Shown here piece by piece: positions 1 through 64,000 of a stretch of DNA of 64,000 nt. Numbering within the stretch: the first letter of the stretch is position 1; every line of letters starts with the position of its first letter. The translations under genes were made by a program, and so were the position numbers. The notes under the pieces are model-generated. The model was not told where the DNA came from. It worked only from the letters and a program-made list of their open reading frames with translations, and searched no databases. The DNA comes from Branchiostoma floridae (Eukaryota > Chordata > Leptocardii > Amphioxiformes > Branchiostomatidae), in the NCBI RefSeq assembly GCF_000003815.2, contig NC_049980.1:28915255-28979254 (forward strand), in the 5' to 3' direction.

Positions 1-1060
1 TGTAGTAGGACTGGAACATCAAGCTTCTTCTATATTGCAGACAAAATTTACAACAACTGCTTTTAGTCTGGTGTGGCAAGTTGGTGTGGTTGTTAGGGTC
101 ATTGGTCTGAAAGTGAAAGATTCTTGATTCAATTCCCTAGCAGACCACAGTAATATACCCTTGAGAGAAGGTATAATTGATACCAAAATGTTTATACAAA
201 ATACAGTCAAACTTGTCCAAGACAGTCGACCAAGGTACCAGGCAAAAGTGGCCATTTGGGACAGGTGACCGGCTTGAAAAGTGTCGACTCACAACAGGGT
301 AGAGATTGAATGGTTTCCAAGTCTAGGTGTTTTGATGTCCAGTAATTCAACACATGCACGCAAAAGACCAAAATTGTATGCACCCCTTATAAAACGGATA
401 CTGTGTTTTTGAAAGGCAAAAATGAATGCAGGTGACCTTTGACGCGTTTTACCACAAAGCAGCTCCACTGTGCAAAAAGATTTCCCGGCTGCATTTGTAC
501 CAAGGTGCTTCTAACATGTGATATAAAATAAGTCTAAACAAGGTGCACTGCCAATGGAGTATCCATCAGTGTTAATGGAGTGTCCATTAACACCGCAGGT
601 GCATGAGGGCAATGCAAAATCATGGGACATTCTCATGGCAGAGCACACTTCTGCACAGTCAACATGTCGCATTTTTTCCAGCCAGGGGGACATCCAAAAT
701 GCAACATTTTCCAAATGTCACACAATTGGTTGGCTTAAGATGTCTTGTGTATACGTAATGGTATGTAAAGTCTGATATTGATCGATTTCAAATGTGTATC
801 TCTTAATTATCTTAAGCATGCAATCAAATTCGTCAATTAGCGGCCTCAAACTCCGACCTCACATGAATCAAATCAGAAGCCCCCCCTCCCCCCCGGGGAG
901 GTGAGTAAAGGGTGTGTTCATCAGATCGTGATATTTGCTCAAAAACTATAGCTTCAATGTTTTACTGTTTTGAGAACACCATTGAAACTTCTTTCTCCGT
1001 CTCATTCAATCCAGTATACAGTGTGAGAGAGTAGATGATTACAATTTTCGCTCTTCATTT
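1..1060. other. No gene seen
   Basis: AT-leaning DNA. 183-290 resembles the ACAGTCAAACTTGTCCAAGA repeat start seen again at 33970. A poly-C tract lies at 883-897. No supported exon. Confidence 0.5.
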
Positions 1061-1063
1061 CAG

Positions 1064-1128
1064 CAAATTCAAGACCACACTCTGTGCTGAATCCACCATA
1101 CCTCGACCGAGACCGGAGACGATACTGA
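1064..1128 (+). CDS. Possible terminal exon of an upstream plus-strand gene
   Basis: After the polypyrimidine acceptor CTCTTCATTTCAG, one frame reads NSRPHSVLNPPYLDRDRRRY and stops at 1126-1128. A second frame is also open (KFKTTLCAEST...) to GCCAG|GTACC at 1135. No family recognised and no partner exon found in the first kilobase. Confidence 0.25.
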
Positions 1129-1317
1129 TTGCCAGGTACCATTGACCCCTTGCTGACATCACACTTCCATCCATTAAGCTTTGGGTCATTTCAACTTGAG
1201 ACGGATCAGAGGACTGATTGAAGGCTTGTTTGTAAGTGCATACACTGTACCTTTGTATACATTCATTATAACGTATGAAATCTCTGCATTATTACTTATA
1301 TACCTAAAGTGGGGTCA

Positions 1318-1550
1318 TGTAGCATAAGGGCATGGTGTTGACTCATAACCCAGGGGCTCTGGATTCGAATCCGTTGATATGCCACTGATCTTGTGCCCTT
1401 GGGAAAGACTATTTGCACCCCACTTAACGGTGTGAGGGGTTTCAAACCTACAGTAATATGGCCACAACTGGGGCAATTACTGTTGTATTGAAGTCACCTG
1501 AGTTATGGCTGAATGGCAGCCACTCCTGAGCCCCCTACAATTCACACACC
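1318..1550 (+). mobile_element. tRNA-headed SINE (diverged)
   Basis: Head with box-B-like GGATTCGAATCC at 1361-1372, then the shared body GATCTTGTGCCCTTGGGAAA seen also in the complete SINE at 3406. Confidence 0.6.
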
Positions 1551-2689
1551 ACCATTTTTGTATGAAACATTTTTGTCGGAAACATTCAACATTCAAACAG
1601 GCACTTCAACTTCAGCACCTTGGACAGCCCTGGTCCTCACATAGGTCTCAATGCACACGATGATCATGGTAAACATACGAGAAGACAAAAAAAGGAAACC
1701 GGGCACATTTCCTGATCCGTCATGTCAAGAAAACTTGCGGCCTGTCCCACAATCAGTCAACATAGTTACAATATGAATGTGCGCACTGGAATTACTAAAT
1801 ACCAACAATCTTTATTGACACGACAAAAGTACAGCGACTTTCGTAAGGTCTACATGTATAACAACTACTTACAGTACAACTAAACACACATATATGGATA
1901 TCTATAGGTATGACTAAATCAACATATCGGAATTGCATGGGATTGCACCCCAGGGAGGCTGGCATCCTTATTGGTCCTAAGGTACTTTACGCTGCCGGGT
2001 GAAATCGTAGGGGGTCTCTCGGCCAAACAAAACCAGAGGGTGAACCACCATCTCCCCTCACCCACTCTCCTCTCCCTACCCCTGCCTCTGTAAATCTCTC
2101 TGCGGCAAGGGTCTCTCTCTGCCCATCAGAGTTTTCCAATGGGTTTTGCCCATTAAACTCTGATTCTGGCCAAAGATTGGTGTGGTGTCTGATTGGTATA
2201 ATCTTGAGACCACCTCAGGGTTCTCAGTGCACTTGAGCATAGTGGTTACGCTGTAGTTTGTATCCCCATTCACTGTGATTTGGGCCCCTACGCTATGTTT
2301 CAACCAGTGTAGGGGGCGGTTCTGTTGTTGCATAACGAAGATGAAAAATCTTGGCTTCATTTCTTTAGATTTGGCTCTGGAAATGCATGGAACAGTGTAT
2401 CTCAGCATGTACAATATTTAAAATATTTCAGGGGGAGGATGCTTCCTCAGACCAACAGAAATGCTCATGCCACATGGTTTTGCCACATGTCATCTTCTTC
2501 CTGTTACCTATACTTCCTGTAACCAATACAAAGTAGGAGCCAAAAGGCAACTTCAGTAGGAAAAAGGTTAAATGAATCGAATGGATGGCACTTCAGCACC
2601 CTGATGTAGTAAACATCAAAATCAGTGGCTGCAAGCATATTATCATCAGATTATTTCTACTTATTCATATTTCTGAGGCATCCTTATGC
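1551..2689. other. No gene seen
   Basis: Pyrimidine-rich 2049-2130 and GCCCATCAGAGTTTTCC / TTTTGCCCATTAAACTCTG partial inverted segments (2121-2165). Nothing with coding support. Confidence 0.45.
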
Positions 2690-3405
2690 TCCCTATGCTG
2701 TGAATCTTGATGATCTTGAAAATCTTGATGAGAACACTGCAACTCAGTGCTTGAATTCAATTGGACATCCTGAGTGGAACGTAGTTTCACAGTAACTGTA
2801 TTGCTGAAAGCCCCTTGATCGCAAATTTTAACATAAATTTTATAAAACCACCACCAATATCTCACGATTTACAGTCCTGTCTCACTGTCTTTTTCAGTGT
2901 CATTGCTTGATCATTCCACAGCTCCTTGTCAAAAGCAAAACTTTTATAAGACGATTGTTTTCAGATTGAAACTTGTTGGCAAAAGTTGAAGGTAAAACAT
3001 CTGTTGGCAACTAATTTGCAGGCACAACTGGAATATTCAGTCCTTCATGGACTTTGTTAAAATTTCAGAATATATTCACTTTGCTTGTAGCTCAGTTTCA
3101 GTTGTACTGCTGAAAGCCCCTTACTTGCAGACATAAAACCACTTGCGCCAATATTTCACGATTTACAGTACCGTATAACTGTCTTTTTAAGTCTCCACCT
3201 TTGTCAGTGGCATTGCTTGATCATTTAATTGAAGACCCTGAGCAAAACTTTTGTAGGGAGATCATTTTCATATGAAGCTTATTAAAAAAAGTTGAAGGTG
3301 AAACTTTTGTCTACTTGAGGCAAAACATTTGCTTGCACAACTTAGAATATTCTGTCCTACATGGACTGTGTGAACTTCTATATTTATAATTAGTACCACT
3401 TTGCT

Positions 3406-3890
3406 ACAGTGGGTGCAGTGGTAGCATGTGCGGATCTGCACCGAGAGGTGGCGGGTTCGAATCCGCCTGCCGTGCCACCGATCTTGTGCCCTTGGGAAAG
3501 GCACTTAACACGACTTTCCCCACTTTACTCAGGTGAGAGTGAGTACCTGGCTTTGGCTGGGGCCGTCCCTCGGATAGGACGTTAAATGGAGGTCCCGTGT
3601 ATGGGGAGAGCCACACCCCATGCACGTTAAAGAACCCCCACACGTGCGATGGTGCGGTGTGGATGGAGCAAACCATTCTGTCTGGAGTTGGTGATTCACT
3701 ACAAATCACCCGGACGGAGGCCTGGCGAACCTCTGTCTCGTATCAGCCACACGGTGATTACATTATTCACCATGCCCCGGAGAGGAGATAGGCGCCGCCA
3801 GGGGACTAAAATGCCTATTGATACAGCACAACATGTTGTGCTGCCCCTACGGCTGATTAAAAGGCTATGGGATGAATGAAATGATGAATG
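3406..3890 (+). mobile_element. Complete tRNA-derived SINE with 11-bp target-site duplication
   Basis: The target duplication ACCACTTTGCT flanks it (3395-3405 and 3891-3901). Head: A box TGGTAGCATGTGCGG and B box GGTTCGAATCC (3453-3463). Body: CTTGTGCCCTTGGGAAAGGC and GGACGTTAAATGGAGGTCCC. The tail is a short GATGAATG-type repeat. Inserted inside the 2.7-7.1 kb tandem array. Confidence 0.85.
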
Positions 3891-5927
3891 ACCACTTTGC
3901 TTGTAGGCTAGGTTCACACGTGCAGTCATACTTCTAAAAGCCCATTATTGCAAAGTTAACATAAACCACCACCAATATTTCACAATTTACATGCAGTACC
4001 AAATCCGACTTTTGAGACCAGCTGCAGTGCTTAGTGTCATTGCTCGATCATTCAATTCAACACCCTGAGCAACTTAAACATGAAACAACCACCAACATTT
4101 CACAATTTAAGTAGTTTTTATCACTTTCCTTTTGAGAATTCTGTTTTGTGAAGTCTTGGTTTACTTATAATAATATAAGTATCACTTTGCTTGTAGCTTA
4201 GTTTCACAGTTCCAAACATTAAACCACCACCAATATTTCACAATGTACAGTTCCACATCACTTTTTAGACCACCACAGACTGTCATTGCTTGATGAAGTT
4301 CAACTTGCTCATTCAATTCATCAAAACTTTAATTTGTAGATGATTGTTTTAGATTATGTGGGCAAAAGTTGAAGTTGAAACATCTGTAGGCAAATGATTT
4401 GGGCACAACTAGAATATTCTGTCCTTCATGGACTTTGTTTGATAGAACTTCAGAATCTATATTACCTGCTTGTGGCTTAGTTTTACAGTTGTACTGCTGA
4501 AAGCCCCTTACTTGCAAACATAAAACCACCTTGTGCCACTATTTCACAATTTACAGTTACCGTATACATGTAACTGTATTTTTTAAACCACCTCTGTCCG
4601 TGGCATTGCTTGATCATTCAGTTGAAGACCCTGAGCAAAACTTTTGTTTTTGTTGGGGGATTGTTTTCATATGAAGCTTGTGTGAAAAGTTGAAGGTGAA
4701 ACTTTTGTCTACTAGGCAAAAGATTTGCAGGCAAAACTAGAAGATTCTGTCCTACATGGACTTTGTTAGAACTTCTATATTTAGTTTCACTTTGCTTCAG
4801 GTGTTTCACAGTCATTATAACTGCTGAAGCTGCCCCTTAATTGCAAAGTTCAGAACATAAACCACCATCAAGGATACTGTATAGCAGTTTCTGTCTTTTT
4901 TGAGACCACCTCTGTCAGTGGCAATTTTCTTACTCCCTGAGCAAAACTTTTGTAGGGAGATCATTTTCACATGAAGCTTGTGTGAAAATGTTGAAACTTT
5001 TGTCTACGAGGCAAAAGCTCTGCAGGCAAAACTAGAAGATTCTGTCCTACATGGACTTTGGAACTTCTATATTGAGTACCACTTTGCTTGTAGGTTGCTT
5101 TCACAGTCATACTTGCTGAAAGCCCCTTAATTACAATGTTCAGGACATGAACCACCACCAATATTTCAAGATTTATAGTTCCATATCGGTCTGTCTTTTT
5201 GAGACCAGTGCTCAATGACGTCATTGCTTGATCATTCAATTCAACATGCTGAGCGACTTTAACTAAAGCAGGAAGATTGTTTTCAGATGAAGCTTGTGGG
5301 CAAAAGTTGAAGGTGAAATTTCTGTAAGCTTAATTCAGAACTTTTATTAATACGACTTTGTTCCTGGCTTTATGTTAATTAGGTTCAGTGCTGAATGTGA
5401 TGATTAATTGCAAACATAAAACCACCACCAATATTTAAAAATTTAATTACTTTTTACCACTTTCCTTTTGAGATTTCTGTTTTGTGAAATCTTGGTTAAA
5501 TGATTATTAGTATCACTTGGCTTGTAGTTTAGTTGGAGTAACTGCTGAAAGTCCCTTAAGAGCAGAAACATAAAACCACCACCATAATCATATTTCACGA
5601 TTTACAGTACTGATCAGTACCGTATAACTGTCTTGTTGAGACCACCTCTGTCAGTGGCATTACTTGATTCCTGATCACAACTTTTGTGGGGAGATTGTTT
5701 TCATGTGAAGCTTGTGTGAAAAAGTTGAAGATGAAACATTTGTTGGAAAGTTTAACATAACACCACCACCAACATTTCACGATTCACAGCTCCTGATATA
5801 TTTTTTTGAATCGACAGAAGCCGTTCGTTCAACCGTTCGTTTGGATGCATGGATGGATGCATGGATCGGTCAATTTAACCAAACCCTTTTAATAAAGCCT
5901 TTATATACGTCTGATTGCGTAATTGAG

Positions 5928-6018
5928 TAAGCGTGGCCAAGCGGTCCAAAGCACGGTACTTTATATAGCAGTTTGCTTCTGCAGCCGTGGATCATGGGTT
6001 CGAACCCCACTTGCTACA
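5928..6018 (+). pseudogene. tRNA-like sequence (Leu/Ser type) with pol III boxes and T-run
   Basis: A box TGGCCAAGCGGTCC and B box GGTTCGAACCC are intact, a 5-bp anticodon-type stem CACGG/CCGTG is present, and a T8 run follows (6021-6028). The acceptor stem pairs poorly and the anticodon loop is 28 nt, so an intron-bearing functional tRNA is unlikely; a tRNA pseudogene or SINE head is better. Confidence 0.5.
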
Positions 6019-7319
6019 ATTTTTTTTCTTTGTTGGACAAATCTCATGTTATGTTTTTTAATAGAAGAAAGACCAATCAGTAATTCGATGTTTAAAAACT
6101 CTTTTTCCGTGAGATTTTGTTTAACATCCAGGCTTTTTCCAAAATACGCACCGGCCAGCTTTTTTCAGAAGCTTTCTTGTTTAGACCACCACAAACTGTC
6201 ATTGCTTGATGAAGTTGATCGAGTCAATTCAGCATTCTTTGCAAAACCTTTGTAGAAAGTTTTACGCGAAGATTATGTGCCTGGGCAAAAGTTGAAGGTT
6301 GAACACCTGTAGGGAGATGATTTGCAGGCACAACTAGAATATTCTGTCCATCATGGACTTGTATATCAACCACCCCAATATTTCACTTTCGTTTCGAGAT
6401 TTCTGTTTTGTGAAATCTTGGTTTTATTATCTTCTATATTTGTACCACTTTGCTTGTAACGTAGTTCTACAATTGTACCGCAGAAAGCCCCTTTATCATC
6501 ATCATCTGTCATCCATGGCGGGTGGGGTAAGGCATTGCAGCCCCTTAATTGCAAAGTTTACACAGGACCGCCACCTGAATATTTCACACTTTACACTGTT
6601 TTAGACCACCACTGCGACAATGTCATTGCTTGATCATTGAATTCAAGACCCTGAGCAAAAGTTTTGTGGAGGAATAATTTTCAGATGAAGCTTGTGGGCT
6701 GGTTGGAGGTGAAACTTTTGTGGGCAAAAGATTCTCAGGCAAAAGTTGAAAATTCTGTCTTCCATTGACTTTGTTAGACCAATTTGTTACTGGCTTAGCT
6801 TAAATTACAATACTAGGTTCAATGCTGAATGTCCCTTAAATAATTGCAAACTGTATATTAACCACCACCACCATTTTACTTTGAAATTCTTTTTGAGATT
6901 CCTGTTTTCTGAAATCTTGTTGTACATGTGTTTCTGTGCCCACACTGGCTGAGCACATAAAGTGCAAGACATCTAAATGAATTCATTGAATTCATTGAGA
7001 TGCTCTCACTGAGTCTCCGAGTGTCATTGCTTGATCAAGTTTGAACCCTCACCATTGCTGAAAATCTTCCCATCCTCAATTCCACCCTGAGTGAAACTTA
7101 ATTGAATTTTGGCAACCCATTTGCAGGCAAAACTATATAGGATACTGTCAACCATGGACTTTGTCAGAACTTGTCAATCTGTACAAAATGTAGTTTTCTG
7201 AGTTTAAACGACTTTCCTGAAGGAGGTTTTATGGAGGTTCTGTGCTCCAGGGGTGTTGTCAGGACAAACTGTAGACTTTAACTGATAGAGGTTCAGTGCT
7301 TAAGAATCAATTTGTGCAT

Positions 7320-7445
7320 CAGGGCTTCGGGTTGGGTCAAGCACTGCCAAACGGCTGTCAGCCTTTTAGCGTAGCGGTTTGCGTTGCAGGGTCTGTGATC
7401 TGGGAGCCTGGGTTTGACAAGGGTTTGAATCCCGGGAGTCGGGAT
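7320..7445 (+). pseudogene. Degenerate tRNA-like repeat
   Basis: GCCTTTTAGCGTAGCGGTTTGC (A-box-like) and GGGTTTGAATCCCGGGA (B-box-like), with a TTTCTTACTCCTTTC tail. Similar to 7620-7760. Confidence 0.35.
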
Positions 7446-7594
7446 TTTGTTTCTATCTGTTTCTTACTCCTTTCTTACATTGGTTCCCATGCCGACCGTG
7501 TGAGTGATAGGCAAGAGATGTGCCACACAGGGATATAGAACTCTGAGATTCGAAGACGAATCTTGAAAAGAAAAGAGAGAGTCTTTTAACAATG

Positions 7595-7760
7595 GGGTTC
7601 AAGCACTGCCAAACTGTCCACGCCAACAGCTCTGAGCTTTTGGCATTGTGGTTTGCGCATTGGTTTTGTGATCTTGCATTTAATTTAATGCAGCTGCCCA
7701 GGTTTGGCGCAGGTTTGAATCCCGTGAGTCAAGAAAATTGTTTCTTTCTGTTGCAACTCA
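7595..7760 (+). pseudogene. Second copy of the degenerate tRNA-like repeat
   Basis: Shares CAAGCACTGCCAAAC, GTGGTTTGCG, CTGTGATCT-like and GGTTTGAATCCCG blocks with 7320-7445, about 285 bp away. Confidence 0.35.
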
Positions 7761-8305
7761 CCCTTCTAGTTCTTTCAGTTAACTTTTACTGATATAGGAT
7801 CGATGGTAAGAACAAATCTGTACATCACTACGTAGGCCATAATGTGAAGGATTTGAATATGGGAAACAAATGCTGAAAGCCCTAAAGCATGTGCAATGTG
7901 TTAATAAGATTTGCCAAATAGCAATTAACTGTTACTAAAGCAACTGGATATGATTTTGAAAACAATAAGACCTTTACAGGTAGCATCCACAACCTTTTGT
8001 CAATGATACGGAGCGGATCTGATGCATTAGCAAGCGCAATGTCGGTAAAGACAAATTTTAGATAGTCCAATAGGACATTTACCTTATATCATGAGGAAAC
8101 TTGCCAATGACCTAATACCATCATAATCTTTACATTACAAACTGCAATTCATAGCTTCTGAGTGAAAAAGGAAACTTTGTCTCCAAACATCCTGCCTTTC
8201 TGGATTCAATTCATGCAAAGTTTCCTTATTGAATCGTTATTGCTTTGGTGGCTAAACCCATCTGACATTCATGTAAGCGAATTAGGCACTGGTTTTCATG
8301 CACAC

Positions 8306-8329
8306 ACACGCACACACACACACACACGA
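8306..8329. repeat. (CA)n microsatellite
   Basis: Alternating CA with one CG interruption. Confidence 0.8.
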
Positions 8330-8619
8330 CAGTCACTGTTCACACGCACACCCAAGATCTGTCCAACTCGAGTTGCTCTCTTCCAAAATCTAAAACGAAA
8401 CCTCCTAGTTAAAAGTTAAAGTTAAAAGAAAAGCTGCTTCATCACCCAAACTGACACCACCGAATACTTTCTGCCCCAAGAGCTGAATCTACCACTCAAA
8501 AATCAATACCATATCAGATAAAGCTGTATGTATATACATATGTAAATACTTTTCGTTTTGTGACCGCATCTGAACTGTGAGCAGCGACATCTGTCCTGCA
8601 GTACAATGTGAACCAGTCA

Positions 8620-8690
8620 GAATTGCCCTGAAGAAGGTGACAGACGGTCACCGAAACGTTGGTGAGAATAAAGCACGTTGTGTAAAAAGA
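8620..8690 (+). other. Hammerhead-core-like motif CTGAAGA...GAAAC before AATAAA
   Basis: CTGAAGA is followed by a six-base stem GGTGAC/GTCACC and GAAACGTTGG, then GAATAAAG. This matches the arrangement CUGANGA-stem II-GAAA found in hammerhead cores and at retroelement ends. Stems I and III were not demonstrated. Confidence 0.3.
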
Positions 8691-9829
8691 GTCTCTTTAT
8701 TCAGTGATGTACCAACCTGATGAAACTGTTCACGGGGGCAATACCATGATATCAATTGTCAAAATCAGATGTTCCAGAATCCATCCAACATAAAAAAAAA
8801 CTGATGACTTGGAAGCTCACAATGTATCCATGGCCGCATTTCTGTCGGCATGTGATGGGTCTAGATGGTTTGGAACGGGCTTAAACGCTCCTAGATGGCA
8901 TCGGAACAATTTCAGACGCTTTCATTTTCACAGAGGCGACTTTAACAAAATATTGCAATTGGTTCTCCACGGTGATAGTGACTGTCTCAGGGTTCTCTTT
9001 GGGAGCCTAATACTCAAATGTGTCCAGGCAAGCCTATTTTAATCAGGGAGGTTAACAAACAGTAGGATTCAAGGGCAACCAACTAGACGACAAGTCTAAC
9101 TCTAAGTCTAACCCTATGGCTCTGCTGCGCTTATGTTGCTGGATTAAATGTTTAACCCCCTTGTTCTATGAATTTCCCGTAATTTGTAAAGGAAAACAGT
9201 ATTTCATCCCCGTAAGTTGTAGTGAGGTAGCTAAATTTGCGTACTATTTGCATTTTGGAATTTACCGAAATACGAAATTATTGAAATGTATACCAAGACA
9301 AAAATATTACTTCCTGAATTTAACATACCGGTAAATTGTTTAGCATAACAAGCTGACTAACTCCAAAAAAAAACGGGTAAATAGTTAGGACTTAATTGCT
9401 GTGTTTTTTTCTTTATAAAATTAATGCGTAAAAAATGTATCCGGAGCGCCACGCAAGGTCGTTGCCCCATGTGCACTGCATATTAGAGCCCTTGAGGTCG
9501 TTTGAGGTGTTTAGGCAGACCCCCACCCCCCATGTTGCACAGAGGTCTTCCACAAGATCCAACCTTCCTATCTCTGAACAAAGCTAAATAATATAATCGA
9601 TGACACAAGAAAATTTAGCATGCAGTCATGACTTGCAGTGAGGAAAAATATCTATTTTACGAGACATGAAGATTTTGAAGAACCTGTCTCCAGGCTGTTC
9701 TCTATCTTGCGGTAGGGAAGGACAGCAATGGTCAAACGGTAAAAAAGGTGTTTCTGTTGGACAGATATAATTTACCTTGGCGTATTATTGTGGTCAGTAG
9801 GTTACCCAATCTGTCAGTAATGAGGCTGT

Positions 9830-10012
9830 TTTAACATGCTTGAGGCACCTCCAACACAGGACCCCCATTTTTACATCCCTTCTGAAAGACGAATGCAAGC
9901 TTTTACAGCATGTCCGAGCCGAGCCGACCCTGGGATCGAACTCAGATCCACAGATCTATGGAACTATTGGATCTAGATGACTAAGCAGTGAGGTTGCATT
10001 ACCGCCTGGCCA
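9830..10012 (-). mobile_element. tRNA-headed SINE, minus strand
   Basis: Read on the minus strand: A box GTGGCCAGGCGGTAATGC and B box GAGTTCGATCCC, then a body with CAGAAGGGATGTAAAAATGG and GGAGGTGCC. Confidence 0.6.
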
Positions 10013-10019
10013 CAGGGAC

Positions 10020-11108
10020 GATTCTAGAAGTTCAATTACTGATGATGCATATATCAACTATATGCATAAGAAAGAAATTCAATACTTTCCCATGATAATT
10101 TAGATACATATTTCTCTCCATACCTTTGAGTGAACTACTGCTCTTACTCACCATAAGGCAGCATGTTGTGTGACACTGTGTGTACTTCAATCACAGCTCT
10201 CAGACTTTGAATCTAACAGAGTCTCATAATCAAGAAGCCATTGAAAAAAAAACATGTCAGCTCATATCTGTAATCCTTTTCCAGAACAAAGCATTGTCCA
10301 TAGCCCATAATGACACCATTTTGTCCCTTCAACCTTCATGTAAAAAGTACAACATTGACCTTGTATCCACCCTGTGTAATTTCATGCTGTTTAAAAGCAT
10401 CTTTCAAATCCTTTTGTCTGTACAAAGGAGAAGCTCGAGGTAGAGAATTTGTTACCCTGTTGGACTTTTTCTCTGAAATACCATGATCTTGATGATGATA
10501 TGGCACATTTAGCATCTATTAATAATATCTATCAATAATGGGATTGACCACTGTGATGATTCATTAAGTATTATAAAATCATAATGTCATTGATTGAAAA
10601 AAAATTGTCCTTTGTTAATTACTAGGTGAGCTTTCCGCTGCCAATGACCTGTCGACATGTGAATTTCTTACTTTTTTCCATCTACATTTTGTAATCCTTT
10701 TTGTGGATTTTTTTCAGGCCATTACCAGCTAACAGCTACTAAAGTGTACTAAAGAGATTTTTCTTAGAAGTACCAAAGACTAAAAAAAATAAATGTTTAT
10801 AATTTTTGTATGGAGCTCAGATGTCTTTCATGTTAAACCAATTTGAAGTTGAATATCTCATACTGCTATAATTATGCATGACTTTCTTTGTCCTCAGTGT
10901 GAATCAGGACTCCTATGTCTTGGTCTCAAGTTGATGTACATTAATGATTAAGTATTCTCGATGCGCTGCATTAAAGGGACATGTTTTTTTTTTCATTATC
11001 ATTTTTTTTTACATTGCATGTCTTTCCAGCTGTCATGCTGTTGTTCAGCTCTTGTTTAACATTTCGCTAGACGACTCTCTTGGTGCTGGGTTTCACTTTT
11101 TCTCCTCA
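10020..11108. other. No gene seen
   Basis: AT-rich intergenic or intronic DNA with short poly-A/T runs. Confidence 0.5.
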
Positions 11109-12662
11109 CTATGACCTCCAGCAGCAGCAGTCATCTTTTTTTTTTTGGCAATGACCTTCGACAGCGGGCAGGCATCTTTCTTTGGCAATGACCTCCAGCA
11201 GCAGCAGCCATCTTTTTTTTTTTGGCGATGGCCTTCGGCAGCAGGCAGGCATCTTTCTTTGGCAAGCCTTTTGCGATGACTTCAAACAGCAGGCAGGCAT
11301 ATTTTCTTTGGCAATGTCCTCCGGCAGCAGCAGCCATCTTTTTTTTTTGGCGATGGCCTTCGGCAGCGGGCAGGCATCTTTCTTTGGCAATGACCTTCGA
11401 CAGCGGGCAGGCATCTTTCTTTGGCAATGACCTCCAGCAGCAGCAGCCATCTTTTTTTTTTTGGCGATGGCTTCGGCAGCAGGCAGGCATCTTTCTTTGG
11501 CAATGACCTCCGGCATTTTTTGCGATGACCTCAAACAGCAGGCATGCATATTTTCTTTGGCAATGTCCTCCGGCAGCAGCAGCCATCTTTTTTTTTTTGG
11601 CGATGGCCTTCGGCAGCAGGCAGGCATCTTTCTTTGGCAATGACCTCCGGCATTTTTTGCGATGACCTCAAACAGCAGGCATGCATATTTTCTTTGGCAA
11701 TGTCCTCCGGCAGCAGCAGCCATCTTTTTTTTTTTGGCGATGGCCTTCGGCAGCAGGCAGGCATCTTTCTTTGGCAATGACCTCCGGCATTTTTTGCGAT
11801 GACCTCAAACAGCAGGCATGCATATTTTCTTTGGCAATGTCCTCCGGCAGCAGCAGCCATCTTTTTTTTTTTGGCGATGGCCTTCGGCAGCAGGCAGGCA
11901 TCTTTCTTTGGCAATGACCTCCGGCATTTTTTGCGATGACCTCAAACAGCAGGCAGGCATATTTTCTTTGGCAATGTCCTCCGGCAGCAGCCATCTTTTT
12001 TTTTTTGGCGATGGCCTTCGGCAGCGGGCAGGCATCTTTCTTTGGCAATGACCTCCAGCATTTTTTGCGATGACCTCAAACAGCAGGCAGGCATATTTTC
12101 TTTGGCAATGACCTCCGGCAGCAGCAGCCATCTTTTTTTTTTGGCGATGGCCTTCGGCAGCAGGCAGGCATCTTTCTTTGGCAATGACCTCGACAGCGGG
12201 CAGGCATCTTTCTTTGGCAATGACCTCTGACAGCAGGCAGGCATATTCTTTGGGGCAATGACCTTTGGCAGCAGACATGTATCTTTTTTTGCGATGACCT
12301 CCGACAGCAGTGGCCACCTTTTTTTTTGGCGATGCAGCAGGCAGGCAGGCATATTCTTTTGGGCAATAACCTTTGGAAGCAAATAGGTATCTTTTTTTGC
12401 GATGATCTCCGACAGTAGCTGTGAGCCATCTTTTCTTTGGCAATGACCTCCGGCAGCAGCAGCCATCTTTTTTTTTAGGCGATGACCTTCGGCAGCAGGC
12501 AGGCATATCTATTTAGGCAATGACTTTCGGCAACAGACAGGCATCTTTTCTTTGGCAATGACCTCCGGCAGCAGCCATCTTTTTTTTTGGGCGATGGCCT
12601 TCGGCAGCAGGCAGGCATATTTATTTGGGCAATGAAGTTTGGCAGCAGACAGACCATCTTTT
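11109..12662. repeat. Minisatellite with 137-bp higher-order unit
   Basis: Short blocks (GGCAATGACCTCCGGCAG, CAGCAGGCAGGCATC, poly-T) repeat every ~35-50 bp. Between about 11510 and 11950 they form a near-identical 137-bp unit (starts at 11544, 11681, 11818). 137 is not a multiple of three, so the long open frames on both strands are by-products. Confidence 0.9.
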
Positions 12663-12870
12663 TATTCTGTGTTGCTCATTCGACATGCATAGATGGAAAG
12701 GGTTGTAGTCCTTAGGACTCTGGTCCACTGATCATTGTGAATGTCTCCGGAACAATGACATTGGAAGTAATGTACATATGTTCATAGACTGTCTTTTCTG
12801 TCATTACCCAATGGATATATAGTTCTTTAGTGAGCTTAACTGGATCGATATCACTTTTACTTTTTCCCTT
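12663..12870 (+). repeat. Dispersed repeat, diverged copy
   Basis: Matches 13569-13810: GAAAGGGTTG(T/C)AGTCCTTA, TGGTCCACTG, TTAGTGAGCT and a TTTTTCCTTT tail. Looks like a SINE 3' body. Confidence 0.6.
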
Positions 12871-13568
12871 TTACTTTCAAATTGGTCTTGCCATGATATT
12901 GCCTTTGTTCGTGTAAGAATTCGGGTGACTAGAATGTGCAAGTAGCGGAAGAGTACTGGCCCAGCCCATCTTTTCTGTGCTATGGCCACCAAGCATTAGT
13001 TTTAGTAGCTGGGCTTAAGGGCGTTGACGTATGTCATAGAAGTGGTTGTTAGCACCTAAGTCTTCAACTTGTGTCACTGAACAGTCAATCTGTGCCATGG
13101 CAATGAGTTACACTCAGCCTCAATCTGCTGTGGTCAGAAGAAAGGTGCCACGGACGAAAGTTGTCAATGATTTCAAACGCCTGTTCCAGAGCATTGCAGT
13201 GTTGTCAGAGATGTTGACAAGTAGGTTTTGTTGATGTACATACTAGGGTTTGTTAAGTGGAGCAGGTGCATCATGATCTGGTGCAGAAAGGTGAGGGCTG
13301 TTACCATGATGTTCACGGGGGCCTGAATCTGGTACCTGCAGTCCAAGTCAGCTTGAGGGAGATCTATAATCTTTTATAGACCCCTTCTTTTGATGTGGCA
13401 AGTAGGGCTACGTAGTGAAGTGGAGCACAGTTCAGTTTGTCCTTGTAATATGAGGTGACTCTAATGATGTTGCTCTAGGCATCTAGCAAGGCGTCTAGCA
13501 GGTTACGGTCCTTTAGTCCAACCTCTTCCTCTGGTACATTCTTAAGTGTCTGAGGTTAGGTCGTCCCC

Positions 13569-13815
13569 TTTTCTTCCAGCTGTGTCGCTCACCCAACATG
13601 CACGTTACCAGAAAGGGTTGCAGTCCTTAAGACAGGACGTTAAGCCGTGGTCCACTGTTCATTGTGCTTTTCGAAAAGAGCTAGGGGAATTTCCTTGGTA
13701 CAATGAACCTGCAAATACTGTACATTATCATCTGTTCTCTCTGTCACGACAAGTGGTAGACTAGCTCTTCAGTGAGCTAAATCTGGATCAAGATCATTTT
13801 CCTTTTTCCTTTCTT
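13569..13815 (+). repeat. Dispersed repeat, better-preserved copy
   Basis: Holds CACCCAACATGCACGTTACC, AAGACAGGACGTTAAGCC and GGTCCACTG blocks, SINE-body-like. Pair of 12663-12870. Confidence 0.6.
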
Positions 13816-14149
13816 TTCTTGTCCGGTTGATCCACGGAGCATATTCCATGCAGCATCACTCTGTCGTGGTATTGGCTGCTTCAGCTTCAGTTGGATTTCA
13901 TCGAGTGCTCCCAGATCCTGTAAAGACATAATAAGATACAGTAAGGAAGAGAAGCAAGAAATGCTGACAAAATTAGAAATTTAATTAAACTTACTTCATT
14001 TACTGAAAGCTTACTAATAGGCAAATGGTTATTCCTCCAGGCTCTCGGATTTGAAAAAATGCATTGGAATGCTACATTGAAAAATCAATATGAAAACGGG
14101 ACATTCCGTGCTGTGCATACAGTTTTTACTGTACTTGTGGGAAAATGCA

Positions 14150-16090
14150 GTTGAGTTGATTACCTGTATTTCACCTGACCTCCAGCGTGACCTTCCACAG
14201 GGCAAGTCGATGCACCACACGGTGAATGTTGATCTTTTTGTCATGGTCAGAGACTGTTTCTGTCCAAGAGTGGCCATGTTGTCTTTCATCCTGGAGAAAA
14301 ATATCAGAGAAGAGAAGCTTTATCCACATGGCATTAAGTGCAGATATTCTATGGTCATGACATATTCAAATACGACTGGATAAAAACAGAGATTTACTTC
14401 CAGACCACGCTATATTATCCCCTCAATACTAGTATCCCAGATATAGGTAAACAACAAATAAAGGTCAACTAATGTTACAGAACTGTTACAGTTGTTGGAA
14501 AATGCAGTTGAGTTGATTACCTGTATTCCTCCTGACCTCCAGCTTGACCTGCCATAAGGGCAAGTCGATGCACCACACGGTGAATGTTGATCTTTTTATC
14601 ATGGTCAGAGACTGGGTCTGTTGTCCAAGAGTGGCCACGTTGTCTTTTTGTCCTGGGCAGAAATATTAGAAGAGAAGCTTTATCCACATGGCATTAAATG
14701 CAGATATTCTATGGTCAACAATATTCAAAGACAACTGGATAAAAACAGAGATTTACTTCCAGACCATGCTATATTATCCCCTCAATACTATCCCCGATAT
14801 AGGTAAACAACAAATAAAGGTCGACTAATGTTACAGCTACAGTTGTAGGAAATTGCAGTACTGTTGCCGTTGATTACCTGTATTTCACCTGACCTCCAGC
14901 TTGACCTGCCATAAGGGCAAGTCGTTGCACCACACAGTGAATGTTGATCTTTTTATCAATTGGTCAGAGACTGTTTCTGTCCAAGAGTGGCCACGTTGTC
15001 TTTCATCCTGGAGAAAAATATCAGAGAAGAGATTTAGCTTCATCCACATGGCATTAACTTCATTAAGTGCAGAGATTCAATGATCAACAATATTCAAATA
15101 CGACTGGATAAAAACAGAGATTTACTTCCAGACTATGCTATATTGTCCCCTCAATACTAGATATCCCCGATATAGGTAAACAACAAATAAAGGTCACTAA
15201 TGTTACAGTTACAGTTGTAGGAAATTGCAGTTGAGTTGATTACCTGTATTCCTTCTGAACTCCAGCTTGACCTGCCAGGGCAAGTCGATGCACCACACGG
15301 TGAATGTTGATCTTTTCTTCATGGTCAGAGACTGTTTCTGTTGTCCAAGAGTGGCCACGTTGTCTTTCATCCTGGAGAAAAATACCAGAGAAGAGAAGCT
15401 TTATCCACATGGCATTAAATGCAGACATTCTATGGTCAACAATATTCAAATACAACTGGATAAAAACAGAGATTTACTTCCAGACCATGCTATGTCATCC
15501 CCTCAATACTAGTATCCCTGATATAGGTAAACAAGAAATAAAGGTCAACTAATGTTACAGTTACAGTTGTAGGAAATTGCAGTTGAGTTAATCACCTGTA
15601 TTTCACAGGACCTCCAGCTTGACCTGCCACAGGGCAAGTCGATGCACCACACGGTGAATGTTGATCTTTTTGTCATGGTCAGGGGCTGTTTCTGTAGTCC
15701 AAGAGTGGCCACGTTGTCTTTCATCCTGGAGAAAAATATCAGAGAAGAGAAGCTTTATCCACACGGCATTAAGTGCAGACATTCTATGGTCAACAATATT
15801 CAAATACAACTGGATAAAAACAGAGATTTACTTCCAGACCATGCTATATTATCCCCTCAATACTAGTATCCCTGATATAGGTAAACAAGAAATAAAGGTC
15901 AACTAATGTTACAGTTACAGTTTTAGGAAATTGCAGTACTGTTGCAGTTGATTACCTGTATTTCACCTGACCTCCAGCTTGACCTGCCAGGGCAAGTCGA
16001 TGCACCACACGGTGAATAGTGATGACGGATCTTTGCCATTCTGTTTCTGAAGTCTTAGTATGGCCATGTTGTCTTTTCGTCCTGGAGAGA
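14150..16090 (-). repeat. Six tandem units of ~358 bp, each with exon-like borders on the minus strand
   Basis: TGCACCACAC recurs at 14211, 14569, 14926, 15289, 15643 and 16001 (spacing 354-363). On the minus strand each unit has ATTTTTCTCCAG, an open stretch reading DERQRGHSWTETVSDHDKK in several units, and GTCAG|GTGAAAT. The exon-like segment is 116 nt, not a multiple of three, and frames differ between units. Confidence 0.75.
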
Positions 16091-16383
16091 AATATTAGAG
16101 GAGAGAACTTTTTTATTGACATGGCAAAAAGAGCAGACAGATTTTTCTATGGTCAGCAATATTCAAATACAACTGAATGAAGATGGAGATGTTGAGTGAC
16201 ATCCATCACTCTTCTTCAGTGTCACTGGTAGAAACGTTTCAATACAAGTACTATATGCATCTAACTAGAAAAAAGTGTTTTAACACGTAAGGATCGTATG
16301 GAAGTATCACTCATGTGTATCAAATTGCTCTCTTATTCATGAAACATACAAGCTTAACTAACACTGCACCTGATGTCTTTCAG

Positions 16384-16479
16384 GCCTTCATTTTGGACAG
16401 CACTGTCAGTACAGGTACAGCAAGTGCAGTTTGGGCTTGGCGGTTTCTCCAAGTGTATATAGTCCTGACCAACAGCCAG
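16384..16479 (+). other. Exon-like cassette copy 1 (96 nt)
   Basis: TGATGTCTTTCAG| ... CAGCCAG|GTAAGT. Open in phase 0: AFILDSTVSTGTASAVWAWR and on to VLTNSQ. No family recognised. Confidence 0.4.
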
Positions 16480-16919
16480 GTAAGTCGATGCAGCACACAC
16501 AGTGAATGTTGATGATCTTTTTGTCATTCTGTTTTTGTAGTCTTAGAGTGGCCACATTGTCTTTTCGTCCTGGAGAAAAATATTACAGAAGAGAAGCTTT
16601 ATCGACATGGCAAAAAAGCTAGTGAGCAGACAGATTTTCTATGGTCAACAATATTCAAATACAACTGGATAAAAATGCAGATTTACTTCCGGACATATCG
16701 AGTGACATCCATCACTCTTCTTTAGACTGTCACTAGAATGTCTGGTAGATTTAACGATTTGATACAAGTACTACCTTTACGTTACATCTAACTAGAAAAA
16801 AATGGTTTATGATCTATGCAAATGTCACTCATACGTATGCAAATCAAATTGCTCTGAGACTCACGAAACATTCACGAAACATATTAAGCTTGACTAACAC
16901 TGTACCTGATGTCTTTCAG

Positions 16920-17005
16920 GCCTTCACTTGGAACAGCACTGTCACCATAGTAGACTTGAACGTTTCTCCAGATGTATTTCAGCAGCCCTGATTACCAACA
17001 GTCAG
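16920..17005 (+). other. Exon-like cassette copy 2 (86 nt, decayed)
   Basis: Same acceptor, donor weakened to AGTCAG|GTATTA, with indels that break the frame relative to copies 1 and 3. Confidence 0.35.
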
Positions 17006-17431
17006 GTATTAAAGCCTATGCAGCACACAGTGAATGTTGATGATTTTTTCGTTGTTCTGTTTCTGTAGTCTTAGAGTAGCCACGTTGTCTTTTCATCCTG
17101 GAGAGAAATATTAGAGAAGAGAAGCTTTATCGACACAGCAAAAAGTGCAGACATTCTATGGTCAACAATATTCAAATATATGTACAACTGGATAAAGACG
17201 TACGGAGATTTACTTCTGGACATGTTGAGTGACATCCATCACTCTTCTTCAGTGTCACTAGCATGAACTGGTAGAAATGTTTCAATACAAGTACTATGCA
17301 TCTAACTAGAAAAAGAATGTTTTAACACATAAAGATTGTATGGAAGTGTCACTCATGTAAATTAAATTGCTCTGACTCTTATTCATGTATCATAGTCAAG
17401 CTTGACTAACACTGCACCTGATGTCTTTCAG

Positions 17432-17527
17432 GCCTTCATTTTCGACAGCACTGTCAGTACAGGTACAGCAAGTGCAGTTTGGGCTTGGCGGTTTCTCCAG
17501 ATGTACATAGTCCTGACCAACAGCCAG
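17432..17527 (+). other. Exon-like cassette copy 3 (96 nt)
   Basis: Nearly identical to copy 1. Visible changes are Leu to Phe and Val to Met, with both splice sites and the length conserved. Confidence 0.4.
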
Positions 17528-17854
17528 GTAAGTCGATGCAGCACACAGTGAATGTTGGTTTCGTCGTTCTATTTCTGTAGCCGTAGAGTGGCCATGTTGT
17601 CCTTCTGTCCTGGAGAGAAATATTTACAACACACTAGGATTTACATTTGATTCACCTTAAAGTTTTCCTTGTTCAAGTTATCTATTGCCAATAAACCAGG
17701 AAATCCACATATCACTTGAGGTATTCATGTGAAAAATCATAACTTAGTAGACGATGTAAAAAGTAAAAGACATGGTTTTTACTTACTTACTAATACTAGT
17801 AATGAAATGCAGGATGTAAATGATAAAAGACACGGTAATAGACCACAAACTCAC

Positions 17855-18015
17855 CTTATCATACAGGCAGCTCCACGATGGTATTCTTCACGGCAGCCTT
17901 GCCATTGTGGGCTTGCAGACAGCCAGCATTCTGTTCCTTTCTTTTTTAACACGAATGCAACGGTGACTGTCACAGGAATTTTCCACCACCACCATCTATG
18001 CACCTGCAGCAGAAG
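17855..18015. other. Exon-like segment with splice signals on both strands
   Basis: Plus strand: CATACAG|GCAGCTCC ... AGAAG|GTAGGA, open (AAPRWYSSRQPCHCGLADS...). Minus strand: TCTGCTGCAG|GTGCATAG ... ATAAG|GTGAGT, also open and also 149 nt. The minus borders are the stronger pair. A partial copy of the segment lies at 19018-19100. Confidence 0.35.
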
Positions 18016-18244
18016 GTAGGAAAAAAGGGAGGAATAGTCAGATATTGCATTAATTGTTATTTGGTGCATATTTTACTTATTATTAAGTCTACATTTAGCA
18101 AAGTTAAACAATATACAAAGTCAAGCAGCTTATCTTCTTGGACATAAAACATAAGACCTTTACAGCTAGTATTACAGGGCGCCTTTCTTTTGTTAAACTT
18201 TATTTGATTTGGATGCTTGCATCAGTTTTTAAGTTCCCAGAAGA

Positions 18245-18280
18245 TGTCTTCCATATAATCAAATCAACAAAGCCTTAGCC
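18245..18280. mobile_element. Fragment of the GGCCATGTTGATTTGATT MITE
   Basis: GATGTCTTCCATATAATC plus AAATCAACAAAGCCTTA is one end of that family only. Confidence 0.5.
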
Positions 18281-18402
18281 AGTAAAAGATAACTACAAGC
18301 AGCAGTAAAGCACTTGCTCAAAATAGAGTCAAATTCTCACCTTGAAGAGTAATGAGGCTGTAGCATGGATTGTGGTGTAGGGCAGTAGCTCTTTCATCCT
18401 TG

Positions 18403-18440
18403 AAGTTCCTTCCTTCTTTCCTTCCTTCTTTCCTTCCATC
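18403..18440. repeat. (TTCC)n / (CTTT)n simple repeat
   Basis: CCTTCCTTC-type pyrimidine run. Confidence 0.75.
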
Positions 18441-18507
18441 ATAGGTGCGATCAGTAGGAGACATTGTAGTCATACAGATCTGGACGAGCCCTACACTCAA
18501 GTGCTAT

Positions 18508-18905
18508 GTAGTCCTCTTGTTTTCCAAAGGAATCGTTTCCTTCCTTTTCTCCAGGCAGTGACGTTGAATACATCATTGTATGAAGACATCAATTGGCTGA
18601 TGAACGCAATAGTCCTTCGTAATCGCACCTAAACATGAACTTTGCTTGCTTTTGTAGTCCTCTTGTTTTTCAAAGGAATGTTTCATTTCCCTCCTTTTCT
18701 CCAGGCAGTGACGTTGAATACATCAATGTATGTAGACATCAATCGGCTGATGAATGCAATAGTCCTTCGTAATCGCACCTCAACTTGAACTTTTTCTTGC
18801 TTTTCTCCTCTTGCATGTTCAAAGAAACATTTTGTTTCTTTCCTTACTTTTCTCCAGCAATTGGCATTGAAAGCTTGAATGCACATGTAGACCTCAATCA
18901 AGTAG
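18508..18905. repeat. ~147-bp tandem repeat, about 2.7 units
   Basis: GTAGTCCTCTTGTTTT, TTTTCTCCAGGCAGTGACG and AGTCCTTCGTAATCGCACCT recur at 18508 and 18655; a third, diverged unit follows at 18800. Confidence 0.75.
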
Positions 18906-19334
18906 TACTGGATGGCATGATGTAGTAGACAGGATTCTTTTTTTCAACAATTGTAAGGTCCAGGTCTCGTATATTGCACAATTTTGCACTTGAATACAAT
19001 ATTTTCATACACTTAGTCCTTCCTGATACCATTGTGAGCTTGCAGATTGCCAGCATTACTGTTCTTTTTTTTTTTTTGCGAACACTAATGCAATAGTCTT
19101 GATTATCTTAACTGCAGCTGGTTGATAAGCAGCAATGCTTCGAACTTTGATGAACAGATATCAGAAACTGGGAGCTGGTCGGTTTTTATGTCCATTTTTG
19201 CAGCATTTGATCATTTGCTTGTCCCTTGCAGCATAATGTTACAATGTAGAACACCATTTTATGTACTAAATGAATCATCACACTTAGCCAGAATTTAGAA
19301 TCTAACTTTTAGCTGGAGAACTAAGTCCATGCAA

Positions 19335-19364
19335 GGAGGTTCCTTTTTTCAACCTCCTTGGTCC
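19335..19364. repeat. Hairpin CAAGGAGGTT / AACCTCCTTG
   Basis: Perfect 10-bp stem, T-rich loop; same stem motif as the 52975-53018 hairpin. Confidence 0.55.
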
Positions 19365-19673
19365 AAGGTAAACAAGAAAAGTTGTGGGGTAAAAGTATGA
19401 GAACCTCAGTACATGTGACAAGGAAACGAAAGATGCATGAAAGATATAAAATGTAATCAACAGATATGGAACAAGGTCATGATGATCCCTCCACATGAAG
19501 CGTAGTAAGAATCCTAGGCAAACATTTAGGACAATGCAGTGAAATGAAAAAGTTTACAGAGAGCCGAGATTTGTTGCATATATTTTGTGCACTTTTGATT
19601 CTGAGACTCTGGTTGATTCTAGGTTTGAGAACTGGAATTAGAGCCACAAAGATGTCACTTACCCGAGGCTTGT

Positions 19674-19930
19674 GAAGATCATGTGGTGTAACTACAGACT
19701 GTTCCGATCAGACCCAAGTGGTCTGGGGTTCAAATCCTGTCATGTCAGTCCGGTCTTGGGAGTGGCTCTTTACAAAACTTTTCTCACTCAGGTGTAAATG
19801 AATTACCTAGCTTTCATTAGGGCTGTCTTTCAGATATTAAATGGAGTGCCCTTGTTAAAGGAGTCTCAGCCTCAGCCACACCTCAAGCATGATACATAAC
19901 CCACCAAACTTATCAAAAAGAGTAGGGGCC
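19674..19930 (+). mobile_element. tRNA-headed SINE (diverged)
   Basis: GGGGTTCAAATCCTGTC (box B), TTTTCTCACTCAGGTGTAAATG, CTTTCATTAGGGCTGTC and AGATATTAAATGGAG match the body order of the complete SINE at 3406. Confidence 0.6.
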
Positions 19931-20214
19931 CTTCCTGTTGTGATACCAGTTATGCAGCTTGTAATGTTTACAGTAATATAAACGTGGACTGTTAGGCCTA
20001 GAGGCAGTTAACCAGGTATGCACATTATGCATGTGAGACATTATAAAGACAGGTGAATTTCTCTTGACATAAGTTTAAGATATCTGTCCCCCCCCCCCAA
20101 AATGGAAGGGCTTTGCTGATGTAATCGTGCTTGGCGGACAGAAGAAAATTTATTGCGACGTGCTAAGTGATCATATCCCGTGGCCAAATAGCAGAAACTA
20201 CGTTTATCTATGGT

Positions 20215-20420
20215 TCATAACTCGTAAAGCATCGTTCTCTGAAAACAGAACTTGTGGAAGACCTCAGAAGACATGGAGGTATAATATAAGGGAAGATACA
20301 TTATCTGGGGCTTAAACTGAAAGGCCATGGCTTGCAAGACTACATGGAGGCTCTTACATTATGCTGACAAATATCTGGAAACAAACGCAAGCAAACATGC
20401 AAAAAAAACTATCCCCGCAT
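20215..20420 (+). pseudogene. LINE reverse-transcriptase C-terminal remnant
   Basis: Frame fragment ENRTCGRPQKTWRYNIRED carries the G-R-P-x-x-T-W pattern common near the C-terminus of non-LTR retrotransposon ORF2. Frameshifted and short. Confidence 0.45.
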
Positions 20421-20789
20421 GTATCATGGGGGTGAAAAAAACAGTCACTGTACTGTTTGCTCAGAAAATGAATTGGCTTGTGAGTGACAAGGAAGCAGGG
20501 AGAGGGTCTGCATTGAGTTGTCACATTGTTACAGGAAATAGGAGGGGAAACATACAGTCACTCTTTGTGGCATTTAGAATTTTGTAGTTGAAACTAAAGA
20601 TTCTGTACTCCTTTTACTATTTCATGCAGTCATGGAAATACATATCACAGTCTTGTGATCCGTGGTGGAAAAGGCGCTGCAAAAACTGCAAATCATAAGG
20701 TAATTGGCAAGTAGGTTTAGATTATGCAACTCTAGTGTCAATGTGCTGGTCTCCATTGTTCAAGGAGGTAAAAAGCTTGTAGAGGGACC

Positions 20790-22050
20790 AAGCCCACTTT
20801 CTCTGGCATCAAAAGTGTGAAAGAATCAAAGCCCTTTTATGTCCAGGACATTAAAAAAGATAAGAATAAAAAAGAAATTATAAAAATTGTTAAGGTCTGT
20901 TTCAGCACCAAGGACAGACACCAGGATGTCCATAAATTGGCTTTCACTTTAAAAAGTCTGTTTTGGATACTACTACTACAACATCGCAGACTATTGTATA
21001 TCCCAGACAGCTAGGTCTATGGAAGTCATTTTCTGGAACAGGGTCACTTGTGTCACTTCCTAATTATCCCAGGTATAATGGTTGAATCAAATGTGAAGAT
21101 CCTCACAGCGGAAGTTTCTTCATTACACGCACAATTTTTACGTACGTATATGGGGATTAAACCCACTATTCCTAGCATCAAAAGTATCAAAGAATCAAAG
21201 CCCTTTCATGTCCAGATAAAAAAAAAGATAAGAATAGAAAAAGAAACAAAAATTGTTAAGGTCTGTTTCAGCACCAAGGACAGACACCAGGAGGTCCATA
21301 AATTGGCTTTCACCTTAAAAAGTCTGTTTTGGATACTACTTCTTAACACAAAATCGCAGACTATTGTATATTCCAGACATCTTGGTCATTTTCTGCAACA
21401 GGGTCACTTGTATTGTTCCTAACTCTTCCAGGTATAACGGTTGAACCAAATGTGAAGATACACACAACGGAAGTTTCTTCACCACACGCACAATTTTTAC
21501 ATACATGTATTGGGATCAAACCCACTTTTCCCTTACATCAAAAGTATCAAAGAATCAGAGCCCATTCATGTCTAGGACATAAAAGAGATAAAATAAAAAA
21601 AGTTACAAAAACTGTAAGTTCTACTTCAGCACCAAGGACAGCCGCAAGGAAGATCTCATCAAAGTTTGTCTTTCCAGGGCCTACCCTCATACTACATCAA
21701 TTTGAAATATCACAATCCATCCACCCATTCTTAAGTTCCATAACCACAAATATCCAAAAGCGCACACAAACACACACACACACACACAAATTGTGCCACT
21801 TAACCTGTAAAGCGCCACCTGCTGATGTTGACCAGATCTGCAGTTAACAGTTAACGCAACATCGCGCAGACTATTGTATATTCCAGATAGCTGGGTCTTA
21901 GTAATGGAAGTCATTTCTGCAACAGTTCAAGTTTCTCTAACATTGGGACCAGGTTATCAGGCCGAATGTGTTGTTTCTTGAACGGTTGAACCAAATGCAA
22001 AGATATAAACAACAGAAGTTTCTTCATCACACGCACAATCTTTACGTACG
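20790..22050. repeat. ~365-bp tandem repeat, three or more units
   Basis: ATCAAAAGT(G/A)T(G/C)AAAGAATC, AAGGTCTGTTTCAGCACC, AGACTATTGTATAT, GCGGAAGTTTCTTC and CACGCACAAT recur in order at about 20805, 21176 and 21537, with a last partial unit to 22050. Confidence 0.8.
21771..21788. repeat. (CA)n microsatellite
   Basis: ACACACACACACACACA run inside the third unit of the 365-bp array. Confidence 0.7.
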
Positions 22051-22243
22051 TGTATTACGTCACGTTGCGCTGGCACACTCGTGCATTTGCAGAATGCATT
22101 GTGGTGATAACGGGACAATCCTGTTCTTATGTAATTTGCATTACTAGCAGGCTCAGTACTAAGATGTTGGATTGGAGATTCATGGCATAATGCAGTGTCC
22201 TAATAATCACTGACAAAAGGTTTAGCACAGTGGATGCCTATAG

Positions 22244-22640
22244 CTAGTCACTGATGAAAGGTTGTGTCAAAGTTACTGAATTATCTGACAAAAACAATGG
22301 ATGTTGTTTGATACGTCTGACCATTTCCAAAATCATCTCCAGTTGTTTGAGTAACTGATTTTGGCAGTCACTGATGAAAAACAACAGATGCTGATGTTGT
22401 TTGAAATATCGGACCGTTTCCCAAATCATATCCAGTTGCTTGAGTAACTGCTTTTTGGCAGTCACTGACAAAAAACCACGGATGTTGTTTGAAATATCTG
22501 ACCGTTTCCAAAATCATATCTAGTTGCTTGAGGAATAGTGCTACTTTTTGGCATATCTTATTACCTGGATGTCTAGCCTTCATCAAGGAGCCTTCATCAA
22601 CGTACTGAAACATCTGTTTCCAAAATCTATCCAGGTGCTT
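22244..22640 (-). repeat. ~90-125-bp tandem repeat (KQLLKQLDMI-type)
   Basis: Read on the minus strand, AAGCAGTTACTCAAGCAAC, TGGATATGATTTTGG and AACATC(C/A)(G/T)T recur in three to four units. A single unit in the opposite orientation is at 35528-35600. Confidence 0.65.
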
Positions 22641-22867
22641 ACATAACTGTTTCCTTGCAATCCTTTTTTTCGTATTGTGCATTCTCACTTTTGAGTAAAG
22701 TGAACTAATTGTTCAAAATCCACACGAATGACAAGATTTTTTTGTATCCAGCAGTGATCTCAGAAGCAGCCGGCAGTGGTAGATGGAAAGTTGCTGCCTA
22801 ACATTCCTGTAGCCACAGCTGCAGGACCTAAGGTCTAAGGTAAGTGATTTCTCATGCCTGTGTTGTC

Positions 22868-23205
22868 CAGAGTACTGTTCTAGCCAGCCTGAATTTTTCT
22901 GTCCCCTGAATTTTGAATGGAAATCTTGAATGTCAAGAGCGGAAGGGGCAACAATCTTAGAGAAGCTGGGGAAAAATCTAGACCCTCTAAAACACTATTT
23001 CCTGCATTTTTAGGGGAAAATTTTGCTGGTTACTAGTAGACTCAGCTTGATTCAATAGCATCTGTGCTAATTTTCTGGATATCTTTGCAAAATTTCATTT
23101 CAATGCCGATTTTTGTCTGTCAGAGGACGGAATGGGCAAAACTTTTGTCTTTCCCTAGCTGCAAGATTCCGTCAAAGGGAAGCACAGACGATGGCTAGAA
23201 CCCTG
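22868..23205. mobile_element. hAT-type MITE (diverged)
   Basis: Ends TTCTAGCCAGCCTG (left) and GATGGCTAGAACCCTG (right) are inverted; same terminal motif as the MITEs at 33508 and 35685. Target duplication not clean. Confidence 0.5.
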
Positions 23206-23652
23206 GTTGTGCATTACCAACTGTTTACCCAACTATCCTGGCTGAGAGGGAGAATGATTATGGTGGTACCGCACCATCAGGTGGAGTACAGGGGAATTGC
23301 ACCTGTCGTCTGACTACCCTCAACCGATCACGCCAGTCTTAGCAGCAAAGCGGTCCTGTGTAGACACAGTAGACATTCTTTCCTAGCCTGTTTTTTCACA
23401 AGTTTTTGTCCTTTTCTTGAGCGCATCTCGATGTTTTCACCAGCTAGCAGCTCACTAAATTCAAGAATCAAGAGGACACCACCGCAATGTTCTGTGCCGG
23501 CAATGACAAACCAAACGAGTAGTATGCTTCGAAGACTGTCAGGTCAAAGGGCAATTATGCCTGGTCCAAACATGCAGCAGAGCGCAAATAATCATCTCCA
23601 ATTGTCAGCTCCACGCCCATGGACAGGCTGGAAGAGGAGATTGACGACCAGA

Positions 23653-23985
23653 GAATAATTTGCCAGTCGAGTTTTGCTACCAAGGGATGCGAATTGCCGT
23701 GCTTGGAGAAAACTATACTGCAAACGTGACTCTCAAATAATTTGCCAGTTGAGTTTTGCTACCAAAGGCTGCAAATTGCCGTGCTTGGAGAAAACTATAC
23801 AGCAACCGTTACTCTCGAATAATTTGTCAGTCAAGTTTGCTACCAACGGTTGAGAGTTGCAGTGCAGGGAGAATATTAAATCTACTGTAACCGTGACTCT
23901 CAAATAATTTGCCAGTGGAGTTTTGCTACCAAAGGTTGATTTGCTGTGCAGGGAGAATATTAAAACTTTAATCGTGACTCTTCTG
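23653..23985. repeat. ~85-105-bp tandem repeat, four units
   Basis: AATAATTTGCCAGT(C/T)GAGTTTTG, GCTACCAA(G/A)GG and GGAGAA(A/T)A(C/T)TA recur at about 23655, 23738, 23818 and 23905. Confidence 0.75.
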
Positions 23986-23989
23986 GCCT

Positions 23990-24705
23990 GTCAGCCAGAT
24001 TCTGTACTCCATATATAGGATCATTTGGGCCTGGTGGAGGCAACTGACAACGTAATACTGGCTTTTAATTTAAACACTGCTCTTGTACTCAGTACTCTAT
24101 ACTCATGTAGCCTCAATACAGTGAAGAGCTTTCCAATCGTTTCTGTAGAATTTTGTTTTGAGAAACAGATGTGACAACCAGTGCACAGTGGTACTTAGTC
24201 ATACTGGCTGAGGAGCAACACAAGGTCCACTCTTCAACACGCCCCTCCCCTGAGTAAGCGGGCCCTACAAACTCAGGGTACTGAGCTCGGAGCAGACCAT
24301 TGCATTGTTCCTCAGTCGGCACAATTAAGTAACATGTACAACGGTACCTCAGAGTCTCTTTTGCTTTGAGGTCACATCAACTTGGAACTTGCTTGACATA
24401 CTGACATCTTTGGTCTGAAAATAGCAAACACGTCTAGAACATATAACGAATATTGCTTAGCAACTGTTTATCCTCGGCCAGAAGAATCACAGTCACCTTA
24501 ACGTGATCACGGAAGTACCAGTCTGTGATCAGACAGAAACAAATGTTAAGCCACTTTTATAACAATTCCAGGTTTCCAACATGTTTGAATGGCACAAACA
24601 CGTCATAAAATTTGTACTCTCTGATCACGAGATATCTTTTGGGCAACTTGAATGTTTTCCTTACTTAGCATGAAAGCTCATCTGTGTTTAACTACTGTAA
24701 CAAAC
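23990..24705. other. No gene seen
   Basis: No repeat or splice-supported frame recognised. Confidence 0.5.
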
Positions 24706-24990
24706 AAACATCAATGACATGACTTTATAATGTACCACTGATCATTATCCCACAGGTTTTGAAATTTTAGTACCACTGGTCATACAAATTTAAAGTCTGT
24801 TTCCCCAGAAACCTTTAAATAAATGTGATACTTTTAAGTTTGCTTGAACTGAATCGTTTCAGGTTAAAGAGCTGTTGATGGTGGTTTATGTTGCGATAAC
24901 GAAGTAAAATGTAGGGAGAGTGGGGCATGCAGAAGACTGAAAACGCGTCCATGAGTATTCACAATAGAGAAAAGGTGGACTGGCATCCTT
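24706..24990 (+). repeat. Segmental duplicate A
   Basis: Matches 26759-27040 nearly base for base (ACCACTGATCATTATCCCAC, GTCTGTTTCCCCAGAAACC, AGGTTAAAGAGCTG). Confidence 0.75.
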
Positions 24991-25105
24991 TTTTACAGGC
25001 ATGCTGTTTGTCACTGCCGTTGGCATTCATGATCACGTAACCACAGTGATGACAGAAAACATGTTTGCGGAGTTTGAAGTTCACAATAGAGAAAAGGTGG
25101 TTTTC
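24960..25105. repeat. ~120-bp tandem unit, 1.2 copies
   Basis: ACAATAGAGAAAAGGTGG and CATGCTGTTTGTC...GCATTCATG; same unit as 27000-27660. Confidence 0.65.
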
Positions 25106-25319
25106 AACTTGGTATAATCCATAATGAAGTTCGCATGCTCAGAGTAATTGAATCACCACTCTTGACGAAGGTCGGCGGACGTGCGACCAAAAGTTCGAGG
25201 TGAGCAATTTCTTGTGTTGAGTGACAGTTCAAAAACTTCAATATAGAGTTTTCCTGATGTTTGTCGGTTGGTTTACTGCCCTCGTAGGCACAATGCATGT
25301 TGGGCAGGTGGTCTCAGCA

Positions 25320-26277
25320 GTCACTTGGTGGTTTAGCTTTTAGTCTGAAGTTGAAACAATTCTGTACTTAACAGTTTGTCCTTGGAAGGAATGTGTTAAG
25401 AAGGTCAACAATGTGTCAAGCTTTGCCAGTGTGAACACACAGGTCGGAGCCACAGTAACGGTTTTACAGCGGCATTAGCATTGGTTACGCGATCTCTAGC
25501 TGTCACAGTTGGGGGTTGGGCAGACTCTGGCGGGCCGCGGCGTTACGCATCCCTGGGCGCTTTGGGGCAAGTTTTGTATCCTATTAAACCCATGATGCCT
25601 CTACCAGACTCTGTGAGTGTTACAAAGACAGTCGTATAGTCACCATTTGAAACATGTTGCCTGAATTGCTCTCAAAGACAAGCTTGGTACTCCTACCATG
25701 CAAGCATTCCCATTTTGGCAAACACCTTTTTTTTACAATTTGATGATGGGTTCTGAAATTTCTGATAGCTTCATTTAAAGTTCTGAGCCTTAAGAAAGTG
25801 TGTGTCAGTCTGGCCTGAACCTTTGAAATTCGCACAATTCTTCACCTCTCAAAAAGTCTGTGGTTGTAGTATGCCTAGTATTAGTTTTGCTATATATATG
25901 TTGGAAAGATAATGGTCTCGTTATTTTCTATTATCAGATATTAATGGTCTCATTATTTTCTATTATTTTATCTTAAGTAGGATCTATCAGTTCTTTAGTT
26001 AGTCATAATTTATTTTGTTGCTGCTCATCCCATTTTATTTATTATTCTGTATCTTTATAACTAATTTTGATTGTACTCATCTGCATAATATTATACATGT
26101 ATGTTATGTTCAGTTTATTTAAGTCAATTATATTTTTTCAATCATTATAATTGCTTTTCAATGTCTACATACAAAACCCAGATTAAACTTTCTGTTAGGC
26201 TATGTTGACCTCTGATTTCTCTAGTTCACCTTTAGCTGATTTGAGCTCTTTACTTTGTTTTCTGTTTATATATTGTA
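25320..26277. other. No gene seen; AT-rich block
   Basis: 25880-26200 is very AT-rich with TATTATTTTCTATTAT duplicated (25920, 25946). Confidence 0.5.
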
Positions 26278-26760
26278 CAGCAGAAGCCAGTTAATTGCAC
26301 ATTGGATAACCGCACACTTCGATCAATTGCACTGCCCCATTCACTCCATTGTCAGTGACTTTGCTTATATGCACGAAGAAAAATCACCAATGCCAAATAA
26401 TAGCACAAAAATTTGTCAAACATTGTCGACAAATTCACTGAATTGCGTGCTAAAAACACACAGCGACTCGGGTCCTACAGACAGAGCTCTTTTGGCAGTG
26501 CAGTACTTTTGTAATCATCAACTGTCAGTGTCACTGATCTAACCATTATGTTAGGTCACATTCTGGCCATGGATTATCGTAACATACAGACTACAATATA
26601 CTTTTCTACCAAACTGTTGGCAGCATTAGACTGGACACTGCTCTGGGCTGACCCGTAATCATTGACGTGTCACACTTTGTAACTTTGCATCATTGCGCAC
26701 GCTGTACACTTGCACAAAATACGCTGGCAAATTGGGTGTGCAATTAAACGGCTTCTATTG
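26278..26760. mobile_element. pogo/Tc1-type MITE, 483 bp
   Basis: Terminal inverted repeats CAGCAGAAGCCAGTTAATTG and CAATAGAAGCCGTTTAATTG (the right end read on the minus strand), flanked by TA at 26276-26277 and 26761-26762. No transposase frame inside. Confidence 0.75.
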
Positions 26761-27040
26761 TAACAAACAAACAACAATGACATGTATGCACCACTGATCA
26801 TTATCCCACAAGTTTTGAAATTTAGTACCACTGGTCATACAAATTTAAAGTCTGTTTCCCCAGAAACCTTTAATGTGAATCTTTTAAGTTTGCTTGAACT
26901 TTGTTTCAGGTTAAAGAGCTGTTTATTTATTTATTTATTTCATGTTGATGGTGGTTTACGTTGCAATAACAAAGTAAAATGTACTGGAGAGTGGAGCGCG
27001 CAGAAGACTGAAAACACGTTCGCGAGTGATCACAATAGAG
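26759..27040 (+). repeat. Segmental duplicate B
   Basis: Second copy of 24706-24990; differs by a (TTTA)n insertion at 26922-26940 and small indels. It starts exactly at the end of the pogo-type MITE. Confidence 0.75.
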
Positions 27041-27660
27041 AAAAAGTGGTGGTATCCTTTTTTACGGGCATGCTGTTTGTCGCTGCCATTGCCTGTTTGA
27101 GGAGTTTAAACTTCACAATAGATAAAAGGTGGCAGTGTCTTTTTTACGGACATGCTGTTGACCTTGTTTGCCGATGCCATTGGCATTCATGTAACCACAG
27201 TGATGACAGAAAACATGTTCGCGAACTTTGAAGTTGTGATAAGTAAAATGTAGGAGAGTGGGACGCGCAGAAGATTGAAAACTTGTTTGCGGGGTTTGAC
27301 GATTCACAATAGAGAAAAAGGTGGTGGTGTCCTTTTTTTATGAGCATGATGTTGACCTTGTTTGCCACTGCTGTTGGCATTTACATGTACATAACCACAA
27401 TGATGACTGAAAACATGTTTGCAGAAGTTGAAGTTCACAATAGAGAAATGGTGGTGGTGTCTTGTTTGCTGCTGCCATTGGCATACTGTAAGACAATTTT
27501 ACGTAACCACAGTGATGACTGAAAACATGTTCGCGGAGTTTTAGTTCACAATTAGAGAATTTATGGTGGTGGTGTTTTTTTTTATGGGCATATTGTTTAC
27601 CTTTATTACCGCTGCCGTTGGCATACTGTAAGTGCATTTATGTAACCACAGTGATGAACA
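27000..27660. repeat. ~115-125-bp tandem repeat, about six units
   Basis: CACAATAGAGAAA, GGTGGTGGTGTC, GGGCATGCTGTT and GTAACCACAGTGATGAC recur in order, with GAAAACATGTTCGCGGAG joining units. The array continues the unit seen at 24960-25105. Confidence 0.75.
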
Positions 27661-27714
27661 AAAACAACGCTAACATTAAACACTGCAAAGTTTTAAAATG
27701 CACTTACAGTATCC
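27618..27714. mobile_element. Short MITE-like inverted pair in the last tandem unit
   Basis: ATACTGTAAGTGCATTTA (27621) and its inverse TAAAATGCACTTACAGTAT (27696). The same end motif occurs at the right end of the MITE at 29768. Confidence 0.45.
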
Positions 27715-27953
27715 CGGGGGGTACCGCGAGGAGGTGACAGTCGGTTCTTTTTACCCCCCGTTTTTTCTTTTTAGGATTTTTTTCTGTTTGCACTAATTAA
27801 ACTAACTAAATACCTGGTATTTAGTTGAACTAATAATTTTTTTGTAGTTTTATGTTTTTTTGCTTTTTGTCCATGCTAACTACTAATTTTTCCCTATCCT
27901 GACCAGTGATACCCCCCCTCCCCCCATCAGTGGCACAGAAAGCAATTTACTTA

Positions 27954-28109
27954 CTTAACAGTTCCAGGTCCTCTGGTATGGCGTACACACGAGCACCGGC
28001 CTTTCTGGCTGTGGAGATGGAAACCTCTCACCGGGATCAGTCCCACCATTTCAGCTGTAGTTGATCATGGAAGATGCTGAGCGATGTCTCCTTCCCTGCG
28101 TCTTCCCAC
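27954..28109 (-). repeat. Inverted duplicate of 54158-54313
   Basis: 156 bp, about six mismatches by eye, in opposite orientation 26 kb away. Covers a terminal coding stretch (stop TGA) and the DNA after it. Confidence 0.8.
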
Positions 28110-28135
28110 CTCTCATTCCGTTCAATCGTATAAGT
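28037..28135 (-). CDS. Putative terminal exon ending DQLQLKWWD-stop
   Basis: Acceptor TTCTCACAG; open for 32 codons (TYTIERNERWEDAGKETS...) to TGA at 28037-28039. The segment 27954-28109, coding part plus following DNA, is an inverted near-copy of 54158-54313. The copy keeps the same frame, WEDVGKETSLSIFQDQLQL, with a stop at the same place. Confidence 0.4.
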   Translation of the reverse strand, partial: TYTIERNERWEDAGKETSLSIFHDQLQLKWWD

Positions 28136-31100
28136 CTGTGAGAAAAACACATTCAATTCTTAATACATTTTATGTTGTACATCTCATACGATGTAAAACA
28201 GATACTCACTGGTCAAATTAAAAAAAAACACAAGCCAGGGAATTAAAAGGCTGCTGATATATTAATCAGCTTATAGTCAAAACTAGTACGAGTTCCACAA
28301 CCCAATACATTACCAGGATACATCATTTGTACATTTGAAAAGGTAATAAAATCATTTGGCGATTTTAATCAATTTCATGATTGTCAGTTGGGTACCATCC
28401 AGATAGTAGTTCGCTCTAATGTTTATTTTACACTTCTATATACAGTCACTTCTCTGCTATTCCTGGACATCACTTACGTCTGGAATGATCCAAATTTTGG
28501 ACAAGGGCGCTGATTGGTAATATCACATGAGCAAATCCAAGCATTCGTTGGAACAGGCGTTCCAACTCAAAACGCCCTCCGTTTGCTTGCAGGGGTCTGT
28601 TTTCATCGAACGAGTGTTGTAGAACCCATTCCTTAAACTCTGCTTAACTGATGCCATCACCAAAAGGTTTGAATGTGAACTTCCTCAAACGGATAGCAGA
28701 AGCGACCATAGCAGCGAACTACTACCCGGATGGTACCCAGGCTTCAGTTGATGATCTTGTTCACCCAAAAAGACATCAGTTGGTGTTAAGTTTGGACCAC
28801 GACGTGTTACCTTAGCAAAGAAGGCTATAATTATAGTATTTTGTTATCATGTATGCAAATGAGGACCTAATTTGCATCCTTTGAGTTAGATGGATAGCTA
28901 CTGTTAGATGACTTAATTGAATCTGGCCTCGCAGTACTTTATGATCACCAGTGCAGCTGCTCCCATGCAAAAAGGATTTTATTTCAATTTCAAGCCCACC
29001 TGCAGTGTTAGTAGCGTTTTCTCATAATCATGCAAAAGCAAGTAGCTTATAATGAGGCCCATATTATAAATTGACCTCTACCACAATTGTCATATTAAAG
29101 ACCTACCCCACAGCATCTGGAGTTATGTTTTCCATATATAATTTAACACAAGCATTCTTTAACTTATAGACACCTAACCCACCTACCAGATATCATGAGC
29201 AATTCCATCCGCAGCTTTTCAAGTGATGACAAATAATGCACAACGCATCCAGAACCACACCATAATTAAAAACTAAAAGAATGCTGCTGCAAGGTCGACA
29301 AACAAGCATCCACCTCCACCATCACAATAAACCCACCTAGGCACCTACCATTATAAAAACTACAACCCATCCAGCAGTTCTTGACTCAGAGATATTTATT
29401 ATCCCCATATACATCATCCAAACCCCGAACAAATATACCTCGGTCTCACTGGACAAAGTTAAAATCTTGGACACAGAGACAGACTTTTTGCCAGAGGGAT
29501 TAAAGAAGCCATCTATATCAGAGCTTTGCAACAATTCCTGCACATGGTGGGAACCATAGACTTCCTGCAACGTATGGTTCACTGCTTACTGAGTCACGTG
29601 TTCTATCTGCATAGCGTGACGTCACGACAGCAGTGGATTGTTTATTCCTTGACAAAGACTGGTGCTGTTCAGTCGAAAATTTGGGTGAGTCCATTTATTT
29701 TTGTTTTGGAAATTACAGTTTAATTAGTTCAAGAATGACTTCTACCAGCACAGATGAACTTTCAAGTTACTGTATTGCAAAAATGTTTGCGGTGGATTAA
29801 TGTTCGCGGTTTTCACGGTGACCACTTCACCGCAAACTTAAAACCGTGGCAAACATTTTTCTATTATGGTATTAGACTGCAGTCTATGGTGTTACCACGA
29901 ACTTAAATCCACTGCCAAAAGTGCCTTTTCCCGCTACCGCAAAATTAAATCCCCGCGAACTTAAATGCACTTACAGTCATACCTCCACCTTCATGGAGGG
30001 AACTTCTGGCGAAAGTTAATGTAATCAGCATAAAGATTTGACTTACAGCGGATGGGTGCCTGTCCTCTTGTGGCCCGTTGCGATCGTCGTGGGCCCCCGT
30101 TTTGCAGAGCGAGCCGCACCCAGCGTGCGTACCTTTGGTTCTATAGTGTAGGAAGAATGCAGTGAATCTACATTAATCAAAATTTCAAATGTGGCAGTCA
30201 GTAATGGCCATGAGTATTACACACACACACATACATGTACACACAAACGTATTAATATACAGTCACATACATGTACACACATATACACATTATGCACATG
30301 AACACAAACACGCATACAATGTACATGTACATGATTTACAGTGCACATCAGTTCACAGTTTCACACACACACTCACAATCATTGAACACACTCATACGTG
30401 AGCACTGAAAATTCATTGTATCATTAAACTACTTACTCGGATGGGTCCCGGGGCTGCGTTGGCCTGTATGGGCAGAAAATTATACAATGTCACAACTTAA
30501 CACATAACGCTAGTTCACCTTTATTCATGGGGTGACCTTTATCCGTTGTCTTAAAAAACAGCACATTTAGGAGTATTAAGTCTACAGACAGTGGTTTCAA
30601 TTTTTTTCAAAATGTTCTGATTTCAAATGATCGACAGTCCATCGACTTCATATCCCTAAATACATTTTTTTCATACAAACAATGAATATAGGTTACCCTC
30701 AGATAAAGGTGAACCAGCGTTACAATCATTCTGTAATTTTGGTAGAGAAGTAGCCTGAATACCGCATCCAGAAAGTAGTTCCCTCAGGCGTTTAATTATA
30801 CACTATATAAAGTGGCTTCTCGATCACCCTGACATAAACACTATATACAGTGACCCTTCTCTACTGTTCTGTCTGGGATCCTTGGCCATGATAACGTCTG
30901 GAATCGTCCAAATTTTGCACGAGGGCGCTGATTAATCCCTACACATGAGCAAATTAAGGAATTTTTGCAATTTTTGCTTTGTAATTTAAAGTATTTTTAC
31001 GCGTTCACTGTACAATGTAATAGTACGACGTACATCCGTAGATTACTGTTAGGTGAGCTATTATCTGAGTGTGTATCAACCTTTTCCCTAGCCTGCTACC

Positions 31101-34100
31101 TCAAATCCCAATAACCTCAAAGAAAACTGTGAATACAAAACCCATGACCGCAAACATTTTCTATCCCTGTCCTTTTGTAGCAATGATCTCAAGCTACATG
31201 TTTCCCTATTGAAAACCTTTCAGCATAACACTGGGTAACACCTACTCTAGCTCGCATTGTTATACCTTCCACAGCAACTGTACAGTTTCTTTCCTTGTAC
31301 TGCCAAACTATTGCACAAGTCTCAATGTCAACTGTTTCCTCCTGTATACATGTTTAATCTTCAAGCCTTCAAAACCATAATGCTCACAGTCCCTTTAACT
31401 TCTTGCATGATAACCAATGACGTTATATAGAAATTCTTGCATTAGATTTAAGTTCATTGCCTAGAAGCGTGCAAAGACGACTTTGCTTCAAACAATCCCA
31501 TTAAGATTGTATACCGTAGAGAGAAATGAACTGTATAAGGTTATACAAAACCAATTTCCTTAGTTCATACGCCTAAGTTCTGTAGAATAAATTTGTATTC
31601 CTAGTACAACTAGAGACAAATCACTGATCATAAAACATTTTTTTTTTTTAATCTGCTCTTTTATTTTGGGTCCACTATAACAGAAAAGTGAGGAGAAGTT
31701 GAATTTATCCAATGAAGTCTCATTTTATATCAGATTCTGTTAACTGTTACAGTATCTCTTCAACATGTCTTGTTGTGACCTGTACTTAGCCAGGTGTAGC
31801 AACATGTGCAATAAAGGTGTTCAATCAATCAATCAATCATGAAGAAAAGTTCAGTACTTACGGCGGCGTTGGCGGGCTGCTGGGCAACAACGGGCGGCAC
31901 AATGGCAACGGGGATGGCAGGGTTAGCGGGAGCAGGGATGACAAAGGGCGCATGAGGGGCAACGGCGACGGGGTGGGGTGCAGGGTTGACTTGGGGCTGA
32001 GCGTTTACAGGGTGGACGGCGGCGACAGGGATGACGGCTTGGACGGGGGCCTGGACGGGCACGGGGGCCTGGACGGGCACGGGAGCTTGGACGGGCACGG
32101 GAGCTTGGACGGGCACAGGGGCCTGGACGGGCACGGGAGCCTGGACGGGCACGGGAGCTTGGACGGGCACTGGGGCTTGGACGTTGGGCTGCACAGGGGC
32201 AGGCACAGGGGGTGGCACAGCGGCAGGCACATGGGGTGGCACAGCGGCAGGCACATGGGGTGGCACAGCGGCAGGCACAGGGGGTGGCACAGCGGCAGGC
32301 ACAGGGGCAGGCACAAGGGCTTGGACAATGGGCTGCACAGGGGCAGGCACAGGGGGTGGCACAGCGGCAGGCACAGGGGCAGGCACAGGGGGTGGCACAG
32401 CAGCAGGCACAGGGGGTGGCACAGCGACAGGCACAGGGGCTTGGACAATGGGCTGGACAGGGGCAGGCACAGGGGGTGGGACATTGGCTTGGACGGGGAT
32501 GACAGGTGGCATGTTGCCATTGTTGCCGCCGTTGTTCCCAGCATTGTTGTGTCCATTGGCGTTGCCATTGGCGTTGTTCCCCATAGCTGCAGCAATCAGA
32601 TTCCCTCCTCCGTTAGCTCCAGGAGCTGCATTCCCACCACCATGTCCATTGAGGTTGAACGCGTTCTGCAAAACCGTCATCAGGAACAGCTGGACAGAAA
32701 ATTGGTTTGATATTATAAAAGGTTCATAAGATTGTGCCATTTACACAAATTAATACACATTCAAAGCTACTAAGATCGTGAGATGTACTTGTCTTGCAAA
32801 CGGCTGACAAACAACTAATTTTCTTTACCTTCATTTACAATGTAATAGCCAAGATGGTTGATATTAAAACGGTACATAGCAGTAACTACAGACTGTAGCA
32901 GAACATTTAGTCAGTTTTTGCCTATGGGGATCTAATTAAGGACACCAACAATGTGAGTAAGGTTTGAAACCTCCAAATTTATAGCAGGGTGCAAAAGTAA
33001 TTGACAAGGATTCACTTATAATGTTGAGGAAACCAGGAGATGGGCGCTGGACCCGATGCATCTTCTGATCAAGGAGGTTAGCCCCCTTGTTCTGATAGAT
33101 GGGCAACTTTAGCTTTTAGCTTTTAATAAAGATTAATTTGGTTTTAAGGATCATGACATCCTCATAATACTGGAAAACTGATGCAAACATGTGAGAAAGA
33201 AGAAGAAGAAAAGATGCCTAGATGTCTTTACCAATGCATTGCTTAGGGTACGGACAAATACATTGTGCGATCATCATACAAAGTTGATGCCATAGGATCT
33301 TTAAGCAGGCTATGACAGAGTCAATCACTAAAAAAGACTCATTGACAGCCTTTTGACTAATGTGTAGCAAAAAGCTAAACTTTGCATGACACATACATGT
33401 ATTTGGCTGTCCCCAAAATGCCATAAGTTAGTGATCATACAGCAATCGCATGACGTATGTGACGTATCCTAAGGAATGAAAAGAAGCCATTCAGTCACGA
33501 TAGTGTCCAGGGTTGTAGCCAGCACCTGTCCTTCAGTCCTTTGAAGGAATTTTGCAGCTGGGGACTGAAAAAATTTTTCCCCATTCCGTCCCCTGGGACA
33601 GACAAAAATTTATATGTAAAGATATTAAAAAAAACTGAAACCCATGTGTTCTTCTTCACCAAAACAGATGCCATTGAACAGCTTAGTCTACAAGCAAAAT
33701 TTGCACCTCAAAAGGAAATTAGGAAATTAGTGTTTCAGAGGGTCTTGATTTAAAATGACGCGCAACGTCACGCCATGCCTTCGGTGCTCGATAGGATTCC
33801 CATTCAAAATCAAGGGGACTGAAAATGATTTCAGGCTGGCTACAACCCTGATAGTATCATAGCTGGGATTTATTCAAAGTAATAGCTTTACTTACTATCA
33901 CGTTCCGAAGCAGGCTGTTCTCCTGAAAAGAGAGACAAAACATTTTATGTTAATTGAATTTTTAGATTACAGTCAAACTTGTCTAAGAAGAACATCCTGG
34001 GGACCCGTGTAAAGTGGTCTTTTTAGATGTATATTATTTTGATTACTAGGTTTCCAATATTCTTTTAATGCCACCAAAAGTGAAAAATTCCCCACAAAAC

Positions 34101-37100
34101 TAATCACTGCATAAAGGTACCCTGTGTCAGACTTCCCAGACAGGACCAAGAGATTTATTTTAGGGGTATAGGTAAACAGATTTCTGAAATAAGATTACTG
34201 CTGGGTGCAGAACGATGCAAAAAATACAATGTCAGCAAAGGTTTTTGTTCAGTCTTTTCTGAAATCTAAATGTCTAAAATGTGCTGTTCGATATCTATTA
34301 AATGCCTTAATGTACGGTATACACATTATCCAGGTCCACCAGTGCACCCACACGAGTGGAACTTGTATTCCTCATAGTTAGCCCATTGTCTCTGGAGTGG
34401 TCTATACACCCTGCAGCTGCAATCAATCTTTTTTAAAGTATTTCTTACTGTGTCCTGTTTATAGCGAGCTTCATTAGCTCCTGTAGTTTTTGTTTAATAA
34501 ATGGTTTTCCCATAGTGGCCATATCGTTCATTATAGTAGTGAAAAATATAATTACATGTAAGTCTTAACTTCAGTGTGATGTATAGGCTTGTGAGGACAT
34601 ACTTACTGCTCTAAGTCGCACAATCTCGGCATCACGAACCTGTAAAGATAAGACATTGTGTTAACTTTGCCTTTTTTACAGTAACGTCAATTTTACAAAC
34701 ATGTAACAACTGTACAGTATCAATCATTCAATGGAAAAATTATGATCTACAACAAGTCGGTTTTGCAAACTGTCTGATGTTAAATGTAAACCTGATAAGA
34801 CTTCAAGTGCGCTAACATAAACAAACTAGAGACAAGCCCTTCTTGAGGTCTATTCTTTGTGTTACTCTGAAAACTGGCCACTAAAGTCTCCCAAAAAAGC
34901 TAATGGGCCAAAAGCTACACACCTTACTCTCCCCTTAAAGAACTACATGTATCTATCACTCAAAAATCATGTGCAATGGGTAGAGTGTTTGCCTTGCATT
35001 CAGTAGGTCGTGAGTTTGATCCACAGCCGAGTCATACCAAAGACTTTAAAAATGGTAAATACTGCTTTCTCTGATTAGCACTCAGCATTTGGCAAAGAGT
35101 ATGGGAGTTAAATACACACTATCAGTGGACGAGCCCCCTGCTGTAGTGACTTGCACAAAGGTGTGGCCCAAGGGCTACAGAAATGGAGATGGACACCACC
35201 CCTAAGCATCTGCACAGATGTACGGGCAACTTTAACTTTTTAACTAACTCAAAAATCATGACCATAGCATGTCCAGAACACACGGTATCATAACTGGAAG
35301 TTCTATTGCAGTACCGTAAGACACTTCTAGGGGGGTCTATAATCCAATCATGTCAAGCTATTATAAAGACCTACCCACAAATGAAATATCAAAACAATCC
35401 CTTCATTGAGTGGCATTCTCTATGTTTCTTGCAGACAGACATATCCCTTGGAAACATAGAGCAGTATTATATATTGCAGCATTATTTTACCTCTCTTTCA
35501 GAGGTTAAAAGGGCAGATATACGAAGCTTAGAGCATACCAAAAAGCAGTTACTCAAGAAACTGGATATGATTTTGGAAACGGTCAGGCGTTTCAACTAGC
35601 GCCCACTAGTTTTCGTAAGTGACACTGAAGTTATCTGGAAGAAACTGGTCTTTCACACCCTAACTATGAATGAAGACAATATTACAGGGGTCTAGCCAGC
35701 GTCCGTTTTTCCGTCAATTCACGGAAATTTGCTGTGTCTGACGGAAAAATTTTAAAACCAATCCGTCAACCTTGACGGACAAAAATCCTTGGTGGAAGCT
35801 ACAGGCAGCTTGGGGACGCCATCCACGGCCGTAAAAGCCACACACTGTTTGTTTTGCTATTGTTATGATTGTTGACAATGTGTGTCGGCTCCCTTTCGCA
35901 TACGATAATCTCATTAAAACCCGTTTTTCAAGGTCTCAGTTCAGTCCTTCTAATTAATTTTCGCGGTTTTCGCGACGATTGTAATTGGCTGACCGAAAAA
36001 AATTTCGAGCTGGCTAAAGCCCTGCAATATTACATTGGGAAATAATAGGAAGCATTAGAGGACAAAGTCAAACTGAAGACAATCTGGATTCCAATAGAAA
36101 ACAAAGCTAAGGCAAAGCTTAGGGCATTCTTGTCACAGTCTCAGACTATCCATGCAGTGTGCAGTATTGTACAAAGAATGCGGTGAAAAGTGAAATACAT
36201 TAATACATCTATTAATGACAAACACAGAATACAGTTTTCATAATCTCCAAATAAGGTTTTCAGCATCTAAGAAACTCATAACAGCTATTTCAGTACCTTG
36301 GACATACACCTGGCCAAGTTTGAAGGTGCATTAAAAATTTAACTTTAAGTACCGTGTGTTGCTGAAAATCAGAGCAAAAGACTCCTAAACTCAACACCTG
36401 AAGTTAATGCTGTCATTGCAGAGTTCTTGGAAGCAATGGAACATTCTGTAAACCAAAGAAGGTATCGAGAAGTTCCCCATACATACTTAACAAACGGTCC
36501 AATATGGCTGCTAGAAATTGCTGGTATCTTGAAACCAGCTGAATAACTACATATGACTGGGAATACATGGGACTAGCTGCTTTGTTGGTTGTTGCTCAAT
36601 GTACACTGCATATTGGAGTCGTTCAAGGTTGGTTGAGGTTTTTTGAGGTTGTTTATCCAAATATTCAAAAATTTGTAAAAGCTCGTAGGAGTACACACTA
36701 ATGGGGAGAGGTCATGTATGAACCTGCTTTTGATGACTGGGAGTATATACATGTTGTATGACAAAAAAATGGAAAGGGGAGAACAAGGCACATCTTGAAA
36801 TCTTTCTGAAAATCATACATTGCCTAAAAGTTCCAAATGGCAAAAGCTACTTTCAGACATGCTAAGACACGCATAGATTCCCAACCAGGGTTATCATCAG
36901 GACATCTCGTCTAGATTCGCTTGTTGAGCCAGAAAAAAAACTTCACCACATCAAACCCCAAAATCTGACCTTCATGAAATACAACTGTTGAAAATGTATG
37001 TTTATATCAGCTCAGAATGACAATGCTCCCAAACAATGAGTGGGAAGGAAAAAGAATCAAAGCTGGAGACAGCACTGTACAATGCAACATAGCAAAACTG

Positions 37101-40100
37101 AAGGCTGTTGCCTATACACCTTTCTCACGCAGCGGCCATGGTAGATCTAAAACGAGTTCAATGGGGCAAACAAAAGACTGGCCATCATAATTAATAGTTC
37201 AACCAATGATAGCATGGAAATTAGAAAATTGACCAATAAGAGAATGGCTGCATGTCCGTCAAATGTTTGCATTATCATGTTTTTATTTTGCATCTCTTAA
37301 GGGACTATGGGATTTGGTACGCTAGTCTAAATTGCTACATATTTCGCTGCATAACACTGGTTATAAAATTTATTATTTGATCTTATATTGTGAAAATTTG
37401 TGTGGTCTGGGGAAAAACTAAATGGGAGCTGATTTTAGAAATACGTTTTGTCTGTTTGCCTCATTGACCTCGTCTTCAATGACCCCGCGCATGAAAGGTG
37501 TTTAAAAAGTGTCAGACGACAGGGTTGCGATTACGCAAGGTTATAAGGAGCGTACTTCTACCCTGGAGGGGGCATGCAATGGAATGTAAAAATTACTGTT
37601 GTCCAATACATGGGGCCATGTCTCCACAGTTAAGTTGTACAACAAAATCAATGGAGGCCATACAAATCTAGTCACCAAATTGGAAAGCAGTCAAGCAAAG
37701 ACAATGATCTGTCTGCTCACTTGCACTGCACACCAAAATACTGAAGCTTTGTAGTTGTTTGATCGAATAGAACAACTTGGCCAACACAGCCATGACATCT
37801 TGCATCACAGTAATTTTGAGGAAATACTGGTGTGGATAACTTGACTCAAGAAGGAACCCTGAATGATTGTATTACAGGTCACACCCCCATTCTTTCCCAG
37901 CATTCCAGGACTACATCAACTATGAACCTGTTCCCAAAAGGCCCAAACGGACTCCATACTTGCTTCCACCTGGCCAGAGCCTTGTTGAGACTACCAGTGG
38001 TGCCAAGACTATGACTTCATTGGATATTGACACAATGTTAAGTTAAGTACCAACACATAAATCAAATGCCTACGATCATAGGAACACTACTAAGTGTATC
38101 TCAACTTTGGAACATCTGGGATGGCCCACCCTTCATGACAGAAAGTAGCCATACCCAATTTTCAGCACTAAGGACAAGAGCCATTTTTCTCAACGTCACC
38201 ATTTCCAGCCTAAAGATTAAAATTCAAATAGAGTAAAAGTCATTTGAATAGAAAAAAAGACATCTAACCTCCAAAGGCTTGACATCCCTATTTCCCTATG
38301 TACTATTCAAACTTCAATTCAAATTCTAACATGGGGTTCTTGAATCAAACTGTCAAGTTCAATCTCGTTTGCAGGAGCAGACACAGATGGTGGAATTGAT
38401 TCTACAGCACAGCAATAGGTGACAAGCATGTGAGAATGTCAACCATCAATACTACTCCGTACTCATCTGCATAGCTCTGAACAGCAAACTCCCACCCTAC
38501 ATGCACCAGATGTTTGTTTACTGTCGAGATCAAAGCGCAAAATAACCAGGCAAAGCACAAACAATCAACTTGCTGTCCCAAAACTCCATCAAGAAACCTT
38601 CAGAATTACCATCACCTACCATGGACACAACATCTGGAACAGCCTACCACCAGACATAAGATGTATGCACAGCCCCAACTCTGGCTTCCTTTAAGACACT
38701 CTTAAAGTAACGAGAAGGACCAAATTGTTCGGACTTGAATCATGTAGCAGCTCTCACTATTATGTTTTTTGTACCATGTATGTAAAAATTGTGTATATAG
38801 ACTTATCAGACTCATTAGGACTTTGATGTAAACTGTGTCTCTGTTCAACATAATGATCATACGTTGTCTGACCCTTGCCTCTTCCCTTATGGCCTGAATG
38901 AAAAGCAACCCTGCAGGCCAATTTGAGCTTTCATGAATAAACAAAGGTTCAAACAAACCCTGCATATGTGCTCTGTTATGGAATGGTAAGGATCCCACCT
39001 TCAGGGATGCCAACAATTAATGCCATGCCCCTGGATGTATATCTACGCAGCCCTCCTGTAGTAGACCCAAGAATACCTGATGTAGACTTGTGGACAGAAA
39101 CTGTGCCATACTACTGTAACAATTGATGAAATTACTTTATATATACTTCAATGGAAGCCTAGAAAATTGTACAAACAGTAACAAATTAACAATCTACCAC
39201 CATACCACTCAAATATCACGACCACAGCATGTCCAGAACTTGAGATATCAAGACAGGAAGACAGGAAGTTCTGTTGGGTAAAGTTCAGTAACAAGTTGCT
39301 AGGGGGCCCAAAATCTAATTGTTTCTAGGTCTTATCAAGACCTACCCATATACCGAATGTCAATACAATCCATCTATTAGTAAGTGTTCTCAAGTTATGC
39401 AGGTCTTCTTCATACAAACATATGTCAAACATATATACAGTATATACAAACGCTACCCAAAACATAACCTTCTTGGCAACGTTGATAACGGAACTAAAAG
39501 TAAAAGAAAGGCAGTGGATTTATAAGCTTTCATCATCAAGTATCTCATGATTTGTATCTAATTGCTGTTTCCATTTATGTACAAGCATAAAGAAAACTTT
39601 GGAACAATGGAAGTTGGAGCCTAACATCTGCTTTGATGCCAAACTACATTATAAGTGACAGCAAAGGGATCAATTATCCTGTAAGCTGATTGGCTATTGA
39701 ACTCTGTACTCTGATTGGCCAATATAGTCAGTGCAATACGATATCCTATAAGCTATTAGAGGCTATAAAAGCCAGTGCGATACCACTCTCTTGTCAACCT
39801 GATGAAGACTTTTGAATAAAGGTTGAAACTGGTAATCATTGTGTCTCAGCCATCATCCTTTTGACGCCTTATCGACTAAGCAAAGGAAGCTGCCAACACA
39901 ACCAACCACAATACTCCTTCTGGAAGTGACCCTCCCTCCTGGAGGTAACTAAGTGGGGTGGTTGCCTCAGACAATGGGTACAATGGTAACAAGAACTATC
40001 GAACACCTCAAACATCATGGCAATCCATCCAATGGTTGTTCACACGGGTTTACTTAAAACATAGAAATAAAACACTTCCTAAAGTACCATGATCAACTAC

Positions 40101-42225
40101 CAGGAGGCCAAAAAGTGCTTCACCAAGATCAGGATCATAACACTTAACCATGTTAGAAATATCATCGCAACCCATCCACAGGTTCTTAAGTTAATTCGCT
40201 GCACACACAAACATCCACAAAACAAACAACCCTGTAGATCCACAACAAATAGCTAGAAAGCCGAAATTCACACTAAATAAGTATCCACTATACAACTACC
40301 CACCACATAAAATGCAACACCTCAGCAAGTCTGGGTGCAGAGATATAACACCAAAAGTGCTACTGCAGTACCAATGTCAGCCAACAGGGGGCCCAAAATC
40401 AATCTGCACCATCACCATCCCCACACCTACCCACCTATTGAAAACCATTGCAAACCTTCCAGCAATTCTTGAGATATACCCCACACAATCTCCAGAGTGA
40501 AACAGTATGGCAACAATACCTCCATCTTCATGAAGGTAAAAAAGTGCACACGTAACGTTTTATGGCAATAGGATAATGGCATGTACATGTACCCTACATG
40601 ACCTCTAGAGGGAAAACAGTATGGCAACAATACCTCCATGAAGATGCACAGTTAACCAATTATACGGTCAAAGAATGACATAGTATGCGATAACATTACA
40701 CACAAAGCACAGTTGTCAATCAATTCAGTTGCACAGTGCTAAAAAAACATTTCATTTGCACATTAGGCCATGTTGATTTGATTGTATGGATGACATCTAC
40801 TGGTAAGCCAAAAACTGCATGGGAATAAAAAAAGTTTTGCCAAAAAAAGTTGCCTTCACAATGAAATCTAAGTGGCCAGGAATGTTGAAGAAATGACTGA
40901 ACACACAGTATATAGTATACCGAACAATACCCATCTGATTCTTCAATTTGTTCTTTCACATCTTCACTGGCCATGGAATATTCTATGACATTAGTATACG
41001 TTTCCTAATATATTAACGTCTTTGCATATATTTGCTTATTTTGAAGCTGCTTTGTATGATTTATGGCATGTTAGAAAACTTTTTTTAATTTGAAATAGTA
41101 AAAAATTGATGCGTGTGCAGATGTCATCCATATAATCAAATCAACATGACCTTATACACCTTAAAACAATCGAAGAATGATAGAGCACACACATTAAAAC
41201 ATGAAAAGAACTCTCCTAAAAAACTGACATGACATTTCTACAATATACACCTTAAAACAGAGGAAATGGGGTCACACACAATGTAATTTCAAGCTTCTTA
41301 TAATGTGTGTATAATACATCATTCAGTAATTTTGAGTCTGTAAGTGCTAGCTGTATGATGCTATGTACTAATTCATCTGACTTGTCCATATTTTATGTCC
41401 AGGATGTATGCACAAAGTTCTATTGATTTATTATATATATAAGTTCTTTCAATGACCAATTTTGATGATCACAATGTTTCTTACAAACAGGGCTGTCTTC
41501 AGGATTGCTGGGATGCATAAGACTTTCTTCCCATTGGTTCCCAAAATGTGAACTTCATGACATAGCATTGTGTACTTTTGTGAGCTTCAAAGGGTAAATG
41601 TTACAATGGAAATCAACAACATGAGTGTGAAGGAAAAACATTTTCAGCCAGTGCTTTAGGCTAACGTCACATTTCCAAACCGGAGCCCGGCCAGGCATTT
41701 GTGGAATCAAAAATAGAAATGCATTGTAAATACGTGTTTGAGAAATATACATTAAAAAAATGCCCATGACTATTCTCTTTGCATCTTGTGTAGTTTGGTG
41801 TCTTTCATATCATACTTTTCATTCCCTCAGCCTGGCCGGATCTAGTTTGGAAATGTGACGCTGGCCTTACCAAGGAAACACTGTTAATAAAGGTGCACTC
41901 TCACTGCACTTGCGTCAAGCTTGCGTCACTGCAGGGTTCGTTCACTGCGTCACTTTTTTTGTAATTTTTCTCCAATTTTTTTATAATTTAGATATTGCGT
42001 AATACGTTGAAATATGACTTAGAAGACGACAAAATACACAAAAACTAAATGAATTTCAGAGATAAAATAACAAATTTTCTGATTATCTTTCAAACCCCAC
42101 AGTGACACAAGTGGAGTGAAATACCACCTTAAAGTACCAACTACAAGTTTATCAAACGAATGTCAGCTTACCACAATCTCATGTGCCACGAGAATGGCCA
42201 CTGGGGGAACCTGCTGTTGAGCCAT
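28037..42225 (-). CDS. Unrecognised lineage-specific gene with micro-exons and a Pro/Val/Gln-rich exon
   Basis: I do not recognise this protein. Exons with canonical splice sites on the minus strand join without frame change: 42172-42225 (ATG), 34607-34639, 33896-33922, 31862-32689 and 30437-30463; all are multiples of three and phase 0. The product starts MAQQQVPPVAILVAHEIV and continues VRDAEIVRLRA, ENSLLRNVI and LFLMTVLQNAFN, a heptad-like, leucine-rich segment. It then enters a Gly/Asn-rich stretch and a long VPxPVQ/PAAVPP repeat region. Further exons at 30047-30140 and 28037-28135 (ending DQLQLKWWD stop) follow, but the first of these breaks the frame by one base, so the C-terminus is uncertain. 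An untranslated first exon may lie at 44399-44500. No signal peptide or enzyme motif is seen. It could be a scaffold-like or nuclear low-complexity protein; function unknown. Confidence 0.55.
28389..28739. mobile_element. MITE with GGTACCATCC(A/G)GATAGTAG ends
   Basis: TGGGTACCATCCAGATAGTA at the left and its inverse ...GCGAACTACTACCCGG plus ATGGTACCCA at the right. Interior motif GTCTGGAAT(G/C)(A/G)TCCAAATTTTG is shared with 30751-30960. Confidence 0.75.
29768..29977. mobile_element. Palindromic MITE (TTCGCGG / AAATGCACTTACAGT family)
   Basis: Left TACTGTATTGCAAAAATGTT and right AACTTAAATGCACTTACAGT are inverted. The interior is a near-palindrome around AGACTGCAGTCTA (29873-29885). Confidence 0.75.
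30047..30140 (-). CDS. Putative 94-nt exon
   Basis: Acceptor CACTATAG, donor CGCT|GTAAGT. In the phase expected from upstream it reads NQRYARWVRLALQNGG... and would stop soon after the next junction. In a second frame it reads ...HDDRNGPQEDRHPSA and runs into the WED...KWWD terminal exon. The two options cannot be settled without a transcript. Confidence 0.35.
30437..30463 (-). CDS. 27-nt micro-exon ANAAPGPIR
   Basis: Acceptor CCCATACAG, donor CCGA|GTAAGT. It repeats the ANAA that ends the previous exon, and its 3' end (GGACCCATCCGA) resembles the 3' end of the next exon, suggesting exon duplication. Confidence 0.4.
30505..30722. mobile_element. MITE, TAACGCTAGTTCACCTTTAT family, copy 1
   Basis: 218 bp. 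Ends TAACGCTAGTTCACC and GGTGAACCAGCGTTA are inverted. The interior has two inverted TGGTTTCAA/TTTGAAA-type segments. Confidence 0.85.
30751..30960. mobile_element. Partial copy of the GGTACCATCC MITE
   Basis: CACTATATACAGTGACCC, GTCTGGAATCGTCC and GAGGGCGCTGATTA match 28389-28560; the right end is missing. Confidence 0.6.
31760..31845 (+). mobile_element. LINE 3' tail with (AATC)n
   Basis: TGTACTTAGCCAGGTGTAGC then AATAAAGGTGTTC and four AATC repeats (31830-31848), the 3' terminus pattern of CR1/L2-type LINEs. Confidence 0.5.
31862..32689 (-). CDS. 828-nt low-complexity exon (Gly/Asn then Pro/Val/Gln/Ala repeats)
   Basis: Acceptor TTCTGTCCAG, donor GCCGCC|GTAAGT. 276 codons in phase 0. It opens LFLMTVLQNAFNLNGHGG, passes through a GNNANGNANGHNN stretch and then alternates PVPAAVPPPVPA-type units (DNA unit about 24-30 bp). 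At 32035-32185 there are about eight copies of an 18-bp unit encoding VPVQAP. The exon ends VAQQPANAA. The opposite strand is also open, as expected for a GC-rich 3n repeat. The flanking non-repeat coding sequence and splice sites favour the minus strand. Confidence 0.6.
33508..33850. mobile_element. hAT-type MITE with 8-bp target duplication
   Basis: CAGGGTTGTAGCCAGC and inverse GCTGGCTACAACCCTG. Flanks ATAGTGTC (33500-33507) and ATAGTATC (33851-33858) differ at one base. No long frame inside. Confidence 0.85.
33896..33922 (-). CDS. 27-nt micro-exon
   Basis: Acceptor CTTTTCAG, donor GATA|GTAAGT. Encodes ENSLLRNVI, phase 0. It lies 45 bp beyond the end of a hAT-type MITE, so that MITE is intronic. 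Confidence 0.5.
34607..34639 (-). CDS. 33-nt micro-exon
   Basis: Acceptor CTTTACAG, donor AGCA|GTAAGT. Encodes VRDAEIVRLRA, phase 0, continuing the leucine/isoleucine heptad from the previous exon. Confidence 0.5.
34972..35247 (+). mobile_element. tRNA-headed SINE with perfect 13-bp target duplication
   Basis: The duplication CTCAAAAATCATG is at 34959-34971 and 35248-35260. A box GGGTAGAGTGTTTGCC, B box GAGTTTGATCC; body ends TGTACGGGCAACTTTAACTT. It split a copy of the dispersed repeat found at 39200 and 58120. Confidence 0.85.
35248..35480 (+). repeat. Dispersed repeat R, copy 1 (split by SINE)
   Basis: AAAAATCATGACCATAGCAT, GTCCAGAAC, GGAAGTTCTATTGCAGTACC and a CTAGGGGGG block. Confidence 0.6.
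35528..35600 (+). repeat. Single unit of the KQLLKQLDMI-type repeat
   Basis: AAAAAGCAGTTACTCAAGAA followed by ACTGGATATGATTTTGGAAA, inverted relative to the array at 22244-22640. Confidence 0.5.
35685..36024. mobile_element. hAT-type MITE with perfect 8-bp target duplication
   Basis: CAGGGGTCTAGCCAGC and inverse GCTGGCTAAAGCCCTG, flanked on both sides by CAATATTA (35677-35684, 36025-36032). Interior TGACGGA-type inverted arms. Confidence 0.9.
36033..37116. other. Intron sequence, no gene seen
   Basis: Within the 34.6-42.2 kb intron of the micro-exon gene; no supported exon. Confidence 0.45.
37117..37501. mobile_element. MITE-like inverted pair
   Basis: ACACCTTTCTCACGCAGCGG at the left and CCGCGCATGAAAGGTGT at the right; inverted with two small indels. 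No target duplication established. Confidence 0.45.
38440..38960 (+). pseudogene. LINE ORF2 C-terminal remnant and 3'UTR
   Basis: Frame fragments LNSKLPPYMHQMFVY and YHGHNIWNSLPPDIRC match the L-P-x-Y ... W-N-S-L-P-x-x-I-R pattern at the end of many non-LTR reverse transcriptases. Stops and a frameshift break it. The 3' part ends CATGAATAAACAAAGGTTC. It lies in the intron between 34.6 and 42.2 kb of the micro-exon gene. Confidence 0.65.
39200..39420 (+). repeat. Dispersed repeat R, copy 2
   Basis: ACGACCACAGCATGTCCAGA, GCTAGGGGGCCCAAAATC and ACCTACCCATAT blocks. Confidence 0.65.
39780..39845 (+). other. Hammerhead-core-like motif CTGATGA...GAAAC
   Basis: CAACCTGATGAAGACTTTTG, AATAAAGGTT, then GAAACTGGTAATC. 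Resembles the motif at 8620 and known retroelement ends; stem II is weak here. Confidence 0.25.
40305..40500 (+). repeat. Dispersed repeat R, copy 3
   Basis: ACTGCAGTACCAATGTCAGC, CAGGGGGCCCAAAATC, ACACCTACCCACCTATTGA and ATTCTTGAGATATACC. Confidence 0.55.
40764..41155. mobile_element. MITE, GGCCATGTTGATTTGATT family, copy 1
   Basis: TAGGCCATGTTGATTTGATT at the left and AATCAAATCAACATGACC at the right, with TATGGATGACATC inside both ends. Confidence 0.8.
41656..41869. mobile_element. MITE with GTCACATTTCCAAAC ends
   Basis: TTAGGCTAACGTCACATTTC and inverse GAAATGTGACGCTGGCCTTA, CCGGCCAGGC inside; TTA at both borders. Confidence 0.75.
41890..42131. mobile_element. MITE, AAGGTGCACTCTCACTGCAC family, copy 1
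   Basis: Ends AAGGTGCACTCTCACTGCAC and ...AGTGGAGTGAAATACCACCTT inverted; GGGGTTCG-like arms inside. It lies 41 bp from the ATG exon of the micro-exon gene. Confidence 0.75.
42172..42225 (-). CDS. Start-codon exon (54 nt)
   Basis: Acceptor ...CGACATAG directly followed by ATG, so the exon begins exactly at the start codon; donor GATTGTG|GTAAGC. Encodes MAQQQVPPVAILVAHEIV, phase 0. Confidence 0.55.
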
Positions 42226-42603
42226 CTATGTCGAGGAAGGAAGAATGGAGGGAATGAATAAGTTAATACGTTGAATGAAAATTACTTTCGGTAACTTGCC
42301 GAGACAACATCTAAATAAAATACAGTCTAAATAAATCTGATGGTCATTGATTGGGTCATCATTATTGACTAAGTGAATGAAAGGAAAACAGACTGACATA
42401 CAGGAAGTGAAAAAGTGTATGAACAAATTATTTTGTACAAGATAATTATGGTCACTTTGAATTTCTTACAAAATAAATTATTTTTCAGACTATGCTGGGG
42501 AAAACCCTGATGGCTGTAAATCTCAACTTTTGCCAGAAATGTGTTCATGGTGTTCTTTCAAGTCACTGACCCAGACCTTTCTGATATGTATCCTCCAAAG
42601 CAT

Positions 42604-42606
42604 TAA

Positions 42607-42641
<35 letters not shown>
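42604..42641. repeat. (TA)n microsatellite
   Basis: About 17 TA units with one GT. Confidence 0.85.
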
Positions 42642-42645
<4 letters not shown>

Positions 42646-43106
42646 ATAATTGCTAACTGTGGATCTTAATAAAGTCAATTAAAGCAAACATTAGGATCCG
42701 GAGATATCTCCTCTTCTGCTGAGTGTGTTTCTCCAGTGTTTCCCCTGAGTTTTGACTATTTAACTTAGCTTTGGATGACCATTGGTCCATTGAAGTGAGC
42801 TTTGGATGACCATTGGTCCAAAATGAAATAGATTTTTGAGGAAAAGAAAAAGGAATCTTGCTTGTTGGGACTTTCTCTCCATTGTTCCCCACAGCCAACA
42901 GGTCATTCATTCCTGTTTTTGAGAAGTGCACTGCTAAAATTTTACTTGCTGTCAGGTCTTATACGTTACCTTCTAAATGTTGCAAAATAATCTCCATCAT
43001 TTACAACTATAATAAGTTGTACTTTAACATTATGTAAATTAACTCTTCATTTGTAAATTAGCTCTTAATTTGTGATATCTGTGGACATTCCACTATATCA
43101 GTTACA

Positions 43107-43324
43107 TAACGCTAGTTCACCTATATCCGTGGTGTGACCTTTATCCGTTGTCTTTAAAAACAGCACATTTAGGAGTATCAAGTCTGTGGACTGTGGTTTC
43201 AAATTTTCAATATTTTATAAATGTTCCAATTTGAAACCACCGTCAATCGACTTCATACCCTAAATACGTTTTTTCTTACAAACAACGATATAGGTTACCC
43301 GCGGATAAAGGTGAACCAGCGTTA
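43107..43324. mobile_element. MITE, same family, copy 2
   Basis: 218 bp; same ends and GACCTTTATCCGTTGTCTTT, CAGCACATTTAGGAGTAT as copy 1. Confidence 0.85.
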
Positions 43325-43514
43325 CATGACAAGTTTAAGAATCCTGTTATGAAATGCAGTGAATTTATAGCTAGTCTTTCCTCACTAAATATGCAAATTA
43401 GTCAGTCAACCTATATTTATACCAAATACCATGAGAATTCAATTTTTTTTCTTTCAATGCTAGCCCCTGTATTTCTATCAATGGCTAGGGGGGCAAACAT
43501 GCTTACTTAATCTC

Positions 43515-43720
43515 TTTCTCAAGAGCTATCTACCGCTGAAAAATCATGACCACAGCGTGTTCAGAACGAGAGATCTGAAAAAGGAAGTTCAGCTGCAGTG
43601 TCTTAAAAAGCCGTCAGGGGACCCATTATCGAAGTCGCACTTTGTTTCCCCAACCCGTCCGGACGTTCTTATGAAAATCGCAACAATGGTCGAGACAAGG
43701 ACTGCTTACTTTTTCGAGGA
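43515..43720 (+). repeat. Dispersed repeat R, copy 4
   Basis: ATCATGACCACAGCGTGTTC, GAGATCTGAAAAAGGAAGTT, CTGCAGTGTCTTAAAAAGCC and CAGGGGACCCATTATC. Confidence 0.6.
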
Positions 43721-44398
43721 CTTTACCTTTGACACATTACCTAGGACTCTTTTCCACGTACATGCGTTCTGATCTCTGTGAAAGGGCTTATTAACAAGCA
43801 CACACAGAAAACAGGAAAATGCACCCTACTTGGCGAAGGTATGTAATTTAACACCCCTGCCATTGTGCGATATGTGATTTGCATAACGCGCGAAAATAAA
43901 AATTGTAGAACTTGAAACACAACAACCTTCTTTACAATACACAAATAGCAGAAAATCGGAGAGATTATTTTACGATAGGCAAACACTGCAGCGTCTGATT
44001 CAAATCTGTAAATATTGCACCGATCGTTAATATTCTTGAGACTAAAAGTAAAACGGCATGTTGGTCGGGCCATTTTAACCTTCTTGGTCATGATCAGGCC
44101 AAGAAGGAGTTTGCTCTCAGAGTTCTGCCGGGCGCTACTCTTACTAAGCACTTTTCGATTGTATTTTATGGAAGCCAGTGTTTTATTTTATGACACCGGT
44201 GTCGAGCGCTATCACGGCACTGGCATGTCATAGAAATAACACATCACGCAGAGGATTCTTTGTTCTTCGCTTCTCCTTATAGTCATGGCAACGAAATGAA
44301 ACCATAATTTTAGTACTTAACTTAATTGTGACGATCTCCTACATAATGTTTTACTTAGGTTTATATCACCACATTGAACAGATATATAATGTACTTAC

Positions 44399-44500
44399 TG
44401 TTTGATCTCTACACGCAAGTATCCAACACGAAATTCAACAAATTATCCAACGGAACCAGACGCTGTGCACACGGAACACGTCGCTGCACCGAAGAACGCA
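44399..44500 (-). other. Putative 5' untranslated first exon of the micro-exon gene
   Basis: Minus-strand sequence ending ...GAGATCAAACA|GTAAGTA gives a strong donor with no ATG-initiated frame before it. GC-richer DNA (44460-44530) lies just upstream, and a MITE (44556-44989) sits immediately beyond. The upstream edge is a guess. Confidence 0.35.
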
Positions 44501-44555
44501 CTCAAACTGACGCGGGGGAATTTGCGCAATGACCCACGGGAAACCGCATTATCGT

Positions 44556-44989
44556 AGGCATGTTGATTTGATTTGAAGTTATATGGATGACATCCACGCG
44601 CGCATCAATATTTGGCCGATACCAAAAAATGAAATCTAAAAAAAAAAGAAGTTTTCAACTGTACTGAAAATCGTATAAACAGCTGCAAAATTAGCAAATA
44701 TATGTCCGACGTGAGATTGCAAAGAAATATCTGAAAACGTAGACTAATGTCATAAAAGTGCAAGGTAAAAAATATATATATTAAAGAACAAAAATTAACA
44801 AGAATCTATTGTTCGGTATACCATATACGTGTCTTCAGTCATTTGTTCAACCTTCTTGACTACTTAGATTTCATATTGAAGGCAACGTTGTTGTTGTTTC
44901 TTTGCCAAACTTTTTTTATTCGCACGGTCGCATCAGTTTTGGGGGTTCCTTTCGATGTTATCCATATAATGAAATCAATATGGCCTTAT
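44556..44989. mobile_element. MITE, same family, copy 2
   Basis: TAGGCATGTTGATTTGATTT and TGAAATCAATATGGCCTTA ends with ATGGATGACATCC inside; sits just upstream of the putative first exon at 44399. Confidence 0.75.
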
Positions 44990-45460
44990 TCAAAATTTGA
45001 ATTACAGTACTGTAAATCAGTTCATTTTATCAGAGACTTGGTTTCGCTGTAGAAGGTGAAATGAGGTTTTAGCGTTTGGTGTCAGCGTGGTCGAAACAGT
45101 TTATATAAGACAAATGTGCAGTTTTACTGTAAAAGTGTTACACTGGAATCGCGAAATCACCTGAAGTAACCTCAAAAATAAAATCGTCGTGAACATTTTA
45201 AGTTTTACAGTAATGGACTCATTTATAGTTCGTCCAATCAGGAAGGTGACGGTTATCGGCAAGCAGGTGTAGGCATGACGTGAACATATTTGGCGGAGTT
45301 TTGTGTGTTTCTCCATTGTTGTTGAATTTTCCAATTTTTTTCTGGGGGCGCACAGCCACAAGTCGCCCCGAAAGAACATTGTCTTCAAGTTCACAAGTGT
45401 TATTAGCAAGGTGTGGTGGTTTCTTCGATTTATTTAAAATCTTCGTTCAGCTTTGGACTA

Positions 45461-45650
45461 AGTAGTTCGCTCCATCGTTTATCATCACTATATACAGTCG
45501 CTTCTCGCTCTAACATTTATCATACACTATATACAGTTGCTTATCTGCTGTTCCGTCTGGGATTCTTGGCCACGTTAACGTCTAGTAGACGAGTAGCACA
45601 AGCAAACATACAATAGGAGCGAACTACTACCCGGATGGTACCCAGGCTAC
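45461..45650. mobile_element. Internally deleted copy of the GGTACCATCC MITE
   Basis: AGTAGTTCGCTCC at the left, CACTATATACAGT(C/T)GCTT twice, and GGAGCGAACTACTACC then CGGATGGTACCCAGG at the right. Confidence 0.65.
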
Positions 45651-46192
45651 ACAATAAACTGAAGTTAGATTTCAATATAGCTCCCTCCCCTCCCGTTCTC
45701 CCTCCCCGTTACAATACGTTACTTTCCACGCCTCGCAGTAGACTTTCACATTACAGGCAGCATGATCTTCAATTAGTTGAAGGCGACTGCCTTAATCGAA
45801 AGAAGAAGAAAAAGAAGTTGTTCCAAATATGGTTGTGCGCTTATAGCCTTGTACCCAGCAACTACTCTCCAAGCAGATTCTGGGCTCCGGCCGTTTTTGA
45901 CGCGTTGAAGGCGTTTTGGTCGTGTTTTTGCCATTGTATCATTTTCTTCATCATATACATGTCCATGCAGCGGCCGAACGATACAAAACAGAAAGACAAA
46001 AGCGACTCCTATGTCCGTCTGGAGGATCCGACTCGCTGTGTAGTTTCCTACTGGCTGCAGCGCAAGTTTCCTTAACTCAAAAGTATTTCACCGCGATGCA
46101 ACCACAGTAATTAGACAAAGGGGGGATAGAAAACATTTATTAATTATGTCACGGCAAGTTGTCTCTCAAATGTTAATGCCGGCTTTCACGGC

Positions 46193-46545
46193 CTTAAGGT
46201 GCACTCTCACTGCACTTGCGTCACTGCGGGGTTCGTTCATTGCGTCACTATTTTGTTATTTTCTCCGATTCTTCATAATTTAGCTAAAAGAATTTTTCAT
46301 CAATCAGTGACTGTTATTAAAAGTAAGCAAACGTACCTCCAAATTTCGATGGCTATCGAAAAGCATCTTGCTCACGGAGTGACCTAGTTCTCACGAGAGT
46401 TGCGAGAACTAGGTCAAGACTTGCGTGGATATCTAAATCTTTATAATTTAGATATTGCGTAATACGTCATGGTATGACTTAGAAGACGACAAAATACACA
46501 AACAGTAAGAAAATCCGCTCTTTACCTCTGAAATTCGTTGAGTAT
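46193..46545. mobile_element. MITE, same family, copy 2 with insertion
   Basis: Same left end and ATAATTTAGATATTGCGTAA, ATGACTTAGAAGACGACAAA. Extra ~150 bp (46285-46440) includes the palindrome GACCTAGTTCTC...GAGAACTAGGTC. Confidence 0.7.
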
Positions 46546-46564
46546 CTTTCTTTAATAGAAGATT

Positions 46565-47000
46565 TTTACCTCCATCTTCATTGTTGCTACATTGGTTTAG
46601 CTCTGGAGCTTATGTGGGGGATATCTCAAGAACCGTTGAAAGGTTTGCAATGGTCTGTTTGTTGACCCTGGCACCGCAGCAAAACGTTTTGTGTCATATT
46701 TTTGCACCTGGACTTGCTGTGGTGTTGATTTTTATGTGGTGGGTAGGTGTATGGCGGATGTTGATTTCAGCCTTGTAGCTGTTTGGTGTGGATCAGCAGG
46801 AGTGTTTGTTTTGTGGATGTTTGTGTGTTCGGCGAATATCTTAGGAAGCAGTGGATGGGTTGCGATGAGATTTGTAACGTGGTTAGGTGTTGTGATCGTG
46901 AAGGTCGTTATGCACTTTTTGGGCTCCTGGTGGTTGACCATGGTACCTCAGAAGGTGTTTTATTTTTATGTTTTCAGTAAACTTGTGTGTGAAGAACCTT
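46565..47000 (-). repeat. Dispersed repeat related to R, minus strand
   Basis: Read on the minus strand it has the TGAGATATCCCC, AACATCCGCC and CTACCCACC motifs typical of the R/40 kb repeats. The 103-aa open frame here reflects biased composition, not a recognised protein. Confidence 0.4.
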
Positions 47001-47364
47001 AAGATGGATTGCAATGATTTATAAGGTGTTAGATAGTTCTTGTGCTCCAGAACAAGCTACATTAGCTTGGACCCCTTAGCGGTTAGTTTAGGAATTGCAG
47101 GGATATTGTTGCCAACAAATGCCGAGGAGCATAAGGCAAGAAGAGAATTATGGATATTTTTGGTATGTAGGTAGCTTAGACAAAGATGTACGAAGTGAAT
47201 TGTAAATTATGCAAAGTAGAGAACATTTCATTAATTAATGAGAATATTTTATCATAGTAGTTGTTTTGATGTATCTCTTGTCCCTGTGACATGATGTAGT
47301 TTTGCCATTTGGGTGGAAGGTTGCTTGTGACATCAGGACAAGGTATGACAAAGTTTCAGCCCCT

Positions 47365-47822
47365 TCCTTGGTGTTGAACACTATCAATATATGAGCAACT
47401 AAGTCTGTCCTTGGTGTTGAATACTATCAATACATGAGCAACTAAGTTTGTCCTTGGTGTTGAACACTATCAATACATGAGCAACTAAGTCTGTCCTTGG
47501 TGCTGAACACTATCAATACATGAGCAACTAAGTCTGTCTTTGGTGCTGAACACTATCAATACATGGGCAACTAAGTCTGTCCTTGGTGCTGAACACTATC
47601 AATACATGAGCAACTAAGTCTGTCTTTGGTGCTGAACACTATCAATACATGGGCAACTAAGTCTGTCCTTGGTGCTGAACACTATCAATACATGGGCAAC
47701 TAAGTCTGTCCTTGGTGCTGAACACTATCAATACATGGGCAACTAAGTCTGTCCTTGGTGCTGAACACTATCAATACATGGGCAACTAAGTCTGTCCTTG
47801 ATGTTGAACACTATCAATATGA
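47365..47822. repeat. 43-bp minisatellite, about 11 units (left part)
   Basis: GTGCTGAACACTATCAATAC, ATG(G/A)GCAACTAAGTCTGTCC; TGAACAC recurs every 43 bp (e.g. 47461, 47504). Confidence 0.9.
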
Positions 47823-48222
47823 CCTCCAAGCAGATCCATGCTGGCGTAATATAGTATCAAACCCACCGTAGGATCTGCATTCATTCGGCTTCACAAAAGG
47901 CTATTAACATCCAATTGTTGCCTGATCAAACTGTGTTTGCTGTGTAGGTGTTAATTGCCCTCCTTCATGTTTGGCGAGGATCTCCTACAGGGATGTGCGC
48001 GGGTCAATGAACTTGTCCCAATAAAGATATAAATTGCTCGTAAAATCATTAGCACCTCAAAAATTCGTGTAGCTGTTAATATAGCGCAGGGAGGGGCAGA
48101 GAAACCTTTATTCAATAGAAATGCTCCTCCCTGTTCGAGTGAAGGCAGATCTCCGGTGCCCGTTTGACTCCCTTTGACCGGCTTTTATACTATGTTATGG
48201 CACCGTAGGATCTGCTTCGAGA
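47823..48222. mobile_element. MITE inserted in the 43-bp minisatellite
   Basis: CCTCCAAGCAGATCC at the left and GGATCTGCTTCGAG at the right are inverted, with ATATAGTAT.AAA / TTT.ATACTATG inside. The minisatellite resumes on both sides. Confidence 0.75.
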
Positions 48223-48490
48223 TTATATCATTACACGAGCAACTAAATCTGTCCTTGGTGTTGAACACTATCAATACATGGGCAACTAAGTCTGTCCTTG
48301 GCGCTGAACACTATCAATACATGAGCAACTACCTCTGTCCTTGGTGCTGAACACTATCAATACATGAACAACTAAGTCTGTCCTTGGTGCTGAACACTAT
48401 CAATACATGAACAACTAAGTCTGTCCTTGGTGCTGAACACTATCAATACATGAATAACTAAGCCTGCCATTGGTGCTGAACACCATAGTA
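48223..48490. repeat. 43-bp minisatellite, about six units (right part)
   Basis: Same unit as 47365-47822. Confidence 0.88.
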
Positions 48491-48499
48491 AGTACGTCT

Positions 48500-49080
48500 G
48501 TTCATGGTGCAAGTACAAAATGGAGCAAGGATTTTGGGGACCATCCACTTCACATGGCGTGGGAGGAGAGACCAACCACTCCACAAGGGTAAGGTAAGGG
48601 AGGAACCATCCGTTTCACGAAGGATAGGTTGGGTAAGGGAGGGACACATGGGGTCAAAGCATCTGGGAAGGGGAACTTGCCATATAAATATGGATGTATG
48701 GTAAGTATGGGACCAACCATTTCAGATTAATTGTGTGAGAAAGGGGGGCGATCATTCTACCTGGGGGTAAGGGTCTAAGAAGAAAGGCTATCTGTTTCAT
48801 GTCGAGCAAAATGACTTTGGGAAGGGGGCGTCCATTTAACACGGGTAAAGAATATAGAAAAGGATCTGGGACGGGATCATCCATTTCACACGGGGTTATA
48901 TATATATATATATATATAATTAAGGATCTGGAAAATGGCCATGGGATAACATACTCTTGGAAAGGGGGCAAACATAGAAACAATGGTAGGAGAGGGGGAC
49001 CAACCACTTCACACATGGGATTAAGGGTATGGGAAGGGGCCATCCAATACACATGGGCGTAAGGGTCTAAAAAGGGGAAA
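48500..49080 (+). repeat. Degenerate GGACCATCCATTTCAC minisatellite
   Basis: Units of about 60 bp with ACCA(T/A)(C/T)C(A/G)(T/C)TTCAC, ATGGGGT and GGGTCTAAGAAG-type blocks. A short inverted counterpart lies at 56080-56290. Confidence 0.65.
48896..48918. repeat. (TA)n microsatellite
   Basis: About 11 TA units inside the preceding array. Confidence 0.8.
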
Positions 49081-49117
49081 GCCATAAAACAATTACAACA
49101 CAACTGATTTCAAACTG

Positions 49118-49123
49118 TTTATT
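49118..49123 (-). terminator. Polyadenylation signal AATAAA (unit M)
   Basis: Minus-strand AATAAACAGTTTGAAATC; lies past the first foldback, where unit M would end. Confidence 0.35.
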
Positions 49124-49689
49124 TTAAATCAATAGATGAATGCAAAGTGTACACATATGTACAATGTACAGAGCCACACAGTACAAAAATTGCTCTAGCA
49201 CTAAAGCTAAATAAATCGATCTAAAACATAACATCTACCCATTTACGTAAACAATTATCCTCACTCTAGAACACAATAGGCAACAGAGCCTAGAATCAGT
49301 AAATGTCGACATTGCCAGTACATAGTATAGTGGTATATTGGAGCCTTTGTACGTGAAGAATCATAGAAATCTTTTATGCAGTCTTAATGTTAAGGCTTTG
49401 AACTGATTGTTAGTTTTACAAAAAGATGTTGTATTAGTGTGTGTGTGTATGTATGGTGCGGTTAGTCTGTTAGTGTGCGTGTGTGTGCTAGTAGTGTGTG
49501 AGTGTTTGTGTAAGCGTCAGCCAAAGCCTTAGGTTGGGAAATTTCCAAATGACTGATTTAAAAGGCTACAAACAACCTCTACACAATAAACAGACAATGT
49601 TGACATCAATATTACTAACCTGTAGACCACTTATCATTATGTACAAAAATACAAGTTTAATTACATGTGTCTAACATCGTGATATACAT

Positions 49690-50075
49690 TATGGCTGTAC
49701 GATGGCACACTTTGCATTCTGTTTGGATTGATTCAGTTTCTGTGATTGTGTCGATACCGAGAAGCCTAGTGTTTCTAAAGTACCAAGTTCTTAAATAAGC
49801 TGTCTTTCTTTCTGGCCTGTGTCGTTCTCTTGGTTCGGGACCCAAGATAGCGACACAAAGCAGATTATGTAATGGTCCAGGTTCCCGACTACCACTGACC
49901 ACGACATGAAACAGAAATGACAACAGATAATGATTAACCAGGAAAGGTCCTGTTTTATAAAGAACAGAATTTACAGTAACTGGTTGAGTACGATAAGGGC
50001 CATTAACACAGCCACAGAAACCAAATCAGTCACACATCGGGCCTGTACAACACAGAAGCGGGCTGAAGTCCTGAG
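49690..50075. repeat. Foldback 1 (large imperfect palindrome)
   Basis: The left part (TTTCTGTGATTGTGTCG...) is the reverse complement, with mismatches, of the right part (...ACAGCCACAGAAACCAAATC). The centre contains TTGGTTCGGGACCCAAGA and AATGGTCCAGGTTCCCGAC, shared with the other two foldbacks. Arms about 190 bp. Confidence 0.6.
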
Positions 50076-51572
50076 TGCATCTTTCTGGACGTCACGGTGG
50101 AGAGGGCATCAGGCAGCCTCTAATCAGGATAAGTCCATACATTGCAGCTGCAGTTGATCCGGGCTTGATGGCACCAATAAGATACTGGAAGCTCCTGAGA
50201 GATGTCGCATTTCAAACTTGTTGTACCTGCAAGAAAATGAACAGCAAACGATTATGACGAGATAGACCAGCAATATTTTGCTGTTTGAAATCAAAACATT
50301 TTGAAATTTGGCCCAAGTTTGGCTTATGTTCTTGACAGGAGCAGAAATGGTGACAGAAAGCATACAGAAGAGGTCAAGAGAGTACCTCCTGTAATGACCA
50401 TGATGGCTGTGACGCAAAAATGTAACGTGAACTGGTACAATTATAGGTTATTATAATGATCTTATCTGATCAAAGTTGGTACAAACTGTTCAACATCAGT
50501 GACACACTGTATTTTCGGTGTAAGTTGTACAGGATACTCACAGTTGTGTCAACCCAGTCAACAGTCTTCTTGTTTGCTTCCTTCCTCCAATACTAGCGAA
50601 CAGGTTCCAAAGCAGGGCCAGGACGTATGCACGCATCAGCTGCCTCACAGATAAGCTGTTCACACCTACGTCCTAATTTTGAAAAGCAAAAGAAAACTCT
50701 ACTAAGCATTGTTCATGTTCAGGCATTGAACTTGTCAGCTAAAGATTGCTATCCTATTACTGCTTTCATACCCGGGTACCCATACAATACAGTACAGCAC
50801 AGCACCTTGTCATATGTCTCTGAAAGACTGTATGCCTCCTTGGCTCGGTGATGTACTGGATGTTGACCAGCACTTTCAGTGACAGGCGATTCACAGCTCG
50901 ATTCCCCAGCTCCTATCCTCTCTTACGGCGTGCAGGCGTTTCTAACAAATCGGTAAAAGAAACAGTCATACATGATTTGCCTCAACAAACACACAAGGTG
51001 CAGATAACAATATTTACGACCAATTTTTCCACTTCACAAACAGTAATACAAAGGTATTCATATACTTTAAAGTAATAGAAGATACTCTTCTACTGAGAGT
51101 CTATTTGTTTAGGTACCGAAATCGAAATTGATACTGTAAACTTAAACTTACCAACACCAATGAAAAAGTCATCCATGGACAAAGACTGTTGTCTTACAAT
51201 TGAAAACTGTGTTCTTTCACACAATACGGTACTATACCTTGTCATATTGGAAGACTGAATCCCCATTCGGTCACGTCCGGTACCTCCCTACGTCAGTCCT
51301 CGCCTCCCTTTCCACGTCCGGACATTTCTTCTTACGGTGCGATGATCCTCGGCAGAAAAGACAAGACGAAAATGAATTATTTTGGCTCAGGAATGTAGGA
51401 AATATACCTTACAAGTACAGAATGTTAACTTGGTTTGTGATTAAAATTTCCGTTCTAGGTTTATCGTGGAAAAAGTGGGATGAATTTATGTGTAGTAACG
51501 ATTGAGTGTGCTTTGATGAAATCCCAAGTAATGTTGACGTTTGTTTCGGTTTAAATTTCGAGAAGCTATATA

Positions 51573-51992
51573 TGACTGCTTCAGTCTGTTTCTGTGGTAT
51601 ACAAGCCCGATGAATGGCTGATTCGGTTTCTGTGACTGTGTCTACGCCGAGAAGTCGACTATTCTACAGGAATTAACTACTAATATAAAATAGGTTCTTC
51701 AATCACCTGTCGTCCTTTCTGGCCTGTGTTGTTCTCTTGGTTCGGGACCCAAGAGAGCGACACAAAGCAGATTATGTAATGGTCCAGGTTCCCGACAACC
51801 ACTGACCATGACATAAAACAGAAATTACAACAGATGGTGAACCAGGGAAGACCCTGTTTTGTAAAGCACAGAATTTACGTACAATAACTGACCGAATACA
51901 ATCCGGTCATCAACAGTCACAGAAACCAACAGAAATAAAAATCAGCCACACACCAGGCATGTACACAATAAAAACGGAGTCAAGCCTTGACT
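51573..51992. repeat. Foldback 2
   Basis: Same family as foldback 1. The block from 51716 to 51805 (TGGCCTGTGTTGTTCTCTTG...) is nearly identical to 49815-49905. Arms pair TCGGTTTCTGTGACTGTG with a CAGTCACAGAAACC segment near 51918. Confidence 0.6.
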
Positions 51993-52344
51993 GCAAAAAG
52001 AGCCTCCGTTTACAAAATGCACATCCGAATATCTACCAGAAACATCCCTTGGTATGTCAACAAAACACACTCAATTCATTTACTTTCTATCGTGCCTATG
52101 ACAAGTTATTCCCAGTCCATATCTGCAAGATGTTACCATTTTAACCCCTTAAGACACATAAGCACTTAACTTGAACCTTGTAGCTGCAGTTGATCCGGAA
52201 ATGATGGCACCAATAAGCTCCTAGAAGCAAAAAAAGGGAATAAGGTAGAGGCAGAATAACGTCTTATTTTGGTAATGAATTCACAAGGATGCCCCACATG
52301 TAAATTTTTGCATTCTCGGACGGGCACAAAAGACTTGAACGTTA

Positions 52345-52372
52345 TTTCTTCTTCTTCTTCTTCTTCTTCTTC
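52345..52372. repeat. (CTT)n microsatellite
   Basis: Nine TTC units. Confidence 0.85.
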
Positions 52373-52521
52373 AGTGCCTTCAATCTTAGAGAAGATTATT
52401 ATGGCACTTTTTTATTTATTGAACTACTGATAACCTGTACAAGACGTATAAACACATAAAAGCGCAGACTAACCTGTTGTCTCAAGCGGCCGCGATGTTG
52501 TTCTGTGTGCTGCGAGCTGAG

Positions 52522-52801
52522 TCCGTCACCTGGCGCTGGCAGACGAGTGGCGGGGTTTCATGCAAATAAGAACAGGGGCAGGTCTTCGATTCGCTCAGTC
52601 TGCATGATAGCATAATATAATAATTCCTTGACCAATCACAGACCAGTAATCTTTTTTACCTGTGTCCGTCACCTTAGACGCGCTAGCAGACGATTGCCGG
52701 GGTTTCACGCAGATAAAAACAGGGGCAAGTCTTCGATTCGCCCAGTCTACAAAATGTATTTAATTTCTTGACCAATCACAGACCAGTAATCTTTTTCACC
52801 T
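52522..52801. promoter_or_regulatory. Duplicated CCAAT-box region between the divergent units
   Basis: Two 140-bp direct repeats (52522-52661 and 52662-52801). Each contains GTCCGTCACC, a GGGGTTTCA segment, AACAGGGGCA followed by TCTTCGATTCGC, and TTGACCAATCACAGACCAG with a CCAAT box at 52632 and 52772. Position between units M and P suggests a bidirectional promoter; this is inference. Confidence 0.4.
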
Positions 52802-52974
52802 GTGTTGGGCACGCGTTTGTTAGCTTTTCCAAGCCACGGCATTGTCATTCGACTCTTGAATCATACGAGACAGACGACAAGCCCTGCTTATCTATGTAGG
52901 TGGACTTTATTAATTCATTGCTGTTTATCAGAGGTGCCCGGTTCTAATTGTGCGCCACTTTTCCACTTACCGTT

Positions 52975-53018
52975 GGCTAGCCCAAGGAGGTTAAAGAAAG
53001 TAACCTCCTTGGCTAGCC
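52975..53018. repeat. Near-perfect hairpin GGCTAGCC(C)AAGGAGGTTA
   Basis: Stem of 18 bp with one bulged C, loop AAGAAAG. A second hairpin with stem CAAGGAGGTT lies at 19335-19364. Confidence 0.6.
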
Positions 53019-54157
53019 GTTGAAACTTTTTGCGTTTGTTGCAGTGGTGGCGAGACAGTTGATGCGAGCCCGTCTCTTCTATCGGAATCGCACCGTATGG
53101 AAAAATATCTACCGGTACTTCACGACACGTTCCGGGAGTCGTCGGGAGAATCTTCGGGTTCATCTTTGAGGACCTCCGTGGTGCTCAAAACAGCAGACTG
53201 ACGTCTAGGTCTTTCCCATGCATATGACAAGGTAAAGAAGCTGTGTTGGCTTTTCATTTGACGTTATCTGCGCCATGTTGAATTACAGCGTAAGTGATTA
53301 CACGAAGGTGCTTAATTCAATTACCCGCCAATATGGTCATCGGAGGATTCAAAATCATAATTAGACAAAGTATGATGTCATTAAAAAGCCTGTATTCATG
53401 AGGAAAAATGCTAGTAATATGTCGTCATCATCAGATATTTATTTGTAGGACAACAGTCTTTGTCAAAGCAACACATTCATTATTAGTTTCAATTTCTGTA
53501 TAGGAACTCTGACAGCAGAAGTCGTGACTGCAGAATCAGTGCACAGTATTGAAGCACGGTTGGACCTGTGCTGGGGGAGGAAGGAGTACTGCGTGTGACA
53601 GGAGGGTGACACGACAGGCAGCAAAGCCTAATTCACCAAGGAATCCTGCACGATATCCCCCACAAGGTAAATATTGACATTAGTAGTACTATTAGAGTTT
53701 CTAATGTTGTGTATCACATTCAACCAATGGACAGTCGTTGAGCCTTTGTTGGTTGTTGCAGCCGTGGTGAATCAGCTGATGAATGTATGTTTCTTTTACC
53801 GAAATCACAGCAAAATTCATGTCTGGACGAGAGGAGCTGGATAAGGGAGGTGCCACGCAGCAGCGTCACTGAAGGTGTTCCTCGACATCAGTGCATGACC
53901 AATCCAAGGAGGCACCAGGCCCAACACGTAAGGTGTTCTTCTGAATTCAGAGTAAAGAGGTTTTGGGACAACACATGCAGACCTTCATTACAAATGCAAT
54001 ATTCTATTACGTAACTCTGCATGACTTCGGTTACCATTTCCACTCCTGTTGGGGCATAAAGACGTCCCTGTGACCCTTTTAATTGTTTTGGTTACATAAA
54101 ATGAAAATAACGTTAGTCTGCCTTGTCCTAATTGACTGTTAATTTCACGTCCTTGCA

Positions 54158-54313
54158 GTGGGAAGACGTAGGGAAGGAGACATCACTCAGCATCTTCCAG
54201 GATCAACTACAGCTGAAATGGTGGGACTGATCCCGGTGAGAGGTTGCCATCTCCACAGCCAGAAAGGCCGGTGCTCGTGTGTACGCCATACCAGAGGATC
54301 TGGAACTGTTAAG
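54158..54313 (+). repeat. Inverted duplicate of 27954-28109
   Basis: Begins at acceptor CCTTGCAG and ends at GGAACTGTTAAG. Mismatches are scattered equally over the coding-like and following parts, which suggests a recent copy rather than selection on the protein. Confidence 0.8.
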
Positions 54314-54573
54314 TTCGTACATGTCTTGTAAGGGGTTTGATTGTTTAAAACGGAACCATCTTACAGAAATGGGCTGGGATTGGCATGATAGGAAGTAAAT
54401 GATCTGTGATGTTATATTCATAACTTTGCTGATATTAAGATTCCCTTTGTCTACCTGAGACATTGTCGGCAGGGCTGATCACAATCTCTTGGTTGGTGGC
54501 AAGGTGTTTGAGTGTGTTTTGTTGACACCCTGAGTGATGTTGTTGGCAGGTGTGGTTAGGGCATTTTGTGAGT

Positions 54574-55082
54574 GGGGGCTTCTTTTACACACGGGACTTC
54601 AGCCCGTTTCTGTGGTGTACTGGCCTGGTGTGTGGCTGGTTTGGCTTCCGTGACTGTGTTGATGGCTGAAATTGTGTTCGGAGTTACTGCGAAGTTCAGT
54701 CCTTTAGAAAGCAGGGATTTGCTGGATCTGTTGGTTTATGACGACTTGGGTTCTTCTACCACCTGTTGTCTTTTCTGCCTTGTGTGATGGTCTAGGGCCG
54801 GGAACCTACTAGTAGACCATTACATAAGATGCTCTGTGTCGTAATCTTGGCTCCCGAACCAAGACGACGACACGGGGCCAGAAAGGAAGACAGGTGGTTG
54901 AAGAGTGCAAGTTGTTGTGAGCTGACAGAACTGGGAGGTCTCGGTTCTCTGAAGGGCAGAGCTCTTCAGTACCTTCGAATGCAGTCTCGGCCATGGACAT
55001 GGTCACAGAAACCGAATCGGCCATACATCGGGCCTGAATACCGCAGGAATAGGCTGAAGCGCTGTGTGTAGAAGTAGCCACT
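54574..55082. repeat. Foldback 3 (about 240-bp arms)
   Basis: Left arm (GGGACTTCAGCCCGTTTCTG...) and right arm are imperfect reverse complements around a centre near 54800-54830 (GGGAACCTACTAG). Shares ACCATTACATAA and the TTGG(T/C)TC(G/C)GGA motif with foldbacks 1 and 2. Follows the terminal exon module of unit P. Confidence 0.65.
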
Positions 55083-55856
55083 GCTCTCAGAATGTCCTAC
55101 CCCCTACCAGCAGCATTACTCGGGGTGTCATCAAAATGTGCTCAACTCCTTGCCACCTATCAAGAGATCATGATTCTCTCTGCTGATAATGCTTCAGGTA
55201 GACAGAGGGGATGGGAAATTTCTAGGTTGAACCTAGAACCGAAACTAGAGTCACAAATCAAGTTACTTCCTGTCATGCCCCCAGCAGTCTGTAGATGTTC
55301 TTGTTTTCACAGAATACAAAGTGTACAATTTTATAGTCATCAATGTCCTCTGGAGTCTATTTGGCGTACTGTAATAAGCACCAGTACCTCTGAGCAAGTT
55401 ACATTGATTTGTTTTTCTCTATCAGCACAAATAAAAACTACTAGTAGTCTTTTCTCGTCTTCCTGAGTTAGGGACTGTTGGTTTTACAGTGTCAAACATT
55501 GTACGTACTGTGTTCTGATGGCGTCTGGGTTTGACTGTAGCCAGTAGTCGGTGTTTAAAAAATGCTATACATAGTACGTATTGATGTATTTCTTGTCTTG
55601 CATTCTTTCCATGTATTTCTTCGATTAAGACCTTTTGTTCTCACTTTATATTTCGTGTATTTTGTGGACTTTCTTGTACAATACTAGTAACCTTGTCCGC
55701 ATTGTCATAGAAAGTCATCTTGTCCAAGAACACTAAGATCAAAAGATTTTTTTTCGTTTGTGTACTTAGTAATCTATTTCGTTTAAAAATGTCAAGTACA
55801 ACCTGACCAACATATTGTACTCTTTGTTTCCCCGAATGTATCAAGAAATGTTATTG

Positions 55857-55862
55857 AATAAA
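55857..55862 (+). terminator. Polyadenylation signal AATAAA (unit P)
   Basis: AATAAA in ...TTATTGAATAAACGG followed by TGTTG-rich sequence 15-25 bp later, a typical polyA context on the plus strand. Confidence 0.4.
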
Positions 55863-55913
55863 CGGTTTAAAACAAGGTGTTGTTTCAATTTCTCTATTCC
55901 AACAACCTCAACC

Positions 55914-56062
55914 TTAAAGGGGCATTCCACTGCAGAAGGGAGTGTTATATTGTAATAGATAATGTATCAACATAACAAGACGTGTTTTTCTTAGCGCCCC
56001 TGAAATTAGCTTTATATCTATCGGAAAATAACAATCCCGTCTGGAGTGGAATGTCCCTTTAA
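55914..56062. mobile_element. 149-bp MITE with TTAA borders
   Basis: TTAAAGGGGCATTCCACTGC and the inverted right end TTAAAGGGACATTCCACTCC; TTAA at both borders (piggyBac-like or Kolobok-like target). Confidence 0.85.
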
Positions 56063-56079
56063 GTGAAGTGATACCTACC

Positions 56080-56290
56080 TCCACCCACACCCTCCAACTG
56101 CCGACAATGGATGGTCCCTCTCTCCCACATCCTGAAGTTTGTGAAATGGATGGTTCATTGGACTCCCTTCCTTACCAGAACCTGAAGACCATCAAATGAA
56201 TGTACCATCTCCCTTTCCCAACATGTAAATCTTGTCCCTCCCTTCCTGGTCCCTCACCTCCATATGAAATGGACGGTCCCTATGTGTTGG
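56080..56290 (-). repeat. Inverted counterpart of the GGACCATCCATTTCAC minisatellite
   Basis: GTGAAATGGATGGTTC, AATGGATGGTCCC and GAAATGGACGGTCCC. Confidence 0.55.
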
Positions 56291-56799
56291 AGGGAATAAA
56301 TTGGAAATTTTAAATTTTCACAAAATGTACGCCCAATGACGCAAGATCACCGATGTTCCTTAATAATGTGCAAACCTGCCATGTTATGACTTCAGTCTGT
56401 TTACTGGTTAATGCAATTTAAGCAGGCATAGTCGACATTGAATTACATCCATGCACAGAAAGTGTGAGGCGACTAAGATAAAGAAGACAGGAAACAATTT
56501 CTCATGTACACAGTCTTTTTAATAAACCTTCTTTTAAAACAACAAAATGTACAGCACGGGTATATTCTACTCTATGCTGTTCCAAAAACATACAAATATT
56601 GGTCGTTCGGTGTAACATAACTAGCTGCTGCCGCGCCGCGTGCCTGCGAAGCTGGTGTGTTACCCCAAACGGCGGTTATACCGGCTATAAAGATACAGAC
56701 AGAAATATCAATACTTAACATTACATTAGTCATTCAGGGAAAGGATAGGTAATTTAGATGCAGGTAGCCCCTTTCAGGGCTGTAGGGGCAGTGGGTTGT

Positions 56800-56960
56800 G
56801 TTATCCACTGTGTCTCGGGCAGGATATTGGAAGGCGGAGCCCATCCCTGTCCTTCCATCACCTTCACCTCCCCAACCGAAGTCGGGTACCCATTTGTGCA
56901 CCTCGTGGAGTGAGGAAAGTCCTGTCAAGTGCATTTCCCAAGGACACAACATTGGTGGCA
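56800..56960 (-). mobile_element. SINE body fragment, minus strand
   Basis: Read on the minus strand: TTGTGTCCTTGGGAAATGC, GACAGGACTTTCCTCACTCC and GGTACCCGACTTCGG, the body of the 3406 SINE family. Confidence 0.55.
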
Positions 56961-56981
56961 TGTCAGGGAATTTAAAGCCAG

Positions 56982-57206
56982 TAACAATAGTTCACCTTTA
57001 TCCGCAGGGTAACCTATATTCATTGTGTTTACCAACACAGCATTAAGTGATATCAACTGGACCGATGATGGTTTCAACTAGTAATATGTTCAGAATATTG
57101 TAGTTTGAAACTACCGTCCGTCGACTTCATACCCCTAAGTACCCATTTCTGAAAGCAACGGATATAGGTTACTCCGCAGATATTGGATTAAGGTGAACTT
57201 GCGTTA
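56982..57206. mobile_element. MITE, same family, copy 3
   Basis: 225 bp; TAACAATAGTTCACCTTTAT and GGTGAACTTGCGTTA ends, ATCGACTTCATACCC-like interior; more diverged. Confidence 0.75.
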
Positions 57207-57209
57207 CCC

Positions 57210-57955
57210 CTTTATTGGTTGTGGCACAAACACGTTACCCCAACATGAAGCCTTAGTTACTGTTGGCTAGTTCCAATAGTTAGTTCACATATTCATTGGC
57301 AAAAAAGAATTCTTACAGTCTGAAAGACCAGAATCAATCAATTGAATTACATTGAAGATGCATGCCATCACAAGCATAGTCAGAAATAAAAAGCTTTTCA
57401 AGTCGTAGCTTAAAAACATTAAATTTGTCAACTTAGTCATTTCTTTCATCTTATAAGATCATTATGATGCAATTGGTATGTGCAAGTTTCCTCAAATTTA
57501 TGCAGAATTTACTACCACTAGAAGTAAGAACGGTATTATAGTAACTGGCCATACTTATTTCCACATTTAACAACAAGCTTTGATAGCTGGCGTGTATAAT
57601 TTCCTGATTAATTCCTAGCTTTGCTATGATGGAATATTCACATTAACTATGCAAATGTGTTCCTATTTTGCATAATTAGTATTTCATTTTGTACAACATT
57701 GTCTAAGGTACCAACAATATTACCAAAAATAATTAAAATCTGTTGTTCCCTTCTTGAGTTATGAAAAAGTCCTTTTTAGCAACAAATTTCTACCCATTTT
57801 GAACTACATGGTACGGTCCGCCTGTCTGGAAAGGTCAAGGAGTCTGACCCATGGGCCTTAGGAACGTGTCAACTGTGCTGTACAGCTGCTAGGGGTGGAA
57901 TCAACCAAACCAGGCTAGGGGGTTGTAATGCTTCAGAAGTTTTTGACAAAAATGC
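57210..57955. other. No gene seen
   Basis: AT-rich DNA leading into the R repeats; GCTAGGGGG blocks begin at 57888. Confidence 0.45.
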
Positions 57956-58079
57956 CCCTGCTATCCCTAAACTAGCCGCTAGGGGGCCCAAACGTATGTC
58001 ACTAACTCCTGAGCACAAGAGCTATCACACCCAAGAAGGTGAGAAAACACACCCGGAAGTTGCGCTGCAGTACCAAGGG

Positions 58080-58329
58080 AAGCCGCTAGGGGGCCCAAAC
58101 TCGCAGCAATCAGTCTCTGCCCCAAGGGCTCTCTACCGCTCAAAAATCACAACCGCAGCATGTCCGGAACGCAAGATATCAAACATGGAGGTTCCGCTGC
58201 AGTACCTTAGCAAGCCGCTAGGGGGTCCATTATCAAACTCCCCCTTCGTTTTCCAGACCCCTACCCACCCACCAAATATCAGTTGCATCCATCGAAGTCT
58301 TCTCGAGTTATGCTGTTCACAGACAGAAG
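58080..58329 (+). repeat. Dispersed repeat R, tandem copy 5
   Basis: AAGCCGCTAGGGGGCCCAAA, CCGCAGCATGTCCGGAACG, CTGCAGTACCTTAGCAAGCC and CTCGAGTTATGCTGTTCAC. Duplicated 283 bp downstream. Confidence 0.8.
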
Positions 58330-58361
58330 TTTGAAAGTAAACTGGTGCCTGCACTTCCAGG

Positions 58362-58609
58362 AAAGCCGCTAGGGGGCCCAAACTCGCAGCAATCACTCTC
58401 TGCCCCGAGGGCTCTCTACCGCTCAAAAATCATGACCGCCGCATGTCCAGAACGCAAGATATCAAACATGGAGGTTCCGCTGCAGTACCTTAGCAAGCCG
58501 CTAGGGGGCCCATTATCAAACTCCCCCTTCGTTTTCCAGACCCCTACCCACCCACCAAATATCAGCTGCATCCATCGAAGTCTTCTCGAGTTATGCTGTT
58601 CACAGACAG
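58362..58609 (+). repeat. Dispersed repeat R, tandem copy 6
   Basis: Near-identical to 58080-58329, offset 283 bp. Confidence 0.8.
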
Positions 58610-58629
58610 GAGACAAACACACTGCCGAA

Positions 58630-61345
58630 CCGAAAATATCACCTTAGCCATTCTGACAAAGGTAATTAGAAACTAACGTGAACAGTTATGCATAAAATAC
58701 GCATAGGTAGGAAGAATAGGGAAGTCCTGTGAGCTCGGTACTAGTACTGAAACATTCTTGCAGTTTCAGCTGCTTGAGACTGGGCACTCAATCTGGAACA
58801 GGCAAATACTGTTAAGTGTGTAAAAGTGAATAACATGGGGATTTGGTTACCCAGAATATGAATTCTAGTTTTGCCGCCAAAATTCTACATAATTAAGTAC
58901 TTTTGATACATGCTCAAAACAACTTACTATAATAGTATAATAACAGAGTCTGCATTTTTATTGCAATAGCAAAAAAAAAAAAACACAACACCAGTTATAG
59001 CAAAGAACTTTAATAGACATACAATGCCCTAAACATGAAACTATCACTTTTAGATAAAAAAACAACCAACAAAATACAAAACAGAACAACATGGTAACAA
59101 TATTGCTCATGCATGCCATAACATGCACAATAATCATTCAATATACTCACTCCACAGCATGAAACATTTCTGCTTTTTTTAAAAAGATGTTGCCAATCCC
59201 TGAGCATTTAAAGAAACTGAAATTATCTTAAAACACCAAATTATGATCATAGTATATTACCATTGACATTACTACCATCTGTAATGATTTAGAATTATCA
59301 TAGTCATTGATTACAAATGAGAAAACTTATTATTTTCTTACTCTGAGATCCTATGCTTTTTGCACATGTAGTCCTCTATAATTTTTATTAGCATTATTGC
59401 ACCAGCATAGATATGCAGCACCATACCAGTGCAAATTCTTAACAATGCTTTTAGTTGAATATTTTTCACAATGAAACATTATAACAAAGCACTAGGATTT
59501 CTTTAACAAATACATTAGCATGGTTAGCAAGTTTTCCTTTGAATTTTAACATCTTGTATTTAAGCATCAGATTCCGTAGTCTCACATACAGAGGAGTCCT
59601 TATATAAGTGGTCTTTCCATACAGCTCTGAAATGACTTATATTTGGATGGTAACTGGACAATTAAACACTACTTTCTAGATTAAGTACTAGAAGTACTAG
59701 ATCTTTGGTTCTTAGTCTGGTGCAGTGATTCTTACTTATACACACAGTTGTATATTTTAGTGTGTTGTTAAGTGGACAGAGAAATAGATAGCTACAAGAA
59801 GAGTAAGAGTTAATGTTAGCACAAATGTTAGTGGTTGCACACCATATAATACATGTACCTCTGAAATATCATCAATGATTGTTGGACCAAAGCAGGGACA
59901 AACCTGGACCACTGAACATACAAGTCTTAACAAACATATTTCTTAACAAATAAACAATCATTGTAGAATTTACACCATAATTTGTCTATACTATGGTGGC
60001 TTCACACTGTCAATGTCTTAATGCTAAATATCTCAAGATTAGAGGTTGTAAATCATTAGGGACTGCATTGTCACTTTCTATTGATTGTCACCTATACAAA
60101 ATAAAATACTTGCTTACATAATTCTTTTATCTTTTCTGCTGCTACATGCAGGACCAGGTGAACAACTTGTTGTAGAGCCAGATATTCCAAAAAAATTAAT
60201 CTACAAAACAAATAGTGGTCCCTTGCTGTCTGGTACCTAAATGTACTGGTGCCAATGCACTTGCCATTGCAACAATATGTTTTAAAACTCTTAAAGGCGT
60301 GGTAGTTCTAAGGACTCTAATAACCACTGGAGTACCATGTAGGGCCTAGTGTGTTAGTATGTGCACACATAATACACGTATACAACAAAGAACTTTGTAC
60401 AATACTGCAATGGGAATTTGACGTGTCATCCAAACCAAATATCCACCTTGGAATGGTGTACAGCTACATGTACAAGCCTGGCAGGATGACATCCCATGTA
60501 CAGGTAGTAAATTCAAGATATATGTACCTTGCCATGTCAATCTATTCTTGGCTATTTTTGGCTATTTTACAGCCTATTTTCATTAATAAGGAACATCTTC
60601 ACCTCCTCAGATGAAGACCAAGCAAACCGAAATCAGTGGATACATGATACATTTGCTTCAACTAGCAAGTCTCATTATCACCTTCGGGATCCTAATAAAA
60701 TAGCCTGGAATCCATTCTATTCCACATGTAGATCCAGTTCTTACTTTGAAAGCACTTACAGTAAGTTACACAGGTAAAGATCAGAGGAAGGAGAATGCAA
60801 CTTGTTGGGCACAGCATGTAATACCCTGAGCTGGCTTTGCATGGTGACAAGAGAGCTTATTCTGTCAGAGCCAACCTAATGAACCTCAATAAAGCCAGAA
60901 CACATTGTACTTATGCTCATTCGAGCCCTGCCACAGAAAAAGCCAGACCTTGCTGAGTGTGGGCTTGAATAAAGTCTCTTAATGGGAACCATGCTGCTAC
61001 AGATGTCCTTTCTGAACATGTGGCATACAAAATGTAAGTGTGTATACCACTGGCATGAGGTTGTCCATTACTATTGTGCCAACACAAGAAATACGTGTAC
61101 AGGCAGACGATGCACAACGCAAACACAGGACTCAGCAATACAGCCAAGTTATAAATGCTTACGGGTAACAGGGACAAGTGCAGTAAAGCAATCAAAGTTT
61201 TTCGATTTTGCTTCCGATGATTTTGTCTACAATGATCGTGTACAAAGAATATTCTACAGCAACATTGCTAGAATAGGGTGGATACCAGGCTACTAATACC
61301 ATTGCTAAGTCTACAGCTCCTTAACATGGACCCCATCATGTTCCC
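58630..61345 (-). other. Probable HACD3 3'UTR and flank
   Basis: Long AT-rich stretch without inverted-repeat elements. A polyA signal candidate lies at 59009. A short plus-strand frame at 60600-60777 (DEDQANRNQWIHDTFAS...) is not supported by anything else. Confidence 0.35.
59009..59014 (-). terminator. Possible HACD3 polyadenylation signal (ATTAAA)
   Basis: Minus-strand ATTAAA about 2.3 kb past the HACD3 stop, in AT-rich DNA with no other gene between. It would give a long 3'UTR. No transcript evidence; nearer or farther signals are possible (another minus ATTAAA lies near 56515). Confidence 0.25.
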
Positions 61346-61467
61346 TTAGTCAATGTGCTGGTGAGCAGCTGCCCTTTCCTGAGCAGCCCTCTCCCTCTCC
61401 TTGCCACGCTTCACCGCGGCCTTTCTGCGTCTTTGTCGTACCATGTACTTCAGCAGCAAAGTACCAC
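61346..61467 (-). CDS. HACD3: HACD3 terminal coding exon
   Basis: Acceptor CCTTGCAG, stop TAA at 61346-61348. Encodes GGTLLLKYMVRQRRRKAA and a long Arg/Lys/Glu/Ala-rich cytosolic tail ending HQHID. A basic KQRRRR-like tail is typical of HACD3; here it is extended by a charged, Ala/Glu-rich helix-like stretch. Confidence 0.85.
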
Positions 61468-63869
61468 CTGCAAGGGAAAACACAGGCATTCTAGTCAAGC
61501 TACAGAGTAAGCATGGGTTGCTTAGCGTATGCGTGTCGTTCGATAACCAAACCCGGAGGTAACTTTTGATACAACCCATATCTATTTCAATACATTCCTT
61601 CACTTTATTTTGACAAAAGCATCTGTTCACTCCATTGCTTTAACATGTTTGTTCAACAATGGCATCTTGCCCCTCTATACATGTTAATAGGTCTGAACAC
61701 TCGTGCATAAATATGCAGCTGTCAACTGTTTACTTACTTGTACAATGTTTTGTTACCTGGACACCTTGGAAATCTGCAAACAAAAATCTGAAGGGACCAC
61801 CTAGGTGTCTTCAAGATTAAATAAATATAAAATACAACTTGGTGCATTCCGTATCACCTGAGGTGCCAGCCCGACCGCGGGTCGGATCGGCCGACGGCTG
61901 GGCGGTGATCCGACCCGCGGGAGGGCTGGGACCGAGGGTGATGCGGAATACACCATGTTGTATTTTATTCATGTCATACCCACCTGAGAAAACCCATGTT
62001 TTGATGCGGAAATGCGCCAGAAGTTGAACAAATTTGGTGCCCTCATACAAAAAGTGTTGCAACAGCAATGTTCCAACGTCCAAATCAGGTATTCGAATTG
62101 CCAACCGTGCCACACTCGGCCCGCTCGAAATGGTTCGATTTACTTGAAGAAAGCCTGTGTGATACGCCTTTCGGACCTGTGCGATACGGAAGTTATGGCC
62201 CAGTCCGGAACACCCATATCAAACGTTTTCGCGTCACAGGTATGACATAAATAAAGAACATAATTGGTGCCTTACCTGCAGCCAGCATCATGAGGTAGAG
62301 CTTCATCAGCAGGGGGTAGTGCAGCCTGTACTTCCCGTACTGGTAGCTGAACTTCTCCGAGCGCTCGTAATACGGCACAGCCGTGAAGATGCAGTAGGCT
62401 GGGGACACAAGCAGAAGGGCATTCTCTTCATTTTTTATTTTTTATTTCTACTGAAAAATCCAAGGCATTACCTACCAATGCAGATCTGTCTCTAGGACCC
62501 ATCCCTGGTCATAAGTTTGCTCATAAGAACAGCATCTTTTTTTACTCGATCCGTCCCAATAATGACAGAAAACTGATCAAAATGTATTGAAATGACATAT
62601 TCTACAAGGAAGATCAACAACATGGGCTCCATAACAATGAGTGTGACAGAAAAAAAATTAAAGCTGGAGACAGCCCTGTACCAATGCAAAATGAAATTAA
62701 CGGTACAAAACTTAACAGATGTTTACTACTTTTACCACAAGTTTTGTCATTTTATACATCATTCAATGTCAAGACATTTTTCTACCCTCTTCCATCCAGA
62801 AAAACATGATCAGTAATGCATCAACATTGTAACCAAATTAAAATTGGCAACAGAGGTTGTGGTAGACCAAGGACATCCTGGATGGAATTTTTTAGGAAGG
62901 ACAAGGTGTGTTGTTTAACAGGGGTGAACCCAAAGGACAGAGCCGCATGGAAGCACAGTGTGAAGACAAGGCTACTGCTGGCTAACCATACTAGTACCAT
63001 ACTGGATACTACTACCATTCAGTGACTTCTCTCTGGATAACAAGTCTACTCACCCTCCAGCAGAAAGCCGAGCGGATACAACGGGATCCAGATGGAGTAA
63101 CGCAGCCACTGCATCACCTTGTAGATCTTGGCAGGGAGGTTCTCCTTGCCGATGAGGTTAAACATGTAAAACGGGTACCTAAACCGGAAGATGTACCTAA
63201 AAATGTGAATAACCCGGCAAAAACAACTGGTTATGCCATGGAACTGCTACACACAGGATCTTCTGTAAATGATGGAATGGAGAAAGGAGAAGAAACTGAG
63301 TTAAAAGCCATGCTGCATGATGGGCTTGAGAAACTTTGTTGTTCTCCAACAGCATGAACTGAAAAGCAACAAAAATAAATGAGACAAATAAATAGTGAAG
63401 TAAAAGCAACAATGATGAACATCCAAGACTGTCTACAAAAATAACAATAGACATCATGGACATTTACAACAGAAATTCCAGTCTAGAAAGACTAGCAATT
63501 CCAAATCAAATCTTAATGCATATCTTAAATATACTGACACAAAATAGAACAAGGCTAAAGGAAATATGAAGAGACATTAAACGCCATTTCATGTATTACA
63601 AACACAACTTTTTTAAATTGTAGAAAGACAGCAATGTTTCTGATGCATATTCTCTTTATACACTGCTTAATGAAAATCATAACAAGGTAGTACTAGTAAC
63701 AAAAGAGAGAGACTTCTCTAGGTCTCGTTCATCAACGACATCTACAATAGCCTTACCTGGCCACCTCTATACAGCTCCACGTGGTGAACAGATAGGTGAC
63801 TACAGGCAATGGGTACATCAGCTCCTCAGGGTAGATCACCATGAACAGGATGAAGTTGCGACCAAGAGT
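61346..63869 (-). CDS. HACD3: HACD3-like 3-hydroxyacyl-CoA dehydratase, C-terminal part (four coding exons, 5' end outside window)
   Basis: Very-long-chain (3R)-3-hydroxyacyl-CoA dehydratase, an ER multi-pass enzyme that carries out the third step of the fatty-acid elongation cycle (removal of water from 3-hydroxyacyl-CoA). Four minus-strand exons with canonical GT-AG borders join in frame: 63757-63869, 63054-63196, 62276-62398 and 61346-61467. The joined product reads through the PTPLA/HACD signature: WSCIEVARYIFRFRYPF, then WLRYSIWIPLYPLGFLLEA. The family's catalytic Tyr and Glu (seven residues apart) are present in YPLGFLLE. The segment YQYGKYRLHYPLLMKLYL and a basic tail ending HQHID follow, as in HACD3 rather than HACD1/2. 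The N-terminal CS (p23-like) domain and first membrane segments should lie beyond position 64000. HACD3 is chosen over HACD4 from the WIPLYPLG motif and the long basic C-terminus; family assignment is very secure, paralogue assignment fairly so. Confidence 0.9.
61822..61970. mobile_element. GC-rich foldback in HACD3 intron
   Basis: Arms of about 65 bp. Perfect inner stem CCGCGGGTCGGATC / GATCCGACCCGCGG, then CCAGCCC/GGGCTGG, CATTCCGTATCACC-type and AAAATACAACTTGG-type outer stems with few mismatches. Confidence 0.8.
61960..62257. mobile_element. MITE-like inverted pair adjoining the foldback
   Basis: TTCATGTCATACC at the left and GGTATGACATAAATAAAG at the right, ending 18 bp before the HACD3 exon at 62276. 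It may form one composite element with 61822-61970. Confidence 0.5.
62276..62398 (-). CDS. HACD3: HACD3 exon (penultimate)
   Basis: 123 nt, acceptor GTCCCCAG, donor GCAG|GTAAGG. Encodes YCIFTAVPYYERSEKFSYQY, then the GKYRLHYPLLMKLYLMMLAA membrane segment. This aligns with the HACD3 loop and last transmembrane helix. Phase matches both neighbours. Confidence 0.88.
62816..63025 (+). pseudogene. LINE reverse-transcriptase C-terminal remnant in HACD3 intron
   Basis: GCGRPRTSWMEFFRKD, then NPKDRAAWKHSVKTRLL, the G-R-P-R-T-S-W ... D-R-x-x-W pattern of non-LTR ORF2 ends. It is on the opposite strand to HACD3, in the intron between 62398 and 63054, and overlaps no coding base. Confidence 0.65.
63054..63196 (-). 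CDS. HACD3: HACD3 exon with the catalytic Tyr/Glu pair
   Basis: 143 nt, acceptor TTTTTAG, donor GGAGG|GTGAGT. Encodes YIFRFRYPFYMFNLIGKENL, then the WLRYSIWIPLYPLGFLLE block. The Tyr of LYPLG and the Glu seven residues later match the catalytic pair described for yeast PHS1 and mammalian HACDs. The last base completes an Ala codon with the next exon. Confidence 0.9.
63757..63869 (-). CDS. HACD3: HACD3 exon (first one in window)
   Basis: 113 nt. Acceptor ...TCTGTAG and donor CCAG|GTAAGG. It encodes 37 codons starting TLGRNFILFMVIYPEE and ending WSCIEVA plus two bases that complete an Arg with the next exon. It holds one hydrophobic segment and the start of the conserved W-x-x-I-E-x-x-R-Y motif. 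Confidence 0.88.
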
Positions 63870-64000
63870 CTACAGAAAAACAAAGAGACTTCCAGTTTCA
63901 GAGACAGTGTAATAAAGGGTTAATGCCCCGGCCCGAGGTGTATATGGTGAGATAATCCCTGGTCAGGTGCGATAACCACCGAATAAACCACCGGGTGAGC

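Follow-up and report, generated by a model that had tools for sequence, protein, structure and literature searches.

The window, a stretch of 64 kb (64,000 nucleotides) of the Branchiostoma floridae genome, holds one unit in three decayed copies that are collinear even in their introns; these face each other across a promoter-like repeat of ~140 bp in tandem, and each terminates in the same foldback (Table 1). Plus and minus sides match collinearly at 53087-53109/51343-51321, 53209-53233/50828-50804 (the ATGACAAG|GT exon end), 53765-53802/50987-50950 (QLM), 53865-53914/50883-50833 (PRRH) and 54197-54248/50163-50112 (DQLQL), followed by the foldback on each side; individually these short matches are weak (E up to 0.32), and it is their collinearity, together with the stronger matches, that makes the case. 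The mirror order of modules described in the initial annotation is thus borne out, as is the partial repetition of the minus-side set, which we resolve into a partial inner unit (~52262-51400) in tandem with an outer unit (51343-49690); this side has two foldbacks, and a DQLQL remnant occurs on it a second time at 52228-52175. Because intron-side sequence is also alike (54016-54204 vs 50368-50181, 65%), the units are whole-segment duplicates rather than loose exon modules. Among the six arms of the three units' foldbacks, left arms cluster with left and right with right and, therefore, the foldbacks are not independent captures. The repeated block is larger than 49118..55880: on the left it reaches the 43-bp array (47365), on the right ~56290, with pieces to ~56590. 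We conclude that the exon-like modules in mirror order belong to decayed, noncoding units flanking a shared promoter-like block.

Table 1 Features of the repeated block, in window coordinates
Feature	Position	Strand	Observation
43-bp tandem array, two blocks (47365-47819 and 48226-48486); left end of block	47365..48486	.	
Tail of outer minus unit, AATAAA at 49123 on minus strand	49123..49690	-	
Outer minus foldback (Mo), truncated, decayed	49690..50110	-	z -2.6, GU:AC 9:6
DQLQL-like exon, outer minus unit	50112..50240	-	79% match to 54197-54248
QLM/PRRH exon-like stretch with ATGACAAG|GT end	50804..50987	-	
Exon-like stretch with ATGACAAG|GT end	51241..51343	-	51270-51359 95% alike in six copies
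Inner minus foldback (Mi), partly paired	51400..52150	-	z -9.4, GU:AC 21:8
DQLQL remnant of inner minus unit	52175..52228	-	85% to 50139-50192
Promoter-like tandem pair, ~140-bp units	52533..52812	.	One ATGCAAAT and two CCAAT; units 81% alike
Candidate exon (QLM)	53045..53232	+	Donor GT at 53233 in 6/6 copies
Candidate exon	53502..53666	+	Acceptor 5/6, donor 6/6 copies
Candidate exon (QLM/PRRH)	53762..53929	+	Acceptor 5/6, donor 6/6 copies
Candidate DQLQL exon	54160..54327	+	Acceptor AG 6/6, donor GT 4/6 copies
Kilobase RNA hairpin (plus-side foldback, P), core of the finding	54340..55320	+	
Two AATAAA signals beyond hairpin, at 55430 and 55857	55430..55862	+	First in 5/6 copies
Right part of repeated block	56072..56291	.	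25 genome matches: 15 hairpin-bearing loci (window included) and others

Six genomic copies of the plus-side unit were compared. The octamer of the promoter-like block is present in all six and two CCAAT boxes in five, copy C7 having one in the shorter stretch inspected; elsewhere in the genome this region has near full-length matches at 96, 96, 93 and 81%. The earlier claim that splice sites and polyadenylation signals are sensibly placed holds for most splice-like sites, which are common to the six copies, and for an AATAAA ~110 nt past the hairpin in five of them. The DQLQL module exists, with 47 matches genome-wide, but its proposed terminal position does not stand, as a donor-like site follows at 54328 in four of the six copies. 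Short frames such as DQLQLKWWD were found at 54 and 28 kb. The 28-kb exon, 94% identical, at first resembled a case of exon capture; since C5:22372898 carries another such copy, it probably belongs to the C2/C5 duplication. The frames look broken, as had been stated, because none stays open across the four candidate plus-side exons in every one of the six copies and indels disrupt the frame differently; moreover, bases past the apparent stop are conserved as much as those preceding it. Ten stop-free frames from the region and elsewhere in the window matched no Pfam family at E up to 1. Searching the whole window against Rfam 15 gave no match at gathering score, and 52400-55900 matched only sn1185 (22.6 bits vs a gathering score of 60, E 0.26); a bacterial promoter scan, uninformative for animal DNA, returned nothing. 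The suggested lineage-specific family driven by a shared promoter fits these observations in its noncoding form.

The proposal to search for copies genome-wide could be answered in part: the 513-Mb genome contains at least 27 full-length hairpin copies on 17 contigs (the window's own, 14 at 92-95% identity and 12 at 75-81%; three of the 27 lie on small contigs and may be haplotype duplicates), and the six copies compared share the block. In those six close copies the hairpin is the best conserved of the named plus-side parts (0.945 vs 0.882-0.928); on the minus side, 51270-51359 reaches 0.950 and Mi averages 0.942, with 0.976 at 51720-51809, and the promoter-like region is a further conserved part. 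Transitions to transversions number 123/56 in the hairpin vs 256/204 upstream (p 0.003), and in two divergent copies checked upstream the hairpin persists in nearly unrecognisable surroundings. The foldback predates the copies and is older than subfamilies 20-25% apart, so that the description of the family as young is not supported. The conserved core is the foldback rather than the exons, a point absent from the initial annotation.

That the plus-side unit ends in a large palindrome was confirmed: 54440-55212 matches itself over 779 columns at 69% (E 2e-110), far above chance. Plus-strand RNA of 54340-55320 has a predicted folding energy of -589 kcal/mol (z -32, 20 shuffles), and neutrally decayed versions fold more weakly, at -455 +/- 14 and -489 +/- 15 in two sets of 60. 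The arms of this hairpin differ by 68 G.U-type vs 16 A.C-type differences. Our hairpin analyses took in 18 of the 27 full-length copies, representing about five lineages. Every one of the six close copies had 58-68 G.U-type and 14-18 A.C-type differences, and the 12 divergent copies together gave 746:181 (per-copy p 8e-4 to 2e-12), whereas 26 control palindromes gave 130:130, none reaching p<0.01. Thus, the G.U excess is found in 18/18 hairpins, sense folds better than antisense in 18/18, and the splice-like sites and AATAAA lie on the strand so favoured. In the sense orientation the 18 copies have predicted folds of -438 to -642 kcal/mol with 77-85% of nucleotides paired, and are thus able to form the extended duplex from a long inverted repeat expected of an hpRNA; the strandless arm divergence of the control palindromes, which we took as the mark of a DNA foldback, was not seen in the hairpins. 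The ratio of A.C-type differences to transversions does not by itself discriminate (181:498 in hairpins, 130:334 in controls), but the lower absolute rate does. For Mo the bias is not significant and folding is little better than in shuffles.

We considered other sources of the G.U excess. We reject strand-biased mutation because the two strands change alike in the upstream flank (78 C>T vs 72 G>A, 57 A>G vs 49 T>C) and because the hairpin changes more slowly (0.0305 vs 0.0539 changes per column in the flank). A-to-I editing written into DNA is disfavoured because the polarised G.U-type differences in P include C>T (8) as well as A>G (12), seven of the 68 being shared and 41 ambiguous or lacking an outgroup. 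Arm-to-arm gene conversion is likewise disfavoured, as 18/18 left and 18/18 right arms separate in the tree. Copy-to-copy conversion could raise hairpin identity; it would not create the G.U bias.

Changes at paired positions bear on whether pairing is maintained. Recent changes at Watson-Crick pairs comprise 51 to G.U, 23 to A.C (p 0.0015) and 37 transversions. In a held-out test, with pairs set on the six close copies and scored on the 12 divergent ones, which entered as two group majorities plus two single copies, 139 changes led to G.U, 40 to A.C and 77 were transversions, and double changes gave another Watson-Crick pair in 29 cases and a broken pair in 20. Covariation measures exceeded those of 500/500 shuffles, and 36 pairs in the real hairpin had two-sided change vs 19-30 in slid controls. 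The frequency of double changes is about what independence predicts in four comparisons (6 v 3.5, 11 v 9.4, 18 v 16.4 and 27 v 18.9, with 18 of the 27 broken), and the covariation term contributes only -1.4 of -619 kcal/mol in RNAalifold on six copies; the comparison of P with Mi, with 5 double changes v 4.6 expected, has too little power. At the level of sequence, we regard the evidence for selection on an RNA hairpin, which has retained its pairing as the arms diverged, as strong, pointing to the foldback family as unrecognised double-stranded-RNA genes.

An hpRNA is recognised by a long inverted repeat, an mRNA-like transcript, ~21-22-nt Dicer siRNAs associated with Argonaute and one or a few highly complementary targets. 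Drosophila hpRNA loci carry a long inverted repeat in an mRNA-like primary transcript, according to the available part of PMC10292708. The family described here resembles these loci (e.g. Nmy and Tmy of D. simulans) in its long inverted repeat within a putative mRNA-like transcript and in having several related loci. It differs in belonging to a chordate genome with at least 27 full-length copies, in being known from sequence alone, in the age of its palindrome, whose arms are ~30% different and joined partly by G.U pairs, and in the absence of a target among the candidates scored: no match was singled out among 40 of 159, and short matches would escape. We infer transcription from the promoter-like block, followed by dicing and action on targets. 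Specifically, a bidirectional promoter would drive the plus-side unit, with its short noncoding exons, ~1-kb self-complementary stretch and polyadenylation signal, and would have more decayed tandem copies of a similar unit on its opposite side; selection would maintain pairing of the plus-side arms as RNA, tolerating changes from Watson-Crick to G.U and purging most pair-breaking ones; and Dicer would cut this hpRNA-type precursor into small RNAs that silence related transcripts. We think it somewhat more probable than not that the dispersed copies are noncoding genes of one family, producing a long hairpin RNA that works as an hpRNA-type Dicer precursor.

All the evidence for selection at the RNA level applies equally to an alternative in which the double-stranded RNA is not diced into siRNAs but has a structural or protein-binding role, for example as a scaffold, a decoy, or a signal for editing or retention. 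Its many G.U pairs and its forked, most conserved tip would suit such a role. Transcripts with paired inverted repeats, such as those in 3' UTRs, are similarly noncoding intramolecular double-stranded RNAs; such repeats originate from pairs of transposon copies, and to our knowledge their maintenance over 20-25% divergence is not usually shown. In the part of PMC6396948 available, no siRNA population is reported from the sequencing of B. lanceolatum small RNAs, which is in line with a hairpin that is not diced and weighs against the hpRNA reading. However, constraint over nearly a kilobase exceeds the needs of a binding site, and the data, including the single sub-threshold Rfam match, suggest neither a protein partner nor a known RNA family; we consider this explanation unlikely.

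The block may be mobile; it would then be a large element that uses the hairpin for its own multiplication, in the form of RNA or of single-stranded DNA from one strand; one-strand G.T tolerance is compatible with single-stranded DNA too. Copies lie on different contigs, about 15 of them young, and in four of the five fetched cases (C3, C1, C14 and C7) homology begins inside the 43-bp array, at varying phase, with an unrelated left flank; in C5 it continues to the left. Against this, no target-site duplication or fixed left terminus was seen by eye in the printed block edges of six loci, the ten frames tested hold no protein family, intron-like stretches persist in the copies, arguing against a simple spliced-RNA retrocopy, and the hairpin outlasts its surroundings in the two divergent copies. 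We therefore judge this explanation quite improbable.

The family also resembles foldback or MITE-like DNA transposons in being palindromic, with long inverted arms, multicopy and dispersed, and Mo looks neutral, as would be expected of a palindrome decaying after copying without RNA function. Such elements differ from this family in lacking its one-strand pairing constraint, which a DNA foldback does not need; the hairpin is, moreover, one part of a longer block that also has promoter-like and splice-like features, and no transposon termini were found by eye at the printed block edges of six loci. Given also that the hairpin changes more slowly than its flanks, this reading is very improbable. 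The related proposal of a foldback transposon that captured exons is not supported as it stands, because 15 loci, window included, have the hairpin together with the right end, five fetched copies each contain the whole block, and the foldback predates the copies, with arms constrained as RNA on one strand. Finally, broken-frame remains of a protein-coding gene family, suggested by the exon-like modules with splice-like sites and the short frames, are hardly credible given the lack of a shared open frame and the differing indels in the plus-side exons of six copies, the equal conservation after the apparent stop and the lack of Pfam families in ten frames.

A single genome here provides about five lineages in which a kilobase RNA duplex can be traced, as well as internal controls, so that selection on pairing is read from sequence alone. 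The one-strand comparison of G.U-type and A.C-type arm differences with palindrome controls is cheap, usable genome-wide in other species, and could separate RNA hairpins from decaying transposons. Undiced, the hairpins would represent a conserved double-stranded RNA of unusual size; diced, they would supply amphioxus with endogenous siRNAs that have so far gone unnoticed, and would allow a direct test of why published libraries showed none. It is possible, although doubtful, that they form a large, old and still-constrained amphioxus hpRNA family (at least 27 full-length loci, about five lineages) feeding an endogenous siRNA pathway in a chordate from which bulk small-RNA sequencing reported none, with the fly-like lineage turnover of a hairpin-target arms race.

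Self-comparison of the window bore out the initial annotation in that the same exon-like modules lie mirrored on two divergent arms around 52.5-52.9 kb. Each arm had also been described as ending in a large palindrome; this holds in that the foldback occupies the identical position in three of three units, and is refined in that the minus arm is a tandem pair of units, an inner partial one and an outer one, each collinear with the plus side even in its intron-side sequence. In a tree of the six arms of these units, left arms cluster with left and right with right. Because of this split and the shared position, we conclude that a single foldback existed before the units were duplicated; judged from these comparisons, the three units are decayed segmental copies of one unit. 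Two readings had been proposed at first, a young gene family and a foldback transposon that had taken up exons. The former fits in a noncoding form, its youth being unsupported; the latter is not supported as stated, the foldback predating the copies. The tandem pair between the arms carries an octamer and CCAAT boxes.

Features of the window (C5 and C3, other contigs of the assembly)
Feature	Position	Strand	Remarks
Nested 37/112/137-bp tandem arrays	11109-12670		open in several minus-strand frames
354-bp unit, 5.7 repeats	14135-16175
DQLQL-exon copy, 170 nt	27940-28109	-	94% alike, sharp edges, no foldback after it; similar copy at C5:22372898
Pro/Val/Ala-rich frame, 303 aa	31829-32740	-	no Pfam family; exon-like pieces further along the strand toward 28 kb
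Match to C5:22383000-22431500	34195-48810		~81-96% by piece, left of and into repeated block; duplication on two large contigs
Repeated block, from 43-bp array	47365 to ~56290		in pieces to ~56590
Outer unit	51343-49690	-	foldback 49690-50110
Inner partial unit	~52262-51400	-	foldback 51400-52150
Promoter-like ~140-bp tandem pair	52533-52672, 52680-52812		81% alike
Short near-perfect hairpin	52977-53014		largely skipped when aligned with five other copies
Candidate plus-side exons, hairpin and AATAAA signals	53045-55862	+
DQLQL exon (candidate)	54160-54327	+	just upstream of hairpin
Hairpin	54340-55320	+
MITE-like palindromic stretch	55913-56063		within repeated block; absent from alignments with C3 and C5 copies

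The plus-side hairpin, folded as plus-strand RNA, has a free energy of -589 kcal/mol, against -315 (sd 8.5) for 20 shuffles (z -32) and -413 for the opposite strand. The arms are only about 68% identical, and their differences comprise 68 G.U, 16 A.C and 38 transversions (p 8.5e-9). Simulated decay by the same number of changes, run 60 times per setting, gives -455 (sd 14) if transitions take the share seen in control palindromes and -489 (sd 15) if they take the hairpin's own share. The inner minus foldback favours its own predicted transcript strand (G.U to A.C 21:8 on the minus strand, p 0.024, z -9.4), while the outer one has no significant bias (9:6, z -2.6; 1 in 100 shuffles folded equally well or better). 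As controls, 26 palindromes from the same 308 kb, lying outside the blocks and with arms at least 55 nt long, gave 130 G.U, 130 A.C and 334 transversions, with p below 0.01 in none; because of this balance, the G.U excess is not a general tendency of this genome. Eight palindromic matches within blocks, outside the plus hairpin (31 G.U, 36 A.C), were left out of this count.

The genome search covered 513,431,437 bases in 431 contigs, in which the window is C2:28915255-28979254, and gave 43 matches to the promoter-like region. With 40 of 159 candidates scored, the hairpin query had at least 81 matches, and full-length sense hairpins (726 or more of 773 bases) numbered at least 27 on 17 contigs, a lower bound: besides that of the window, 14 copies have 92-95% and 12 have 75-81% identity. 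Three of the 27 sit on small contigs and are possible haplotype duplicates; in a tree of 36 arms, the hairpin of contig C166 is very close to one of C14. Hairpin and right end of the block co-occur at at least 15 loci including the window, the hairpin being partial at one (C16). Five further block copies (C3, C1, C14, C5, C7) match the window piecewise at ~79-97%, with two or three minus-side units each as judged by a hairpin-tip probe. Left flanks are unrelated in C3, C1, C14 and C7; because C5 and the window have common sequence from 34.2 kb onward, these two represent one duplication. At six loci, block edges inspected by eye showed neither defined ends nor a target-site duplication. A stretch of about 59 bp in the promoter-like block (52763-52822) is repeated at no fewer than a dozen loci, and DQLQL-like or partial hairpin matches lie a few kb or less from some of these (e.g. 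C3:11532937, C5:10559314, C7:11431235); judging from these recurrences, the hairpin family may have more members, and be older, than the count suggests. Elsewhere on the window's contig (C2:8068701-8080897), two hairpins of the same orientation are separated by ~11 kb that include a promoter-like match.

Eighteen of the 27 full-length copies were analysed (the window's, five of the 14 close ones and every divergent one). All six close copies show the G.U excess (58-68 versus 14-18 A.C; p 4e-7 to 5e-9) and fold better in sense (-605 to -642 kcal/mol) than in antisense (-424 to -462). Among the named plus-side parts, conservation is highest in the hairpin (mean identity 0.945, gaps 1.2%; exons, introns and tail, 0.882-0.928 and 0.6-41%), peaking at 0.973 over 120 nt at its tip. 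Conservation also extends outside it, to the promoter-like region (matches of 96, 96, 93 and 81%), the inner minus foldback (0.942) and a minus-side exon-like stretch at 51270-51359 (0.950). No reading frame is open in all six copies across the four candidate plus-side exons, in which indels differ; their splice-like sites are kept in four to six copies, and AATAAA lies ~110 nt beyond the hairpin in five. Recent changes at Watson-Crick pairs led to G.U in 51 cases and A.C in 23 (p 0.0015), with 37 transversions, and 26 changes brought G.U back to Watson-Crick. Transitions and transversions number 123/56 in the hairpin versus 256/204 upstream (p 0.003), and no strand bias of changes was found in the upstream flank. 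A mutator limited to the hairpin was rejected as the source of G.U, as it would raise the rate there and the hairpin's rate is lower (0.0305 versus 0.0539 changes per column upstream).

The excess recurs in 12 of 12 divergent copies (39-75 versus 9-18 A.C; p 8e-4 to 2e-12; in sum 746 G.U, 181 A.C and 498 transversions), in which sense folding (-438 to -600) is better than antisense (-306 to -418). When the pairs were taken from the six close copies alone and then followed in two single copies and two group majorities, Watson-Crick pairs changed to G.U 139 times and to A.C 40 times, with 77 transversions, and double changes gave another Watson-Crick pair in 29 cases and a broken one in 20. In an alignment of 18 rows, to which RNAalifold assigns 287 pairs (a structure favoured because it derives from the same alignment), 96.0% of cells pair (shuffled, 94.9) and two-sided changes occur in 36 pairs (shuffled, 18.6, sd 2.9); all five measures exceed 500 of 500 shuffles. 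Slid alignments pair in 40-46% of cells, with 19-30 such pairs. The copies are related, forming about five lineages; in the 36-arm tree all left arms are apart from all right arms, and the main subgroups of one set recur in the other. Upstream of two divergent copies (3 kb, one with 765 letters withheld), only pieces of 30-127 nt match the window's block besides hairpin and edge; in one of them a 57-kb repeat matches as well.

Double changes are near the expectation under independence (observed v expected: 6 v 3.5, 11 v 9.4, 18 v 16.4 and 27 v 18.9, with 18 of the last 27 broken), and the RNAalifold covariation term is small on six copies. Two-sided compensation is modest, and the evidence is mainly that G.U is tolerated and mismatches removed. 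Among the 40 of 159 candidates scored, no target gene was singled out, and short matches would escape.

At the sequence level, the hairpin is copied and is constrained on one strand; its transcription, dicing and targets we infer. In B. lanceolatum, small-RNA libraries yielded miRNA and piRNA candidates without an siRNA population, and the text examined does not treat single hairpin loci besides miRNAs (PMC6396948). By titles and abstract openings among the matches listed, with most subscription journals outside coverage, no such hairpin family is described in the amphioxus/Branchiostoma literature. The reading we favour on this analysis is that the promoter-like block would drive a long noncoding transcript, the 3' part of which would fold into the hairpin and be used as double-stranded RNA. 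Most simply, the hairpin would be a small-RNA precursor, the role described, in the part of the source consulted, for Drosophila hpRNAs (PMC10292708).
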